Assembly: GCA_013204445.1 (NCBI GenBank)
Contig: JABMNS010000039.1
Span: forward strand, 1 to 52,608
From: Sphingomonadales bacterium
GTDB taxonomy: Bacteria; Pseudomonadota; Alphaproteobacteria; Sphingomonadales; Sphingomonadaceae
Length of the DNA stretch: 52,608 nucleotides
Direction of reading: 5' to 3'
Shown here: piece after piece, positions 1-52,608 of the stretch
How the letters are laid out: every line of letters starts with the position of its first letter
How positions within the stretch are numbered: position 1 is the first letter of the stretch
Notes under the pieces: model-generated
The model's input: the letters and a program-made list of their open reading frames with translations, nothing else
Told to the model about the DNA's origin: nothing
Database searches by the model: none
Made by a program: the position numbers and the translations under genes

Positions 1-80
1 GCGGAATTGGTAGACGCGCAGCGTTGAGGTCGCTGTGGGATTAATATCCCGTGGAAGTTCGAGTCTTCTCGACCGCACCA
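1..80 (+). tRNA. tRNA-Leu (anticodon GAG), 5' end cut by window edge
   Basis: The anticodon arm has stem CAGCG/CGCTG around the loop TTGAGGT, giving anticodon GAG. A long variable arm (GTGGGATTAATATCCCGTGG) marks a class II tRNA. It is followed by a T arm, the acceptor 3' strand CGACCGC, discriminator A and an encoded CCA at 78-80. The first bases of the acceptor 5' strand and D arm lie before base 1. Its 3' end is partly duplicated at 260-292, which suggests use as an integration site. Confidence 0.93.
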
Positions 81-90
81 TATAGTCCTA
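58..90 (+). repeat. tRNA-Leu 3' end, left copy of an imperfect 33-nt direct repeat (possible att site)
   Basis: This stretch covers the last T-arm bases, the acceptor 3' strand, CCA and ten bases downstream. By direct comparison, 28 of 33 positions match 260-292. The first 15 bases are identical, and the CCA and the following AGTCCT are conserved. Duplication of a tRNA 3' end beside a recombinase is typical of an integration scar. The divergence suggests an old event or a related element. Confidence 0.6.
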
Positions 91-473
91 AGTGATTGTA
101 ATAAAACGATTATTTAGTGAGAAGTTTGCTCGGCCGGCTCGTTGCCCGATATAGCGGATATTCCCAAACCTCGGCGATAATCCATCCAGAATCGGGATTT
201 TGTCATTTAATTATCAAGCTGGATCATGGAATGACAATTGTTGCGGCTTTGTTGTCATTTTCGAGTCTTCTCGAGAGCACCAAACAGTCCTGAAATGAAC
301 GGAATTATCGCCTTCGGGCGAGACGCGCACCAAAAATGGCGCAGTTCCGGCCCATTCTGCACCTCCTAATTCCCGATTGCAGCCAGAGACGCTGCTAGAG
401 CGATCGAATCCTGCCCCCAAATTGCACACCGTCTCTGGTTCGAAATTGCTGACTGCAATCGGTTTGGGGAGAT
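81..473. other. Non-coding stretch between tRNA-Leu and recombinase
   Basis: Apart from the degenerate tRNA 3' repeat at 260-292 I see no convincing gene here. The open frames overlap the repeat and look like chance. It probably is attachment-site debris left by the mobile module. Confidence 0.6.
260..292 (+). repeat. Degenerate copy of the tRNA-Leu 3' end (possible att remnant)
   Basis: It matches 58-90 at 28 of 33 positions, starting TTCGAGTCTTCTCGA and retaining GCACCA and AGTCCT. It has no tRNA body in front of it, so it is not a functional tRNA. It lies between the tRNA and the 3' end of the serine recombinase gene. Confidence 0.6.
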
Positions 474-2156
474 TTAGTTGAAACCGAGCGCGACGCGCTG
501 GTCGGTCCAATCTTGGGGGATTTTCGCCGCCAACAATGTCTTGGCATTTAGTCCAGCAGGCTGGCGACCTTCGACGATAGCACTAAAAATGTCCGGCGCG
601 AGGCATGCGACTGAAACAAGCTTAGACAGACGGGTCCGGCACTTTCCTGCATCCGCCGCGATGGCGGAGATAGAACTCCCTGGGTTCGCAAGCAGCAGTT
701 TGCGCGCAGTATGAGCCTCTGCGATCAATGCAACGAGTTTTTCATCGCGGTTGCGCGGTGCTGAAGCCGAACTATTTGAGCCTGGAATGATCAGACGCAG
801 TTGGTGCCCGCGCCTCACTTTGGTCGCTGGGCACGTGAGATGGATGGGCTCTTTGGCCTGGATCTGTTTTTCGGGAATGCCCAACATGCGTCCAAGCGAA
901 CAAGGCGATGCCACAAGCTCGACTGCATCAGTTCTGAGCGTGATCTTCGCGGCGATTCCTTGCAACAACTCCGGCTTGGCATGCGATGATCTGCTGCGCA
1001 GGGTCACCGCTGCAAGCTCGGCAGCCTTGATTGTGTTCTGGATTAATTGAGGGTCCTCACCATCGATCAGCATTGTTGTTATTGCGCACTGATCGCACAG
1101 CAGCAACGCTAACTGCTCACAGACCAGTTTTTCAAGATCATATGCCGATACCCGCCATGCAGGTGAGCCTTCCAACTCATCTGACCGGGTTACATAATAG
1201 CGATAGCGCTTACCCGGACGCGTTGCATGGCTTGGAGTCATTGACCTGCCCTCGCCGTCGGTCACCATGCCCGTCAGCAGGCTCGGGTTGGCGGCTCCAA
1301 GTCGTCGAGCACTGCCCGATGCCCGCTTGGCCAGTACTTGCTGAACTTTTTCCCACAGTTCTTGCGGCACTATGGCCTCGTGCTCCCCCTCAAACGCCTC
1401 GCCCTTGTGTACGATCATCCCGCGATAGATCCGGTTGGAAAGCAGGTGATAGAGTGTTCCGCGCCGGAAGATGCAGCCGCCACGATGCGGTCCGCTGGTC
1501 CTACGCTGGACCTTGGTCCGATAGCCATCGCGATTAAGCTCCTCGGCCAGTTCCACCACTGAGCCCAGCGCGAGATAGCGCTGCATTATGTGAAGAACCA
1601 ATTTGGCTTCAGACTTGTTCCCCACCAGCTTGCGGTTCTCGACTTCATATCCAAGCGGAACCGGACCGCCCATCCACATCCCCTTGCGCTTCGATGCGGC
1701 GATCTTGTCCCGGATGCGCTCTCCCGTCACTTCACGCTCAAACTGCGCGAGAGAGAGCAACATGTTGAGGGTCAGCCTGCCCATGCTGGTGGTGGTGTTG
1801 AATGACTGGGTAATGCTTACAAAGCTGGCGTTGGCGGTATCGAGCACTTCCACTATCTTGGAGAAGTCCGTCAAGCTGCGGGTTAGCCGGTCTATCTTGT
1901 AGAGCAGGACGATATCGATCTTCCCGGTCTCGATGTCAGCGAGCAGGTGCTTCAGGCCGGGGCGCTCCAAATTGCCGCCTGAGAAGCCGCCGTCATCATA
2001 GCGCTCGGGATTAAGCACCCAGCCCTCATGGCGTTGGCTCAGCGCATAGGCTGCGCAAGCTTCATACTGGGCATCCAGACTGTTGAACTCCTGCTCCAGG
2101 CCATCCTCGGTCGACTTTCGAGTATAGACCGCGCAGCGCATGGTCCGCTCAGCCAC
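474..2156 (-). CDS. Large serine site-specific recombinase
   Basis: The 560-residue protein cuts and rejoins DNA at att sites through a serine nucleophile. The N-terminal resolvase domain (about residues 6-150) carries the motif CAVYTRKST with the catalytic serine, then FNSLDAQ, YDDGGFSGGNLERPG and KIDRLTRS. A recombinase domain follows (GPVPLGYEV, then RGTLYHLLSNRIYRGMIVHKG). I do not see the usual four-cysteine zinc ribbon, and the C-terminal third is less typical, so this belongs to a subfamily common in proteobacteria. The longest start is GTG at 2156, overlapping the stop of the upstream DUF2924 gene by 8 bases. ATG at 2141, just before RCAVYTRKS, is an equally good start. It lies next to tRNA-Leu and probably moved the module there. 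No cargo beyond DUF2924 can be tied to it. Confidence 0.9.
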   Translation of the reverse strand: MAERTMRCAVYTRKSTEDGLEQEFNSLDAQYEACAAYALSQRHEGWVLNPERYDDGGFSGGNLERPGLKHLLADIETGKIDIVLLYKIDRLTRSLTDFSKIVEVLDTANASFVSITQSFNTTTSMGRLTLNMLLSLAQFEREVTGERIRDKIAASKRKGMWMGGPVPLGYEVENRKLVGNKSEAKLVLHIMQRYLALGSVVELAEELNRDGYRTKVQRRTSGPHRGGCIFRRGTLYHLLSNRIYRGMIVHKGEAFEGEHEAIVPQELWEKVQQVLAKRASGSARRLGAANPSLLTGMVTDGEGRSMTPSHATRPGKRYRYYVTRSDELEGSPAWRVSAYDLEKLVCEQLALLLCDQCAITTMLIDGEDPQLIQNTIKAAELAAVTLRSRSSHAKPELLQGIAAKITLRTDAVELVASPCSLGRMLGIPEKQIQAKEPIHLTCPATKVRRGHQLRLIIPGSNSSASAPRNRDEKLVALIAEAHTARKLLLANPGSSISAIAADAGKCRTRLSKLVSVACLAPDIFSAIVEGRQPAGLNAKTLLAAKIPQDWTDQRVALGFN

Positions 2157-2571
2157 GGGAGGTCAGCCCGAAGAAACGGGGACCCGACCAGTGCGCGCCG
2201 GTTACGGCTCTGGCGATCTGGCTGAGTGAGCGCCAGTGCCGGTCCTGCCAACAAAACCCTGCCTCGGTAACTTCTACCGCGATGGTCTGGCCGTTCCACT
2301 CGCGGATAAGCCGGGTGCCTGGCGTCAGAGCAGGTCGCTGGGCAGGCGCAGATACAGCGCCAGTGCCTTGCGCCACCCGATCCAGTTCCCGCGCCACCCG
2401 CAACGGCAACCCGCCGTGGCGCTTTTCCTGCAGCCGCTGGGCGAGAAGGCGTCGGAGATGTGCGCCGGTCACACCGGGTGGCTCGGCGCCGTGTGCAGCC
2501 TCCCATTCCTTACTCAGTTGCGCCGGAGACATCGTCGCAAGAGAAGCCAGCCGATCATCGAGCTTTGCCAT
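2149..2571 (-). CDS. DUF2924 family protein
   Basis: This 140-residue protein of unknown function belongs to a family often found next to serine recombinases in alphaproteobacterial mobile modules. The recognisable core is near the C-terminus: PGTRLIREWNGQTIAVEV, GFCWQDRHWRSLSQIARAVTG, and WSGPRFFGL. That core resembles a small DNA-binding fold seen in recombinase-associated proteins. I chose ATG at 2571 (MAKLDDRLASL). An upstream in-frame ATG at 2604 would add 11 residues, but neither start has a strong ribosome-binding site. Its stop overlaps the recombinase start, so the two are co-transcribed and probably act together. Confidence 0.8.
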   Translation of the reverse strand: MAKLDDRLASLATMSPAQLSKEWEAAHGAEPPGVTGAHLRRLLAQRLQEKRHGGLPLRVARELDRVAQGTGAVSAPAQRPALTPGTRLIREWNGQTIAVEVTEAGFCWQDRHWRSLSQIARAVTGAHWSGPRFFGLTSRG

Positions 2572-2604
2572 GTTTAGATCTTGCTGATTGAATAGCGGGG
2601 GCAT

Positions 2605-2870
2605 CGGTTTGCAGGCTTGGTCTGGATAGTATAAGTCATTTTGGGTTCTCCTGATGGGCGCAGCATCAGTGCTGCTTCAACCACCCAAGGCCCCGATCGA
2701 CGCATAGATCAGGGCGGCGGCCGCTCCTGCTGGCAGCCATTCACAGCGACACCAATGCTCCAACCGTCAGGTAAGTCCAGCAGAAACCGGAGCGTGAAGT
2801 ACTGCCTTTTACTCAGCGGGTCACAGGTTCCAACCCTGTAGTGTCTACCATTTTTGCAAGGAATACAATT
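2605..2870. other. Intergenic stretch at the right edge of the recombinase module
   Basis: It holds the tRNA 3' remnant (2805-2850) and an AAGGA ribosome-binding site for the small gene at 2871. No other gene is convincing. One reverse-strand frame here ends in the peptide TTGLEPVTR, a well-known artefact of translating a tRNA 3' end backwards. Confidence 0.5.
2805..2850 (+). other. tRNA 3'-end remnant (not a whole tRNA)
   Basis: A perfect T arm (ACAGG, loop TTCCAAC, CCTGT) lies at 2823-2839, followed by seven acceptor bases, a discriminator A and CCA at 2848-2850. The preceding CTTTTACTCAGCGGGTC resembles the anticodon loop and variable region of a tRNA with anticodon UUU (Lys). No complementary acceptor 5' strand (AGACACT) lies about 70 bases upstream, so only the 3' portion is present. 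Remnants of this sort usually mark where an element integrated into or near a tRNA. Confidence 0.65.
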
Positions 2871-3110
2871 ATGTCCAAACAAACGAAAAAATTCTCCAAC
2901 GCGATTGACGAATTGGAAGTCGCAACGAAAAAATTGAAAGCGGCATCCCGCCGACTGGAAAAGCTGGAAGATCGGATAGCTAGCTTGGAAGCGCGTGGAA
3001 ATAGAGACCCCAGTTCCTGCCGATATCTTGACGAGCGTACACTTGTCCGACGCCTTAACGTCAGCGTCAAATATCTTCAAAAGCCACGATGCTGTCGGTG
3101 TTGTTTTTAG
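2871..3110 (+). CDS. Small coiled-coil protein with truncated HTH-like C-terminus
   Basis: The 79-residue product is not recognised as a known family. Residues 4-42 are a charged heptad-like helix (AIDELEVATKKLKAASRRLE, then KLEDRIASLEAR). Residues 51-71 (RYLDERTLVRRLNVSVKYLQ) read like the first two helices of a MerR/AlpA-type HTH. The sequence then turns into PRCCRCCF and stops, overlapping the 3' end of the convergent deacylase gene by 4 bases. It looks like an excisionase-like or small regulatory protein cut off by a recombination joint. An AAGGA site lies 8 bases before the ATG. It could also be a chance frame. Confidence 0.45.
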   Translation: MSKQTKKFSNAIDELEVATKKLKAASRRLEKLEDRIASLEARGNRDPSSCRYLDERTLVRRLNVSVKYLQKPRCCRCCF

Positions 3111-4819
3111 GCCGCTTGCGCACCTCTGACCAGCTGCCCCGGCCTTGCGCCCGTGCTCTTGTCAAATCGCCGGATCACTTCGCCCGACACTATGGTCGCG
3201 TCGAAACCCGACGCACGCTGATGCAACCGTCTGCCGCCCGCGGGCAGGTCGCGGACAATTTCGGGCAAGTGTAATTTGAGCCTGGCAAAATCGATCACAT
3301 TGACGTCGGCTTTCGCGCCAACTTTCAAAATCCCGCGATCATTGAGACCCACGGCCCGTGCAGCCTTGGCAGATAACATGTGTACCGCCAGAGCCAGATC
3401 AAAGGCCTGCTCATTGTCATCACGAACATAGTGGGTGAGCAGGTAGGTCGAATAGCTCGCATCGCAAATTGCGCCGTAATGCGCGCCCCCATCTCCCAAA
3501 GCTGGCACACATTGCGGGTGGCTCAACATTTCATGGGCGCTTGCAAGGCTGCCATTTTCATAATTGCCCAGCGCTGCCAGAAACAGTCCCTTACCGCCAG
3601 TTTCCAGTATCCGGTCATAGGCAATTTCTTGGGGCGTACAGCCACTTGCAGCGGCCTGCGCGGCCATGCTCATTTCCCTTGGCGGGGCATAATCCGGGGG
3701 ATCATCGAGCGGGAACATCCAGTTCCAGTTTCTGGCAAGCATATTGAACGGATGACCTTCTTCGAAATCTTCACTCAGCAAGGCAGTGCGCAATTCCGGA
3801 TCGCGCATTGCTTCGACCTGTCGGGGGATCGGCAGATCCGCAATTTTCTTCCAGCTGGGGCACAATACAAAGGGGTGTACGGTCAGCTCCAGCCCGGCGA
3901 TCAATCCGATCGGCCGCGGCATCACCTGTCCGGTAACCTGATGTCCGGCGCTCTTCGACTGCTCGATCAAATCGAGGACATTGCGCCAACGCGGCGGGCC
4001 TTCATTGCCCGATGCCAGCGTAAAGGTCGCCGGTCGGCCGGTAGCCGACATCACCTCCTCAATGACCCGATATTCTTCATCCCATCCGATAAATGCATCA
4101 AGCACGATCTGAAAGGTGCCCGATCCGGCATCGCTCATGCCGGCACAAATTTCGCTGAGCTCCTTCACGTCGGCTTCGAATGTCGGGATGCTGCCGCCAT
4201 CGGCGGTCTTATGAATCGAGAGTCGCGATGTCGCAAAGCCGAGCGCACCGGCTTCGACCGCTTCCTTTGCTAGAGCGCGCATTTGTTTGAGGTCCTCGGC
4301 GGTAGCAGTCTCCTGCGCCGCACCCCTTTCGCCCATGACGAATACCCGCAAGGGTGAATGCGGCAGATAGGCCGCGACGTCGATATCACGCCGCCCGGCG
4401 TCCACCCGGTCAAGATATTCGGGAAAACTCTCCCAGTCCCATGGCAAACCTTCGGCCATCACCACGCCCGGAATATCCTCAACCCCTTCCATCACGTTGA
4501 TCAGCATATCCTGGTCACCGGCACGGCACGGGGCAAAACCGACACCGCAATTGCCCATCACCACGGTGGTGACACCGTGCGAGGACGAGGGGCTGAGCTC
4601 TTCGGCCCAGATGCACTGTCCATCATAATGGGTGTGCACATCTACAAAGCCGGGCGTGACTATGCGGTCCGTTGCATCAATTTCTTCCGAGCCGCTTCCT
4701 GCCACCTGTCCGATAGCCGCAATCGTGCCATTTGAAATAGCCAGGTCGCCGGTGATCAACGGGCCGCCGGAGCCATCGGCAATCGTGCCGCCACGAATGA
4801 CCAGATCATAATCGCTCAT
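3107..4819 (-). CDS. N-acyl-D-amino-acid deacylase-family amidohydrolase
   Basis: This is a 570-residue cytoplasmic metal-dependent hydrolase of the D-aminoacylase type. The N-terminal beta domain (LVIRGGTIADGSG) leads into VTPGFVDVHTHYDGQ with the HxH metal pair. GNCGVGF holds the cysteine ligand typical of D-aminoacylases, and GDGGAHYG carries the late acidic residue. The C-terminus returns to GAKADVNVIDF, as in dihydroorotase-like enzymes. Many homologues annotated this way have unknown substrates, so deacylation of a D-amino acid is not assured. It could hydrolyse another amide or a lactone in this catabolic setting. The start at 4819 forms an ATGA overlap with the upstream COQ4-like gene, so the pair is co-translated. 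A longer frame to 4993 lies inside that gene and is rejected. Confidence 0.88.
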   Translation of the reverse strand: MSDYDLVIRGGTIADGSGGPLITGDLAISNGTIAAIGQVAGSGSEEIDATDRIVTPGFVDVHTHYDGQCIWAEELSPSSSHGVTTVVMGNCGVGFAPCRAGDQDMLINVMEGVEDIPGVVMAEGLPWDWESFPEYLDRVDAGRRDIDVAAYLPHSPLRVFVMGERGAAQETATAEDLKQMRALAKEAVEAGALGFATSRLSIHKTADGGSIPTFEADVKELSEICAGMSDAGSGTFQIVLDAFIGWDEEYRVIEEVMSATGRPATFTLASGNEGPPRWRNVLDLIEQSKSAGHQVTGQVMPRPIGLIAGLELTVHPFVLCPSWKKIADLPIPRQVEAMRDPELRTALLSEDFEEGHPFNMLARNWNWMFPLDDPPDYAPPREMSMAAQAAASGCTPQEIAYDRILETGGKGLFLAALGNYENGSLASAHEMLSHPQCVPALGDGGAHYGAICDASYSTYLLTHYVRDDNEQAFDLALAVHMLSAKAARAVGLNDRGILKVGAKADVNVIDFARLKLHLPEIVRDLPAGGRRLHQRASGFDATIVSGEVIRRFDKSTGARPGQLVRGAQAA

Positions 4820-5640
4820 GTGCTTTTCACTCCCGACCAGATATCGCCCTCGACCCGGGTGTCCAGATCCACCGCACCGCGAACGCCCAATTGTTCGCGT
4901 GCCTTTTCGAGCGGCATATTCCAGAAATCTTCCATCTTCGCCATCCAGAACGGATCGGAATTGCGGCCGATGGATATGCCTTGCTGGATACATTTCAGGG
5001 CCGTTCCCCAGGTTTCGGGATAGTGCAGCACGGTACGGACGACGTAACGCATCGTGCCCAATATCCCCATCGCGTTCATCTCGCCGGCCAATTCCTTGTT
5101 CTGAATATGCGTGTCTATAGTCGCGAGACGAAACCAGTAAGGGATGAGTTCGCCCAAATAATTAAAGCCACCGCCGGTCAGGATATGCTCGTAATCATGC
5201 GTCTGTCCGGCGCGCAGCGAGTAATATTGCCACTGGTTTTGCGGTTTGAAATTGGGAACAATCTGTATCTCATAGCTGCCTTCGGTTGCGGCCTTGTAGT
5301 AGGTTCCGCCGACCGTTCCCGCCGCACAATCTTTCAAGTCATCGATTGTATATTCAGAGCAATACCATTCCTCGAACCATCTATCGAGCGCTGGATTATT
5401 CTTTCGTTCTTCGGTGAACAGCGCCTCCAACCGATCATAATCGCGCAGATCACCGAGAATATTGATCAGCGCATGCATCTCGGCGGCAGGCGGATAGTCG
5501 GCCCCGTTTTTCTTGAGGGCTATTTTGGCGACCCATTCGCGCAGCCGCGGGTCATTGAGATATTTCGACGACGAAACCAGAATAGAAGAATCGGTTCCAA
5601 GCAGTTCCACGCCGCGAGCAAGATAGGGGGTGTCGTCCAT
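4816..5640 (-). CDS. COQ4-like protein, copy A
   Basis: A 274-residue protein of the COQ4 family. The signature HDxxHx11E is exact: HDYEHILTGGGFNYLGE. COQ4 proteins bind a divalent metal through this motif; in ubiquinone synthesis COQ4 is reported to act in oxidative decarboxylation of the quinone ring. Here the gene is coupled (ATGA) to an amidohydrolase and sits opposite a TonB receptor, not among ubi genes, so a catabolic role on a ring substrate is inferred. The start at 5640 has GGAG upstream and aligns with copy B at 13723-14529 (both read SSKYLND near residue 25). The two copies are clear paralogues but differ through much of their length. Confidence 0.85.
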   Translation of the reverse strand: MDDTPYLARGVELLGTDSSILVSSSKYLNDPRLREWVAKIALKKNGADYPPAAEMHALINILGDLRDYDRLEALFTEERKNNPALDRWFEEWYCSEYTIDDLKDCAAGTVGGTYYKAATEGSYEIQIVPNFKPQNQWQYYSLRAGQTHDYEHILTGGGFNYLGELIPYWFRLATIDTHIQNKELAGEMNAMGILGTMRYVVRTVLHYPETWGTALKCIQQGISIGRNSDPFWMAKMEDFWNMPLEKAREQLGVRGAVDLDTRVEGDIWSGVKST

Positions 5641-5922
5641 TTTTTTCTCCGATGAGCCGCAGGTATAAAAAGCGAACCTGCTGTTGCCGCAAATCCAGGT
5701 CAATCTTGGTAAACATTAGTAGATCAGAATCATTTCGCAAGATCAAGCAATCTCATTATAATGCGGATTTATGTGATATATATGCTACGCACTTAGGCGG
5801 TATTTGAGAAATGCTCTACTGAATTGCGGAATTCATATTGACAATCGCTACGAATTTTGGGTACAGGATTTGCGAGCGTAAGTAATAATACGCAGTGTCG
5901 AAAATCTGGGAGGATTATATCA
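5641..5922. promoter_or_regulatory. Divergent promoter region, COQ4-like operon and TonB receptor
   Basis: This 282-base AT-rich region separates two divergent transcripts. It contains TACGCA at 5786-5791 followed by GGCGGTA, and ATAATACGCAG at 5885-5895. These half-sites resemble those in other promoters of the window. A GGGAGG ribosome-binding site precedes the receptor start at 5923. I do not assign -35/-10 boxes with confidence. Confidence 0.5.
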
Positions 5923-8493
5923 ATGGCAAAATATCGGATTACCAAAACGCTTATGGCAGGTGCGGCGCTGGGGGCATTATACGCGCCTGCTTATGCTCAA
6001 GATGCTGACGGTGCGAACAACAGGGTCATCATCGTCACGGCGAACAAACGCGAGCAAAGCCTGCAAGATACACCGATTGCAATATCTGCCCTATCCAGCG
6101 AGCAAGTCGAATTGCAGGGTATTAGCGAGACACAGGACTTGAGCGGCTTGGCTCCGAACGTTTCCGTCAACGGAGGTACGACCAATGCCACTGCATCGGT
6201 TATCACGATCCGCGGCATTCCGACCAGCGCCGACGAGACACAGGGTTACGACTCGCCGATTGGGCTATATCTTGATGGTGTATATTTGGCGCGTGCATCG
6301 GCGTCTTCGTTTGAAGTTGCCGAGATCGAGCGGATCGAAGTGCTTCGCGGTCCACAAGGGACGCTCTTCGGACGGAACACCACTGGTGGTGCGATCAACT
6401 TCATCACCAAGGCGCCGAGCGAAGAAGCCAGTGCAAAAGTGAAGTTGGGCTACGGAAATTATGATCAAAAGCAGGCCCGCTTTATCGTGAACAGCGGTAC
6501 AATTTATGACTCTGGCCGTATTTCCCTGGGCTATCTTTACAAAAAGCGGAATGGCGTCGTTGACAACCTTTTGCAGCCCGATAAAAGCCTCGATCCAGGT
6601 GGAAACGAAACGCACGGCGCACGGCTGGCATTCGAAGTCGACATTACCGAAAATCTAAAAATCACCAATATTACCGATTGGACGAAAATAAAAGGTGTCC
6701 CTCACGCAAACCAGTTGACCGAAGTGGGCAATGGCGCTTTCCGGCCCAATGCAACAGTAGGTGGAAATACATTTGCACAGGTACAACCGGCAAATGTTGG
6801 TGGCTATCTTGCCAATGCAACGGCGCTGGAACCACAATGCGGTACGCCGCTGTCTAATGTGCAACGCGCACGACTTGATCCAATTTGTTTGGAAAGTGCG
6901 GGCCTGTCCACCGATACCATTCGCGGAAACATGACGCGACTGGAACTCGACCTTGATACCGTCACCGTTCGTTCCACCACGGCATTTCGTGGATGGAAAA
7001 ATACAAGCACAGATGACCTTGACGGCCTTGGAACAATTCGGGGTCCGGTTTTTGGGCAGACAAGCTTGTTTAATGGTTTGCCGGCTTCAATCACAGGTTT
7101 CCTGGTTCCGCCTTTCAGCGGGCCGACGAACCCGACTGCCCTGTTTTTACAGAGCCAGCCAGTCCCGACCACAACGCAGCCACTGTTCCAGGCTCAAAAC
7201 GATCGCGGGCAAACCCAGTTCAGTCAGGAACTCGAAATTGTTGGTGGCACGGGAACAAATTTTGAATGGATATTGGGCGGTTTCTATTTTAGCGAGAAAG
7301 GCCGGGAGTTCAATCCGCAAAGCTTTGCTTTTATTCTTGATACCAACCAAGCGGTATTCAGAGATGCAAGCTTCGGTCCGTTTGGCCCGGGTCTGAGAGC
7401 GGCAAATACTGCAAACGGAACACAATTCCGCGCTGTGGTTCAGAACTCTACTTTGGCATATACCGTGAAAGGTGAATCCTATGCGATCTACGGTCAGGGA
7501 ACTTTCCGTCCGGGTGGTGAAGATGGAGCACTGGGTGTCACTCTGGGCCTTCGTTATACTTGGGACAAGAAAGAGATTGACCGGACGCAAAATGGCGCAA
7601 CGGCATTTGCGACACCTGCGGAAATCGCGCTAAACCAGCAATCCGCAAAATTTTCCGAGCCTACTGGGCATCTGACTGTCGATTACCGCGCAAGCGACGA
7701 TGTCAATCTATATGCGAGAGCGGCTCGTGGTTACCGGTCTGGCGGTTTCAATGCACGGCAATCGACAAGCGTCGCCAACAATGTCGCACTGATTCCGTTC
7801 GGCGAGGAAAAGATCACATCCTATGAATTTGGTGCAAAAACCCAGTTGATTGATGGTCTCACCCTGAACGGTGCGATATTCTATAACATCTATGAAGACC
7901 AACAATCCACTATTCCAATCCCGATTCAGGGTGGAGGGAGCTTCGGGACGCAGGTTGTAAATGCGGGCAAGACCAAATATCTTGGTGGTGAACTGGAAGC
8001 GCGCTGGCAGATCACCGATGCCTTTTCGATAGATGGATCATTTGGGTATATTGATACAAAAATCAAACAATTCCCGGGAGCTGATATTAACGGTGTGATT
8101 AAGAATATTGGATCCATCTATACAGCGGGCAATTCCCCATCAACCACAGCCAATGCGGGTATTACCTATAGCGCGCCTGTTGGCGGCGGTGACACGCGCC
8201 TGACCGCTCGTGTGGGTGCTAGCCATGTGTCATCTGTCACATTTTTCGGCAATCCGCTGACCGCTCCATTTCAGCAGTCTACCAAGGGCGGAGCGCGCAC
8301 TTTGGTCGATGCGCAGTTGAGGTTGGATGATATCAACCTCGGTGGCGCAGAGTTTTCGCTGCAACTGTGGGGCAAGAATATTCTGGATAAGGAATATGTC
8401 TCTCGCGGTATCGACTTCGGTCAATTGGGCTTTGGTTCGGTAATTTACGGCGAACCGGCAACTTACGGTCTGAGTTTGGAATTTGAATTTTGA
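5923..8493 (+). CDS. TonB-dependent outer-membrane receptor 1
   Basis: The 856-residue outer-membrane barrel imports a substrate with energy from TonB-ExbBD. It has a signal peptide (KTLMAGAALGALYAPAYAQ), then a TonB-box-like VIIVTANKREQSLQDTPIAI. The plug domain includes IRGIPTSAD, GLYLDGVYLAR and EVLRGPQGTLFGRNTTGGAI. A 22-strand barrel follows, ending in phenylalanine (LEFEF), the usual outer-membrane assembly signal. It belongs to the sphingomonad-type receptors linked to catabolic clusters rather than siderophore receptors, judged by context only. The start at 5923 follows GGGAGG and is preferred over an upstream in-frame ATG at 5857, which would spoil the signal peptide. It ends before a strong terminator. 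Confidence 0.95.
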   Translation: MAKYRITKTLMAGAALGALYAPAYAQDADGANNRVIIVTANKREQSLQDTPIAISALSSEQVELQGISETQDLSGLAPNVSVNGGTTNATASVITIRGIPTSADETQGYDSPIGLYLDGVYLARASASSFEVAEIERIEVLRGPQGTLFGRNTTGGAINFITKAPSEEASAKVKLGYGNYDQKQARFIVNSGTIYDSGRISLGYLYKKRNGVVDNLLQPDKSLDPGGNETHGARLAFEVDITENLKITNITDWTKIKGVPHANQLTEVGNGAFRPNATVGGNTFAQVQPANVGGYLANATALEPQCGTPLSNVQRARLDPICLESAGLSTDTIRGNMTRLELDLDTVTVRSTTAFRGWKNTSTDDLDGLGTIRGPVFGQTSLFNGLPASITGFLVPPFSGPTNPTALFLQSQPVPTTTQPLFQAQNDRGQTQFSQELEIVGGTGTNFEWILGGFYFSEKGREFNPQSFAFILDTNQAVFRDASFGPFGPGLRAANTANGTQFRAVVQNSTLAYTVKGESYAIYGQGTFRPGGEDGALGVTLGLRYTWDKKEIDRTQNGATAFATPAEIALNQQSAKFSEPTGHLTVDYRASDDVNLYARAARGYRSGGFNARQSTSVANNVALIPFGEEKITSYEFGAKTQLIDGLTLNGAIFYNIYEDQQSTIPIPIQGGGSFGTQVVNAGKTKYLGGELEARWQITDAFSIDGSFGYIDTKIKQFPGADINGVIKNIGSIYTAGNSPSTTANAGITYSAPVGGGDTRLTARVGASHVSSVTFFGNPLTAPFQQSTKGGARTLVDAQLRLDDINLGGAEFSLQLWGKNILDKEYVSRGIDFGQLGFGSVIYGEPATYGLSLEFEF

Positions 8494-8520
8494 TCAGCCT
8501 CCCTTATTGATCAAAGAAAA

Positions 8521-8554
8521 GGGCCGGAGAGTGAAAACTCTCCGGCCCCTTTTT
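8521..8554. terminator. Bidirectional intrinsic terminator
   Basis: A perfect 12-bp stem, GGGCCGGAGAGT (8521-8532) with ACTCTCCGGCCC (8537-8548), encloses a GAAA tetraloop. It has an A-rich run before and TTTTT after. It serves the receptor on the plus strand and the BVMO operon on the minus strand, whose last gene ends at 8567. Confidence 0.95.
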
Positions 8555-8566
8555 GTATCAGTGATT

Positions 8567-9319
8567 CTAGACTGCCGTCGCGCCACCATCGATCACCATT
8601 GGATGACCGGTTACAAAACTGGCCTGATCTGAACAGAGCCAGACAATCGCACTGGCGATTTCCTCGGGCTGGCCCAGACGCTTCATCGGCGTCATGGATT
8701 CCATTGTCTTTTTGATCTCGGGGTTTTGGGAAATTACGTCAGTCATCGGCGTTTGGATCACGCCCGGACAGACGCAGTTGACGCGAATACCAGCTTCTGC
8801 CCAGCGCAGCGCCCCATGGCGGGTCAATCCGACAACACCATGTTTGCCTGCAGTATAGGCGGCCTGCATCGGGTTGCCGACCAGGCCGTTGATCGATGAT
8901 GTATTGACTATCGCACCGCCGCCATTGGCCAGCATCGCTTCGGCTTCCGCTTTCATGCACAGCATTACCCCCGTCAGATTGACACTGAGGCTTTGCTCCC
9001 AGACATCCAGATCATATTCATCTTTCTGGATATTGTTGATACCGGCATTGTTGCAGGCATAATCCAGCCGACCATATTCTGAAACAGCCCTGTTGATCAG
9101 TGCCTTTACATCGGCCTCGTCCGCGACATTGCATCGTTGAAAAATGGACTTTCCGCCCCGGTCGGTGATCAGCCGGACAGTCTCTTCGCCCTTGTCTTCC
9201 TGTACGTCGGAAACGACAACGGATGCGCCTGATGCCGCAAATGCCAATGCCGTTGCACGGCCAATACCGCCACTCGCACCCGTTACGATCGCTACTTTCC
9301 CGTCCATTTCATAGTTCAT
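8567..9319 (-). CDS. SDR-family oxidoreductase (classical)
   Basis: A 250-residue NAD(P)-dependent dehydrogenase. The cofactor motif TGASGGIG lies at residues 14-21. VVVSDVQ ends in an acidic residue after beta-2, favouring NAD(H). The NNAG motif reads CNNAG, the catalytic serine is in NTSSINGL, and YTAGK gives Tyr and Lys. It is full length and ends in VIDGGATAV. It is last in the four-gene operon with BVMO and esterase, 56 bases after the esterase start, so it probably oxidises an alcohol made or freed in that pathway. Substrate unknown. Confidence 0.92.
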   Translation of the reverse strand: MNYEMDGKVAIVTGASGGIGRATALAFAASGASVVVSDVQEDKGEETVRLITDRGGKSIFQRCNVADEADVKALINRAVSEYGRLDYACNNAGINNIQKDEYDLDVWEQSLSVNLTGVMLCMKAEAEAMLANGGGAIVNTSSINGLVGNPMQAAYTAGKHGVVGLTRHGALRWAEAGIRVNCVCPGVIQTPMTDVISQNPEIKKTMESMTPMKRLGQPEEIASAIVWLCSDQASFVTGHPMVIDGGATAV

Positions 9320-9375
9320 AATTTTTCTCTCCGGTTTTCTATTTTGCTTAGGTTCCTGTTGTTTATTGGTTGGCC

Positions 9376-10287
9376 TTAATCGGCGAACGCGGCGCGTAGC
9401 GCGGCAGTTGCAGTTGAAATCGCCTCATCGGCCAGCGGCACCATGCCGAAGAGACTTGCAAACCCGTGGATTGCGCCGGGATACTCATGGAGTGCGACGG
9501 GCACGCCGGCGGCCTGCAACGCAGCAGCATAAGCGACCCCTTCATCGTGAAGCGGATCGTTGCCAGCGACGATGATCGTCGCCGGTGCCGTGCCAGCTAC
9601 GATTGACGCCACAGCCGGAGAGACGCGCGGATCAGAGCGCATGTCGCCCGCCGCATATTGATCCCAATACCACCGCATCTGAGCGGCAGACAGGAACCCC
9701 GGATGATCCTCTACAAAGGATGGCGTTGCACAGCTTCCGTCGAGCGCGGGATAGAAGAGCAGTTGATGAACGATCGCCGGATCGCCCACCACAGCCTGTG
9801 CCAATGCTGCGGCCAGATTGCCACCGGCACTGTCGCCTGAGAGCGCGACGCGGCTCGCGTCGATATCGAGCTCGCCGTGATGATCCTTCAACCAGCGGAG
9901 CGACGATAGGGCGTCTTCCCACGCCGCCGGAAACGGATGTTCGGGCGCCAGCCGGTAGGCGACCGAAACCACCGCACACCGCGCCTGCACCGCCAGGATC
10001 GCGGCCAGCCGGTCATGGGTGTCGAGCGTGCCGTGAACCCATCCCCCGCCATGGAAGAACAGCACTACCGGCAGTATCTCACCGAGCGTCGGGTGGTATA
10101 GCTGCCCCGCTAGCGCAGGGCCGCCCGTCTCAATAGTTATTTCGCGCCGCTCTGCGATTTCAACCGGTGGGGCCGGAATCGGGGCGTCCAGCATCGCCCG
10201 TAGCGATGCTGCATCGAGCGGGTCCGGCAGTTGAAAGCCGCTTCCTGCCATCGCGTCCAGCATGGCTTGGATATGAGGATCGATCAT
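9376..10287 (-). CDS. Alpha/beta hydrolase, hormone-sensitive-lipase-type esterase
   Basis: A 303-residue carboxylesterase. HGGGWVHG provides the oxyanion hole, GDSAGGN holds the nucleophile serine, NDPLHDEG supplies the aspartate and AIHGF the histidine, all in the order of the HSL (bacterial type IV) family. No signal peptide is seen, so it is cytoplasmic. It lies 40 bases downstream of a Baeyer-Villiger monooxygenase in the same operon, so its likely job is to hydrolyse the ester or lactone that enzyme makes. That pairing is known from cyclic-ketone degradation; here it is inferred. Confidence 0.93.
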   Translation of the reverse strand: MIDPHIQAMLDAMAGSGFQLPDPLDAASLRAMLDAPIPAPPVEIAERREITIETGGPALAGQLYHPTLGEILPVVLFFHGGGWVHGTLDTHDRLAAILAVQARCAVVSVAYRLAPEHPFPAAWEDALSSLRWLKDHHGELDIDASRVALSGDSAGGNLAAALAQAVVGDPAIVHQLLFYPALDGSCATPSFVEDHPGFLSAAQMRWYWDQYAAGDMRSDPRVSPAVASIVAGTAPATIIVAGNDPLHDEGVAYAAALQAAGVPVALHEYPGAIHGFASLFGMVPLADEAISTATAALRAAFAD

Positions 10288-10327
10288 GAGGTGGGGTGCT
10301 CCAATATCGAGGTAGATGCCAAGATGG

Positions 10328-11929
10328 TCAGCTTCTCAAAAAACCTTCGTAATCGTTGCGTACAGCAGTTTCGCTGAGGTCGCGATATCTCGGAAAACCG
10401 CCGACATAGATCATGAATCCACCTTTCTTCCCGGCGATATTCTTCCCGTTATACCAGCTATCAGCGAGGTGATGGACGGTTTGGGACGCGGCGCCGTTGA
10501 CTTCTGCTGCCCAATTTTGTTCCGCCTCCTCCGTCGTGTCGATCCGCAAAAAACCGTCCTGTTCCAGATCATCGATAACACCCGCAACAAAATCAACCTG
10601 CCACTCGCCCGCTGTGATCATCTGCGAAAGCGCGCCAGGTGAAAGTGGGCCGTGGATCATGAAAAGATTTGGGAATCCCGCGACCATGAAACCGAAAGTG
10701 CAGGTGGGCCCTTCCCGCCATTTGTCCTTAAGCTTCAGCCCATCCACGCCCTCGATATCGATACGTGAAAGCGCGCCTGTGACCGCATCGAAACCTGTCG
10801 CCGTGACGATCACGTCCAGATCATAAACTGACTCGGTCGTTTTAAGACCGGTTTCGGTAAACTCGGTGATGGGGGCGCTCTTCACATCCACCAGAGATAC
10901 ATTATCGCGATTATACATATCGAAATAGCCATTATCGATGCACAGTCTCTTGGCGCCTATCGGATAGCTTTTCGGACAAAGCTTTTCGGCCGTTTCCGGA
11001 TCCTTGACGATATCGCGTATCTTGTTCCTGACAAATTCGCAGACCACCTCGTTGGCTTCCCGATCTGTCATCACGTCGGTAAAGGCAACCATCATCTGAA
11101 ACGCGCTCTTGGAAGCCCAACCTTCTTCAAGGATTTTATTCTGTTCTTCGGGCGTACATTCATGAGCAGATTTGGTGGGATATTCAATCAAGGACACGCC
11201 GTAAGTGTCGAGCATTTGAGCGCGGCGTTCACTATAATTCTCTTTCCAGGACCGCTCATGTTCCTCGTCCAGCGGCCGGTTGCCGGAGGGCATGCTGAAC
11301 GCAGGTGTGCGTTGAAAGACCGTGAGATGCTTGCTGCATTCGGCCAGGATCGGCGCCGCCTGAATGGCGGTCGAGCCGGTGCCGATGATACCGACGCGCT
11401 TGTCTTTCAAATCTAGCGGTTCGCCTGGCCATTGCGTCGTATGGTAAATCTCGCCCCGATATTTTTCGCGGCCCGGCCAATCCGGCATGTTCGGCGCCGA
11501 AAGGGCTCCCGTCGCGGCTATCACATATTTGCAGATGACATGATCACCGTTTGCAGATTGCACGTGCCAGCGGTTGGCGTCTTTGTCGAAACGGAGAGAC
11601 TTTACCGGATTAGACAGACGAATGTCTTTGCGCAGTCCGAAACGGTCCGCGACGTGATTCGCATATCGCTCCAGATCAGGCTGCGCGGAAAAATATTCCG
11701 GCCACTTCCACTCCTGCTGAAGATCCTCGTCAAAGCTGTATGAATATTCGACGCTCTCGATGTCGACGCGCGCACCGGGATAGCGGTTCCAGAACCAGGT
11801 GCCGCCGACGCCCTCGCCTGCCTCAAAGCACACAATATCATATTTGTCGCGAAGCTTGTGAACTGCGTAGAGTCCAGAAAAACCGGCTCCAATGATGACA
11901 ATATCGATGTTTTCCGGAGGCTTTGCCAT
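10328..11929 (-). CDS. Baeyer-Villiger-type flavin monooxygenase
   Basis: A 533-residue FAD- and NADPH-dependent monooxygenase. Visible features are the FAD motif GAGFSGLY, the BVMO region GGTWFWNRYPGARVD, a variant of the BVMO fingerprint (YRGEIYHTTQW, with Tyr for the usual first Phe), and the NADPH motif GTGSTAIQ. BVMOs insert oxygen next to a ketone to form an ester or lactone. Length and motifs fit cyclohexanone/steroid-type BVMOs; substrate not shown. I start it at ATG 11929 because GGAGAG lies just upstream. An ATG at 11941 is possible but would lie inside the upstream SDR gene. The SDR stop ends at 11931, so the genes are tightly coupled. Confidence 0.94.
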   Translation of the reverse strand: MAKPPENIDIVIIGAGFSGLYAVHKLRDKYDIVCFEAGEGVGGTWFWNRYPGARVDIESVEYSYSFDEDLQQEWKWPEYFSAQPDLERYANHVADRFGLRKDIRLSNPVKSLRFDKDANRWHVQSANGDHVICKYVIAATGALSAPNMPDWPGREKYRGEIYHTTQWPGEPLDLKDKRVGIIGTGSTAIQAAPILAECSKHLTVFQRTPAFSMPSGNRPLDEEHERSWKENYSERRAQMLDTYGVSLIEYPTKSAHECTPEEQNKILEEGWASKSAFQMMVAFTDVMTDREANEVVCEFVRNKIRDIVKDPETAEKLCPKSYPIGAKRLCIDNGYFDMYNRDNVSLVDVKSAPITEFTETGLKTTESVYDLDVIVTATGFDAVTGALSRIDIEGVDGLKLKDKWREGPTCTFGFMVAGFPNLFMIHGPLSPGALSQMITAGEWQVDFVAGVIDDLEQDGFLRIDTTEEAEQNWAAEVNGAASQTVHHLADSWYNGKNIAGKKGGFMIYVGGFPRYRDLSETAVRNDYEGFLRS

Positions 11930-11930
11930 T

Positions 11931-12734
11931 TTACTCTCCATCGCCGCTTGTGAAGTCGAAACTTGTGGGTGGCCTTCGTTCCAGAATCATATCCGTCCTG
12001 TCCTGAAGCGCCGAATCGAGTATTTCCGGCTGCGGGACAATCCAATATTCGCCGCGTTCAATGGACCCGAAAACCAGCGGAGCGAACTCATCGGGCGTCA
12101 TGCCGTGCTCGTCATTCATGCCGCGCATCACGGTCATAAATTCAACGGTTTCCGTTGGCGCGTGTTCATCCATAATCGCGCTCTTCACCGGGCCGGGTGC
12201 GAGCAGAGAAACCTGAACTTTGCTCCCCAGCGCTGTCAGCTCGCCTGCCATTGCTTCCGTAATGGCGACAATCGCAAATTTGGTCGCTGAATAAGGCGCC
12301 ATGTACGGCGACGTCAGAAATCCTCCTACAGAGGATGTGTTGATAATTCGCGCCCGACGATCCGCAGCAATCAGGCGCGGGACAAAAGAACGCATGACAT
12401 TGACAACGCCGCCGATATTGATGTCGACCGACCGTTGCCAGGTTGCCGCGTCAATTTCCCAGCTCAGGCCGCTGGAAAGAACGCCGGCATTGTTGAACAA
12501 AATATCGACTTCTCCGAAGCGATCATAGGCGGCCTCGGCGAGAGATTGAACAGCCGCTTCGTCGCGGACGTCGGTGGGAACGGCGATGACTTCGGTTGAG
12601 AGGCTATCCGCCACCACTTTCAACGCGATCTCATCCCAATCCGCCAGCACCAGTTTCATACCAAGCGATGCAGCATGGCGGGCCAAACCCGCTCCAATGC
12701 CGCTTGCCGCGCCCGTGATCACCACAACAGTCAT
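11931..12734 (-). CDS. SDR-family oxidoreductase, first gene of BVMO operon
   Basis: A 267-residue short-chain dehydrogenase. TGAASGIG binds the cofactor, the acidic D after LVLA favours NAD, NNAG is intact, the catalytic serine is in NTSSVGGFL, and YSATK supplies Tyr and Lys. It heads the operon that continues to the BVMO, esterase and a second SDR. A simple reading is alcohol to ketone (this enzyme), ketone to ester (BVMO), ester hydrolysis, then oxidation of the freed alcohol (SDR at 8567). The C-terminal region (GMTPDEFAPLVFGSI) is longer than in the minimal family. Confidence 0.9.
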   Translation of the reverse strand: MTVVVITGAASGIGAGLARHAASLGMKLVLADWDEIALKVVADSLSTEVIAVPTDVRDEAAVQSLAEAAYDRFGEVDILFNNAGVLSSGLSWEIDAATWQRSVDINIGGVVNVMRSFVPRLIAADRRARIINTSSVGGFLTSPYMAPYSATKFAIVAITEAMAGELTALGSKVQVSLLAPGPVKSAIMDEHAPTETVEFMTVMRGMNDEHGMTPDEFAPLVFGSIERGEYWIVPQPEILDSALQDRTDMILERRPPTSFDFTSGDGE

Positions 12735-12816
12735 ATTTGACGCAACAAGAAATAGGTCATAATCATAATTTCCATTTCACTATTTAACGCATTTATAGTT
12801 TTAAATGCCATTTAAT

Positions 12817-12830
12817 CATTCGAATGCGTA
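12817..12830. promoter_or_regulatory. TGCGTA-type site upstream of the BVMO operon
   Basis: CATTCGAATGCGTA lies 83 bases upstream of the SDR start at 12734. It shares AATGCGTA with the perfect dyad at 39394-39407. A second half-site, AACGCATTT, sits at 12786-12794. It may be an operator for a regulator shared with several other promoters in the window. Confidence 0.4.
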
Positions 12831-12899
12831 ATACTCAAGCTAATATATTACGAATAATCCTACTGCAGGAAGAGCCGTGCTGCACATTCAGATTTCGCT

Positions 12900-13706
12900 C
12901 TACTTGACGGAAGGCGCCCCATCCCAAGCTCCGCCCTCGCCCAGCACCTTCGGATCGAGACGGATTTCGCGGCGCGCCATTGCTTCCCAGAGGAACGGGA
13001 AACCTAAGTCGTCCGACATCTGCGCCACGCGCAAGCTTTCCGGATCGGTGATCGGCTGTCCTTCGCCCAGCGTTTCGACCTGCCACGCCAGCCGGCAGCG
13101 ATGCTCCAGAGTGATCGCGCGCAAATGTGCCTGGCGGATATCTTTGGCGACGACGAAAACACCGTGATTTTTCAGGATGGCCCATTTTGCATCGCCCAGT
13201 GCTTCGGCAGCGGCCTCAGCCTCGGAAGCCCCGTCGACCGTCCCGGCATATTCGTCATAGAAAACCGGATCGCCCTCGACCTGACCCGATGTCTGGTCAT
13301 AAATCGCCGGCACGCGCCCTGAAGCCGACCACACCAACCCCCAGCGCGAATGATTGTGGATCACGACCTTCAGATTGTGGCGGCGCTTGTGCACCTCGAG
13401 ATGCAATCCGATCGCAGGGGTGACGTTCCATTCACCCTCGATTACCGCTCCGCCACCATCCACGCGGATGACGTCGGCGGCGGTCACTTCGTCCCACGCA
13501 AGCTCCCATGGATTGACCAGAAAGGTACCATCCGGCTGAGCGAGGGTGATATGTCCGGCGATATGATCGTCATATCCCTCGCGGTGAAGCGTTCGACACA
13601 GCAGCGCCAGTTCCTGACGCGGTGTGAGTTCTGGAACAAGCGGATAGCGGCCTGGCCGCGGGGCCAGCTTTTCGAGCATGGGGTTGCTTCTTTTTGGCGC
13701 TTTCAT
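12900..13706 (-). CDS. Class II aldolase/adducin-family protein
   Basis: A 268-residue zinc-dependent aldolase-fold protein (fuculose-phosphate aldolase / ribulose-5-phosphate 4-epimerase superfamily). The zinc ligands appear as VIHNHSRWG (HxH) and, later, a histidine in ITLEHRCRL. ILKNHGVFVV matches the conserved LxxHG region. These enzymes do retro-aldol cleavage, epimerisation or decarboxylation. The start at 13706 has AAGGAA upstream; a frame to 13802 runs into the COQ4-like gene and is rejected. It is third in an operon with an AtuA-like protein and COQ4-like copy B, 17 bases after the latter. A retro-aldol step on a hydroxy-oxo product is a reasonable guess. Confidence 0.88.
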   Translation of the reverse strand: MKAPKRSNPMLEKLAPRPGRYPLVPELTPRQELALLCRTLHREGYDDHIAGHITLAQPDGTFLVNPWELAWDEVTAADVIRVDGGGAVIEGEWNVTPAIGLHLEVHKRRHNLKVVIHNHSRWGLVWSASGRVPAIYDQTSGQVEGDPVFYDEYAGTVDGASEAEAAAEALGDAKWAILKNHGVFVVAKDIRQAHLRAITLEHRCRLAWQVETLGEGQPITDPESLRVAQMSDDLGFPFLWEAMARREIRLDPKVLGEGGAWDGAPSVK

Positions 13707-13722
13707 CTTGAGGTTCCTTATA

Positions 13723-14529
13723 TCAGTTCCACTGGGCCGAGGCCGCGGCAGTATCCACCATTTTGACGCCTTTAATCCCGAGCGTCTCGCGGGCATCATC
13801 AAGTGTCATCGCGAAGACATCCTCGAAACGCATCATATAGAGTGGCGCCGATTCCCGGCCGACTTTCGCGCCGCGCTCCATCGCATTCTGCGTAATCAGC
13901 CAGGTTTGCGGATAATGTAACACCGCCCGCGTGATGATGCGGGTCGAACCAAAGATCGAGAAAGCGGACAATTCACCTGCCAGTTCCGGGCTCATATGGA
14001 CAAACAAATTGGTGAGGCGCATATAATAGGGCACCAGCTCACCGATAAAATCGAAACCACCGCCTCCGAGAATATGCTCCAGATCATGCGTTTGTCCGGC
14101 GCGCAGATTAAAATATTCGAAATCGTTCTTCGGAGTAAATGGCGGCACGATATTCACGTCGAGCGCATTGTTGCTCAGCTGAGTATAAAAAATCCCGCCG
14201 ACGGTTTCGGGGTTATATTTTTTGAGATCCTCAAGACCGAAAGTCGAGATGAAGCCTTCCTTGAACCACGCGTCAAGCTCGGGATTTTCCTCGCGCTCGG
14301 CGGCAATCAAGCCGTTAATGTGGTCGATATCCTGCACTTCGCGCAAAATCTGCACGAGCTGGATGGAATCCGATGGCGTCGGCACGTCCGGTCCGTTTCG
14401 CCGCAACAGATGCGTTGCTACCCAATCGCGCACGCGCGCATCGTTGAGATATTTGGACGAGCTGACAAGGACGCTGCTCTCGGTCGGAACCTTTTCGATT
14501 CCCTGCATGAGATAGGAATAGTCGGGCAT
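13723..14529 (-). CDS. COQ4-like protein, copy B
   Basis: A 268-residue COQ4-family protein with exact metal-site motif HDxxHx11E: HDLEHILGGGGFDFIGE. It aligns with copy A (4816-5640) from the first residues (MPDYSYLMQGIEKVP; then VLVSSSKYLND), so I start at ATG 14529, one base after the AtuA-like stop. ATG at 14541 would add four residues. It lies between AtuA-like and aldolase genes in one operon, away from ubiquinone genes. The pairing of COQ4-like proteins with degradative enzymes, twice in 10 kb, suggests a catabolic reaction, possibly at a carboxylated ring. This is inference from COQ4 chemistry and context. Confidence 0.85.
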   Translation of the reverse strand: MPDYSYLMQGIEKVPTESSVLVSSSKYLNDARVRDWVATHLLRRNGPDVPTPSDSIQLVQILREVQDIDHINGLIAAEREENPELDAWFKEGFISTFGLEDLKKYNPETVGGIFYTQLSNNALDVNIVPPFTPKNDFEYFNLRAGQTHDLEHILGGGGFDFIGELVPYYMRLTNLFVHMSPELAGELSAFSIFGSTRIITRAVLHYPQTWLITQNAMERGAKVGRESAPLYMMRFEDVFAMTLDDARETLGIKGVKMVDTAAASAQWN

Positions 14530-14530
14530 T

Positions 14531-16363
14531 TCATTCTTCATGAGATGGAGTGCTTTCGGCAAATTCCGCTGCCAGCGCCGACGGAACGGATATCGGGAAA
14601 CGCAACAGCATTTGTGCCATTCCCTTGGCGGCGGGATCGAGCTGGGTGCTGGCGTTAATCCCACCTTTGAGAGCGTCATGAACTACGAAATTGAGCGCGT
14701 GGAGGCCGGGAACATCATAGCCATCGACGAGCGGAGGCTTTCCGTCCGGCCCCAAATGGCGATACCATTCGGCCATTGCCCCGGGCGTCAGCGTAGCCTT
14801 CAGATAGGGTAGAAATTCAGGTTTCCGTGCAATGCCGGCAACGTTGAACAGATGGCCCTTGTCACCGCTGCGCGCCCACGCGAGCCGGACCAGATCAACC
14901 GGGACGTCGCCCTGCTGCGGAGGATTGGATGCCCCCACCACGATCGAGGACGCGGTGTCCAACGCCGGCACGCCTTCTGCCAACGGCAGATCATGCGTGA
15001 TCCCATCAATCGTCATCCTTGGCGTTATGCCCTGCTTGTCGAGCAGAAACAGGAACACGCCGGTCATGGGTATGACATGGGTTGCCAGATTGATCGAAGT
15101 GCCGACCGACATTCCCGAAATGCCCGCCCATTGCTCGCGCGCGAATATGCCAGCACCTTCCTGGTCGGGATGATCGACAATGAGTTTACTTATTATCTCG
15201 CGCGATCCGCCGGGATTGGCATGCGCGCCAAAACTGGCTTCGCTACCGATCAGCACATTTTCGGTTAGCGTGAAATCGGGAAGGTTCCGCGCGCGCAGCA
15301 ACGCCCGCCCGCGGGCAAACAAGGCGTCTGCCTGGCGCGCAGCCTTCTCGGCGGCGTCTTCGCCAATAATCGGCTGATAGGCGATCGTGCGCCAGCCACC
15401 ATCATAGGTGATGCACGCCTTGTAGGTTTCGGTCGGTGCCCGCCCTTTTGCACCGCTGACACGCACTCTGTTGTCCGCGATCTGCTCCAGTCGAACCTCG
15501 CTGAAATCGCAACGCACATCGGCGACGATATAGTCAGCCGGGTCGCTCACTTCGTACAGGATCTGTTCGGCGACTGTTCCGATCGATACCAGCCCGCCGG
15601 TTCCTTCCGGCTTGGTGATTATTATCGTGCCGTCGGCATGACATTCGCCGATCGGATATCCAATATTCGCCCAGTCGGGCACATCGCGCCAATCGGTGAA
15701 CGTCCCGCCGGTAACCTGCGCTCCGCATTCCAGCAAATGACCGGCCAGCGTTCCCGCCGCGAGCAAGTCCAGATCGTCGGTGCCCCAGCCGAATTCGTGG
15801 ATTAGCGGCCCCAGCACCACCGCGCTGTCGACGACGCGTCCGGTAATGACGATGTCCGCGCCTTTGGCCAGCGCAGCAGCGATCGGAAACGCGCCTAGAT
15901 AAGCGTTGGCGCTCACCACATTATCAGGAAACGGTGTACCGACGAACATATCACGATGTCCAGCCGAGCGCAGCTCCGTGAGGCGGTCGCGCAGATCGTC
16001 GCCCTCTACATAGGCCACGCTGAGCGATATCCCCTTGTCCCGGATCATCTGCTCGAGCGCGTTAGCCAACCCTGCCGGATTGACCCCACCAGCATTGGCG
16101 ACGACTTTCAATCCTTGCGCCGCGATATCATGAAGATACGGACCGACATGTATCGTCAGAAAGTCCGTGCCGAATCCGGCCGTCGGATCCGCTGCCTGCA
16201 TCCGACCAAATATACCCATCGATCCTTCGGCCAGATAATCGAAGATCAGATAATCCAGCCGCCCGCTCGCGAGCAATTGGGGGACGGATAGCGCGGTATC
16301 TGAGAAAGAAGCGGTCGCGCCCCCGATCCGTATCACCCTTTCATCGCCTGCGATTGCAGCCAT
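14531..16363 (-). CDS. AtuA-like protein (DUF1446, acyclic terpene utilization family)
   Basis: A 610-residue protein with the DUF1446 domain over about residues 8-450 (VIRIGGATASFSD, YLIFDYLAEGSMG, VVANAGGVNP, ADIVITGRVVDSAVVLGPL, ECGAQVTGGTF). A C-terminal AtuA-like ferredoxin-fold domain runs from about 480 (LVRLAWARSGDKGHLFNVA). AtuA is required for growth on citronellol/geraniol-type terpenes in Pseudomonas, but its reaction is not established. This gene leads an operon with COQ4-like and aldolase genes. It supports an isoprenoid or branched-chain acid substrate without proving it. Full length. Confidence 0.9.
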   Translation of the reverse strand: MAAIAGDERVIRIGGATASFSDTALSVPQLLASGRLDYLIFDYLAEGSMGIFGRMQAADPTAGFGTDFLTIHVGPYLHDIAAQGLKVVANAGGVNPAGLANALEQMIRDKGISLSVAYVEGDDLRDRLTELRSAGHRDMFVGTPFPDNVVSANAYLGAFPIAAALAKGADIVITGRVVDSAVVLGPLIHEFGWGTDDLDLLAAGTLAGHLLECGAQVTGGTFTDWRDVPDWANIGYPIGECHADGTIIITKPEGTGGLVSIGTVAEQILYEVSDPADYIVADVRCDFSEVRLEQIADNRVRVSGAKGRAPTETYKACITYDGGWRTIAYQPIIGEDAAEKAARQADALFARGRALLRARNLPDFTLTENVLIGSEASFGAHANPGGSREIISKLIVDHPDQEGAGIFAREQWAGISGMSVGTSINLATHVIPMTGVFLFLLDKQGITPRMTIDGITHDLPLAEGVPALDTASSIVVGASNPPQQGDVPVDLVRLAWARSGDKGHLFNVAGIARKPEFLPYLKATLTPGAMAEWYRHLGPDGKPPLVDGYDVPGLHALNFVVHDALKGGINASTQLDPAAKGMAQMLLRFPISVPSALAAEFAESTPSHEE

Positions 16364-16419
16364 GGCCTATCCTCTCTAACTCTTATTGGGCATGAATACT
16401 GTATATCCTTGCAGCAAAC

Positions 16420-16435
16420 TGTCACTTTAGTTACA
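16420..16435. promoter_or_regulatory. TGTNACT-N2-AGTNACA dyad, candidate Crp/Fnr operator
   Basis: TGTCACTTTAGTTACA is a perfect dyad of arms TGTNACT/AGTNACA in the 80-base gap between the divergent AtuA-like operon and Crp/Fnr gene. It ends 8 bases before the regulator's ATG, a position that would block its own transcription or translation. Crp/Fnr proteins bind such short palindromes, so autoregulation and control of the AtuA-like operon are plausible. Confidence 0.5.
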
Positions 16436-16443
16436 ATTCAGCG

Positions 16444-17133
16444 ATGAAAAGAAATGACCAGGATTTGGCGCTGCGGGTATTGAAGAGGGCTCTATGGCTG
16501 AAAGATTATTCACCCGATCTGGCTGAGAGTCTCGTGACGGAAGGGCGGTTGATGCGCCTGAATGTCGGCGAATGGGCACAGGCTGAAGGCGACGATCGTA
16601 ATGGCCTTTTCGTCGTGATCGATGGTTTGCTGCACTCCTATTACGCCGCGCTGGATGATCGAATGACAATGATCGGTTTTGCCGAACCCGGCTCGGTGCT
16701 CGGCCATGCGACACGCTATAGTGGCGGGCCGCGGCTGGTGACCGCTGTCTGTGCGGAGCCGAGCATATTGTTGGAAATTTCCGAAAGCGCGCTTGATCGA
16801 GTAGCGGAGAGGTCGCCCGAAATCTGGCGTGCAATTGCCGGTTTCGCTTATGCGGCGATGCGCAACACGTTACAAATGGCAGCAGACGTCATATCCCTTC
16901 GCCCCCGCGAACGCATCGCGGCGCGCCTTTTGGCCACCGCCAGGGGAGATCAAACAGACGAAGCTCCGGTCATCAAGATCAGTCAGGAATTGTTGGGCGA
17001 AATGATCGGCGTCACTCGCAAGACCGTGAATTTTCACTTGTCCGCGTTCGAACGGGGCGGGCTCATCCGCCTAGGTTACGGCCGGATCGAGCTTTGCGAC
17101 GTGAGTGGATTGCGGGAGATAGCGAACGGTTAG
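16444..17133 (+). CDS. Crp/Fnr-family transcriptional regulator
   Basis: A 229-residue DNA-binding protein. Residues about 25-115 form the cyclic-nucleotide-like beta barrel (MRLNVGEWAQAEGDDRNGLFVVIDG). A long dimer helix follows, then a winged HTH at the C-terminus (ISQELLGEMIGVTRKTVN, HLSAFERGGLIRLGYGRIEL). No N-terminal cysteine cluster is present, so it is not an oxygen-sensing FNR of the iron-sulfur kind. The ligand may be a pathway metabolite. It is divergent from the AtuA-like/COQ4-like/aldolase operon, its probable target. No clear ribosome-binding site precedes the ATG. Confidence 0.92.
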   Translation: MKRNDQDLALRVLKRALWLKDYSPDLAESLVTEGRLMRLNVGEWAQAEGDDRNGLFVVIDGLLHSYYAALDDRMTMIGFAEPGSVLGHATRYSGGPRLVTAVCAEPSILLEISESALDRVAERSPEIWRAIAGFAYAAMRNTLQMAADVISLRPRERIAARLLATARGDQTDEAPVIKISQELLGEMIGVTRKTVNFHLSAFERGGLIRLGYGRIELCDVSGLREIANG

Positions 17134-17327
17134 AAGGCATTGCAATGCCAGACTCAGCTTGGCGAGACCGATCGATCTACCTGATTCGATCTGAATCCAC
17201 CACCGGTCGGTGATACTTCCGGCAAACCGGAAAGACCTCTATTTGGTTTGCACCGTTTCAATGGCAATCAATGAAATTGGATGCGAAACCGGCACAGGAT
17301 TGAACCTCGGGCTGCTAACGGACCACC
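17134..17327. other. Gap between Crp/Fnr gene and Rieske operon end
   Basis: This short convergent gap has a 14-bp perfect palindrome GGCATTGCAATGCC at 17136-17149, right after the Crp/Fnr stop, and a small CACC/GGTG hairpin at 17201-17212. Neither has a T-run, so I do not call a terminator. No gene is supported. Confidence 0.5.
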
Positions 17328-18350
17328 CTACCCGCCGATGGCGGGATTATTTTGATCAAGACCAACATAGAATTGCTTCATATATTGGCGCCATTTCATA
17401 ATCGGCCCGTCGCCATCACAGAGCAGCGGGTTTGGCCGATATTTCTTATTGTCCCAGATAATCATGTCTACCGATTCAAAACCCTTGGACTCCTCGCCTT
17501 CGGCCTCGCCGATGGAATGATGATAGAGATGCGTAGCCGTCGCCATATCTTCCGAACCTTCGTCATATTTCTTCCATGTGAAGGCCATGCGAGTGCGGGT
17601 CATTTCGGCATCAGTCGGTGTCGACATAGCGAACATCAGCATCTTCACATCACCCCGACAATGGCGGGTGGCATTGACTCCGGGACCATAGCCGGTTCCG
17701 TAAATATAGCCGTCCATGATATCATAATTCCAGATCGGACCATCGGCAGAGGCTTCCACCGAAGGAATCAATGGCGCTCCATGAAGAAATTTCAGATGCG
17801 GCGTATCAACAGAATTTTCGCCAATTTCCTGGATACAGGTGCCAATATCCCACACATGATATTTCACCTCGACATGGCCATCGGGGTCTTCAAACTCAGG
17901 AATAACAGGCAGCTCCCACATCGGCTCTACATCTTCGGGATGATACCATACGAAGATCATTCCGTATTTCTCGATAACCGGCAACGCTTTCAGGATCGGC
18001 TTTTTGCGGGCCACACCCGGCATGACTTTTCCGTATGGAATCTTCTTGCACCAGCCTTCGCTGTCAAACTCCCAATTGTGGAACGGGCACTGGATATTAT
18101 TACCCTCGACCTTGCCACCATGACCAAGATGCGCGCCGAGATGCGGGCAGAACGGATCGGTCATCCCAACCGAACCATCTTCGCCGCGGAACAACACCCA
18201 TTCCTTGCCGAAAACCTTCTCGATCTTGATTTCACCGACTTTCAGTTCGTGTGAATAATGTACGCAAAACCAGCCGTAAGGTATCGGAAACGGGCAGCGC
18301 TCCAGATCATCGCCGGTCTGGATTTTATCAACCTTGGTCATCTCGTTCAT
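17328..18350 (-). CDS. Rieske non-heme iron oxygenase 1
   Basis: A 340-residue terminal oxygenase of the KshA/VanA-like type. The Rieske [2Fe-2S] ligands are CPHLGAH and CPFHNW. The mononuclear iron site and bridging aspartate are in ENSVDTPHLKFLH. The C-terminus has the NPLLCDGDGP and KQFYV pattern of 3-ketosteroid 9-alpha-hydroxylase-like enzymes. It would hydroxylate a ring or side-chain carbon using electrons from a ferredoxin. ATGA overlap (18347-18350) couples it to the P450 gene, so both act in one route, probably under the TetR operator upstream of the P450. No reductase lies nearby. Confidence 0.93.
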   Translation of the reverse strand: MNEMTKVDKIQTGDDLERCPFPIPYGWFCVHYSHELKVGEIKIEKVFGKEWVLFRGEDGSVGMTDPFCPHLGAHLGHGGKVEGNNIQCPFHNWEFDSEGWCKKIPYGKVMPGVARKKPILKALPVIEKYGMIFVWYHPEDVEPMWELPVIPEFEDPDGHVEVKYHVWDIGTCIQEIGENSVDTPHLKFLHGAPLIPSVEASADGPIWNYDIMDGYIYGTGYGPGVNATRHCRGDVKMLMFAMSTPTDAEMTRTRMAFTWKKYDEGSEDMATATHLYHHSIGEAEGEESKGFESVDMIIWDNKKYRPNPLLCDGDGPIMKWRQYMKQFYVGLDQNNPAIGG

Positions 18351-19759
18351 GCTGCTTCTCCTAAAATTTCTGCTCTCAATGATGTTGCGGGATTTCTCTC
18401 ACCGTCAACTTTGATCTTAAAGCTCATGGCGGGCCCCGGCGTCGGCGCAGTTTTGGTTTTCAAGACATATTCCGTCGATTCCAGACTTATATTGAGCCGG
18501 TGGAATAGCCTTGCGATACAAATTCCCATCAGCACTTCTGCCAGGCTTTGGCCCAGACAGCTATGCGTTCCCCTGCCAAACGGCGCATAGGCCCCGGGCT
18601 GTAAATGTTCACGCCGGTCGGCGCGGTCAGGATCGAATTTCATGGGGTCGGGGAAATATTCTTCCATGAAATGCGGTACACTGGTTCCAATGAAGATCGT
18701 CTCATCCTTGGGAACCACAAAGCCTTCGAATTCCAGATCATGATTGGTGGTGCGCATTTGCGCCACCGCGATCGGCCAAAGCCGCATTGCTTCTTTCAGG
18801 CAATTTTGAATGTAATTCAATCCCAATACATCACGCTCGGTCACGATATCTTTAGCAAATAAAGCATCGGCCTCCGCTTGAACTTTTTCGAGCACGCCGG
18901 GCGTTTTCAATATGCCATAGACGGCTGCTGCCAAACTATTGGCGACAGTATCAAGCCCGGCAACATAAGGTCCTGTCAAAACCAATTTCAGATCGCGCTT
19001 CTGAATCAGATCAGGATCGTCGAGATGACCCCGCATCACATCACCCAGCAAATTTTTGGGCAGCGTGCCGGCTTCGGCATGGGTGAAAAATTCATCAACC
19101 ATTTGCTGGCCCAACTCATCCACTCGGGCGCTGGCGCGCTTGAACTCCGGCATATGGATCATGAAGCCCGGCCATTGCTTGGTCACGAGCACGTTGAGGA
19201 TATAGAGGATATTCACCCTGATATCCCGGACATATTCCAGCGGCGCGTTGCCGGTCATCACTTCGCCAAGCAGCTGAACGATCATATATTGAAATGCCTC
19301 GACCACCGGCACTTCGCCATCATTCCAGTCTCGCTCGAGCGAGATATCAATGATGTCCGTCAGTTCGTGATAGCGTCCAGCCATTGCGCCACGCGAAAAC
19401 CCGTCGCGCATGATAGCGCGCATTTTCTGGTGTTGCTCGCCATCAATTCCCGTCAGTGTTTTAGATGCGCCATGATGGTCGACAAAGTCTTGCCAGAATT
19501 CCTTGGATCGCAGACCCAGTCTCGCAGCCTTGCTGTTCATGAACTTGCCTGCTTCAGGCCCGGCAATGACTATTCTTTTCTGCCCAAACACATTGACCCG
19601 GTACACCGGGCCATAGTCACGGTAGCATCTGACGAAAAAGGCTGCTGGATCCTTGGCCATTTCCAGCGTGTTGCCGATAATGGGTAGTCCACCCACATTC
19701 GGGATGACCTTTGGGGATGTCGGCTTTGGCTGGACACTAACCTGCGACTGCGTAGTCAT
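18347..19759 (-). CDS. Cytochrome P450 monooxygenase
   Basis: A 470-residue heme monooxygenase. The I-helix oxygen-activation region is GPYVAGLDTVANSL, the ExxR motif is KEAMRLWP, the PERF-like region is FDPDRADRREH, and the heme cysteine loop is FGRGTHSCLGQSLAE. There is no membrane anchor, so it is soluble and needs a ferredoxin. A [2Fe-2S] ferredoxin at 32484-32804 carries a matching promoter motif and is the best candidate partner. It leads a two-gene operon with the Rieske oxygenase. A role in initial hydroxylation, for example of a methyl or side-chain carbon, is likely but unproven. Confidence 0.95.
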   Translation of the reverse strand: MTTQSQVSVQPKPTSPKVIPNVGGLPIIGNTLEMAKDPAAFFVRCYRDYGPVYRVNVFGQKRIVIAGPEAGKFMNSKAARLGLRSKEFWQDFVDHHGASKTLTGIDGEQHQKMRAIMRDGFSRGAMAGRYHELTDIIDISLERDWNDGEVPVVEAFQYMIVQLLGEVMTGNAPLEYVRDIRVNILYILNVLVTKQWPGFMIHMPEFKRASARVDELGQQMVDEFFTHAEAGTLPKNLLGDVMRGHLDDPDLIQKRDLKLVLTGPYVAGLDTVANSLAAAVYGILKTPGVLEKVQAEADALFAKDIVTERDVLGLNYIQNCLKEAMRLWPIAVAQMRTTNHDLEFEGFVVPKDETIFIGTSVPHFMEEYFPDPMKFDPDRADRREHLQPGAYAPFGRGTHSCLGQSLAEVLMGICIARLFHRLNISLESTEYVLKTKTAPTPGPAMSFKIKVDGERNPATSLRAEILGEAA

Positions 19760-19784
19760 AATCGATCCTCTCGCGGAATCACTT

Positions 19785-19801
19785 TTCGAACAACGTTCGG
19801 A
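19785..19801. promoter_or_regulatory. TetR-type operator upstream of P450 operon
   Basis: TTCGAACAACGTTCGGA lies 26 bases upstream of the P450 start. It matches the dyad TCNGAAC-N3-GTTCNGA at all fixed positions but one, and 14 bases (GAACAACGTTCGGA region) match the complement of the site at 32411-32427. It is a probable binding site for the TetR protein at 22212-22913. Confidence 0.6.
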
Positions 19802-19909
19802 TATTCCGCTATGGCTTCGAATATGTCAACCGGGAATCTCTCAAAGCAGCCTGTTTCTAAGTGTTTCAGCCTAGGAAGATCGCTTGACTCCTACAAAACT
19901 TTCTCTATT

Positions 19910-19926
19910 TCTGAATGCCGTTCGGA
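19910..19926. promoter_or_regulatory. TetR-type operator upstream of SDR-ALDH operon
   Basis: TCTGAATGCCGTTCGGA is a dyad with outer arms TCNGAA/TTCNGA, 26 bases before the SDR start at 19952. It is the second such site in this 192-base divergent gap, so P450 and SDR-ALDH transcripts would be co-regulated. Confidence 0.6.
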
Positions 19927-19951
19927 AATAGATATTTGTGGGAAGAGAAAC

Positions 19952-20824
19952 ATGGCGCAGAAAACTGCCTTCATAACGGGCGCAGCGATGGGAATGGGTG
20001 CTCTGAAGGCCAAAACACTGGCTGGGCGCGGCTGGAAGGTATTTGCCGGCGTTCTTCCCGGAGCCGACACATCCGAACTTGGCGAGCACGAGAATATCGT
20101 TGCTGTGGAACAGGATGTTTCGTCGGACGCATCGGTGGCCGCCAGCGCCGAGATAGTCGAGAAAGCACTTGGCGGCGCACCGCTCGATCTTCTGATCAAC
20201 AATGCCGGCATTGCCAACGAAGCGGTCGGGGTTATCGAAGGCGTGTCGATCGATGCGGCCAAAAAACTTTTTGAAATCAACACCTGGGGCACATTGCGCG
20301 TTTGTCAGGCTTTCCTGCCGGCAATCCGTCGCGGAGCGCCCCATTCCCGGATCATAAATTTTGCATCCGGAGCCGTGAAGGCAAATCCCGCCGCATCGGG
20401 TATCTATAATATGTCCAAACACGCGGTAGTTGGATTGACTCGCACCTTGCGCAACGAGTTGGCGCCCTTTGGCATCGAAGTCACCGCTGTCGAACCCGGT
20501 GCAGTCAAAACCCACATGACCGCTAACGCCGGTGAAACAACCAAAGATATTTGGACGAGCGTTTCGCAAGAAATGAATGATGTTTACGGCCCGCATTTGA
20601 AGCATACAACGACCGAAAAAATGGTCGAGATGATCGAAAAAGGAAATGAACCGCAAGTGGTTGTCGACCAGGTGTTAGGGCTCTTGGACAAGAAAAACTG
20701 GAAGCCGTCCTATCTGGTAGGCGATGATGTCAAGGCGCTCGGGCCGATGTACAAGCTGTTGCCCGAACGGACGTTTGAAAAATTGCTTCAAAAAGCCGTA
20801 GAAATTCCGCAGTATAAAGGCTGA
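19952..20824 (+). CDS. SDR-family oxidoreductase
   Basis: A 290-residue short-chain dehydrogenase. The glycine motif is an unusual TGAAMGMG. NNAG is intact in LLINNAGIA, the catalytic serine sits in NFASGAV, and YNMSK gives Tyr and Lys. An extra C-terminal stretch (KKNWKPSYLVGDDVKALGPM, then LLPERTFEKLLQ) resembles SDRs acting on long or hydrophobic substrates. I start at 19952, after GGAAGAG. A longer frame from 19811 would run through the operator. Its TGA is 3 bases before the aldehyde dehydrogenase ATG; together they could turn a P450-made alcohol into an acid. Confidence 0.92.
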   Translation: MAQKTAFITGAAMGMGALKAKTLAGRGWKVFAGVLPGADTSELGEHENIVAVEQDVSSDASVAASAEIVEKALGGAPLDLLINNAGIANEAVGVIEGVSIDAAKKLFEINTWGTLRVCQAFLPAIRRGAPHSRIINFASGAVKANPAASGIYNMSKHAVVGLTRTLRNELAPFGIEVTAVEPGAVKTHMTANAGETTKDIWTSVSQEMNDVYGPHLKHTTTEKMVEMIEKGNEPQVVVDQVLGLLDKKNWKPSYLVGDDVKALGPMYKLLPERTFEKLLQKAVEIPQYKG

Positions 20825-20827
20825 GCT

Positions 20828-22231
20828 ATGTCCGAGATCGCCGATAAATTTGCCAAGCTACAATCATCAAGACAGCGTCTGCGGAACAGCAGTGCAAAAG
20901 AGCGCGCCGACAAGCTGAAAGCGATCTGGGCCGGTGTGGTTGAACGCAAAGACGACATATTTGCGGCTGGCCACAAGGAACGCGGCACCCATGATCTCGA
21001 CATCGCCGCCGAACTGGTGATGATCAAGGGCGAGATTGATTTTGCGATCAAGAATCTCGCCAAATGGATGAAGGCAGAGAAGATCAAAAACTCGCTCAAT
21101 ACGATGGGCAAGCGCTGCGAAATCCGGCGGCAATCGAAAGGCGTGGTGCTCAACCTGTCTGCCTATAACGCCCCCACTGCCGAGTGCCTCGTTCCGGCAA
21201 TACCGGCAATCGCGGCGGGTAACGCGGTGGCGATCAAACCTTCCGAACACGCACCCTATAGCGCGCAAATCGTGCAGGAGATCATCAACAACGCCTTGCC
21301 CTCGGATGAAGCTGAAGTGTTTCAGGGCGGCGTTGATGTTTCGCAGGAACTACTCGGCCTGCCCTTCGACCATATCTATTATACCGGCGGCATGAGCGTC
21401 GGCAAAATCGTCATGAAGACGGCGGCCGACCATTTCGCCTCGATCACGCTGGAAATGGGCGGTAAATCTCCTGTCATTATCGACGAAACCGCGAACCTGG
21501 ATAATGCGGCGAAGAAGCTGGCATGGGGCCGCGTGATGAACGCCGGCCAGGTCTGCATCGCTCCGGAATATGTGATCATCCACGAAAGCCGGAAAGATCA
21601 ATTTCTCTCGTTGATCGAAGAACAGATCAATGCACTCTATAATTTTGACGGAGCTGGCCTCGATAAATCAGCCTATGTCCCGCGGATCATCAACGAACGC
21701 CACACCGCCCGCATCAAAGCCCTGGTCGATGATGCCAAAGAAAAGGGAGCCCGAGTCGTGTGCGGCGGCGGCTCCGACCTAGAGGACCGCTATATCGAGC
21801 CTACCGTGCTCACCAATATGTCCGAAGACATGGACATCATGCACGAAGAAGTCTTCGGACCTGTTCTTTCGGTCCTGACCTATGGCAGTCGCGAAGAGGT
21901 GCTCGACATCATCAGCCGCCGCCCGAGCCCGCTGGCGCTCTATGTCTATTCAACCGATGACGAGGCGATCGAATATTTTCTCAACAACACCAGTTCCGGT
22001 TCTGCGGTGGTCAACAGCAATTGCATCCAGTCGGGCACCAACCCCCGCCTGCCCTTTGGCGGCGTGGGATCGTCCGGCATGGGACGGATTGGCGGGTATG
22101 AAGGCTTTAAATCGATGTCCAACGAACGCTCGATCGTCCATCAGCCGCTCGACCGGTTCCGTGATATACTCATCATGCTGCCGCCCTATTCGGAACGCTA
22201 TAACAACCTGATTATGAAGGCGCTAAAATAG
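20828..22231 (+). CDS. Aldehyde dehydrogenase (class 3 / coniferyl-type)
   Basis: A 467-residue NAD(P)-dependent dehydrogenase making a carboxylic acid. The general-base glutamate is in LEMGGKSPVI, the nucleophile cysteine in NAGQVCIAPEYV, cofactor-binding glycines in YYTGGMSVGK, and EEVFGPVL follows. A C-terminal PPYSERYNNLIMKAL tail is typical of the shorter ALDH3/coniferyl group. It lies 3 bases after the SDR. The acid product would then feed the acyl-CoA ligase at 26590. Its last 20 bases overlap the convergent TetR gene. Confidence 0.94.
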   Translation: MSEIADKFAKLQSSRQRLRNSSAKERADKLKAIWAGVVERKDDIFAAGHKERGTHDLDIAAELVMIKGEIDFAIKNLAKWMKAEKIKNSLNTMGKRCEIRRQSKGVVLNLSAYNAPTAECLVPAIPAIAAGNAVAIKPSEHAPYSAQIVQEIINNALPSDEAEVFQGGVDVSQELLGLPFDHIYYTGGMSVGKIVMKTAADHFASITLEMGGKSPVIIDETANLDNAAKKLAWGRVMNAGQVCIAPEYVIIHESRKDQFLSLIEEQINALYNFDGAGLDKSAYVPRIINERHTARIKALVDDAKEKGARVVCGGGSDLEDRYIEPTVLTNMSEDMDIMHEEVFGPVLSVLTYGSREEVLDIISRRPSPLALYVYSTDDEAIEYFLNNTSSGSAVVNSNCIQSGTNPRLPFGGVGSSGMGRIGGYEGFKSMSNERSIVHQPLDRFRDILIMLPPYSERYNNLIMKALK

Positions 22232-22913
22232 CATCTTCCGGTTCGCCGCGCTCACGCGCAATGGTTTTAAAAGCAGCGCGCAGCAAGTTTTTGATGCGTT
22301 CATTTGGAGGGCTTGTAAGCCCCTCAACGGCTTGGCTGAACAGCGGATATTCGTTTTTATCCAGCCGCGCAAACTGACGCAATGCGACTTCAGTCGCCGT
22401 TTCCTTTTGCGCTTCAAACTCGTTGTTGCGGATTTCTTCCACCGCGCCGGCAAAGGCAGCCGAGCCAACCATATTGAATATACGCATACCCTCTTTAGGG
22501 GCGAAACCGCGTTTGTGCATGACCGACAGAAATTGTTCCGCCAATTTGAACTGCACCTCAAATCCATATTCCCGCACGTGGTTTGCAAGCACAAGTGATG
22601 GGCTGGCGGCAAGAAAGTTCTGGATGCAAAGGGCGAACTCATAAGCATAGCTAGACCAAGGTTGGTCTTTGTCGTGGGGAAGCGCGAGATCAGCCAGAGC
22701 ATGTACCGCCGCTGCCTGCATGAGTTCTTTGCGACCATTCCAATATTGATAGAGTGTAGCGGTGCCGACATTCAGATGATTGGCGAGCGTTTTCATCGTC
22801 AGGCCTTCCAGCCCTAGCTCCAGCGCGCCTTCGATTATTTCAACATGCGTCAGCAGCCGTGGTCGCCCGTAGACCACGTCTTTCTTCGCTTTTTTTGCTA
22901 TGCTATTTGTCAT
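22212..22913 (-). CDS. TetR-family transcriptional repressor
   Basis: A 233-residue regulator with an N-terminal TetR HTH (about residues 24-68: IIEGALELGLEGLTMKTLAN, then LNVGTATLYQYWNGRKELM). A helical ligand-binding domain follows, of the TetR_C type. It is central to a group of operons that share the dyad TCNGAAC-N3-GTTCNGA, including one 11 bases upstream of its own start. It therefore probably represses itself, the P450/Rieske, SDR/ALDH, CoA-operon and ferredoxin transcripts until a pathway intermediate, perhaps a CoA ester, binds. The regulon is inferred from the motif only. Confidence 0.92.
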   Translation of the reverse strand: MTNSIAKKAKKDVVYGRPRLLTHVEIIEGALELGLEGLTMKTLANHLNVGTATLYQYWNGRKELMQAAAVHALADLALPHDKDQPWSSYAYEFALCIQNFLAASPSLVLANHVREYGFEVQFKLAEQFLSVMHKRGFAPKEGMRIFNMVGSAAFAGAVEEIRNNEFEAQKETATEVALRQFARLDKNEYPLFSQAVEGLTSPPNERIKNLLRAAFKTIARERGEPEDAILAPS

Positions 22914-22923
22914 ACCACCATTT

Positions 22924-22940
22924 TCCGAATGTCGTTCCGT
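22924..22940. promoter_or_regulatory. TetR-type operator between tetR and enoyl-CoA hydratase
   Basis: TCCGAATGTCGTTCCGT agrees with TCNGAA...TTCNG; only the last base departs from the dyad. It is placed 11 bases upstream of the TetR start and 84 before the enoyl-CoA hydratase, fitting autoregulation and possible control of the divergent gene. Confidence 0.6.
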
Positions 22941-23023
22941 TAATCGGGCGGGGGCGTCAATATGTCAATTGAAAAGCCCGAAAATCCTTGCAAATCTTGC
23001 CTTTGTTGCGTTTGGATGCCGCT

Positions 23024-23995
23024 ATGCATGATCTTGTCAGCAAAGATACTCTAGATTTACTGATCAACTCCAGGGTGCACCGGGAGAGTTTTGGTCCCGG
23101 TACAGACCGTCCATGTCTTGCGGTCGATCTAGATGGTTCGAATAGCGACCACGCAGCGTGGCTGAAAGACCTGCCCTGCCCGGTTATCGGTATCGGAGAC
23201 GGACCCTTGGCCAAGGCTTGCGACGTCGTTCTTACCGACCAATGCGGCCTCGATCAAATTATGACAAATATCGCGAAGGCTCCGATCGCTGCGATGATAT
23301 TGGTTCAGCATTTGCGGTCTAGTGAAACGCTCGATGTACAAGATACGCTGACCGCAGAAAGTTTCGCCTATGCCACCGCGCAGCGAGGGCCTGAGTTCTT
23401 GGAATGGCTCAAAGGTTATTCGAAAAAAACAGAAGCGACGAAGTTCAATGATGAACAGCTGCTCGTCAATATCGAAAACGAGAAAATGCACCTGACGCTA
23501 AACGATCCGGAAAACCATAATGCCATCGGCGTAACGATGCGCGATGCAATTTGCGAAGCCCTGGATCTGGCACTCGCGGATGGAAGTTTCACTCGCGTCA
23601 CAATCACGGGCGCGGGACGCTGTTTCTCGACCGGCGGAGATGTGGATGAATTTGGCGAGATATCGGATCCCGCGACAGCCCATTGGGTTCGCAGCTTGCG
23701 ATTGCCGGCATGGCGTTTGGCGCGGCTCGAAGATCGGCTGCACGTCCATGTCGATGGCGCCGTCGTCGGGGCGGGAGCAGAAATCGCGGCCTTTGGCAGT
23801 CGTGTAACCGCCACGGAAAATGCATGGTTCCAGTTGCCGGAACTCAAATATGGATTAATTCCCGGCGCGGGTGGGACTGCCAGCCTGCCACGCCGTATCG
23901 GGCGACAGCGGACAGCCTATCTGGCTTTGTCGATGAAACGACTGGATGTTCAGACTGCGCTAGACTGGGGTCTGGTGGACGAGATACTATCGTAA
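23024..23995 (+). CDS. Enoyl-CoA hydratase/isomerase family protein with N-terminal extension
   Basis: A 323-residue crotonase. The C-terminal half is a normal crotonase domain: CFSTGGDVDEF for oxyanion binding, DGAVVGAGAEIAAF, and PELKYGLIPGAGGT with the catalytic glutamate. The first 140 residues are an extra, degenerate crotonase-like region (CPVIGIGDGPLA, later ESFAYATAQRGPEF) seen in one subfamily. It would hydrate or isomerise a CoA-bound alkene. The start at ATG 23024 is a choice; a TTG at 22988 would add 12 residues. Its last 46 bases overlap the convergent amidohydrolase. Regulated perhaps by the operator at 22924. Confidence 0.88.
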   Translation: MHDLVSKDTLDLLINSRVHRESFGPGTDRPCLAVDLDGSNSDHAAWLKDLPCPVIGIGDGPLAKACDVVLTDQCGLDQIMTNIAKAPIAAMILVQHLRSSETLDVQDTLTAESFAYATAQRGPEFLEWLKGYSKKTEATKFNDEQLLVNIENEKMHLTLNDPENHNAIGVTMRDAICEALDLALADGSFTRVTITGAGRCFSTGGDVDEFGEISDPATAHWVRSLRLPAWRLARLEDRLHVHVDGAVVGAGAEIAAFGSRVTATENAWFQLPELKYGLIPGAGGTASLPRRIGRQRTAYLALSMKRLDVQTALDWGLVDEILS

Positions 23996-25308
23996 ACCAT
24001 CTCACCTGATATCCAGGTCGCACGGACCGAAACTTCCGCCAGAACATTGCGGGCATCAGACCAGCTACGATCCAGCAGACACAGGTCTGCCGTGGCCCCT
24101 TTCTCAATGATCCGGGCCTCCCCTCCAGCATCTTCTACTGGTTTTATATATAGCGCCAATGCCTGTTCGGCGGTGACTGCTTCATGGGGCTCCAGCCCCT
24201 CTGGCCGTGTAGCGGCACTGGCCATGGCTTTCCAGGGATTACAATCGCCAAACGGCGCATCGCTTCCCGCTGCCAGTCTTATACCTGCGTCGAGAAAGGA
24301 CTTGAGCGGCCAGAGGTACGGAAGGTCATCCCTGTCTACATCACGAAGATAGGCCGCTCCCCGTTCCGCTACAAAATGCGGTTGAGTGACGACGGTCAAA
24401 TCCAGCCGCTTGATCCATTCTATTGCCGCTGCATCGGCAATCGCGGCATGCTCGATCCTGTCACCATGGCTAGGGCCTGCGTCCTGGATGGCTGCCAGAC
24501 TGAGCATGAGTTCGGCCCGGGTAACGCAATGCACCGCCACCGCCCGGCCATGCGCATGGGCTTTTTTGATAGAGTCGGTCAAGGCAGAGAGAGGCGGCAG
24601 GTCATGATCATGATTGTGAATTTTCAGGGGCCCGATATTTGCCGCATGTCTTCCGTCCACCGCGTGAAGATCTTCGCCGCCCATGATCGAAAGACGCAAT
24701 GGTCTCGCCGCCCGAAGATAATGTTCAAGATCGAGCCGGTCATTCCCCGGTGTCACTTCGGTCACGCCGGTGATACCGAATGACAGCAGCTTCTTGATCA
24801 ACTGCCCCAGATCCGGCCTCTGGCTCCCCAGCGCCTGACGTACCAAGACGTCACCATCAACCAATCGGCCGTCATCCGGAATATTTGCATCAAGCACCGC
24901 GATGGCGCGGCTATTGAAAATCCACATCCGCCCGCTGCGGTGCTGAATCCGGACGGGTCTGTCGGGGCCGTATTTGTCCAGCCAGTCACGGTCGATTTCA
25001 CCGGCTACCGAGGGGTGGTAACCGATGCCGCGCAACCAGTCGCCACCCGGGTTGCGGTGCAACGCAGCGATCAGTTGCTGCTCGTCCTCGACTTCGGTCG
25101 GACCACAATGGACCGACTGCAGAGCGGCAGCGGTAGCGTTCAGATGGATATGATGATCGTGAAGACCCGGCAGCAGCGCGCCGCCCTTCCCTTCCACGAC
25201 CCGTTCGTGATCCAGCGCTGGCAGATGATCTGATAGTGCTTCTATCAGACCGTCTTTGATACGGACGTCGACACGCTCTCCACCAACGTCGACATTGCGG
25301 ACTAGCAT
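23950..25308 (-). CDS. Amidohydrolase family 3 (YtcJ-like) protein
   Basis: A 452-residue metal-dependent hydrolase. PGLHDHHIHL carries the first metal histidines, VAVHCVTRAEL and RIEHAAI hold later ones, and AGSDAPFGDCNPW has the catalytic aspartate. The family acts on amides, cyclic amides or other C-N/C-O bonds; substrate unknown. It is the last gene of the seven-gene acyl-CoA operon, overlapping the CoA transferase stop by 7 bases. Its C-terminal tail after ATWISGEMVY overlaps the convergent hydratase by 46 bases. It has no signal peptide, unlike the related 44089-45777 gene. Confidence 0.9.
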   Translation of the reverse strand: MLVRNVDVGGERVDVRIKDGLIEALSDHLPALDHERVVEGKGGALLPGLHDHHIHLNATAAALQSVHCGPTEVEDEQQLIAALHRNPGGDWLRGIGYHPSVAGEIDRDWLDKYGPDRPVRIQHRSGRMWIFNSRAIAVLDANIPDDGRLVDGDVLVRQALGSQRPDLGQLIKKLLSFGITGVTEVTPGNDRLDLEHYLRAARPLRLSIMGGEDLHAVDGRHAANIGPLKIHNHDHDLPPLSALTDSIKKAHAHGRAVAVHCVTRAELMLSLAAIQDAGPSHGDRIEHAAIADAAAIEWIKRLDLTVVTQPHFVAERGAAYLRDVDRDDLPYLWPLKSFLDAGIRLAAGSDAPFGDCNPWKAMASAATRPEGLEPHEAVTAEQALALYIKPVEDAGGEARIIEKGATADLCLLDRSWSDARNVLAEVSVRATWISGEMVYDSISSTRPQSSAV

Positions 25309-26603
25309 AGCCTGGCCATTATCTGCCGTGTACTCGCCCCTATTTCCTCAATCGGCGCTGATGGTTTGCGCATCGGGTAGAGGTCGGCGTCGTCCGTTTC
25401 GCCCAGCGCTTGCCATTCTGATGCGATAGCCGGCCAGTCGTCTTTTGTGCCGTTCAACTGCATCGCGCGTCCAACAGCATCGCGCATCGAAAGATGGATC
25501 AGGCTTCCACCCCCGGCCTGCCATTTCGTCCGGGCGGCAAGAGCCGCCAATATGCCGGACACGGGATCGGCAATCGCATCTCCGACGAAAAAGGGCGCAC
25601 CCCATGCCTTTTGCATAATCGTGCTCAGTCCGGCAGCAACGCCAATATCCTCGCCAAAGCCAACCCGGCTTTCATCATCCCCATAAGCCCCCAGTCTAAG
25701 CCAGACCTTGCCGGGTTTCTGCGCGAGCAATTTTTCGGCATCTATGCCCAATTGCACCAAGGCACGCGGCCGAGATCCCTCGATGACAATATCGGCAGCT
25801 GCCAGCAGTTTTCGTAAGTCGGAACGACCGTCAGCCGAATAGAAATCAAAGGCGGCACATTGCTTGCCCCCGTTCAGCAAATGATAAATTTCCGCGTTGC
25901 CGCTCCGCGCTCCATCGGGCCGCGAGATACTCTCCACTTTGACCACATGCGCGCCCATGAGATGCAGCAGGTGACTGGCGAGCGGCCCTGCCCACAAGCT
26001 CGATAGATCGACCACCAAGGGTTGGGCTCGGACAGATCGAACGGACGAATATGACGTTTCGGTAAACCACGGTTTGCTCTCGGCAACTTGGTCTAGCGAA
26101 ATAGCCAACCCTATTTCACCACCTCTTTGAACCAGGGTTTCAGCATCTTGAGACAAAGCAATCCTTATGACATCCTCCCAGGTCGTAGCCGGCTCTTCAA
26201 GCCATGCTTCGAGTAACGCCCAGTCATCATCGCGCGCGAGATTGAGCGCAAATCTGCTCTGCTTTGCGTCAATGAGACGACAATGGCCACTTGGCGAAGC
26301 ACGCCCGTAGCGGGAGAGATTCATCAACCGCGCTCGTTCGCCCAGCAGCAGCGATCCGTTTATCGGCAGGTTTTCAGGGGCGCCGGATAGCGATTTGAGC
26401 GCCAATATTGCGCCATCGACAAATGTAGCGAGCGGCAGCGGAACCATCAGCGCGGGACCATCTCTTTCTCCGCTGAGGCCAGATAGTCCAGTCCGCCGCC
26501 AGGCCAATGCCGGATGGTCACTTTGCCCGGAAAGTGAAGCGCGATAGCCCAATTCGGCCAGCAGCTCTTTGCCAATCCGCGCCGCTGGTTTAAACTTGTG
26601 CAA
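25302..26603 (-). CDS. CaiB/BaiF family III CoA transferase, single domain
   Basis: A 433-residue CoA transferase moving CoA between acids. LVVDLSSLWAGPLASHLL and GAHVVKVES form the N-terminal Rossmann-type region, GDAIADPVSGILAALAA contains the catalytic aspartate, and the tail is present. An N-terminal extension of about 150 residues (ALAWRRTGLSG, PLATFVDGAILAL) precedes it, as in one CaiB subgroup. The start is uncertain: no ATG suits. I chose TTG at 26603, which overlaps the ligase stop by 14 bases. An ATG at 26813 lies deep in the ligase and gives non-homologous sequence; GTG 26621 is another option. Confidence 0.85.
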   Translation of the reverse strand: MHKFKPAARIGKELLAELGYRASLSGQSDHPALAWRRTGLSGLSGERDGPALMVPLPLATFVDGAILALKSLSGAPENLPINGSLLLGERARLMNLSRYGRASPSGHCRLIDAKQSRFALNLARDDDWALLEAWLEEPATTWEDVIRIALSQDAETLVQRGGEIGLAISLDQVAESKPWFTETSYSSVRSVRAQPLVVDLSSLWAGPLASHLLHLMGAHVVKVESISRPDGARSGNAEIYHLLNGGKQCAAFDFYSADGRSDLRKLLAAADIVIEGSRPRALVQLGIDAEKLLAQKPGKVWLRLGAYGDDESRVGFGEDIGVAAGLSTIMQKAWGAPFFVGDAIADPVSGILAALAARTKWQAGGGSLIHLSMRDAVGRAMQLNGTKDDWPAIASEWQALGETDDADLYPMRKPSAPIEEIGASTRQIMARLC

Positions 26604-28056
26604 GATGGTCGCGGACGACACGGCGGAGCAGCTTGCCGGTTTCACTATAGGGCAATTCATCCATGAATATGATTTGGGACGGCACCCGGCTGGAACGCAA
26701 TTTGCCACGCACCAGTTCACAAAGCTCGTTTTTATCTGGAGCGGAACCCTTGCAAACAATCGCTGCGCCGACCGTTTCGCCCCATTCCTCACTGGGTATC
26801 GAGACCACGGCAACGTCTTTTACGCAGGGATGTCCCAGCAACACATCTTCCACTTCACCGGGCGAAATATTCTCTCCCCCGCGTACAATCACGTCATCGG
26901 CGCGTCCGTCGAGAAACAAATAGCCTTCACCATCGACAAAGCCGACATCCTTGGTCGGGAACCATCCGTCTGCATCAAGCTGCGAGCCAGCGCCCTTATA
27001 CTCGCCACTGACCTGATCACCGCGCACATGGACGAGGCCCACTTCATCGGCCTTGCAAGCGGCTCCGTCTTCGGTCCGTATTTGCAATTCCACGGTTGGC
27101 AGGGCCTGCCCGACCGAACCAAGCCGCCGCCGAACCAGCGGATCGTTCGACTTTATCGCATCGCGGTGCGACTCCGGCCCCAGCAGGCAAATGGTCGAGC
27201 TGGTTTCGGTCAATCCATAGGCATTGGTGAAATCAACATGGGGCAATAGCCCCACCGCCTTTTCGATCACCGGCAGCGGCATTTTTCCACCGCCATAGGA
27301 AAGCGCGCGCAGCTTTGGCAGCTCTAGTGCTCCGCCATTTTGGCCGACATGCTCGACGATATGTTGCAGCATCGTCGGCACAACAAAGGCGTGGGTGACA
27401 GCTTCTTTTTGCGCCAGATCAATCCAGCCTGGCGGACTGAAATTGGGAAGTTGCACCATCCGTCGGCCCGCATAGGTCGAACTCAATACCGCAGAGATAC
27501 CGGCAATATGATAGGGCGGAACGGTGATTAGGCTGGCTTCCTCCTCGCCCGCGCTCATAAATTCCACGCTGCCCAGAATATAAGCCATCAGGTTGCTGTG
27601 GCGCAATATCGCCGACTTCGGTTCACCGGTGGTGCCGCTGGTGAACAATTCTATTGCAACTTCGCCGTCAACATCGGGCGCTTCGCCTTCCAATGCATCG
27701 CCGATCATCGCATCCGCGCGACTGATCCGGTCAATCTCCGGATATTCTTTCTCACTGTCCGTGATCAAAAGCGCAGGCGTGATCCGTTTCATCAGGGCTT
27801 CAATCTGTTCTTCTGCCAGCCGGTAACTGACCGGTACAAAAGATGTGCCAGCCAGCGCAGCACCGAAAATTCCGGCAGCCATCGCGGTGTGGTTTTCCGC
27901 CAGATAGGCAAGCCTTTGGCCGTGATTCAATTTCGCCGCCACCTGACGCGTCGCCTGTGCCAGATCTGCATAAGTGAACCGCTGATCCCCAGCGGTAATC
28001 GCTTCGCGGTCACCCATGGCTTCGGCTGCCATTTGCAGGATCAGGTGAATATTCAT
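26590..28056 (-). CDS. Acyl-CoA synthetase (AMP-forming ligase) 1
   Basis: A 488-residue adenylate-forming ligase that activates a carboxylic acid with ATP and CoA. The P-loop motif is LFTSGTTGEPKSAI, the adenine region NAYGLTETS, the hinge DGRADDVIVRGGENISPGE, and the catalytic lysine region PYSETGKLLRR near the C-terminus. It is rather short for the family but complete. ATG at 28056 overlaps the stop of the small upstream gene by one base (TGATG). It sits among CoA-transferases and a retro-aldolase pair, so it likely makes the CoA ester of a side-chain or ring-opened acid. Confidence 0.93.
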   Translation of the reverse strand: MNIHLILQMAAEAMGDREAITAGDQRFTYADLAQATRQVAAKLNHGQRLAYLAENHTAMAAGIFGAALAGTSFVPVSYRLAEEQIEALMKRITPALLITDSEKEYPEIDRISRADAMIGDALEGEAPDVDGEVAIELFTSGTTGEPKSAILRHSNLMAYILGSVEFMSAGEEEASLITVPPYHIAGISAVLSSTYAGRRMVQLPNFSPPGWIDLAQKEAVTHAFVVPTMLQHIVEHVGQNGGALELPKLRALSYGGGKMPLPVIEKAVGLLPHVDFTNAYGLTETSSTICLLGPESHRDAIKSNDPLVRRRLGSVGQALPTVELQIRTEDGAACKADEVGLVHVRGDQVSGEYKGAGSQLDADGWFPTKDVGFVDGEGYLFLDGRADDVIVRGGENISPGEVEDVLLGHPCVKDVAVVSIPSEEWGETVGAAIVCKGSAPDKNELCELVRGKLRSSRVPSQIIFMDELPYSETGKLLRRVVRDHLAQV

Positions 28057-28361
28057 CAGTCGGAAGAGGGCAATTGCTTGGCCTGTTTGATATCCAGCGA
28101 CACACCGTTCACCTGAACCGTACCCTCGCCAGCCCTGGTGCACAGAAATTCCATGGCCTCCCTTTCATCAACATAGCGTTTTCCGACCAATGTTCCCCCG
28201 GCAAGATCGCTATCCATTTCCCCCTTCTCGCCATCCTCAGTTACCATCGGCGCACCGCCGCAGGTGATTTCCAGCCTTTCGATGGGCGCGCGCAGCGCCA
28301 TGATCTGGGTCTGGCATACTGCACTGCTCAGCTTGGTTCCTGCCTTGATTATATCACCCAT
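28056..28361 (-). CDS. Small conserved protein with two cysteines, unknown function
   Basis: A 101-residue soluble protein. The pattern SAVCQTQIMALRAP ... LEITCGGAPMV looks conserved with small proteins next to acyl-CoA ligases in actinobacteria and sphingomonads, from memory. The two cysteines are 18 residues apart, but no enzyme motif is recognisable. It is tightly packed between the Ltp2-like gene (15-base gap) and the ligase (TGATG), so it may be an accessory subunit of one of those proteins. Function not known. Confidence 0.8.
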   Translation of the reverse strand: MGDIIKAGTKLSSAVCQTQIMALRAPIERLEITCGGAPMVTEDGEKGEMDSDLAGGTLVGKRYVDEREAMEFLCTRAGEGTVQVNGVSLDIKQAKQLPSSD

Positions 28362-28376
28362 TTTACGCTCCCGAAA

Positions 28377-29534
28377 TCACTTGCCTATTATCGCACCAGC
28401 GACACCCGACGCCAAGAATACTGTTTCAACATCTTTCACCTGATTGGCCGCAGTTCCGCGTACCTGCCTTACCCCTTCGGTGATATTGTTCATGCCATGA
28501 ATATAGCCTTCGCCCATCAATCCGCCATTGGGGCTGAGCGGTGATTTGCCGTCGAGTTCCATATGACCGTCCTTGATAAAGTCTTTTGCCTCGCCGATAC
28601 CACAATAGCCAAAACCTTCGAGCTGGCGCAGGATTTGCGGCGTGAAATTGTCGTAGATCATCGCGACATCGGTATCTTTCGGCGCGATACCGCTCGATGC
28701 GACAAGCTTTTCCGCCACCCGTTCGCTGATGTCGGAATGGATCAAATCGCCTTCGTAAAAATCCGAGATAATTTCGTGGTTGAACAGGAAACTATATTCC
28801 GCGCCCAATATGCGGACCGGCTTCTGTTTCAGATCGGCCGCCTTGTCCATGCGCGTGATGACCAACGCCACGCCGCCGTCCGATTCCTGACAACAATCGA
28901 GCAGGTGCAGCCAGGGCTCGATTATCCATCGGCTCGCCTGATGGTCTTCAAGCGTAATCGGCTTTTCAAAAAACCACGCATCTGGATTGGTCGCCGCATG
29001 TTTGCGCATCAACACGGCGATCCGCCCTAAATCTTCCGATGTCACACCATATTTATCGAGATAGGGTCCGCACGACAGGGCTTCCCATGCCGCTGGTGTC
29101 TGGGCACCGAACGGAAAGCACCATTCCAGAAAGGTCGAGCTATGCGCGTCCGGACTGATCGTCATCGCCGGTTGGCCGAAACGATATTGCGACCGTTCGT
29201 TCATCGCGCGCCAGATGACGAACACGTCGCACATGCCGGACTCTACGGCATTTTTCGCGTGGACAATGGTCGCAACCGAAGATGCCCCGCCCTGCGGCAG
29301 CCGCGTGGTATAATTGATCTCCTTGCAACCCAAGGAACGCATTACGTCGACTTCATCGCTATTGTCGAGGCTGAACGTGGTCATGCCGTCGATATCCGAC
29401 GGATCGATACCGGCATCCTGACAGGCAAGCAAAATCGCTTCCGCCGCCAGTTGTTGCTCCGATCGTCCGCTGTTTTTCGAAAATTCGGTCTGGCCGATAC
29501 CGACAATGGCGGCCTGTCTTGAACTATCCACCAT
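28377..29534 (-). CDS. Thiolase-fold Ltp2-like aldolase (SCPx-related), not a normal thiolase
   Basis: A 385-residue thiolase-superfamily protein. The nucleophile cysteine of true thiolases is absent: the matching region reads RLPQGGASSVATIVHA. The C-terminal GHP motif is replaced by GEGYIHGMNNITEG, and IYDNFTPQILRQLEGFGYCG lies before it. These are the features of Ltp2-type enzymes, which cleave beta-hydroxyacyl-CoA by a retro-aldol reaction with tyrosines as acid/base. In steroid degradation Ltp2 works with a DUF35 partner, and here a DUF35 gene is directly upstream and coupled by TGATG. A side-chain retro-aldol step is thus likely. The exact substrate is unknown. Confidence 0.85.
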   Translation of the reverse strand: MVDSSRQAAIVGIGQTEFSKNSGRSEQQLAAEAILLACQDAGIDPSDIDGMTTFSLDNSDEVDVMRSLGCKEINYTTRLPQGGASSVATIVHAKNAVESGMCDVFVIWRAMNERSQYRFGQPAMTISPDAHSSTFLEWCFPFGAQTPAAWEALSCGPYLDKYGVTSEDLGRIAVLMRKHAATNPDAWFFEKPITLEDHQASRWIIEPWLHLLDCCQESDGGVALVITRMDKAADLKQKPVRILGAEYSFLFNHEIISDFYEGDLIHSDISERVAEKLVASSGIAPKDTDVAMIYDNFTPQILRQLEGFGYCGIGEAKDFIKDGHMELDGKSPLSPNGGLMGEGYIHGMNNITEGVRQVRGTAANQVKDVETVFLASGVAGAIIGK

Positions 29535-29938
29535 CAGCTTGCCTCCGCCGCGCGGAATATGGGGACCGCCTTGCCGCCCGATGTCTGCGCGAAATCAACC
29601 ATCACAGCCATTCCGATGACGATGTCTTCAACCGCAACGCCCTCGAGATTGCTGACCAGCCGGATGCCTTCTTCGAGTTCAATAAGCGCCGCGATTGGCG
29701 ATTCAGAAAAACCGAATGCAGCGGGGGTCACCTGCCGCACCCAGCTCAGCAACTTGCCCTTGCCGGAAAGCTTCTGGGTCGTTTTTTCGTTCGAATGACA
29801 GGTCGGACAAATCGGCCGCGGCGGATGCCACAACACATCACATTTTTCACATTTCTGCGCGACAAACTCGCCGCGTTCGCAGGCCTCCCAAAAGAAAGCG
29901 GTGTCGATGCGCTGGATCGGGTCTGGACGCATGTTCAT
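29534..29938 (-). CDS. DUF35 OB-fold protein, Ltp2 partner
   Basis: A 134-residue protein with an N-terminal rubredoxin-like zinc ribbon (CEKCDVLWHPPRPICPTC) and a C-terminal OB fold. DUF35 proteins bind acyl-CoA and form complexes with thiolase-fold partners; ChsH2 does so with Ltp2 in cholesterol breakdown, where DUF35 is fused to a hydratase domain. Here the hydratase part is missing, so this is a stand-alone DUF35. It overlaps the fused CoA transferase stop (ATGA) and the Ltp2-like start (TGATG). I start at ATG 29938; a frame to 29989 would enter the transferase. Confidence 0.88.
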   Translation of the reverse strand: MNMRPDPIQRIDTAFFWEACERGEFVAQKCEKCDVLWHPPRPICPTCHSNEKTTQKLSGKGKLLSWVRQVTPAAFGFSESPIAALIELEEGIRLVSNLEGVAVEDIVIGMAVMVDFAQTSGGKAVPIFRAAEAS

Positions 29939-32346
29939 ATCCCCCACGGGCTTTTCATCGCCTCCTGTCCCTCGCGGGGCGGGTCGCATAGGATCGCAAA
30001 GTCCTTGGCCATCGCGTTGATATCGTCCTCGCTATACCCGATTTCAGCCAGCAATGAGGCGCTGTTGTCTCCGACGATCAACGGCGGTGTCTGCTTCACC
30101 GTCGGCGTGTCCGACAAGGAATAAGTCGCGCCAATCTGCTCCAGCTTGCCGACATAGGGGTGTTGATATTCCAGCGTCCAGCCCCGTTCCTTCATCGATG
30201 CATCATCGAACAGACCGAGCGAGGCCCTGGCATCGGATATCGCTGTCGGAACGCCGGCCTCGGTCAGTCTCGCGTGCCATTCTGCAGCGGTGGCATTCAA
30301 GAAATCGCTGCCCTTGGCAATATTATCAAAGGCCGCCTTTTGCGTGTCATTGACCGCTGCAACCTGAATCCAGACGTCATCGGAACAGCGATAGAGCCGG
30401 TAATGATCGCCATAGCCGGTCTGATCCTTGTCGAGACGGGGACGATTCACCGCACTACCATCCGGCTTTACCACCGCATAGCTTGTATTCAGCAAACCGG
30501 CGTTGACAATCGATGTATCGACAAATTGTCCCTTGCCGGTTTTTGCACGCTCCATCAGCGCGTTGCAAATGGCCGAAGCGGAGAGGAAACCGTTGCCGGT
30601 GTCACCAAGCGACGTGAGCGACCAAAAGGGAAATCCTTCACCGGTATGCAGCGCTCCATCCTCGTGCTGGATGCCGGAAAGACAGGCACCGGTCTGATCA
30701 TTGCCGGGCAAGTTCATCCGCGGCCCTTTTTCAAACCCACGGCTGTGGCAATAGATGAGCTGCGGGAACTCTTCCTTCAAACTGTCATAATCAAGCCCCA
30801 GTCGTTCGACCGCCGGGTAGCGCATATTGTGCTGGATGACATCGCAGGTCGCGATAAGCTTTTTCAGCGCCTCCATGCCCTTGGGATGCTTGAGCATCAG
30901 CGCAATCGAGCGTTTACCGCGATTGGCCATATAGGCGATATGCGTGCGGTGCCAATAGCCGTCCCAGAGCGTGTTTATCTTGATCACCTCCGCACCCATA
31001 TCGGCAAGCAATTGGCAACCGAACGGACCGGCAATGGCAAGGCCGAGATCTAGCACGCGAATGCCTTTTAGAGGACCTTCATTGGTTGCATTGGCGGGCA
31101 GTGAATGTTCCAGTGGGTCGGAAAGAGAGGCGGCACGGGCCTTTTCAGCGTCAGTATCCGATCCGGTCGGCCGGGTCGGCCCCTGTATAGCGCCCGGGTT
31201 TTTCTCCAGCGAGTAAGTCAGACCAACCTGATTGATCGGCCCCAGCTCCGGGTCGTCAACCGTGGTCACACAGCCATCATCAATCAGCAGTGGATCAGTT
31301 AGCGATTCCTCCAGCGAGCGCGCCTCCTGCATCGTCACGCTGCCAATGGCGGCGGCATTCACCCATTCATCCGCGCTAAATTTCCTGATCGATTCAGCCA
31401 GGATCGGCTGATAATGAGCCATCACCAGTATTTCTTCGGGTCCAATACCAAAGCGGTCGGGATCATTCTGCACCGTCAGATCAGGAGTGGCGTTCAGCTT
31501 ATCGCTTTTGGATGCCTCCAGTATGAAGCGCGGGTTTGGCACCCAGTTGTGAATCCACTTGCCGTCCTTACATTGGAAATGCCCTTTGGGGCTGGCGCTA
31601 CCCATGATCCAGGTGTTGTACCCTTCCGCATCCGGGTCATCGGCCCGCTGCCAAACACCGCTTGCACAGGCCAAAGCGCCCTGATGAAGCGATGTCGAGA
31701 CCTTCTGTCCGCGTCCGGTTCTCTCCCGCGCATATAATGCTGCAGATATGCCGGTAATCGCGGAGAAAAACGCGCCAAGACTTGGCCACGGCGATGCCAC
31801 GAACAGCGGCCCGTCGCGATTGGCGCCCTGCACCCAGTCGGGATCGAGATCGAGGGCACCGGCAAATGGATCTTCCTTGCCCGCCATATGGTAGAGCGAG
31901 CCTTCCGGCCAGCCACGCTGTTCATATTGCAGTCCGGTTTTCGCAGCGACCAGCGCATCATAGCCGGGCAGATCGCGATTTTCGCCTCCCTCTCCATAAC
32001 CCGTGATTGAGCAATAAACGAGTTTCGGGTTTATCTTTGCCAATGCTTCATAATCGACACCAAGGCGATCAGTGACACCGGGAGAGAAGCTTTCGATGAC
32101 GATATCGGCATCCGCCGCAAGTTTCAGGAACAGGGATTTGTCCGCATCATCCTTGAGATTGAAAACGGCATTTTTCTTGCCACGGTGCCAGACCTTATAT
32201 CCGAGCAGATTTCCAAAAGGATCGCCTTCTGGTCGTTCGATGCGTGTGACGTCGGCGCCTTGGTCGGCCAACAACATGCCAGTCATCGGTCCGGCAATTC
32301 CCCAACTAAGGTCGAGAACATTCAATCCATCCAATACGCCAGCCAT
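29935..32346 (-). CDS. Tandem-fused CaiB/BaiF CoA transferase
   Basis: An 803-residue protein with two CaiB-type modules: one from residue 1 (VLDLSWGIAGPMTGMLLADQ), one from about 425 (IRVLDLGLAIAGPFGCQLLA). Each has GRGQ/GKGQ near its catalytic segment. Module 2 keeps the aspartate (LGDTGNG, 21 residues before TGKGQ). In module 1 the same spot holds serine (PSLGAFF, 21 residues before TGRGQ), so module 1 may be inactive or structural. Family III transferases act as interlaced dimers, so the fusion could form a one-chain heterodimer. It leads the seven-gene operon and is divergent from the ferredoxin. Confidence 0.92.
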   Translation of the reverse strand: MAGVLDGLNVLDLSWGIAGPMTGMLLADQGADVTRIERPEGDPFGNLLGYKVWHRGKKNAVFNLKDDADKSLFLKLAADADIVIESFSPGVTDRLGVDYEALAKINPKLVYCSITGYGEGGENRDLPGYDALVAAKTGLQYEQRGWPEGSLYHMAGKEDPFAGALDLDPDWVQGANRDGPLFVASPWPSLGAFFSAITGISAALYARERTGRGQKVSTSLHQGALACASGVWQRADDPDAEGYNTWIMGSASPKGHFQCKDGKWIHNWVPNPRFILEASKSDKLNATPDLTVQNDPDRFGIGPEEILVMAHYQPILAESIRKFSADEWVNAAAIGSVTMQEARSLEESLTDPLLIDDGCVTTVDDPELGPINQVGLTYSLEKNPGAIQGPTRPTGSDTDAEKARAASLSDPLEHSLPANATNEGPLKGIRVLDLGLAIAGPFGCQLLADMGAEVIKINTLWDGYWHRTHIAYMANRGKRSIALMLKHPKGMEALKKLIATCDVIQHNMRYPAVERLGLDYDSLKEEFPQLIYCHSRGFEKGPRMNLPGNDQTGACLSGIQHEDGALHTGEGFPFWSLTSLGDTGNGFLSASAICNALMERAKTGKGQFVDTSIVNAGLLNTSYAVVKPDGSAVNRPRLDKDQTGYGDHYRLYRCSDDVWIQVAAVNDTQKAAFDNIAKGSDFLNATAAEWHARLTEAGVPTAISDARASLGLFDDASMKERGWTLEYQHPYVGKLEQIGATYSLSDTPTVKQTPPLIVGDNSASLLAEIGYSEDDINAMAKDFAILCDPPREGQEAMKSPWGI

Positions 32347-32410
32347 TGTTCATCCTTTTGTTGCCGTTGAATGTCCATCTTGCCATATTGAATTTGTGCA
32401 GCTATGACTT

Positions 32411-32427
32411 TCCGAACGTTGTTCTGA
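32411..32427. promoter_or_regulatory. TetR-type operator in divergent gap (CoA operon / ferredoxin)
   Basis: TCCGAACGTTGTTCTGA is a perfect dyad TCNGAAC-GTT-GTTCNGA and the best of the four copies. It is 64 bases upstream of the CoA transferase start and 56 before the ferredoxin, so one site could control both divergent transcripts. Confidence 0.65.
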
Positions 32428-32483
32428 AATACGTTATTCAGCTGATGAGTCAACCAGTATCGACGCAAAGTCAGGGAAATATC

Positions 32484-32804
32484 ATGCCGAAAATAACCGT
32501 TTTTGATCTGGACGGGAAACAACATATTCTTTTGGGAAATTCGGGTGATGCCCTGATGGAACCATTGCGTGACGAAGGGTTGGTCGAGGCCACCTGCGGC
32601 GGAGCGGCCTCCTGCGGCACTTGTCATATTTACTTGGGTGCTGATTGGTTAGAGAAATGTGGAGAGCGCACCGAAGATGAAGGCTATATGCTCGAAGGAC
32701 TGGAAGAACATGTCGAAGTAAAAAGCGTGTCACGGCTCGCTTGCCAAATTACGATCACCGACGACATGGACGGTATGACCATGGATATTGCACCGCAAAT
32801 ATGA
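32484..32804 (+). CDS. [2Fe-2S] ferredoxin (adrenodoxin/putidaredoxin type)
   Basis: A 106-residue electron carrier. Cysteine pattern C-x5-C-x2-C is in ATCGGAASCGTCHIYL, with the fourth cysteine in SRLACQITI. It is a soluble P450/Rieske-type ferredoxin. It is the only ferredoxin in the window and carries the same promoter dyad as the P450/Rieske operon, so it probably feeds electrons to the P450 and maybe to the Rieske enzymes. A reductase is not present here. ATG at 32484 follows AGGGAAAT; an earlier frame start at 32346 overlaps the CoA transferase promoter. ATGA overlap with the next hydrolase. Confidence 0.95.
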   Translation: MPKITVFDLDGKQHILLGNSGDALMEPLRDEGLVEATCGGAASCGTCHIYLGADWLEKCGERTEDEGYMLEGLEEHVEVKSVSRLACQITITDDMDGMTMDIAPQI

Positions 32805-33712
32805 AGTCGGATCAACTTGAAACCACGATCCAAACGGTCGATGGCAAATCATGCAAACTAAGTGCTAACGTTTTCCGATCCGAAACCGCGTCGTCCGGCT
32901 GCACATTCTTCTGCCTCCCCGGTGGCGGTACATCACGTGACTTTTTTGATCTCGGCCAGTTTGACGGCGTGGATTACAGCTTTGCTTCGCACATGACGAC
33001 TTTGGGACATACTATGATTTCGATGGACCATCCCGGAACCGGGACCAATCCATTGCCGGAGGATCACTCCTTTCTGACACCGCGCCAGTCCAGCGATTAT
33101 ATCGCGCGGGTGTGTTCCGATATTATCAGCGAGGAAGCTTCCAATTCTTCCAACGTCATAGGACTGGGTCATTCCATGGGCGGCATGATTACAGTGCTGA
33201 CACAAGCCCGCCACCACCCTTTTGCTGGCGTTGCATTGCTCGGAAGCAGCGCAGGCGGGCTCGACTGGGGCCTCGATGATCATGAGAAAACCTATATCGG
33301 CAAACCCGACGCGGTTGAACAGAAACTGCAAGAGTTGGTCATGCGCAAATTCGGATCACCATTCCCCCAAGTTTCCGGAGGTCCCAGCGGCAAATCGATC
33401 ACATTTGGCGGAGCGACCGAGAAACTCACCCAACGGCTCCGCGAAATTTCAATTCCACTTTACGCGGCTGGGGGAATGATGAGCATGATCCGGGGCAGTT
33501 TTTTGACGGAAGTAGAGGCCATTGATGTGCATCTGTTTTTTGCCTTCGGCGACCGTGATATTGGTGTTCCGCCGGAAGAAGCACCCGGACCGTTTACGGG
33601 AACAAGCGACGCTGAACTCCATGTCCTGGAGAATTGCGGCCACAATAGCTTGGCGTTTCCGGTGATCGAGACCCTGTGTGCTGAACTCGATCGCTGGGCG
33701 CGACAAATCTAG
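32801..33712 (+). CDS. Alpha/beta hydrolase
   Basis: A 303-residue hydrolase. LPGGGTSRDFF gives an oxyanion-hole region, GLGHSMGGM holds the nucleophile serine, FGDRDIG the aspartate, and CGHNS the histidine. It has no signal peptide. It is translationally coupled to the ferredoxin (ATGA at 32801-32804) and likely hydrolyses an ester, thioester or lactone. A ring-cleavage C-C hydrolase role is also possible but no marker supports it over the others. Confidence 0.9.
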   Translation: MKSDQLETTIQTVDGKSCKLSANVFRSETASSGCTFFCLPGGGTSRDFFDLGQFDGVDYSFASHMTTLGHTMISMDHPGTGTNPLPEDHSFLTPRQSSDYIARVCSDIISEEASNSSNVIGLGHSMGGMITVLTQARHHPFAGVALLGSSAGGLDWGLDDHEKTYIGKPDAVEQKLQELVMRKFGSPFPQVSGGPSGKSITFGGATEKLTQRLREISIPLYAAGGMMSMIRGSFLTEVEAIDVHLFFAFGDRDIGVPPEEAPGPFTGTSDAELHVLENCGHNSLAFPVIETLCAELDRWARQI

Positions 33713-33758
33713 CTTGGCAAAATAGCAGTTGTGCGTACATCGATCTTGTCTCGAAAAA

Positions 33759-33796
33759 AAAAGAGGCGAGCAACCTCAAGATTACCCGCCTCTTTT
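33759..33796. terminator. Bidirectional terminator between convergent genes
   Basis: A 10-bp stem, AAAAGAGGCG (33759-33768) with CGCCTCTTTT (33787-33796), encloses an 18-base loop. A-rich and T-rich ends serve both the hydrolase on the plus strand and the second TonB receptor on the minus strand. Confidence 0.85.
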
Positions 33797-33818
33797 GTGA
33801 CGAAGCTTTTGTTACAAT

Positions 33819-36407
33819 CTAGAATTTGATGCCCGCTGTCACACCATAGGTAGCTGGCTGGCCGAAAACTTGCGTACGGTAAGCAAATGTTTCGAATGGC
33901 AGGGAGTCGATGGTATATTTGTCATCAAATATATTCTGGCCCCAAACCGCGAGCGTGAAAATATTTCCGTTCGCTTGTTCCCAGTTAATTCCTAGCCGGG
34001 CACTCACCAGATTTTGGTTGGACAATCGCAGGGCATTTTGCGGTATGCCAAGTACATCATCCTTGTAGCTATAACCGACATTCCCGAACAGCTCGATGGC
34101 GTCCGATATCTGACCGCTATAATTTGCGCCCACACGAAAGCTATTCTTCGGAGTGCCCTGCAATTCGGTCCGGATTTCAATAAGACCGGTTAGTGGATTG
34201 AGTACGTCACCGGCATTTCCGTTGATGTAACTGTAAGATCCAGAGAGCGATAGCCCATCGGTAACGGAAAACAGCACATCGACTTCCGCACCCCAAAGTG
34301 TTTCATCAGTGTTCACAATGGCACGCGCCGTTGCGACAATTGGGTCAGTGGCGACGGTGGTTTGCTGGTTCTTGAAATCATAATAAAAACCGGCGGCATT
34401 GATGCGGAGACGATTGTCAAAAATATCGGCCTTCATGCCAAATTCGTACGCATTGATATCCTCACGGCCGAACAGGAAGTCCGGACCGAATGTCAGGCCT
34501 GGCAAACGAGGTGCAACGCCACCCTGGTTGAAACCGCCAGAGCGGAAGGATTGCTTGAAGCTCGCATAATACATGATATCTTCATGAATATCGAACTCGA
34601 CCACGACCGACGGGTTTAGCTTGCTGAAGCTGAAGGACCCGATGTTCGGCTGAATAGGATTACCAAGCAAATCGGTATTATCCAGGAAGAAAGGCGATTT
34701 TGCCTGACCAAAACCATCCTTGCTTTCATCCGACCAACGCAAACCGCCGGTAACGCGCAACATATCCGATACGTGCCATGTCGCTTCGCCGTAAATCGCA
34801 AAAGCATCGGTGTCGATCGTAAGCTCATTTGCTGCTGATTGACGCGCACCACCATAGATCGCGGTAAGCGTATTAACGGATGGCAGGAGTTGGGTCTGGA
34901 TGAGGAAGTCTTTTGTTGCCTGTGGGACGAACAGATTGTTCAGCGTGGGAGCCAGGCCTTGCGCTGCCAAAGCCGACGTAATGATTGGCGATCCCAGTGC
35001 GGGGCTCAATCCTGCCAGAACAAACAAATAGCTATTGGCATCATTGCGGTTACCGGCAAACCCAGTGCCGGTGCCGGTGGTTTCATTAAAATAGAAAGCA
35101 CCTAGCGTATATTCCAGCGCACCGTCTGCGACTTCACCATTATAGGTCAACTCAAAGCTATATTGCTCGTGCCCCGACAATGATGGAGAGCCACCAGGAG
35201 GAGAGATAAACAAGCCGTCTTTTTGCGACCCGGCGCCTACGAACGGCGTGACAAAGTCAGCCCGAATGGGCCGTCCAGAAAGTTGGAAAGCCAATGCAGA
35301 ACCAGCAATCAAATTGTTGATCGACTGGGTCCCGGGAATAGTCGGAATAATGTCACTGTTCAAAATACCATTGATGATTGCTGGATTTGCGGTTGGAATC
35401 AAATTCACAAACCGGCTGCTTTCCGTCTCGCGATAAGAGGCGATAAACTTGAGATTATGGTCATCAGCTACTTCCCAATTGGCTGTAATTGATCCCCCCA
35501 GTGTTTCCAGATTGCCTTTTTCATTGTTGATCGAAGTTGTAACTCTGTCCTGCCGTCCAGGCGATGTACCAACGGCCGCTGCAAATAACGAACCGGGATT
35601 GGCAAAGCCGGGAATCGATTGATAAAATAACGGCTCGGATTTGACCTTATTATAATCAAAGGCTGCAACCACATTCAGCTCGGGCGTCAGGTCGGCGCCA
35701 AAGGCAGCACGAAAACCATATTGTGTTGAGCCACCGAAATCAGCACCTGGCCCGTCATTCTTGACCCAGCCGTCCTGATCCTTGACCATGCCCGAAAGTC
35801 GTAAGGCGCCGTCTTCTCCTACCGGAATATTGACAGCGCCGCTAAATTTCTTGTGATTGAAGCGTCCATATTCCGCGGTCAGCTTGCCAGACCACTCACC
35901 GGGTTCCGGTAGCGCAGAAATCAAGTTCACCGCACCGGCGACCGAATTTCGTCCATAGAGAGTACCCTGGGGGCCTTTCAGGATTTCAACCCGTTCCAAA
36001 TCAGGGGAATCAAATGCCAGCCCCTGAGACTTGCCCAGATAAACGCCGTCTACATATACCGCGATGCGGCTATCTTGCCCGACTTGCGGGTCAAAGGTGC
36101 CGATACCGCGAATATTGATCCGGACACCTGTTGGATCGGCCGGGTTTGGTGTTACGTATAAACCGGGAGTCAGTCGTCCAATATCCTGAACACTCGCGAG
36201 CCGTTCCGTTTCGAGCGCCTCGGCATCAAATGCGGTAATACTGATTGGTACATCCTGGAGATTTTGAGATTTTTTCTGCGCCGTCACGACGATGATGGTG
36301 TTACCGGATGACGCTGCTTCATCCTGCGCAAAAACAGGCGTCGATAAAGCCATAAGTGACGTCGTCGAAGCTAACGCGATCAACCGTGAATTTCGAAAAA
36401 ATGACAT
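33819..36407 (-). CDS. TonB-dependent outer-membrane receptor 2
   Basis: An 862-residue outer-membrane barrel. It has a signal peptide (LIALASTTSLMALSTPVFAQ), a TonB-box-like region (TIIVVTAQKKSQNLQDVPI), plug motifs (NIRGIGTFDP, AVYVDGVYLGK, EILKGPQGTLYGRNSVAGA), and a barrel ending in GVTAGIKF with the terminal phenylalanine. It is the second receptor in the window and differs from the first through most of the barrel. It is a single-gene transcript, probably driven from the AT-rich region upstream that has TACGCA-type sites. Likely imports a pathway substrate; siderophore uptake cannot be ruled out. Confidence 0.95.
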   Translation of the reverse strand: MSFFRNSRLIALASTTSLMALSTPVFAQDEAASSGNTIIVVTAQKKSQNLQDVPISITAFDAEALETERLASVQDIGRLTPGLYVTPNPADPTGVRINIRGIGTFDPQVGQDSRIAVYVDGVYLGKSQGLAFDSPDLERVEILKGPQGTLYGRNSVAGAVNLISALPEPGEWSGKLTAEYGRFNHKKFSGAVNIPVGEDGALRLSGMVKDQDGWVKNDGPGADFGGSTQYGFRAAFGADLTPELNVVAAFDYNKVKSEPLFYQSIPGFANPGSLFAAAVGTSPGRQDRVTTSINNEKGNLETLGGSITANWEVADDHNLKFIASYRETESSRFVNLIPTANPAIINGILNSDIIPTIPGTQSINNLIAGSALAFQLSGRPIRADFVTPFVGAGSQKDGLFISPPGGSPSLSGHEQYSFELTYNGEVADGALEYTLGAFYFNETTGTGTGFAGNRNDANSYLFVLAGLSPALGSPIITSALAAQGLAPTLNNLFVPQATKDFLIQTQLLPSVNTLTAIYGGARQSAANELTIDTDAFAIYGEATWHVSDMLRVTGGLRWSDESKDGFGQAKSPFFLDNTDLLGNPIQPNIGSFSFSKLNPSVVVEFDIHEDIMYYASFKQSFRSGGFNQGGVAPRLPGLTFGPDFLFGREDINAYEFGMKADIFDNRLRINAAGFYYDFKNQQTTVATDPIVATARAIVNTDETLWGAEVDVLFSVTDGLSLSGSYSYINGNAGDVLNPLTGLIEIRTELQGTPKNSFRVGANYSGQISDAIELFGNVGYSYKDDVLGIPQNALRLSNQNLVSARLGINWEQANGNIFTLAVWGQNIFDDKYTIDSLPFETFAYRTQVFGQPATYGVTAGIKF

Positions 36408-36738
36408 TATAGTGCCTCCCCAATAGTATCCGGGACCGGATTTTCTCAGGTTCCCATGAATGCCAATATCACGAAAATTTCAATGCTACAATTGAATTAC
36501 GTAATTTTACTACGCATAAACGCCTGATATCGGCAATATTGAAGAGTTATTCCTGCTTATGCGTAACCGTATTATATATCTGCTACGCGAATGCCGGACT
36601 GGACCTGTTGTTCGTCTGCCGGATTCGATGCAATTTTCAGCTTGATCGGAGCGTCGACCCACATGACGCCATAGGCGACGCGATCTCGTTCATCGGTGGT
36701 TATTCCGGACTATTGGTTATTTCATTTTTCGACGCCGA
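36408..36738. promoter_or_regulatory. Receptor 2 promoter region with TACGCA-type sites
   Basis: This AT-rich region upstream of receptor 2 includes ATTACGTAAT (36496-36505), TACGCA (36511-36516), TTATGCGTAA (36557-36566) and TACGCGAATGCCG (36584-36596). These match the half-sites in other flanking promoters. No gene is supported between 36408 and 36738. Confidence 0.45.
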
Positions 36739-36996
36739 ATGGGGCCGATTTTCGTAAGGCTCAACGCCGTTGCTCCGGGCATGACGCAAAAACCAATGTT
36801 TCACGGGGCGGCTGATCATCCGGAAACTGGCAAAATGGTCGAGGCGATCCCGATTCCGCAGATCCGCTATGCGAGCCAGGATAAAATCGCTGGCGCTATC
36901 GAATTTATTCTGAGCGATGCGGCCACCTAGATGCACGGCAGCATTATCTATGTTGATGGTGGCACCGATGCGCAATTGCGACCCGACGCTTTCTAG
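36739..36996 (+). pseudogene. C-terminal remnant of an SDR oxidoreductase
   Basis: The frame reads VRLNAVAPGMTQKPMFHG, then IPIPQ, AGAIEFILSDAAT, a TAG stop at 36928-36930, and continues in the same frame with MHGSIIYVDGGTDAQLRP ending at TAG 36994-36996. This is the C-terminal third of an SDR (NAVAPG, SDAAT, VDGGT) with a nonsense codon where a tyrosine codon normally sits. The N-terminal two thirds are missing. Nothing upstream in frame resembles the family. It is debris, not a working gene, and marks a past deletion or insertion beside the receptor. Confidence 0.85.
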
Positions 36997-37029
36997 CGCG
37001 CGCCAGTCATAAATTATCCACCCATTGGC

Positions 37030-38094
37030 TCAGGTCGATGCCGGATAGTTTGTATATCCCTCAGCTTCGCCAACATAGAGCTTTGTATAATCCGGCTTGG
37101 CTAGTTCCGCACCGCTTCGGAAGCGTTCCACCAAATCAGGGTTGGCAATGAAGGCACGACCAAATGATACCACGTCCGCGCGACCTTCAGCCAATATTTG
37201 TGCCGCTGAATTCTCTTTCAAGCCGTTGTTTGCGATGATCGGACCCGACCAGTTTTCGCGTATCATCGCCAAGCTGTCCAGTTCTTCCAGCCCCATATCT
37301 ACAACATGCACATAAGCGAGATTGAGATTATCTGCTGCCTTCAGGAAGGGTATAAATGTTTCTTCCGGAGCGCTCACGTCCATATCATTATAGGGATTTC
37401 CGGGGGATATCCGAAAGCCCACGCGGTCCGAACCGATCGCATCCGCCATTGCGCTCAACACTGCCATGGGAAAGCGTATCCGGTTTTCAGCTGCGCCGCC
37501 CCATTCGTCGTCCCGCTGATTGCTGACAGGATTTAGAAATTGGTTGATCAGATAGCCGCTGGCGCAATGGAGTTCCACGCCGTCAATATCGGCTGCACGC
37601 GCATTTTTTGCGACTTGAGAAAATTCTTCGACTAGCACCGCTATTCCGTCAACCGTAAGAGCCGTTGGCATGGCGGTTGGCGCAGGAACACCATCCGGCC
37701 CCGGCACAGGGTCACTGCACACAATGGCCGACGGTGCAATTATATCCGCATCATATCCCCGGTTCTCCGGCACAACGACGCGGCCACAATGCATAAGTTG
37801 CATGACGATCTTGCCGCCTTCGCCATGCACAGCATCGGCAACCCTGCGCCAACCATCAATCTGCTCTTGAGAATGGATACCTGGTGTACGCCAATAGCCT
37901 TTTCCCTCGCGGCTAGGCTGGGTTCCTTCGGTGACAATCATCCCGGCAGAAGCGCGTTGACGATAATATTCTACCATCAGGTCGGAGGGTATATCGCCCG
38001 GTCCTGCACGATCGCGGGTCATAGGGGCCATGACGATCCGGTTTTGAAGCTCCAGTGCCCCCAACTGAACCGGTTCGAACAATTTGTCAGTCAT
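37030..38094 (-). CDS. Old-yellow-enzyme-family ene-reductase
   Basis: A 354-residue FMN-dependent alkene reductase (12-oxophytodienoate/NEM reductase group). IVMAPMTRDRA is the N-terminal flavin region; ELHCASGYLINQFLNPVSNQR and EWGGAAENR follow; FGRAFIANPDLVER closes the barrel. The usual HxxN pair that binds the substrate is HxxS here (HCAS), while the tyrosine donor two residues on is kept. HxxS is rare, so activity or specificity may be altered. It would reduce a conjugated enone, e.g. on a ring. It follows the KshA-like Rieske gene by 98 bases with a hairpin between. Confidence 0.93.
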   Translation of the reverse strand: MTDKLFEPVQLGALELQNRIVMAPMTRDRAGPGDIPSDLMVEYYRQRASAGMIVTEGTQPSREGKGYWRTPGIHSQEQIDGWRRVADAVHGEGGKIVMQLMHCGRVVVPENRGYDADIIAPSAIVCSDPVPGPDGVPAPTAMPTALTVDGIAVLVEEFSQVAKNARAADIDGVELHCASGYLINQFLNPVSNQRDDEWGGAAENRIRFPMAVLSAMADAIGSDRVGFRISPGNPYNDMDVSAPEETFIPFLKAADNLNLAYVHVVDMGLEELDSLAMIRENWSGPIIANNGLKENSAAQILAEGRADVVSFGRAFIANPDLVERFRSGAELAKPDYTKLYVGEAEGYTNYPAST

Positions 38095-38110
38095 AAATAC
38101 TCCAAAGGAA

Positions 38111-38144
38111 AAGGGCCAGTGAGGAGTGATCTTCCCTGACCCTT
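38111..38144 (-). terminator. Possible terminator after Rieske oxygenase 2
   Basis: On the minus strand the sequence forms a 9-bp stem AAGGGTCAG/CTGGCCCTT with one G-U pair and is followed by TTCCTTT. It would attenuate or end the Rieske transcript before the ene-reductase. The T-run is imperfect. Confidence 0.4.
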
Positions 38145-38192
38145 ATTATGGCCGATCTCCCAATCGGCAAACTGGCCAAAGCCACTGCTTTC

Positions 38193-39272
38193 TCAGGCAA
38201 CCTCGTCCCAGGGGTCGTTCAGGGTTCCGCGAGATATATATTTGCCATTGGCGCGCTTCTGGAATTCTCCTGCGCGCGCGCGCGGATTGAAAAATTGTTT
38301 GTACCAGATCCGCATTTTGTCAAATGGACCGTCACCCTTGACCATCATCGGATTGATACAGGCGCGCTTGTTTCCCCAGATTTCGAAATCTTGCGAGAAT
38401 GCCGCGAGACTGGCGGCCTGATAACCCCGGGCCATGGCTACATCTTCTTCGGTTGCGGCTTCATTGGCGACCTTTACCATCAGTCCATGCCAGACCTTCA
38501 CTTTGCCATCATCCACCGGGGTATGCGCGATCAGCATATGGGAAGGATATTCCCCGATCATGACAGATTGCAAAATGCCCGGGCCGGTATACCAAGTGTC
38601 GTTGGTCATCGGTTCGCCGCCCGCTCCCGCAAGCGTTTTATGGCCGGCGGTCAAAACCTGGCGGATAGTATGGCCGTCAAATACATTCTCGAACAAGACC
38701 ATGTCCATCGAACCGTGCACCGGTCCCAAATGACCCTTGTCGACCATATTATCGACAATTTCCTGCGGATGGGATTCCAGCTCTCCCAAAATATCGATCT
38801 TCCAATTCACCCAATGCGGTTGATCCCACATATCAAATTCCGGCAGATCATATTCCGGTTCGCCGCCTTCTTCATCATGCCACATCCAAATGCAGCCAGC
38901 CCGTTCTTCGATTTTCCAGCTCTTTAGGCACGCTCTCTTGGGCGGCGGCGCTGGCGAATAAGGAATGTCATTGCAGCTACCATCCGGCCCGAACCGCCAG
39001 CCGTGATAAGGGCAGCGAATATTGTCGCCTTCGACATGCTCGTGATCTTTGACCACATAAGAAGTAGAATTTTTGGCAAGATGGGTACCCATATGGGGGC
39101 AATAGGCTTCAACGAGAAATACCCGCCCGGATTCTCCACGATAAATAACCATATCTTCGCCGAAAAAGCGAATCGCTTCCGGCGTCGTTGTCGCCTCTTC
39201 CGAAGCAGCGACCATGAACCATCCGCGCGGAAAGACATGTTCACCCAATCCATATTCAGCAGAAGTCGCCAT
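38193..39272 (-). CDS. KshA-like Rieske oxygenase 2
   Basis: A 359-residue terminal oxygenase. CPHMGTH and CPYHGW are the Rieske ligands. EIVDNMVDKGHLGPVHG contains the bridging aspartate and iron histidines and parallels the motif EIIDNIVDMAHFFYVH of 3-ketosteroid 9-alpha-hydroxylase. FSQDFEIWGNK and KGDGPFDKMRIWYKQFF also follow KshA. It is the window's best hint of steroid-like ring hydroxylation, but substrates in this family vary. ATG 39272 is chosen over 39332 because MATSAEYGLGE begins the homologous region. The palindromic TACGCAAATGCGTA lies 122 bases upstream. No reductase neighbour. Confidence 0.92.
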   Translation of the reverse strand: MATSAEYGLGEHVFPRGWFMVAASEEATTTPEAIRFFGEDMVIYRGESGRVFLVEAYCPHMGTHLAKNSTSYVVKDHEHVEGDNIRCPYHGWRFGPDGSCNDIPYSPAPPPKRACLKSWKIEERAGCIWMWHDEEGGEPEYDLPEFDMWDQPHWVNWKIDILGELESHPQEIVDNMVDKGHLGPVHGSMDMVLFENVFDGHTIRQVLTAGHKTLAGAGGEPMTNDTWYTGPGILQSVMIGEYPSHMLIAHTPVDDGKVKVWHGLMVKVANEAATEEDVAMARGYQAASLAAFSQDFEIWGNKRACINPMMVKGDGPFDKMRIWYKQFFNPRARAGEFQKRANGKYISRGTLNDPWDEVA

Positions 39273-39393
39273 AGTTCGAATCCTCTCAAAAACGATGTGG
39301 GCAATATACAGAATATCTTGGCCAAATTGCAATGCAATTTATAGAGAATTAGCGATATAATTGACGTTATGCGTATTTATTAAAGATTTTTGC

Positions 39394-39407
39394 TACGCAA
39401 ATGCGTA
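39394..39407. promoter_or_regulatory. Palindromic TACGCA-AA-TGCGTA site upstream of KshA-like gene
   Basis: TACGCAAATGCGTA is a perfect 6-2-6 inverted repeat. It is the best example of the half-sites found in promoters of the flanking operons. It lies between the 3' end of an Lrp-family gene and the start of the Rieske gene, with another half-site TATGCGTA at 39368-39375. A repressor or activator dimer could bind here. Confidence 0.55.
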
Positions 39408-39419
39408 ATCGCTAGCGGC

Positions 39420-39911
39420 CTATTTATCGCTAGCGATGAGTTTCTCGTCTTTGGTGATTTTCACGATTCGCGAATTATATTTCACCGTCTTTACCGCAAT
39501 TGACGTTTCAACATGGTGGACGCCCTTGATCGCCAATATCTGGTCGGACGCCACCGCGTGCAATTTATCCAGTTCGCTGAACAGGCAGAAGGTCAATATG
39601 TTAAACCGCCCCATCGTTATCAACACAGCATTGACCATCGGCAGTTCGGCAATTTCGGCCGCGATTTGCTTCACCTGATCGACATCGGTTTGTACTCCGA
39701 TGAAAGCCAATTTTGCGCTATTTGCCAAGCCAAAGCTGGTGATGGCGGTAAAGGCGATCATGCCTTCTTGTTGCAATCGCTTGATTCGTCCACGAACTGT
39801 GCCCTCCGTAACTCCCAGATCGGCTGCAATCTTGCGATTGGAAATGCGTGCGTCCTTGGATAAAATCTCGATCAACTGATGGTCGAGTGCATCGATGAGT
39901 GGTGCGCTCAT
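39420..39911 (-). CDS. Lrp/AsnC-family regulator 1
   Basis: A 163-residue regulator with an N-terminal HTH (DARISNRKIAADLGVTEGTV, then RGRIKRL) and a RAM-type ligand-binding domain (VNAVLITMGRFNILTF, VHHVETSIAVKTVKY). Lrp proteins form dimers or octamers and respond to amino acids or other small acids. It overlaps the next Lrp gene by ATGA (39908-39911) and so is made with it, possibly as a hetero-oligomer. The nearby palindrome at 39394 is a plausible target. Confidence 0.92.
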   Translation of the reverse strand: MSAPLIDALDHQLIEILSKDARISNRKIAADLGVTEGTVRGRIKRLQQEGMIAFTAITSFGLANSAKLAFIGVQTDVDQVKQIAAEIAELPMVNAVLITMGRFNILTFCLFSELDKLHAVASDQILAIKGVHHVETSIAVKTVKYNSRIVKITKDEKLIASDK

Positions 39912-40387
39912 GCCTTCATCCTCGCATCGATTGGGGCTACATCAAATTTATACTTGATCACGTCTACTGCGATCGCTGGAACCATCGAACGGATCCCGCG
40001 GACTTGCGAGAACTTCGAGAGGAGCAAATCATGCAGATCGTCAAATTCATGCAGCGCGATCAGCAAGTCAATATCGTATCGTCCGGTGACGAGATGCGCA
40101 GCAAAAACTTCGGGAAACTCGGACAGTTCATCCACCACTTCCGAAGCCGCACGTCCGTCCACTTCGATCGCCACTTCCATGAGGACGTTAAAACCATGCG
40201 CCGCAAAATCGGAAACCGCGACAACCCGCAACTTGTCCGCTTTTTCCATACGTCTGATCCGCGCGGAAACGGTTGCGGCTGTTAGTTCCAGCTTGTCTGC
40301 AATCTGTTGGTTGGTCGCACGACCGTTGATCCGCAATTGCTCCACAATCGCAAGATCCATTTCATCAACCGGAAAATCATCACTCAT
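39908..40387 (-). CDS. Lrp/AsnC-family regulator 2
   Basis: A 159-residue regulator. The HTH is NGRATNQQIADKLELTAATV plus SARIRRM; the RAM domain includes VFAAHLVTGRYDIDLLIAL. It is divergent in sequence from the adjacent Lrp gene but has the same architecture, so the two arose by an old duplication or were brought together. It follows the SDR gene by 9 bases, forming an SDR-Lrp-Lrp operon. Confidence 0.92.
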   Translation of the reverse strand: MSDDFPVDEMDLAIVEQLRINGRATNQQIADKLELTAATVSARIRRMEKADKLRVVAVSDFAAHGFNVLMEVAIEVDGRAASEVVDELSEFPEVFAAHLVTGRYDIDLLIALHEFDDLHDLLLSKFSQVRGIRSMVPAIAVDVIKYKFDVAPIDARMKA

Positions 40388-40396
40388 TCAAATCCC

Positions 40397-41167
40397 TCAC
40401 AATCCAAAACCACCGGACACGTTGATCTGCTGGCCGGTCACATAAGCGGCCCTGCTGGATGCCAACCAGCTAACCGCATAACCAATTTCCTCTGGACGCC
40501 CCCAGCGCTTGATACTGAGCATCTTCTTCGTTTCTGCTTCCCAACCTTCCGGAAACGCGCCCTTTGTCATTAATTCATGGAACATGCCAGCATCTATTAC
40601 GCCGACGAGTACGCTGTTTGCGCGAATGCTGTGCTGACCCTCTTCCCACGCAATGCCTTTGATCAGGCTTTCATTCGCCGCTTTGGGAACAACCGACAAC
40701 CCGTCCCTTGGTGGCCACCGCAAATGGCCGGCTGAACCCAAGTGAACAATTGATCCGCCTCCGTGCTCACGCATATGAGGCAAGATTGCCTTTACCGTAG
40801 CGAACAAGCCATGTGTCTCCACCGCAAAGGCTCGCTGCCAATCTTCGTCCGGCGTATCAGCCAGAGCATATTGTTCTACCAATGGCCCCGCTGCCCAGAC
40901 CACAGTGTGAATGCGTTGATGCTCGGCCAGAACCTTTACAATCAATCGCGCGACAGCTTTCGGGTCTGTAACATCGGCTTTATGACAACTCGCCTTGCTG
41001 GCAACCCGGTCTGCAACGGATTTCGCGCGCGCTTCATTGCGGTTATAAACCAGCGCCAGATCAGCACCATCCTGTGCCAATATTTCGGCGACCTTAGCAC
41101 CGATGCCGCCACTGGCCCCGACAACCAATGCACAACCATTTTCAAAAAGTGCGTTATCTGAAGCCAT
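40397..41167 (-). CDS. SDR-family protein lacking the catalytic tyrosine
   Basis: A 256-residue SDR. The cofactor motif GASGGIG is present and the catalytic-serine position is in VHLGSAGHL. The Tyr-x-x-x-Lys motif is altered: the matching stretch is GLSVVPKAAN, so serine replaces tyrosine while lysine stays. NNAG is replaced by WAAG. It may be inactive as a dehydrogenase, use another base, or act as a regulator, in keeping with its place before two Lrp genes. I start at 41167 (MASDNALF); 41170 or 41203 are possible. Confidence 0.85.
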   Translation of the reverse strand: MASDNALFENGCALVVGASGGIGAKVAEILAQDGADLALVYNRNEARAKSVADRVASKASCHKADVTDPKAVARLIVKVLAEHQRIHTVVWAAGPLVEQYALADTPDEDWQRAFAVETHGLFATVKAILPHMREHGGGSIVHLGSAGHLRWPPRDGLSVVPKAANESLIKGIAWEEGQHSIRANSVLVGVIDAGMFHELMTKGAFPEGWEAETKKMLSIKRWGRPEEIGYAVSWLASSRAAYVTGQQINVSGGFGL

Positions 41168-41210
41168 CATTATTCCGCATTTGGTTATAATTTCTTCTTT
41201 CACTCCAATG

Positions 41211-41218
41211 ATTGCGTA
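41211..41218. promoter_or_regulatory. TGCGTA half-site in divergent SDR gap
   Basis: ATTGCGTA lies in the 91-base gap between the divergent SDR genes. It fits the half-site of the 39394 palindrome, which suggests shared control of the SDR-Lrp-Lrp operon and the SDR at 41259. Confidence 0.35.
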
Positions 41219-41258
41219 TTATACAAGAAAAATCCAGTTAAAATTGCTGGAGGGTATG

Positions 41259-42059
41259 ATGGAGCAAATAATGGATAGACTGGCGGGAAAAACAGCTTTG
41301 GTAACCGGTGGCGCGCGCGGCATTGGAGAAGGCATTGTGCGGCGCTTTGTCGCAGAAGGCGCTAATGTGATGATTACCGATGTGCTCGCAGAAGAAGGGC
41401 AACAGCTAGCTGCCGAATTAGGCGGTTCAGTCGCATTTACAACGCTCGACGTCACCTCTTCCAGCGATTGGGCCCGGGCGCTTTCACTGACAGAAGAAAA
41501 ATTTGGACGGCTGGATACGCTGGTCAACAATGCGGGAATATTGAAGTTCGCACGGCTTGATGATCTGACCGAAGAAGATATCCGTCAGATTATCAACGTC
41601 AATCTGATCGGGACCATGATCGGTTCGCAGGCGGCAATCCCTTTCATCGAGCGCGCCGGTGGCGGATCGATTGTCAATATGAGCTCCGCGGACGGAATCT
41701 CAGGTGCCAACGGACTGACCGCCTATTGTGCTTCAAAATTTGGGGTCCGCGGATTCACAAAAGCACTTGCGCTGGAACTTGGCCCCAGAGGCATAAGAGT
41801 AAACTCGATCCATCCGGGCGGGATTTTGACGCCGATGGCCAATCCCACCAATGTTCCGCGCGAGACCTATGACAAAGGCTACTGGATTTATCCCGCGCAG
41901 CGCTCGGGTGAACCCGCGGACATTGGCGCTGCTGCGGCCTATCTGGCATCTGATGACGCAAAATATTGCATCGGCACCGAATTGTCGGTCGATGGGGGGC
42001 TCAATGCGGGCCATTATTATATGCAAATGCCGGGAGCACCGCAGCCACCGCAAGCTTAG
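41259..42059 (+). CDS. SDR-family oxidoreductase (hydroxysteroid-dehydrogenase-like)
   Basis: A 266-residue classical SDR with intact motifs: TGGARGIG, D after beta-2 (ITDV) for NAD, NNAG, the catalytic serine in NMSSADG, and YCASK. It resembles 3-alpha/20-beta-hydroxysteroid dehydrogenases and FabG-like enzymes, from motif order only. GGAGGG lies 4 bases before ATG 41259; ATG 41271 is an alternative with GGAG upstream. It is monocistronic and convergent with the MFS gene 9 bases on. Confidence 0.92.
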   Translation: MEQIMDRLAGKTALVTGGARGIGEGIVRRFVAEGANVMITDVLAEEGQQLAAELGGSVAFTTLDVTSSSDWARALSLTEEKFGRLDTLVNNAGILKFARLDDLTEEDIRQIINVNLIGTMIGSQAAIPFIERAGGGSIVNMSSADGISGANGLTAYCASKFGVRGFTKALALELGPRGIRVNSIHPGGILTPMANPTNVPRETYDKGYWIYPAQRSGEPADIGAAAAYLASDDAKYCIGTELSVDGGLNAGHYYMQMPGAPQPPQA

Positions 42060-42068
42060 GGTCAGGAT

Positions 42069-43334
42069 CTAGTCGGATTCGCGGTCGGCCAGCGCCTGCC
42101 GACCCTGCTCCAGCGATTTCGCACCCAGCCCGATCAGCAGCGCGCCGAGCAATCCAACAGGCACGACGATAGTTAGAGACTGCCGCAATTGGGAACCATC
42201 GATTGCGAGTAGATCACTAAACGCGCCGACCGCCCACGGACCGATAACAAAGCCAAGCAAATTGACGACCAGCATGGCAAGCGCGGTGCCAGTGGCGCGC
42301 ATCCGGTCCGGAAGAATATATTGCAGGCCGGCATAAATGCCCACCGACCAACCGCCACCAAGCAGTCCGGCCGGGATCGCCCAGATTAACGCATTGTCGA
42401 TATTAGCCGCCCAAATTGCACCCAATACCGCCAGGGTAGCGGACATCAGCGCCAGAGCCGATAGCATGAGAGACCGCCCGTAGCCTTTTTTCGATAGCCA
42501 GTCGGCCAATACACCAAAGCCCAATGCGCCGATCATGTCCGGGAGCGTGAAGGCAGCACCGAAAGCACTCCCCGCTGCAATCAGGGACATTTCGTATACA
42601 CGGGAAAACAGCGTTGGTCCCCAGAAACCGAAAGCAATTCCGGACATCACGCCAAGTCCCATGCCGAACGTCATGTAACGATAGCTGGGTATCCTGACGA
42701 GACGGGCAAACGAGGAGGCCAGCGGTAAAGCCACCCCCTGCGTCTCGTCACGCGCCGGTTCGCGGATAATGAACCAGGCCAATGCGACCACCACAAATCC
42801 GCTGGCGCCCATGACCTTGAACGCCAGTCGCCAGTCGTCAAAGGAGGCAATCTGGGGCCCCGCGCTATATCCGAGAATTTGCCCGAGATAGATCGAGAGT
42901 GCCATAACCGCAAAAGCCTTGCCACGTTGTTCGGGCCGGAAATAGGCGGCGATGAGCGAGAAAGCGGGTGCCTGAAATGCTGCCTCGCCGACGCCCACAC
43001 CCACGCGCGCCGCGGCAAGCGAATACTGGCTGTCGGCTAATCCGGATAGCACCGTGAAAATGCTCCAGATGACACAGCCCGCGCAGATGATATTGATCCG
43101 CGAATGGCGGTCTGCATAAAAAGCGATCGGGATAGCGAGAATGGAATAGAAAACGGCAAATGCCGGACCCAATAAAAGGCCCATGAAACCGTCAGAGACA
43201 CTGAATTCTGCCTTGATCGGTTCGACAAGACCCGCCAGCAAATAGCGATCACCATAGTTGAAGATCGAAATACCAAGCAGCAGCACCAGCACCAGCCATT
43301 TGTTTGTCGTTCGAGTTTTGGGAACGGCTTCCAT
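42069..43334 (-). CDS. Major facilitator superfamily transporter
   Basis: A 421-residue inner-membrane transporter with about 12 hydrophobic helices. Motif A-like FYADRHSR follows helix 2, and GVGVGEAAFQAP and FRPEQRGKAFAV are the Spinster-like signature. It probably moves an organic acid or pathway intermediate across the inner membrane. It is the last gene of a Rieske-amidohydrolase-SDR-MFS operon; ATG 43334 overlaps the SDR stop by one base (TGATG). Confidence 0.93.
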   Translation of the reverse strand: MEAVPKTRTTNKWLVLVLLLGISIFNYGDRYLLAGLVEPIKAEFSVSDGFMGLLLGPAFAVFYSILAIPIAFYADRHSRINIICAGCVIWSIFTVLSGLADSQYSLAAARVGVGVGEAAFQAPAFSLIAAYFRPEQRGKAFAVMALSIYLGQILGYSAGPQIASFDDWRLAFKVMGASGFVVVALAWFIIREPARDETQGVALPLASSFARLVRIPSYRYMTFGMGLGVMSGIAFGFWGPTLFSRVYEMSLIAAGSAFGAAFTLPDMIGALGFGVLADWLSKKGYGRSLMLSALALMSATLAVLGAIWAANIDNALIWAIPAGLLGGGWSVGIYAGLQYILPDRMRATGTALAMLVVNLLGFVIGPWAVGAFSDLLAIDGSQLRQSLTIVVPVGLLGALLIGLGAKSLEQGRQALADRESD

Positions 43335-44092
43335 CAATCGCGCATCTGCATGCCGCCATTGACGTGCCAGACCTGACCATTGACCCATGCACCATCTTCG
43401 GATGCGAGAAAGGCAATAGCGGCAGCAATGTCATCGGGATCACCAAGCCGGGTATGCGGCATTCGTTTCAATGCACTCTCGACCTGTTCATCGGTCATGT
43501 GAATTTTGACAGCTTCGGTGAGCACAACGCCTGGGCAAATGACATTAGCACGAATGCCTTTTTTCCCCCATTTACTTGCGACGTGACGAGCCAGTGCGTG
43601 AATCGCGTTTTTCGTCATCGGATAGGCAACCTGCCAAGGGCTGCCACCTGAGGCGGCCCCCGACGAGGTATAGATCATTGCACCCGATCCGCGATCCAGC
43701 ATGACCGGAAGCGCCGCCTGAGTGGCAATAAAATGGCTCTTCGCATTGATTGCGAAGCTCTTTTCGAGGGTTTCCAGCGAACAATTGAGCGCATCAATAT
43801 CGCCCTCGGTACCGCCAGCGAGATTGCTGTGATAAAAATCCAGCCCTCCAAACTCGGAAATTGCCGCATCGACAATCGACTTTTGCGATTCCACCGACGT
43901 GCCATCAAGATCAACCCCGACGGCCGTTCCGCCGTCCGCCTTGATTTCATCGGCAACCTTACGAGCCCAGTCGCCCATGATATCCCCGATAACCACCCTT
44001 GCACCTTCGCTAGCCAACCGCTTCGCCGTCGCCGCACCTATGCCGCGACCACCGCCAGCGACGATGCCAATCTTTTCCGATAATCCTCTCAT
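43334..44092 (-). CDS. SDR-family oxidoreductase
   Basis: A 252-residue SDR. AGGGRGIG replaces the usual TGxxxGIG start, NNAG is changed to SNLAG, but the catalytic serine (YTSSGAASG) and YPMTK are present. It is likely NAD-dependent given the D in VVIGDIM. Coupled by ATGA to the amidohydrolase and TGATG to the MFS gene. It may oxidise a hydroxyl made by the operon's Rieske enzyme. Confidence 0.9.
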   Translation of the reverse strand: MRGLSEKIGIVAGGGRGIGAATAKRLASEGARVVIGDIMGDWARKVADEIKADGGTAVGVDLDGTSVESQKSIVDAAISEFGGLDFYHSNLAGGTEGDIDALNCSLETLEKSFAINAKSHFIATQAALPVMLDRGSGAMIYTSSGAASGGSPWQVAYPMTKNAIHALARHVASKWGKKGIRANVICPGVVLTEAVKIHMTDEQVESALKRMPHTRLGDPDDIAAAIAFLASEDGAWVNGQVWHVNGGMQMRD

Positions 44093-45777
44093 TCCACACG
44101 CTCCGTTTCTAAGGTTGGCAGAGAACCATGCACGAACACACCATCCTTGATCGTCGCCACCACTTTGATCTTGTCAATTTCCGCCGGATCGACGGTGAAC
44201 GGATTGCGATCCAATATCACCAGATCGGCGCGTTTCCCTACTGCAATGCTGCCCTTGCTGTCGTCCTCGTGGATTTGCCACGCGGCATTGATCGTTACCT
44301 GCTGCAACGCACGATATGGGGAGATGCGCTCAAGCGGTCCCAATATGTCACCGCTGCGCGTGCGCCGGTTCACCGATGACCAGACCAGCCGCATGATGTC
44401 GGTCGGCACCACCGGCGAATCATTGTGCGCGGTTGGACGCAGGCCGATGGCCCATGCACTGGCCTGCGGCGAAATAAAATCTGCCCGCTTGGATCCCAAC
44501 GAAACTTCGCGGTGCCAGTCTCCCCAGAAAAATGTGTGATTGGCAAAAAAGCTCGGCTGGATATCAAGCTCCGCCATGGCTGCAAGTTGCTCAGGACGAA
44601 CCACCTGATTATGGATGGCAATCGTGCGTTTACCGGAAAGTCCGTTGCCTCGCACGCCATCAATCAATGCCTGCGCCGCCGCATCCCCATTGACATGGGC
44701 GAACAACTGCCAGCCATTGTCGGCCACCCATTTCAATTTGGCGGTCAGGGTTTCCGGACTCATCAGGCCATATCCATGGTAGTCCGGGCCTTGTCCTTCA
44801 GGCGGCACCGGTACCGGATCGCGCAACCATGCCGTGCGCCCTTGCGGACTGCCGTCGAGTACCAGTTTGATACCGCCGATGCGGATGTGGCCTTTGGAAG
44901 GCTTGCCGACCAGGGCCTGAATCTCTTCAGGCCAATCGCTTTCACCGGCGATCAACACAACGATATCGATCGGCAGCTTGTTTTGATCATTCGCAATCGC
45001 AAGAGTGGCCCAATTTTCGGGCATCACGCGGCCGTCCTGTGCGGTGGTAATTCCGCTGGCTGCGTAAATTTTCGCCCCCGCCAACAGTCCGGGCAGACTG
45101 GCCTCGGGTGATCTTGGCGCCAGCATCTTGAGGTTTTCGAACCATGCGGTTTCTTCAAGAACCCCGTTGGGCGTCTTGCCATCGTCCTCGCGGCGGATCA
45201 CGCCACCGACCGGATTGGGCGTATCGGCAGTAATTCCGACCAGCTTGAGCATCGCGCTGTTCATCACACCCAGATGTCCGCTGGCATGGGTGATCATGAT
45301 CGGTGTGGTAGCGGATACCGCATCAAGTTCCTGCCGGGTCGGGTGCCGGCGCTCGTCGATCAACGAGTCATCATAGCCCCAGCCAATGATGATCGGCATT
45401 CCCTCTGGTCGTTTATAGTTTCTCAACGTGTCCTGAAGGGCCCCGATTTTGCTCACGCCACCGACCGGTGGCGGCGACAGATTGGCGAGGCCCGCAGTCA
45501 TTCCAACGGCAGAAACATGGCCGTGCGCATCAATGAAGCCGGGCAACATTGTCCGCCCCGCCAGATCAACTTGCTTGGCCTTCTTGCCCGCTTTTTTGTT
45601 GACTGCTGCCGCCGTACCGACGGCAATTATCTTGCCATCATCCACAGCGACCGCTTCGACAGTCTGCGCCTCGTCACCGGCCATCGTGATGATCGGGCCG
45701 CCCTTATAGACGGTAACTTCGGCGGAGCCGGTGGAGGCGAACAGAAATGCCGCGATCAGAAATGTGAAATGTTTCAT
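44089..45777 (-). CDS. Exported amidohydrolase family 3 (YtcJ-like) protein
   Basis: A 562-residue amidohydrolase with a signal peptide (MKHFTFLIAAFLFASTGSAE), so probably periplasmic. PGFIDAHGHV carries the first metal histidines, GGIKLVLDGSPQGRT is the YtcJ-type region, AHVNGDAAAQALID and AIHNQVV follow, and TAHNDSPVVP carries the late aspartate. The exported form is notable beside cytoplasmic Rieske, SDR and MFS genes. It may process the substrate before import. The start at 45777 overlaps the Rieske stop (ATGA). Confidence 0.92.
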   Translation of the reverse strand: MKHFTFLIAAFLFASTGSAEVTVYKGGPIITMAGDEAQTVEAVAVDDGKIIAVGTAAAVNKKAGKKAKQVDLAGRTMLPGFIDAHGHVSAVGMTAGLANLSPPPVGGVSKIGALQDTLRNYKRPEGMPIIIGWGYDDSLIDERRHPTRQELDAVSATTPIMITHASGHLGVMNSAMLKLVGITADTPNPVGGVIRREDDGKTPNGVLEETAWFENLKMLAPRSPEASLPGLLAGAKIYAASGITTAQDGRVMPENWATLAIANDQNKLPIDIVVLIAGESDWPEEIQALVGKPSKGHIRIGGIKLVLDGSPQGRTAWLRDPVPVPPEGQGPDYHGYGLMSPETLTAKLKWVADNGWQLFAHVNGDAAAQALIDGVRGNGLSGKRTIAIHNQVVRPEQLAAMAELDIQPSFFANHTFFWGDWHREVSLGSKRADFISPQASAWAIGLRPTAHNDSPVVPTDIMRLVWSSVNRRTRSGDILGPLERISPYRALQQVTINAAWQIHEDDSKGSIAVGKRADLVILDRNPFTVDPAEIDKIKVVATIKDGVFVHGSLPTLETERVE

Positions 45778-46862
45778 GCGTCAGGCTCGACATAAAATTG
45801 CGCATAATGTTTGCGGAATTTGGCAATCGGTCCGTCACCGGCACAAATCATCGCATCGGGCATATATTTCTGCCGGTCCCAGACTACTTTATCCTGATCA
45901 AATTGTTTGCAGATATCCTTAATGATCGCCCGTGCAATTCCGGCCATTGGTCCCTCGGCCTGTTTCTTCGGCTGGGAGAAACAAAAGCGCGCATGCACAT
46001 GATCTTTTCCGATCGGCGTGATGCAGGCGATCAGTAGCGTTTCAGAAATGCCAGTAAAACGTGTCCAGCTTTGGCCGGGGCCGATATTCTTGAACGCAAT
46101 CCCGCCGTCCACTTCGCCCCTCGGTGTACCCATTTTCATTTTGAGGCTGGCCGAGCGCCAATGGTCGCCCCACTCGAATTCATAATCGGGCATCGAAGCC
46201 GCGCCGTGAATATATTTGAAGTGCGCGGCATCGACACCGTTCTCCGCCATGTTCTGAAGACTTCCGTAGACATTCCATTCGGTGATGTCGAAATCGGTCC
46301 AGTCCTCGCTGGTTGCTTCGGGCACATGCTCCACTTCCCATTCGGGCGCAGCGCCACCGGGATGATACCAGAACCAGATCCAGCGATTGGCTTCACTGAC
46401 CGGCCACTGTTTTTCGCAAGGGCGTTTCACCTGCGGCGGGATAGATTTTGAATAAGGAATGCTTTCGACCACGCCTTCGCCATTATAGCTCCAGGCATGA
46501 AACGGGCATTCAAGGTTATTGCCTTCGACCCGGCCGCCATAACCCATATGCGCACCGAGATGGCGGCAATAGGCATCGAGCATCCGGACATTGCCATCTT
46601 TGCCGCGCCAGATCACCAGATCTGTGGAAAAATAGCGTAAAGGTTTGACCTCGCCGATGGCCAGATCGGACGATAGCATCGCCGGATACCAGCCATAGGC
46701 AAAGGGCATGTCAAGATTCCGGTCAGCGACGGGCGCGCGATTGATCACCTCTGCCATGCGCCATTCGAGCAACTCTTCCCTGCTCATTTTTTCCAGCACC
46801 TGCCAGACAGCAACCGGCGCGGTGCGCGCATCGCCTGCCGGACCATGATCAGAACCAGCCAT
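45774..46862 (-). CDS. Rieske non-heme iron oxygenase 3
   Basis: A 362-residue terminal oxygenase. CRHLGAH and CPFHAW bind the [2Fe-2S] cluster; AENGVDAAHFKYIHG holds the bridging aspartate and iron histidines. The C-terminal MICAGDGPIAKFRKHYAQFY matches the KshA-like group and the first Rieske enzyme (17328). An N-terminal extension of about 45 residues precedes the Rieske domain. A strong AAGGAG lies before the ATG. It leads the operon with exported amidohydrolase, SDR and transporter. Confidence 0.93.
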   Translation of the reverse strand: MAGSDHGPAGDARTAPVAVWQVLEKMSREELLEWRMAEVINRAPVADRNLDMPFAYGWYPAMLSSDLAIGEVKPLRYFSTDLVIWRGKDGNVRMLDAYCRHLGAHMGYGGRVEGNNLECPFHAWSYNGEGVVESIPYSKSIPPQVKRPCEKQWPVSEANRWIWFWYHPGGAAPEWEVEHVPEATSEDWTDFDITEWNVYGSLQNMAENGVDAAHFKYIHGAASMPDYEFEWGDHWRSASLKMKMGTPRGEVDGGIAFKNIGPGQSWTRFTGISETLLIACITPIGKDHVHARFCFSQPKKQAEGPMAGIARAIIKDICKQFDQDKVVWDRQKYMPDAMICAGDGPIAKFRKHYAQFYVEPDA

Positions 46863-46975
46863 ATTTCATCTCCTTCAAATTTCATCCACCTGAGGGTGGC
46901 TTCCGGTTGCTGGGGTTGTCTCAGCACACCGGTTGATGGTCAGATAAGGAGCAGACTTCCCAGCCCCCATTCAAC

Positions 46976-47842
46976 TTACAGTCCGAAGACCTTTATCGCA
47001 TTTTCGCGTAGGAATTTTGGCCAGACTTCATCTTTGAAAGGCACGTTCGGCATGTCTCCAAAAATCCGGTCGAGGCTAAGCCCCATCGGGAAATAGCCTG
47101 CGTAAATAATTTTGTCGCTGCCCCGTGTATTCGCGTAATCAATGATCGCCTTGGGGTAATGTTTCGGAGCAAAGGCGCTGGTCGAATAATAGAGATTCGG
47201 CCATTTCAGCATCAACTTCACGGCCAGTGCCTCCCACGGTTCGGCGCCGTGGCGCATGACGACCTTCAGGTCTGGGAAGAACCAGCAGACCTCGTCGAGA
47301 TGTTCGACCTTTTGCGTTTCCATTGGAATCCGCGGTCCAGGAATACCGGCGTTCAAACAGATCGGTATGTCGAGCTCAGCCGCCGCTGTATAGAGCGGGA
47401 ACATATATTTGTGGTTGATCGCGACCTGCGGATTAGTGCCGGCAGGAAACACGCTGATCGCTTTAAGGTCCACTTCAGAATGGATGCGCTTGATGCGCTT
47501 TACTTCGTCGACGCCTTTGTTGGGATCACAGGGAAGCTCGAACGCAAAGCGGTCCGGGAATTTCGCAAGGGCGCGCCGCGAGGTTTTATTCTCATTCCAG
47601 CCGACCAGCGCTTTTTCAATGTTGAACCGGTCCATCTGGTCCACTGTCCAGCTCACATAGTCATCGGCTTTGCCGGTTTGCGGCACGTCCTTGAACATAT
47701 ATTGCGCCGGCATACTGAACTGCTTGCGGCTTTCTTGGTCCTTGAGCAAAGGCTTGAAACTCTCAAACCACTCAGAGCGATCTTCCGCTTCCGGAATGCC
47801 GAGCATGCAATCGATTACTCCAATATCAGTCGGCATAGCCAT
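46976..47842 (-). CDS. Amidohydrolase-2-fold protein without the usual metal ligands
   Basis: A 288-residue TIM-barrel protein of the amidohydrolase 2 (ACMSD-like) family by overall sequence (IDCMLG start, YVSWTVDQMDRFNIEKALVG, LKAISVFPAG, LKVVMRHGAEPWE, KIIYAGYFPMGLSLDRIF). The HxH at the N-terminus is replaced by IDCMLG, and the SDxP at the end by AGYFP. So the metal site is mostly gone. It may be a metal-free enzyme, an altered activity or a binding protein. TGATG couples it to the ligase. Confidence 0.85.
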   Translation of the reverse strand: MAMPTDIGVIDCMLGIPEAEDRSEWFESFKPLLKDQESRKQFSMPAQYMFKDVPQTGKADDYVSWTVDQMDRFNIEKALVGWNENKTSRRALAKFPDRFAFELPCDPNKGVDEVKRIKRIHSEVDLKAISVFPAGTNPQVAINHKYMFPLYTAAAELDIPICLNAGIPGPRIPMETQKVEHLDEVCWFFPDLKVVMRHGAEPWEALAVKLMLKWPNLYYSTSAFAPKHYPKAIIDYANTRGSDKIIYAGYFPMGLSLDRIFGDMPNVPFKDEVWPKFLRENAIKVFGL

Positions 47843-49476
47843 CAGGCTTTTTCCTCCACCATTTCGGGCCACATCGCCCGCAGTTTCACTTTATCAACCT
47901 TGCCCACGGCGTTGCGCGGCAAAGGCCTTTCCAAAAACACCACCTTGCCAGGCGCCTTATATGTCGCAAGTTTCTCGCCGACGGTATCAATAATAGCCTG
48001 CTCGCCGATATCATCGGCCACGGCAACAGCCACCAGCAATTCACCAAGCCGGTCATCGGCAATGCCGAAAGCGGCGCATTCGGTGACCTCGGGCAGCTCG
48101 CTCATCACCCGCTCGACCTCGGCGCAGTAGATATTCTCGCCACCGGAAATCACCATGTCTTTTTTGCGATCAACGATAAAGACATAGTCCTCGTCGTCGA
48201 CATAACCGATGTCACCAGTTTTGAGCCAACCGTCGCTGTCCAATACCTCAGCGGTTGCTTGCGGATTGTTCCAATAACCCTGCATTACCATCGCGCCGCG
48301 CACGACGATCTCGCCGGCCTCGCCCCGGGGTAGCTCAACATCATCCTGTCCGACGATCTTCATATCGACCAGATTGAGCACCCGGCCGGCAGAAGACCGG
48401 TTGCGAACGAAATCCTCACCGACAGCCATCGCCACGCTGCCCGAACATTCGGTCATGCCATAACCGGTTCCCATCACCGCTTGCGGACAGATCTCCCGCA
48501 CGGCATCGAGAAGATTGACCGGCAGCGCTTGTCCGCCCGTACCGATGTTGCGCAGCGAAGATAAATCCGCATTCTCTTCTGTGGCCGAGCTCACCATATC
48601 CCAGAGCATTGTCGGGACAGCCGTAAATTGTGTGATTTGCTCGTCCTTGATCAGTTTCATCGCCCCCGCCGCATCCCAGCGCCGCATGATGACAATCTTG
48701 GTACCGGAAAACAGAGGTGAGAGAAATGCAGCCCCCAGTCCGGAAATATGGAACAGCGGATAAACTTGGAGCACCGCTTGCTGCGGCATGTTGGCGAGAA
48801 TTGCTGCGACCGGAATACCCATCTGATTAGCCATATTATGCAGCACCATCAGCCCAGATAGCTGCATCGACAACAGGCCAGTGATCAGGTTTTTGTGGCT
48901 GAGCACGGCCCCTTTCACTCGTCCGGTCGTGCCAGAAGTGAAGAGGATGACACAGGGATCGCCGGGTTTTGCGATCGGTTGTTCGCCCAGATCCACAGCC
49001 TCGGTCGGAAAATCATCCGCTTCGATAATCCGTCCGGCATAACCACCTTCGCGCAGCAACCCCGCCCGTTTTGCATCGGCAAGCACCAGACCAGCCGCTG
49101 CATCATTGACCGCCGCCACTAACTCTTCTGCAGAGCCGCGACTGTTCACAAGCGCGGCAACACCGCCCGCTCGCTGCACGGCGAGAAATCCGACCATCCA
49201 TTCGGCACGGTTGCGCATGCAGATCGCGACATGTTCGCCGCGTTTGATGTCCAATGCCGGGACCAACGCATCGCGAAGACCAAATAGTTCGGTAAAGGAA
49301 AATCGCCGGTTGCCTTCGACAATCACAGTCTTGTCACCATGCGCCTTGGCCGATTCAATCAGCATATTCAGGTCCGGTGGTGCGTTCACAAATTGCCGCA
49401 AGCCACCGCGTTCCCCTAACTCAAAAGGCGAGCCTGGACCTGTGACAGCAGCAAATACAGGATCGATATTGCTCAT
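47842..49476 (-). CDS. Acyl-CoA synthetase (AMP-forming ligase) 2
   Basis: A 544-residue ligase. LFTSGTTGRVKGAVLSH is the P-loop region, GTGYGMTECSG the adenine motif, GWLKTGDIGY and DRKKDMVISGGENIY the hinge, and PLPRNAVGKVDKVKLR holds the C-terminal lysine. A 25-residue N-terminal extension differs from ligase 1. It is second in an SDR-ligase-amidohydrolase operon, so it activates another acid of the pathway. Confidence 0.94.
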   Translation of the reverse strand: MSNIDPVFAAVTGPGSPFELGERGGLRQFVNAPPDLNMLIESAKAHGDKTVIVEGNRRFSFTELFGLRDALVPALDIKRGEHVAICMRNRAEWMVGFLAVQRAGGVAALVNSRGSAEELVAAVNDAAAGLVLADAKRAGLLREGGYAGRIIEADDFPTEAVDLGEQPIAKPGDPCVILFTSGTTGRVKGAVLSHKNLITGLLSMQLSGLMVLHNMANQMGIPVAAILANMPQQAVLQVYPLFHISGLGAAFLSPLFSGTKIVIMRRWDAAGAMKLIKDEQITQFTAVPTMLWDMVSSATEENADLSSLRNIGTGGQALPVNLLDAVREICPQAVMGTGYGMTECSGSVAMAVGEDFVRNRSSAGRVLNLVDMKIVGQDDVELPRGEAGEIVVRGAMVMQGYWNNPQATAEVLDSDGWLKTGDIGYVDDEDYVFIVDRKKDMVISGGENIYCAEVERVMSELPEVTECAAFGIADDRLGELLVAVAVADDIGEQAIIDTVGEKLATYKAPGKVVFLERPLPRNAVGKVDKVKLRAMWPEMVEEKA

Positions 49477-49482
49477 ACGAAA

Positions 49483-50355
49483 TCAATAAACCGCCGCTGG
49501 ATTTTTATCGGAAGGACTGCCCAGCATTTCACGATAGCTCGGGCGTTCGTGACCGCGATCTGTCACACCAAGTTCTTTGGCTATTTCCGCGCCGATCAGC
49601 GTGCGGCCGGATAGTTCGTCACGGTTGGGAGCCGTGTCTATTGCATCCAGAATATGTGCGGTAAATTCAGGATTTTCAGCTGTTTCAATGAAGCCTTCAT
49701 ATTGCTCGGGATTGGTTTTTTGGGCAATCAGGCTGCGCTCGGTGACCAATGGCCCCATCCAGATTGATACAGCAATAACGCCGGTATCGCGCAGATCATG
49801 TTCCATATCATGAGCAAACTTATCCAGACCCGCCTTTTGCGCCCCATAGGCAGGGCCGTGCATGTAACAACTGGCCCCGAATGATGAGCCAAAGGCGATC
49901 ACGCCGCTACCCTGTTTCACCATCATTTTGGCCGCGTGCCAGCTTGCAACATAGGCGGAGCGCAAGCCAACGTCGAGAATCCCGGCGGCCTCCAGTTCCT
50001 TTTCCCAGAACGGCTTTTTCTCGATCAGCTGGTGATGAATATGCGCGGCATTGTTGACCAGCACATCCAGCCGCCCCTGCTCTTGTTCGATTTGCTTGAA
50101 AAGCGCGGCGACCTGCTCGTCATCGCCATGATCGCACATGACGGGAATCCCCTTGCCGCCAAGATCGGTTACTTTAGCAGCCGTTTCTGCGACCGTACCG
50201 GGAAGAACCGTGCCATCCCAACCTTTGGCGTCGCCGGGCGTTACAGTGCGCCCAGTGACATAAACGGTATAGTCGAGTTCACCAAAGCCGCGCGCTATTC
50301 CTGCACCCGCACCCCGGCTAGCTCCGGTTACCAATACAACTTTGCCATCAGCCAT
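49483..50355 (-). CDS. SDR-family oxidoreductase (DHRS1-like)
   Basis: A 290-residue SDR. TGASRGAGAGIA is an atypical cofactor motif, VTGRT after beta-2 favours NADP, NNAAH replaces NNAG, the serine is in GSSFGAS, and YGAQK provides Tyr and Lys. The sequence from GRTVTPGDAKGWDG is like the human DHRS1 group. It leads the operon with ligase 2, 6 bases apart. A GGGAG site precedes ATG 50355. Confidence 0.9.
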   Translation of the reverse strand: MADGKVVLVTGASRGAGAGIARGFGELDYTVYVTGRTVTPGDAKGWDGTVLPGTVAETAAKVTDLGGKGIPVMCDHGDDEQVAALFKQIEQEQGRLDVLVNNAAHIHHQLIEKKPFWEKELEAAGILDVGLRSAYVASWHAAKMMVKQGSGVIAFGSSFGASCYMHGPAYGAQKAGLDKFAHDMEHDLRDTGVIAVSIWMGPLVTERSLIAQKTNPEQYEGFIETAENPEFTAHILDAIDTAPNRDELSGRTLIGAEIAKELGVTDRGHERPSYREMLGSPSDKNPAAVY

Positions 50356-50437
50356 GATCCCATTCTCCCGATTCGGCGCATTTATACTATCTTATATACG
50401 AATAACCTAGATTTGCGGAATTGAAAGTGATTTTTAT

Positions 50438-50451
50438 TACGCAAATCGTTA
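50438..50451. promoter_or_regulatory. TACGCA-type site upstream of SDR-ligase operon
   Basis: TACGCAAATCGTTA matches the first nine bases of the 39394 palindrome and retains a degenerate right arm. It lies 83 bases upstream of ATG 50355. GATTTGCGG at 50410-50418 may be another half-site. Confidence 0.45.
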
Positions 50452-50473
50452 ATTCACGTACCTGGCTCCCCAA

Positions 50474-51157
50474 TTATGCGAAATCATATTGGCTCGTCGG
50501 AAACACATCAATGCTGCCTGGCGCAATGAAGCGGGCGCAGCTTTCCATCATCGTTGCCAGATTACGATCGAATTTTTCCTGGTCACCAACCGCATCAAAA
50601 AACACCAGTGGATCGGTCAATGCTTCGATCGGAAAGCACTCCTCGACAATTCCGACATAAGGCGGAGCGCCTTTGGTGAGTGGTTCAACGACCAGATTCT
50701 GAACATATTCAAAATTGGACTGCGTATCGATCGCGACCTGTGTGTGATAATCGCGCCAGACCGCACGCCAGGCCTGCCAGTCCATTCCGGGCGGCAATGT
50801 CAGCAAGGCGATCTGGGCAAAACCGTCGGTGCGCTTGCCGGTCGCGACGGGATATTGTGGATTCTTGATGATCTGCGATTCTGCCACCAGCCAGCTGTAG
50901 AAATGGTCGCAATATTCATTAATGATTGCGTCAAAAGCGTCACGGAAGATCGCATTTGACGACGGCACCCAAAATTGCATGGCCGCGCTTGGCAAGAGTT
51001 CGCCCCGACTTTGGATCAAGCCAGCCCCGGCCGCCACGGCCTCATCCCGCACATTGATTCGGATACTGGTTGCACCGGCTGCGACGAGCTTAGGGACAGC
51101 GCCTGCCAGAAGTTTTTCGGGTTCAGAACCCCATAATGCACAGAATATCTTTTCCAT
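50474..51157 (-). CDS. EthD-like dimeric alpha-beta barrel protein
   Basis: A 227-residue protein. Residues about 135-215 (WRDYHTQVAIDTQSNFEYVQ, EECFPIEAL, FFDAVGDQEK, MMESCARFI) fit an EthD/Dabb-type small ferredoxin-like fold that often acts in ether, polyketide or oxygenase-linked steps. The N-terminal half repeats a similar pattern weakly. The reaction is unknown. It follows an SDR by 9 bases; the pair is a two-gene operon. Confidence 0.8.
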   Translation of the reverse strand: MEKIFCALWGSEPEKLLAGAVPKLVAAGATSIRINVRDEAVAAGAGLIQSRGELLPSAAMQFWVPSSNAIFRDAFDAIINEYCDHFYSWLVAESQIIKNPQYPVATGKRTDGFAQIALLTLPPGMDWQAWRAVWRDYHTQVAIDTQSNFEYVQNLVVEPLTKGAPPYVGIVEECFPIEALTDPLVFFDAVGDQEKFDRNLATMMESCARFIAPGSIDVFPTSQYDFA

Positions 51158-51166
51158 TTTCGCTCT

Positions 51167-51928
51167 TCAATCAAAATTAGCCTGGCCGCCATCGAGCGGG
51201 ATCGTCGCGCCGGTAAGATATGCCATATCCGGTGAGCACAGCCCAACCACCGCACGGCCAATATCTTCTTCGCATTCGCCAACACGGCCCAGCGGAATGG
51301 TCTTGAAAAACGCCTTTGCCTCATCGGGATTTTTTTCAATCCAGTATTTCAGCCCCGGTGATGCCGCATGAGGTGCAATCGATAGAACCCGGATATTATC
51401 GCCGCCCCACTCCGATGCTGCGGCTCGGGTGAGCGGACGAATGGCTTGCTTTACCGATCCATAAGCACCATATCCTGCCATATCCCAGCGGATACCAGCC
51501 GAAGAAACCAGATTAAAAATCACCCCGCCGCCAGCATTCACCATATGAGGACGAACCAGCTTCATAAGCCGCAATGCCGCCAATGGTCCAGATTCAAAGC
51601 CCGCCGTAAATGCCTCGTCCGAAACCTTGTCGAGCGGACCGAGCGGCACCTCCTGGGCATTGTTCACGAGGATATCCAGACCGCCCAGTTCGGCCACCGT
51701 CATCTCGACAATCCGTGACAAATCAGTGGCTTCCTTGACATTGGCCTCAAGCGCAACGGCTATACCGCCGCGCTCCCTGATAAGAGCGCAAGTAGTTTCA
51801 AGTTTCGCTAACGTCCGTCCGGTAACGGCTATTTTTACGCCTTCACTTGCGAGTGCGAGCGCGATGCCCTGCCCTACGCCCTGCCCAGCTCCGGTTATCA
51901 GTGCGACTTTGTCTCTAAGATGGCTCAA
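51167..51928 (-). CDS. SDR-family oxidoreductase
   Basis: A 253-residue SDR with TGAGQGVG, VTGRT (NADP-type), NNAQ, the serine in NLVSSAG and YGSVK. It ends in LDGGQANFD and is full length. It leads the SDR-EthD operon and is divergent from the ene-reductase-like gene at 52047. Substrate unknown. Confidence 0.92.
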   Translation of the reverse strand: MSHLRDKVALITGAGQGVGQGIALALASEGVKIAVTGRTLAKLETTCALIRERGGIAVALEANVKEATDLSRIVEMTVAELGGLDILVNNAQEVPLGPLDKVSDEAFTAGFESGPLAALRLMKLVRPHMVNAGGGVIFNLVSSAGIRWDMAGYGAYGSVKQAIRPLTRAAASEWGGDNIRVLSIAPHAASPGLKYWIEKNPDEAKAFFKTIPLGRVGECEEDIGRAVVGLCSPDMAYLTGATIPLDGGQANFD

Positions 51929-51972
51929 TTCACTCTCCGTTCGTCATATTCGTAATTTTTCTCATATATTTT

Positions 51973-52017
51973 TACGCATTCTGTTGACTTAATGCCAGTA
52001 AAAACGGCAAATGCGTC
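51973..52017. promoter_or_regulatory. TACGCA-type sites in divergent gap
   Basis: TACGCATT at 51973-51980 and GCAAATGCGTC at 52007-52017 lie in the 118-base gap between the SDR and ene-reductase genes. The second shares AAATGCGT with the 39394 palindrome. They may coordinate the two divergent transcripts. Confidence 0.4.
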
Positions 52018-52046
52018 AAATATGAGAGAATTATCGGGAATCGAAC

Positions 52047-52608
52047 ATGACATCAGCATTTAGTCCCATCCAAATCGGTCCGCTCAAACTGCGCAACCGA
52101 TTTGTCAAAGCGGCGACCAACGAAGGCATGGCCAAGCGAGGGATCGTCACCAAGGGTCTGGCAAAATTTCATGAGCGGATTGCGGAAGGCGGTGCGGCAT
52201 TATCCACCGTGGCCTATTGCGCAACTTCGCCCGATGCACGAACCTTTGTCGATCAGGCGATACTCGACGATGCTTCAATTCTGGATTTTCGTACGCTAAC
52301 AGATGCGGTTCATAAACATGGTGCAGCGGCTAGCGCGCAAATCACCCATGCGGGCAGCTTCACCTTCCTCGACAAGGATACGCTGAAAACCAAACGGCCA
52401 CTTTCTTCGAGCGGCGGGTTTAACAAGGTCGGGGTCATGTCGGGGCGGTATTTCAAAAAGAAGATGAACCGCGATGAACTAAACGCGATGGCAGATGAAT
52501 TTGTCGCCGCGGCGAGGCGAGCCCAAGCGGCGGGATTTGATGCCGTCGAACTGCATATGGGCCACGGCTATCTGCTCAGCCAGTTTGTTTCGAAAATCTA
52601 TAACAAGC
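52047..52608 (+). CDS. Ene-reductase-like NADH:flavin oxidoreductase (3' end outside window)
   Basis: The first 187 codons of an old-yellow-enzyme-family protein. FSPIQIGPLKLRNRFVKAAT is the flavin N-terminus, AQITHAGSF the glutamine region, and AVELHMGHGYLLSQFVS has the HxxH pair seen in the dienoyl-CoA-reductase-type branch. It is thus distinct from the HxxS reductase at 37030. The remainder, including any C-terminal Fe-S/FAD domain, is cut by the window edge. Confidence 0.9.
   Translation, partial: MTSAFSPIQIGPLKLRNRFVKAATNEGMAKRGIVTKGLAKFHERIAEGGAALSTVAYCATSPDARTFVDQAILDDASILDFRTLTDAVHKHGAAASAQITHAGSFTFLDKDTLKTKRPLSSSGGFNKVGVMSGRYFKKKMNRDELNAMADEFVAAARRAQAAGFDAVELHMGHGYLLSQFVSKIYNK

What the first reader, a model, noticed from the sequence alone, without database searches (positions are those of the whole stretch)
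19785..32427. One TetR repressor may control P450, SDR-ALDH, CoA operon and ferredoxin through a 17-bp dyad
Four intergenic sites share TCNGAAC-N3-GTTCNGA or close variants: 19785-19801, 19910-19926, 22924-22940 and 32411-32427. They sit 11-64 bases upstream of a start codon in every case and one is at the TetR gene itself. They tie five or more transcripts into a single regulon across 15 kb, and link the only ferredoxin to the only P450.
Basis: partly seen in the sequence, partly recalled or inferred. Interest (0 to 1): 0.75.

Follow-up and report, generated by a model that had tools for sequence, protein, structure and literature searches.

The report
TetR-controlled steroid-type degradation regulon
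A gene-control protein of the TetR family very probably switches four promoters of a steroid-like degradation gene cluster through one shared DNA sign, and the same protein, sign and genes recur together in bacteria of other orders.

Summary
In detail: all four dyads lie at the stated places, 10-64 bases before start codons. The evidence is comparative. The dyad is really a 21-bp operator, TTTCNGAACNNNGTTCNGAAA. Its four sites are kept at the same places in relatives of the same genus (86% identity in sites, 43% in flanks). A degenerate form occurs 45 times in 13 TetR-bearing genomes (reversed-pattern control: 2) and once in the 29 genus genomes without the TetR. In eight Hellea genomes, where the SDR gene lies apart from the P450, it too has the operator in front. 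In 42 of 59 listed promoter orientations a TTGAC -35 box begins 24-26 nt before the operator, which so covers -10 and start: a usual repressor position. The genes (CYP51/CYP46A1-like P450, KshA-type Rieske, Ltp2-like aldolase, CoA ligase; in relatives also KstD and sulfatases) point to steroid or sterol degradation. Binding, repression and inducer are inferred. "Only P450" holds for the window, not the genome. A new member of a known kind, with an operator unlike EdcR's; a conserved regulon worth testing.

The parts
22212..22913 (-). TetR-family regulator, 233 aa
   Evidence: Pfam TetR_N 27.1 bits (cut-off 24) and TetR_C_1 22.6 (cut-off 21); 15 orthologues 37-79% identical aligned in A3; predicted fold (mean pLDDT 81.7) matches TetR structures
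22922..22942 (-). operator 3, between TetR and the crotonase gene; weakest of the four
   Evidence: PWM 24.0; kept in G021 and G022 (15 and 16 of 21 bases); -35 TTGAC at 22964-22968, 26 nt before it
19783..19803 (-). operator 1, promoter of P450-Rieske
   Evidence: PWM 30.1; 20 and 19 of 21 bases kept in G022 and G021; -35 TTGAC at 19825-19829
19908..19928 (+). operator 2, promoter of SDR-ALDH
   Evidence: PWM 27.5; kept in G021, G022 and before the SDR gene of 8 Hellea genomes; -35 TTGAC at 19884-19888
32409..32429 (-). operator 4, between the CoA operon and ferredoxin
   Evidence: PWM 31.2; 20 of 21 bases kept in G022; also in G021, G454 and 6 annotated Hellea loci; -35 TTGAC at 32449-32453 towards the CoA operon
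18347..19759 (-). cytochrome P450, 470 aa; best-scoring solved structures are CYP51 and CYP46A1
17328..18350 (-). Rieske oxygenase with KshA_C domain, overlaps the P450 gene by 4 bases
19952..20824 (+). short-chain dehydrogenase
   Evidence: Pfam adh_short
20828..22231 (+). aldehyde dehydrogenase
   Evidence: Pfam Aldedh
22988..23995 (+). crotonase-type protein (ECH_1 in its C-terminal half), divergent from TetR; first codon uncertain
29935..32346 (-). tandem fusion of two class III CoA-transferase (CaiB) domains, 803 aa; first gene of the CoA operon
   Evidence: Pfam CoA_transf_3, 474.7 bits, 3 stretches
29534..29989 (-). DUF35 / ChsH2-like protein (start uncertain, overlaps the CaiB fusion)
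   Evidence: Pfam zf-ChsH2 and OB_ChsH2_C
28377..29534 (-). SCP2-thiolase-like aldolase, nearest PDB entry 6ok1 'Lipid-transfer protein'
   Evidence: phmmer E 1.1e-119; NCBIfam PRK07855 493 bits over cut-off 469
28056..28361 (-). 101-aa ORF without Pfam match; ORFs of similar length lie at the same place in G021 and G446
26590..28143 (-). AMP-forming acyl-CoA ligase (true start probably further in)
   Evidence: Pfam AMP-binding
25302..26813 (-). class III CoA-transferase (CaiB); start uncertain, overlaps the ligase
23950..25308 (-). amidohydrolase (Amidohydro_3), last gene of the CoA operon
32484..32804 (+). [2Fe-2S] ferredoxin, 106 aa
   Evidence: Pfam Fer2
32741..33712 (+). alpha/beta hydrolase downstream of ferredoxin; the listed start overlaps the ferredoxin gene and is probably too early

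Best explanation
The TetR protein at 22212-22913 is a local repressor of a steroid-type catabolic regulon. As a dimer it binds a 21-bp dyad (TTTCNGAACNNNGTTCNGAAA) lying over the -10 box and start of four promoter regions, shutting off P450-Rieske, SDR-ALDH, its own gene, probably the divergent crotonase gene, the seven-gene CoA operon and ferredoxin-hydrolase. When the substrate or an early (oxidised or CoA-linked) intermediate accumulates it binds the TetR core and the protein leaves the DNA. Ferredoxin is co-induced to feed electrons to the P450 and/or Rieske oxygenase; SDR and ALDH take the alcohol to an acid; the ligase makes a CoA ester; crotonase, DUF35 protein and the Ltp2-like aldolase shorten the side chain. 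Shown by sequence: sites, conservation, position at promoters, co-occurrence with the TetR. Inferred: binding, repression, inducer, steroid or sterol as substrate, order of reactions. I put the TetR-dyad pairing at about 0.9 and the steroid substrate at about 0.65.
For: All four sites kept at the same places in G022, three of four in the G021 contig aligned, the fourth on another G021 contig; 127 of 147 site bases kept against 119 of 280 flank bases in 7 comparisons. Window sites far above all other window sequence with a matrix from other genomes. 13 of 13 TetR-bearing genomes searched have the degenerate pattern, 45 places against 2 for the reversed pattern; of 32 genus genomes the 3 with the TetR have 10 places, the 29 without have 1 (5 of those 29 are under 90% complete). 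A P450 search found 17 loci; all 17 carry a top-scoring dyad (14 at 29.2-32.1, of which L059 is G021 and so in the training set; the three IMCC14465-type loci 15.9-20.9), and 16 of 17 hold the TetR (the 17th, L058, is a 5.9-kb contig; its genome has the TetR on another contig). In 8 Hellea genomes the SDR gene lies apart from the P450 yet has the dyad in front. TTGAC starts 24-26 nt before the operator in 42 of 59 promoter orientations that I listed; about 0.17 expected. HTH residues GRPR and K.L...L.VGT.T.YQY are invariant in the 16 TetR proteins aligned. Steroid: Ltp2-like aldolase (46), KshA_C domain (11, 47), CYP51/CYP46A1-like P450 (44), KstD downstream of an operator-bearing gene in two Hellea genomes, G448 and G449 (51, 65, 66, 69, 88).
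Against: No binding or expression data. The TetR-promoter site is the weakest and most changed. G022 has an unlinked place scoring 23.1 inside a 920-aa ORF, close to the weakest window site (24.0); G021 has one of 17.8 inside an 856-aa ORF and the own genome one of 19.1 (L054), above the score of the L072 site (15.9). 17 of 59 listed orientations lack the TTGAC box at the common distance; these include the ferredoxin and crotonase sides. Several of the 45 pattern places are not tied to catabolic genes or were not annotated (for example G443 C5 and C24, G447 C203, G450 C3, and G453 C29 beside a Na+/H+ antiporter gene). The KstD family's curated cut-off (789 bits) was reached in 0 of 39 genomes, and 3 of 24 TetR-lacking genus genomes have a match above 497 bits, two of them the best of all. 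No KstD or sulfatase was found on the window contig, and no acyl-CoA dehydrogenase among the genes of the CoA operon.
Confidence: 0.7

Rival explanations
1. The regulon is real but the substrate is not a steroid: a branched isoprenoid, terpenoid or alkyl sulfate is hydroxylated by the P450 and taken apart by the CoA enzymes.
For: P450, SDR, ALDH, ligase, crotonase and CaiB genes serve many pathways; NCBIfam's two best P450 names are terpene oxygenases, far under cut-off; an AtuA (acyclic terpene utilisation) protein lies at 14531-16363; alkyl-sulfatase-like enzymes in relatives.
Against: Ltp2-type aldolase with DUF35 partner, KshA_C Rieske, KstD next to operator-bearing genes in two Hellea genomes, CYP51/CYP46A1 as best solved P450 matches. 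Steroid-degradation HMM hits in metagenomes of the sponge Cymbastela were reported to be dominated by either Hellea or Cellvibrionales (PMC5790920, passage read).
Confidence: 0.3
2. The TetR is an activator, or represses only some of the promoters (for instance not ferredoxin or crotonase).
For: The TTGAC box at the common distance is missing on the ferredoxin and crotonase sides.
Against: Where the box is seen the operator covers -10/start, the usual place for a repressor; on the ferredoxin side a TTGCC element 29 bases before the site is kept in the window, G021, G022 and G454 (30 bases in H. balneolensis; read from the lines).
Confidence: 0.15
3. Another regulator (for example the Crp/FtrB-type protein at 16444-17133) binds the dyad and the TetR is a bystander.
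For: A Crp-like gene lies near by.
Against: The dyad follows the TetR across genomes and lies just before the TetR gene in the loci that hold it. The Crp-like protein was among the queries and had no match in the G021 and G022 stretches (E 1e-8) or in the 17 P450 loci (E 1e-10).
Confidence: 0.05
4. Chance resemblance of four weak palindromes.
For: Loose scan of the window is not enriched.
Confidence: 0.01

Closest known systems
EdcR of Caenibius tardaugens (TetR repressor of the estradiol edc cluster)
   Same: Sphingomonad TetR repressor of a steroid catabolic cluster, several promoters under one palindrome that overlaps the -10 box (PMC8700777, passages and abstract read)
   Different: EdcR palindrome TnnCnnTACnAnTnGTAnnGnnA has no match in the window and EdcR has a TetR_C_11 core, ours TetR_C_1; the two proteins were not aligned
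KstR / KstR2 of Actinobacteria
   Same: TetR repressors of sterol side-chain and ring degradation genes, induced by pathway intermediates (PMC8399759, passages read)
   Different: Other phylum; [quoted passage not shown] no entry named KstR is among the 35 solved structures matched; KstR operator core recalled (no call) as AACNNGTT, unlike this N3 dyad
Tet repressors (TetR classes B, D and others)
   Same: Same fold and C-terminal domain family
   Different: 18-24% identity in the 50 structural matches listed; no efflux-pump gene among the annotated neighbours; ligand unknown
Bile-salt degradation of Sphingobium sp. Chol11 and other Sphingomonadaceae
   Same: Sphingomonad steroid degradation with CoA activation of the side chain, whose side-chain removal is described as unknown (PMC8399759, passages read)
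   Different: No gene-by-gene comparison was made here; the review's table lists steroid aldolases as absent in Chol11, whereas this cluster has an Ltp2-like one

Membership tests
TetR family of regulators | N-terminal TetR helix-turn-helix domain | tested here: met
   PF00440 27.1 bits, cut-off 24; predicted fold matches TetR structures
TetR family of regulators | Binds a palindromic operator as a dimer | not testable with these tools
   The palindrome is there and conserved; binding not testable
EdcR group | Operator TnnCnnTACnAnTnGTAnnGnnA | tested here: not met
   no match in the window (exact consensus only)
EdcR group | TetR_C_11 C-terminal domain | tested here: not met
   TetR_C_1 found, TetR_C_11 not
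KstR/KstR2 | Sequence relation to KstR structures | tested here: inconclusive
   no molecule named KstR in 35 matches at E 0.01; no KstR sequence was compared directly
Steroid catabolic cluster | Ltp2-type aldolase with DUF35 partner | tested here: met
   (that 6ok1 is a steroid aldolase is recalled)
Steroid catabolic cluster | KshA-type Rieske oxygenase | tested here: inconclusive
   KshA_C domain 83.6 bits over cut-off but only partial alignment to KshA structures
Steroid catabolic cluster | 3-ketosteroid delta-1-dehydrogenase in the genome | tested here: inconclusive
   15 of 15 TetR-bearing genomes have a match of 497-570 bits, none over the curated cut-off of 789; 3 of 24 TetR-lacking genus genomes also exceed 497
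Steroid catabolic cluster | Meta-cleavage genes of the 9,10-seco pathway (HsaC/TesB) | not tested
   -

The most novel reading that the evidence does not exclude
A single TetR-operator pair, conserved across Sphingomonadales, Maricaulales and IMCC14465-type Alphaproteobacteria (marine, by recall), defines a so far unnamed regulon for catabolism of sterols or sterol sulfates, begun by a P450 on the side chain. The regulator's Tet-repressor-like pocket would sense a four-ring steroid ligand as Tet repressors sense four-ring tetracycline. In relatives it gathers sulfatases, an alkyl-sulfatase-like hydrolase, KstD, a second DUF35-aldolase pair, a propionyl-CoA-carboxylase-like pair and a family of about 565-aa proteins with no known domain.
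Probability: 0.35. Interest if true: 0.7.

Novelty: new member of a known kind. Interest (0 to 1): 0.52.

Why it matters
Few regulators of steroid degradation outside Actinobacteria are described in the papers I saw, and a 2016 survey found no evidence that Proteobacteria degrade cholesterol by the 9,10-seco route (PMC4810484, passage read). A ready operator sequence lets anyone list the pathway's genes in uncultured genomes without knowing the enzymes, and points to a test in a named strain (Hellea balneolensis DSM 19091). It may also give a new steroid-responsive switch.

Tried and rejected
Chance: rejected (see observation check). 'Only P450 and ferredoxin': rejected genome-wide. EdcR identity: rejected by operator and domain. 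The TetR-like hits on Sphingobium plasmids (two regions read) are 29-36% identical and lie beside genes such as methylmalonate-semialdehyde and 3-hydroxyisobutyrate dehydrogenases, so were set aside. Other pattern places of the own genome: the five stretches fetched (C117, C321, C4, C199, C204) have best scores of 7.7-19.1; the remaining places were not scored. Sulfatase as a general part of the regulon: not for the window or G022, where none was found in the stretches searched. A first scan of genome contigs with the TetR alone found nothing. More distant TetR relatives in other genera of the family (22 of 397 genomes at E 1e-10, own genome included, best 152.6 bits outside the own genome) were not examined for the dyad. 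Papers: the listings of searches showed no description of this regulon; the library holds only openly licensed PMC papers, so this is a weak negative. Read: passages of PMC8700777, PMC5790920, PMC8399759 and PMC4810484, and abstract and outline of PMC6356472 and PMC8700777.
Full report
THE SITES. The window is one whole contig (C333) of a 2.53-Mb draft genome, 82.9% complete. In the whole genome, 8 places have at most 1 mismatch, 3 of them here. For the longer form TTTCNGAACNNNGTTCNGAAA the only places with 0 or 1 mismatch are 32409-32429 and 19908-19928; the P450 site has 2 and the TetR site 3 mismatches, among 23 places in all at up to 3 (reversed pattern 10).

RELATIVES IN THE GENUS. The TetR protein has orthologues in 2 of 31 other genus genomes, G021 and G022 (79-82% identical). 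Both carry the same cluster. Aligning the promoters shows the dyads as islands in diverged sequence: 127 of 147 site bases kept, 119 of 280 flank bases (7 comparisons, ungapped flanks of 20 on each side). G021 keeps its CaiB|ferredoxin site on another contig (C138), which was not part of that count.

A MATRIX FROM OTHER GENOMES. A weight matrix made only from 8 sites of G021 and G022 puts the four window sites at 24.0, 27.5, 30.1 and 31.2; the fifth best place in the window scores 9.8, and none of 3 million simulated positions reaches 24.0. The sites are orthologous, so this measures conservation, not independent origin. Elsewhere the matrix is not spotless: an unlinked place in G022 inside a 920-aa ORF scores 23.1, one in G021 inside an 856-aa ORF 17.8, one in the own genome 19.1. 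Only fetched stretches could be scored.

OTHER ORDERS. A scan with the P450 alignment gave 17 loci: two sphingomonads (one of them, L059, is G021 again), twelve labelled Hellea, Hyphomonadaceae or Caulobacterales, and three of the IMCC14465/Rhodobiaceae type. NCBI places Hellea balneolensis in Maricaulales and IMCC14465 in the PS1 clade of Alphaproteobacteria. All 17 hold a top-scoring dyad: 14 at 29.2-32.1 and three at 15.9-20.9 (L070-L072). 16 of 17 hold a TetR orthologue (36-79%); the 17th, L058, is a short contig whose genome holds the TetR elsewhere. In the Hellea loci TetR, P450 and Rieske lie in one direction, so one operator could serve all three. The SDR gene (with ALDH where the contig reaches) lies apart from the P450 in 8 Hellea genomes, each with the dyad in front (L121, L122, L123, L124, L126, L130, L133, L135). 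The CaiB|ferredoxin dyad is kept in 6 Hellea loci that I annotated (L074, L121, L123, L127, L130, L135) and in G454 (L136); G447 and G452 have a place at the same spacing from the TetR site that I did not annotate. In G443 no exact match was listed there, and that stretch was not fetched.

SPECIFICITY. The pattern TWTYNGAAYNNNRTTCNRAWA has 45 places in 13 TetR-bearing genomes and 2 for the pattern read backwards. In 32 genus genomes, the 3 with the TetR have 10 places; the 29 without have 1, in G004 (reversed pattern: 1, in G028). The pattern was chosen after seeing the sites and misses some weaker ones (for example the window's TetR site). Several of the 45 places were not tied to catabolic genes or not annotated.

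POSITION. In 59 site-and-direction pairs that I listed from the window and relatives (a chosen list, not every place), TTGAC starts 24, 25 or 26 nt before the operator in 42 (16, 6, 20); about 0.17 expected if bases were uniform and independent. Relatedness makes these less than independent. So the operator covers -10 and start. The 17 without it include the ferredoxin and crotonase sides; on the ferredoxin side a TTGCC element 29-30 bases before the site is kept.

THE PROTEIN. TetR_N and TetR_C_1 pass their cut-offs narrowly. In the 16 TetR proteins aligned (the G022 and G454 ones were left out), the helix-turn-helix with VGT.T.YQY is the best kept part. The model (pLDDT 81.7) matches Tet repressors best, at TM 0.46-0.63 by query length in the 50 rows listed.

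THE GENES. P450: best solved matches CYP51 and CYP46A1. Rieske: KshA_C domain. Thiolase-like protein: 6ok1, E 1.1e-119; I recall that entry as a steroid aldolase of the Ltp2 type. DUF35/ChsH2-like partner. CoA ligase, two CaiB proteins, amidohydrolase, crotonase, ALDH, SDR, ferredoxin, hydrolase. In relatives the dyad also stands before a sulfatase (L045:556 in G021, score 20.0; L127:276 in G449, with an alkyl-sulfatase-like gene next), a DUF35-thiolase pair (L128), a propionyl-CoA-carboxylase-like pair (L132) and members of a 565-aa family without known domains (L045, L129, L131), followed by KstD in G448 and G449. Sulfatases were found in the fetched stretches of G021 and of five Hellea genomes (G444, G445, G446, G448, G449), an alkyl-sulfatase-like gene alone in G454, and none in the fetched stretches of G443, G447, G450 and G453, in the window, or in 70 kb of G022; for the Hellea genomes without a hit the right stretch may not have been fetched. 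KstD-like matches above 497 bits: 15 of 15 TetR-bearing genomes, 3 of 24 TetR-lacking genus genomes tested (24 of the 29); none passes the curated cut-off, and 497 bits was read off afterwards.

READING. The pairing of one TetR with one dyad over these promoters is about as firm as sequence can make it (about 0.9). That the substrate is a steroid or sterol is likely (about 0.65); that it is often sulfated is a guess from the sulfatases; sterol sulfates occur in marine diatoms (PMC6356472, abstract). The biology is a new regulator-operator pair of a known kind, different from EdcR.

Noticed in passing
L045:4695-6446, L121:4296-5984, L123:3180-4829, L129:1282-2973, L131:3223-4938: A family of about 565-aa proteins (62-88% identical to each other). 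The four scanned with Pfam (L045, L121, L129, L131) and the three scanned with NCBIfam (L045, L129, L131) had no match; in L045, L129 and L131 the gene follows a regulon operator, in L121 and L123 it follows ALDH.
   Followed up: partly
29935-32346: Two class III CoA-transferase domains fused in one 803-aa protein; tblastn covers nearly the whole length in the loci long enough to hold it.
   Followed up: no
28056-28361: 101-aa ORF between the aldolase and the ligase without Pfam match; similar-sized ORFs at the same place in G021 and G446.
   Followed up: no
40397-51928: A second block with another KshA_C Rieske oxygenase, amidohydrolases, ligase and SDRs, without a high-scoring dyad; G022 has a similar Rieske-amidohydrolase stretch beside its cluster by ORF layout.
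   Followed up: no
L028:7756-7776: A further operator-like site in G022 (PWM 22.2) before an SDR gene that is not at that place in the window.
   Followed up: partly
474-2604: Serine recombinase and DUF2924 protein at the contig end, perhaps the edge of a mobile element.
   Followed up: no
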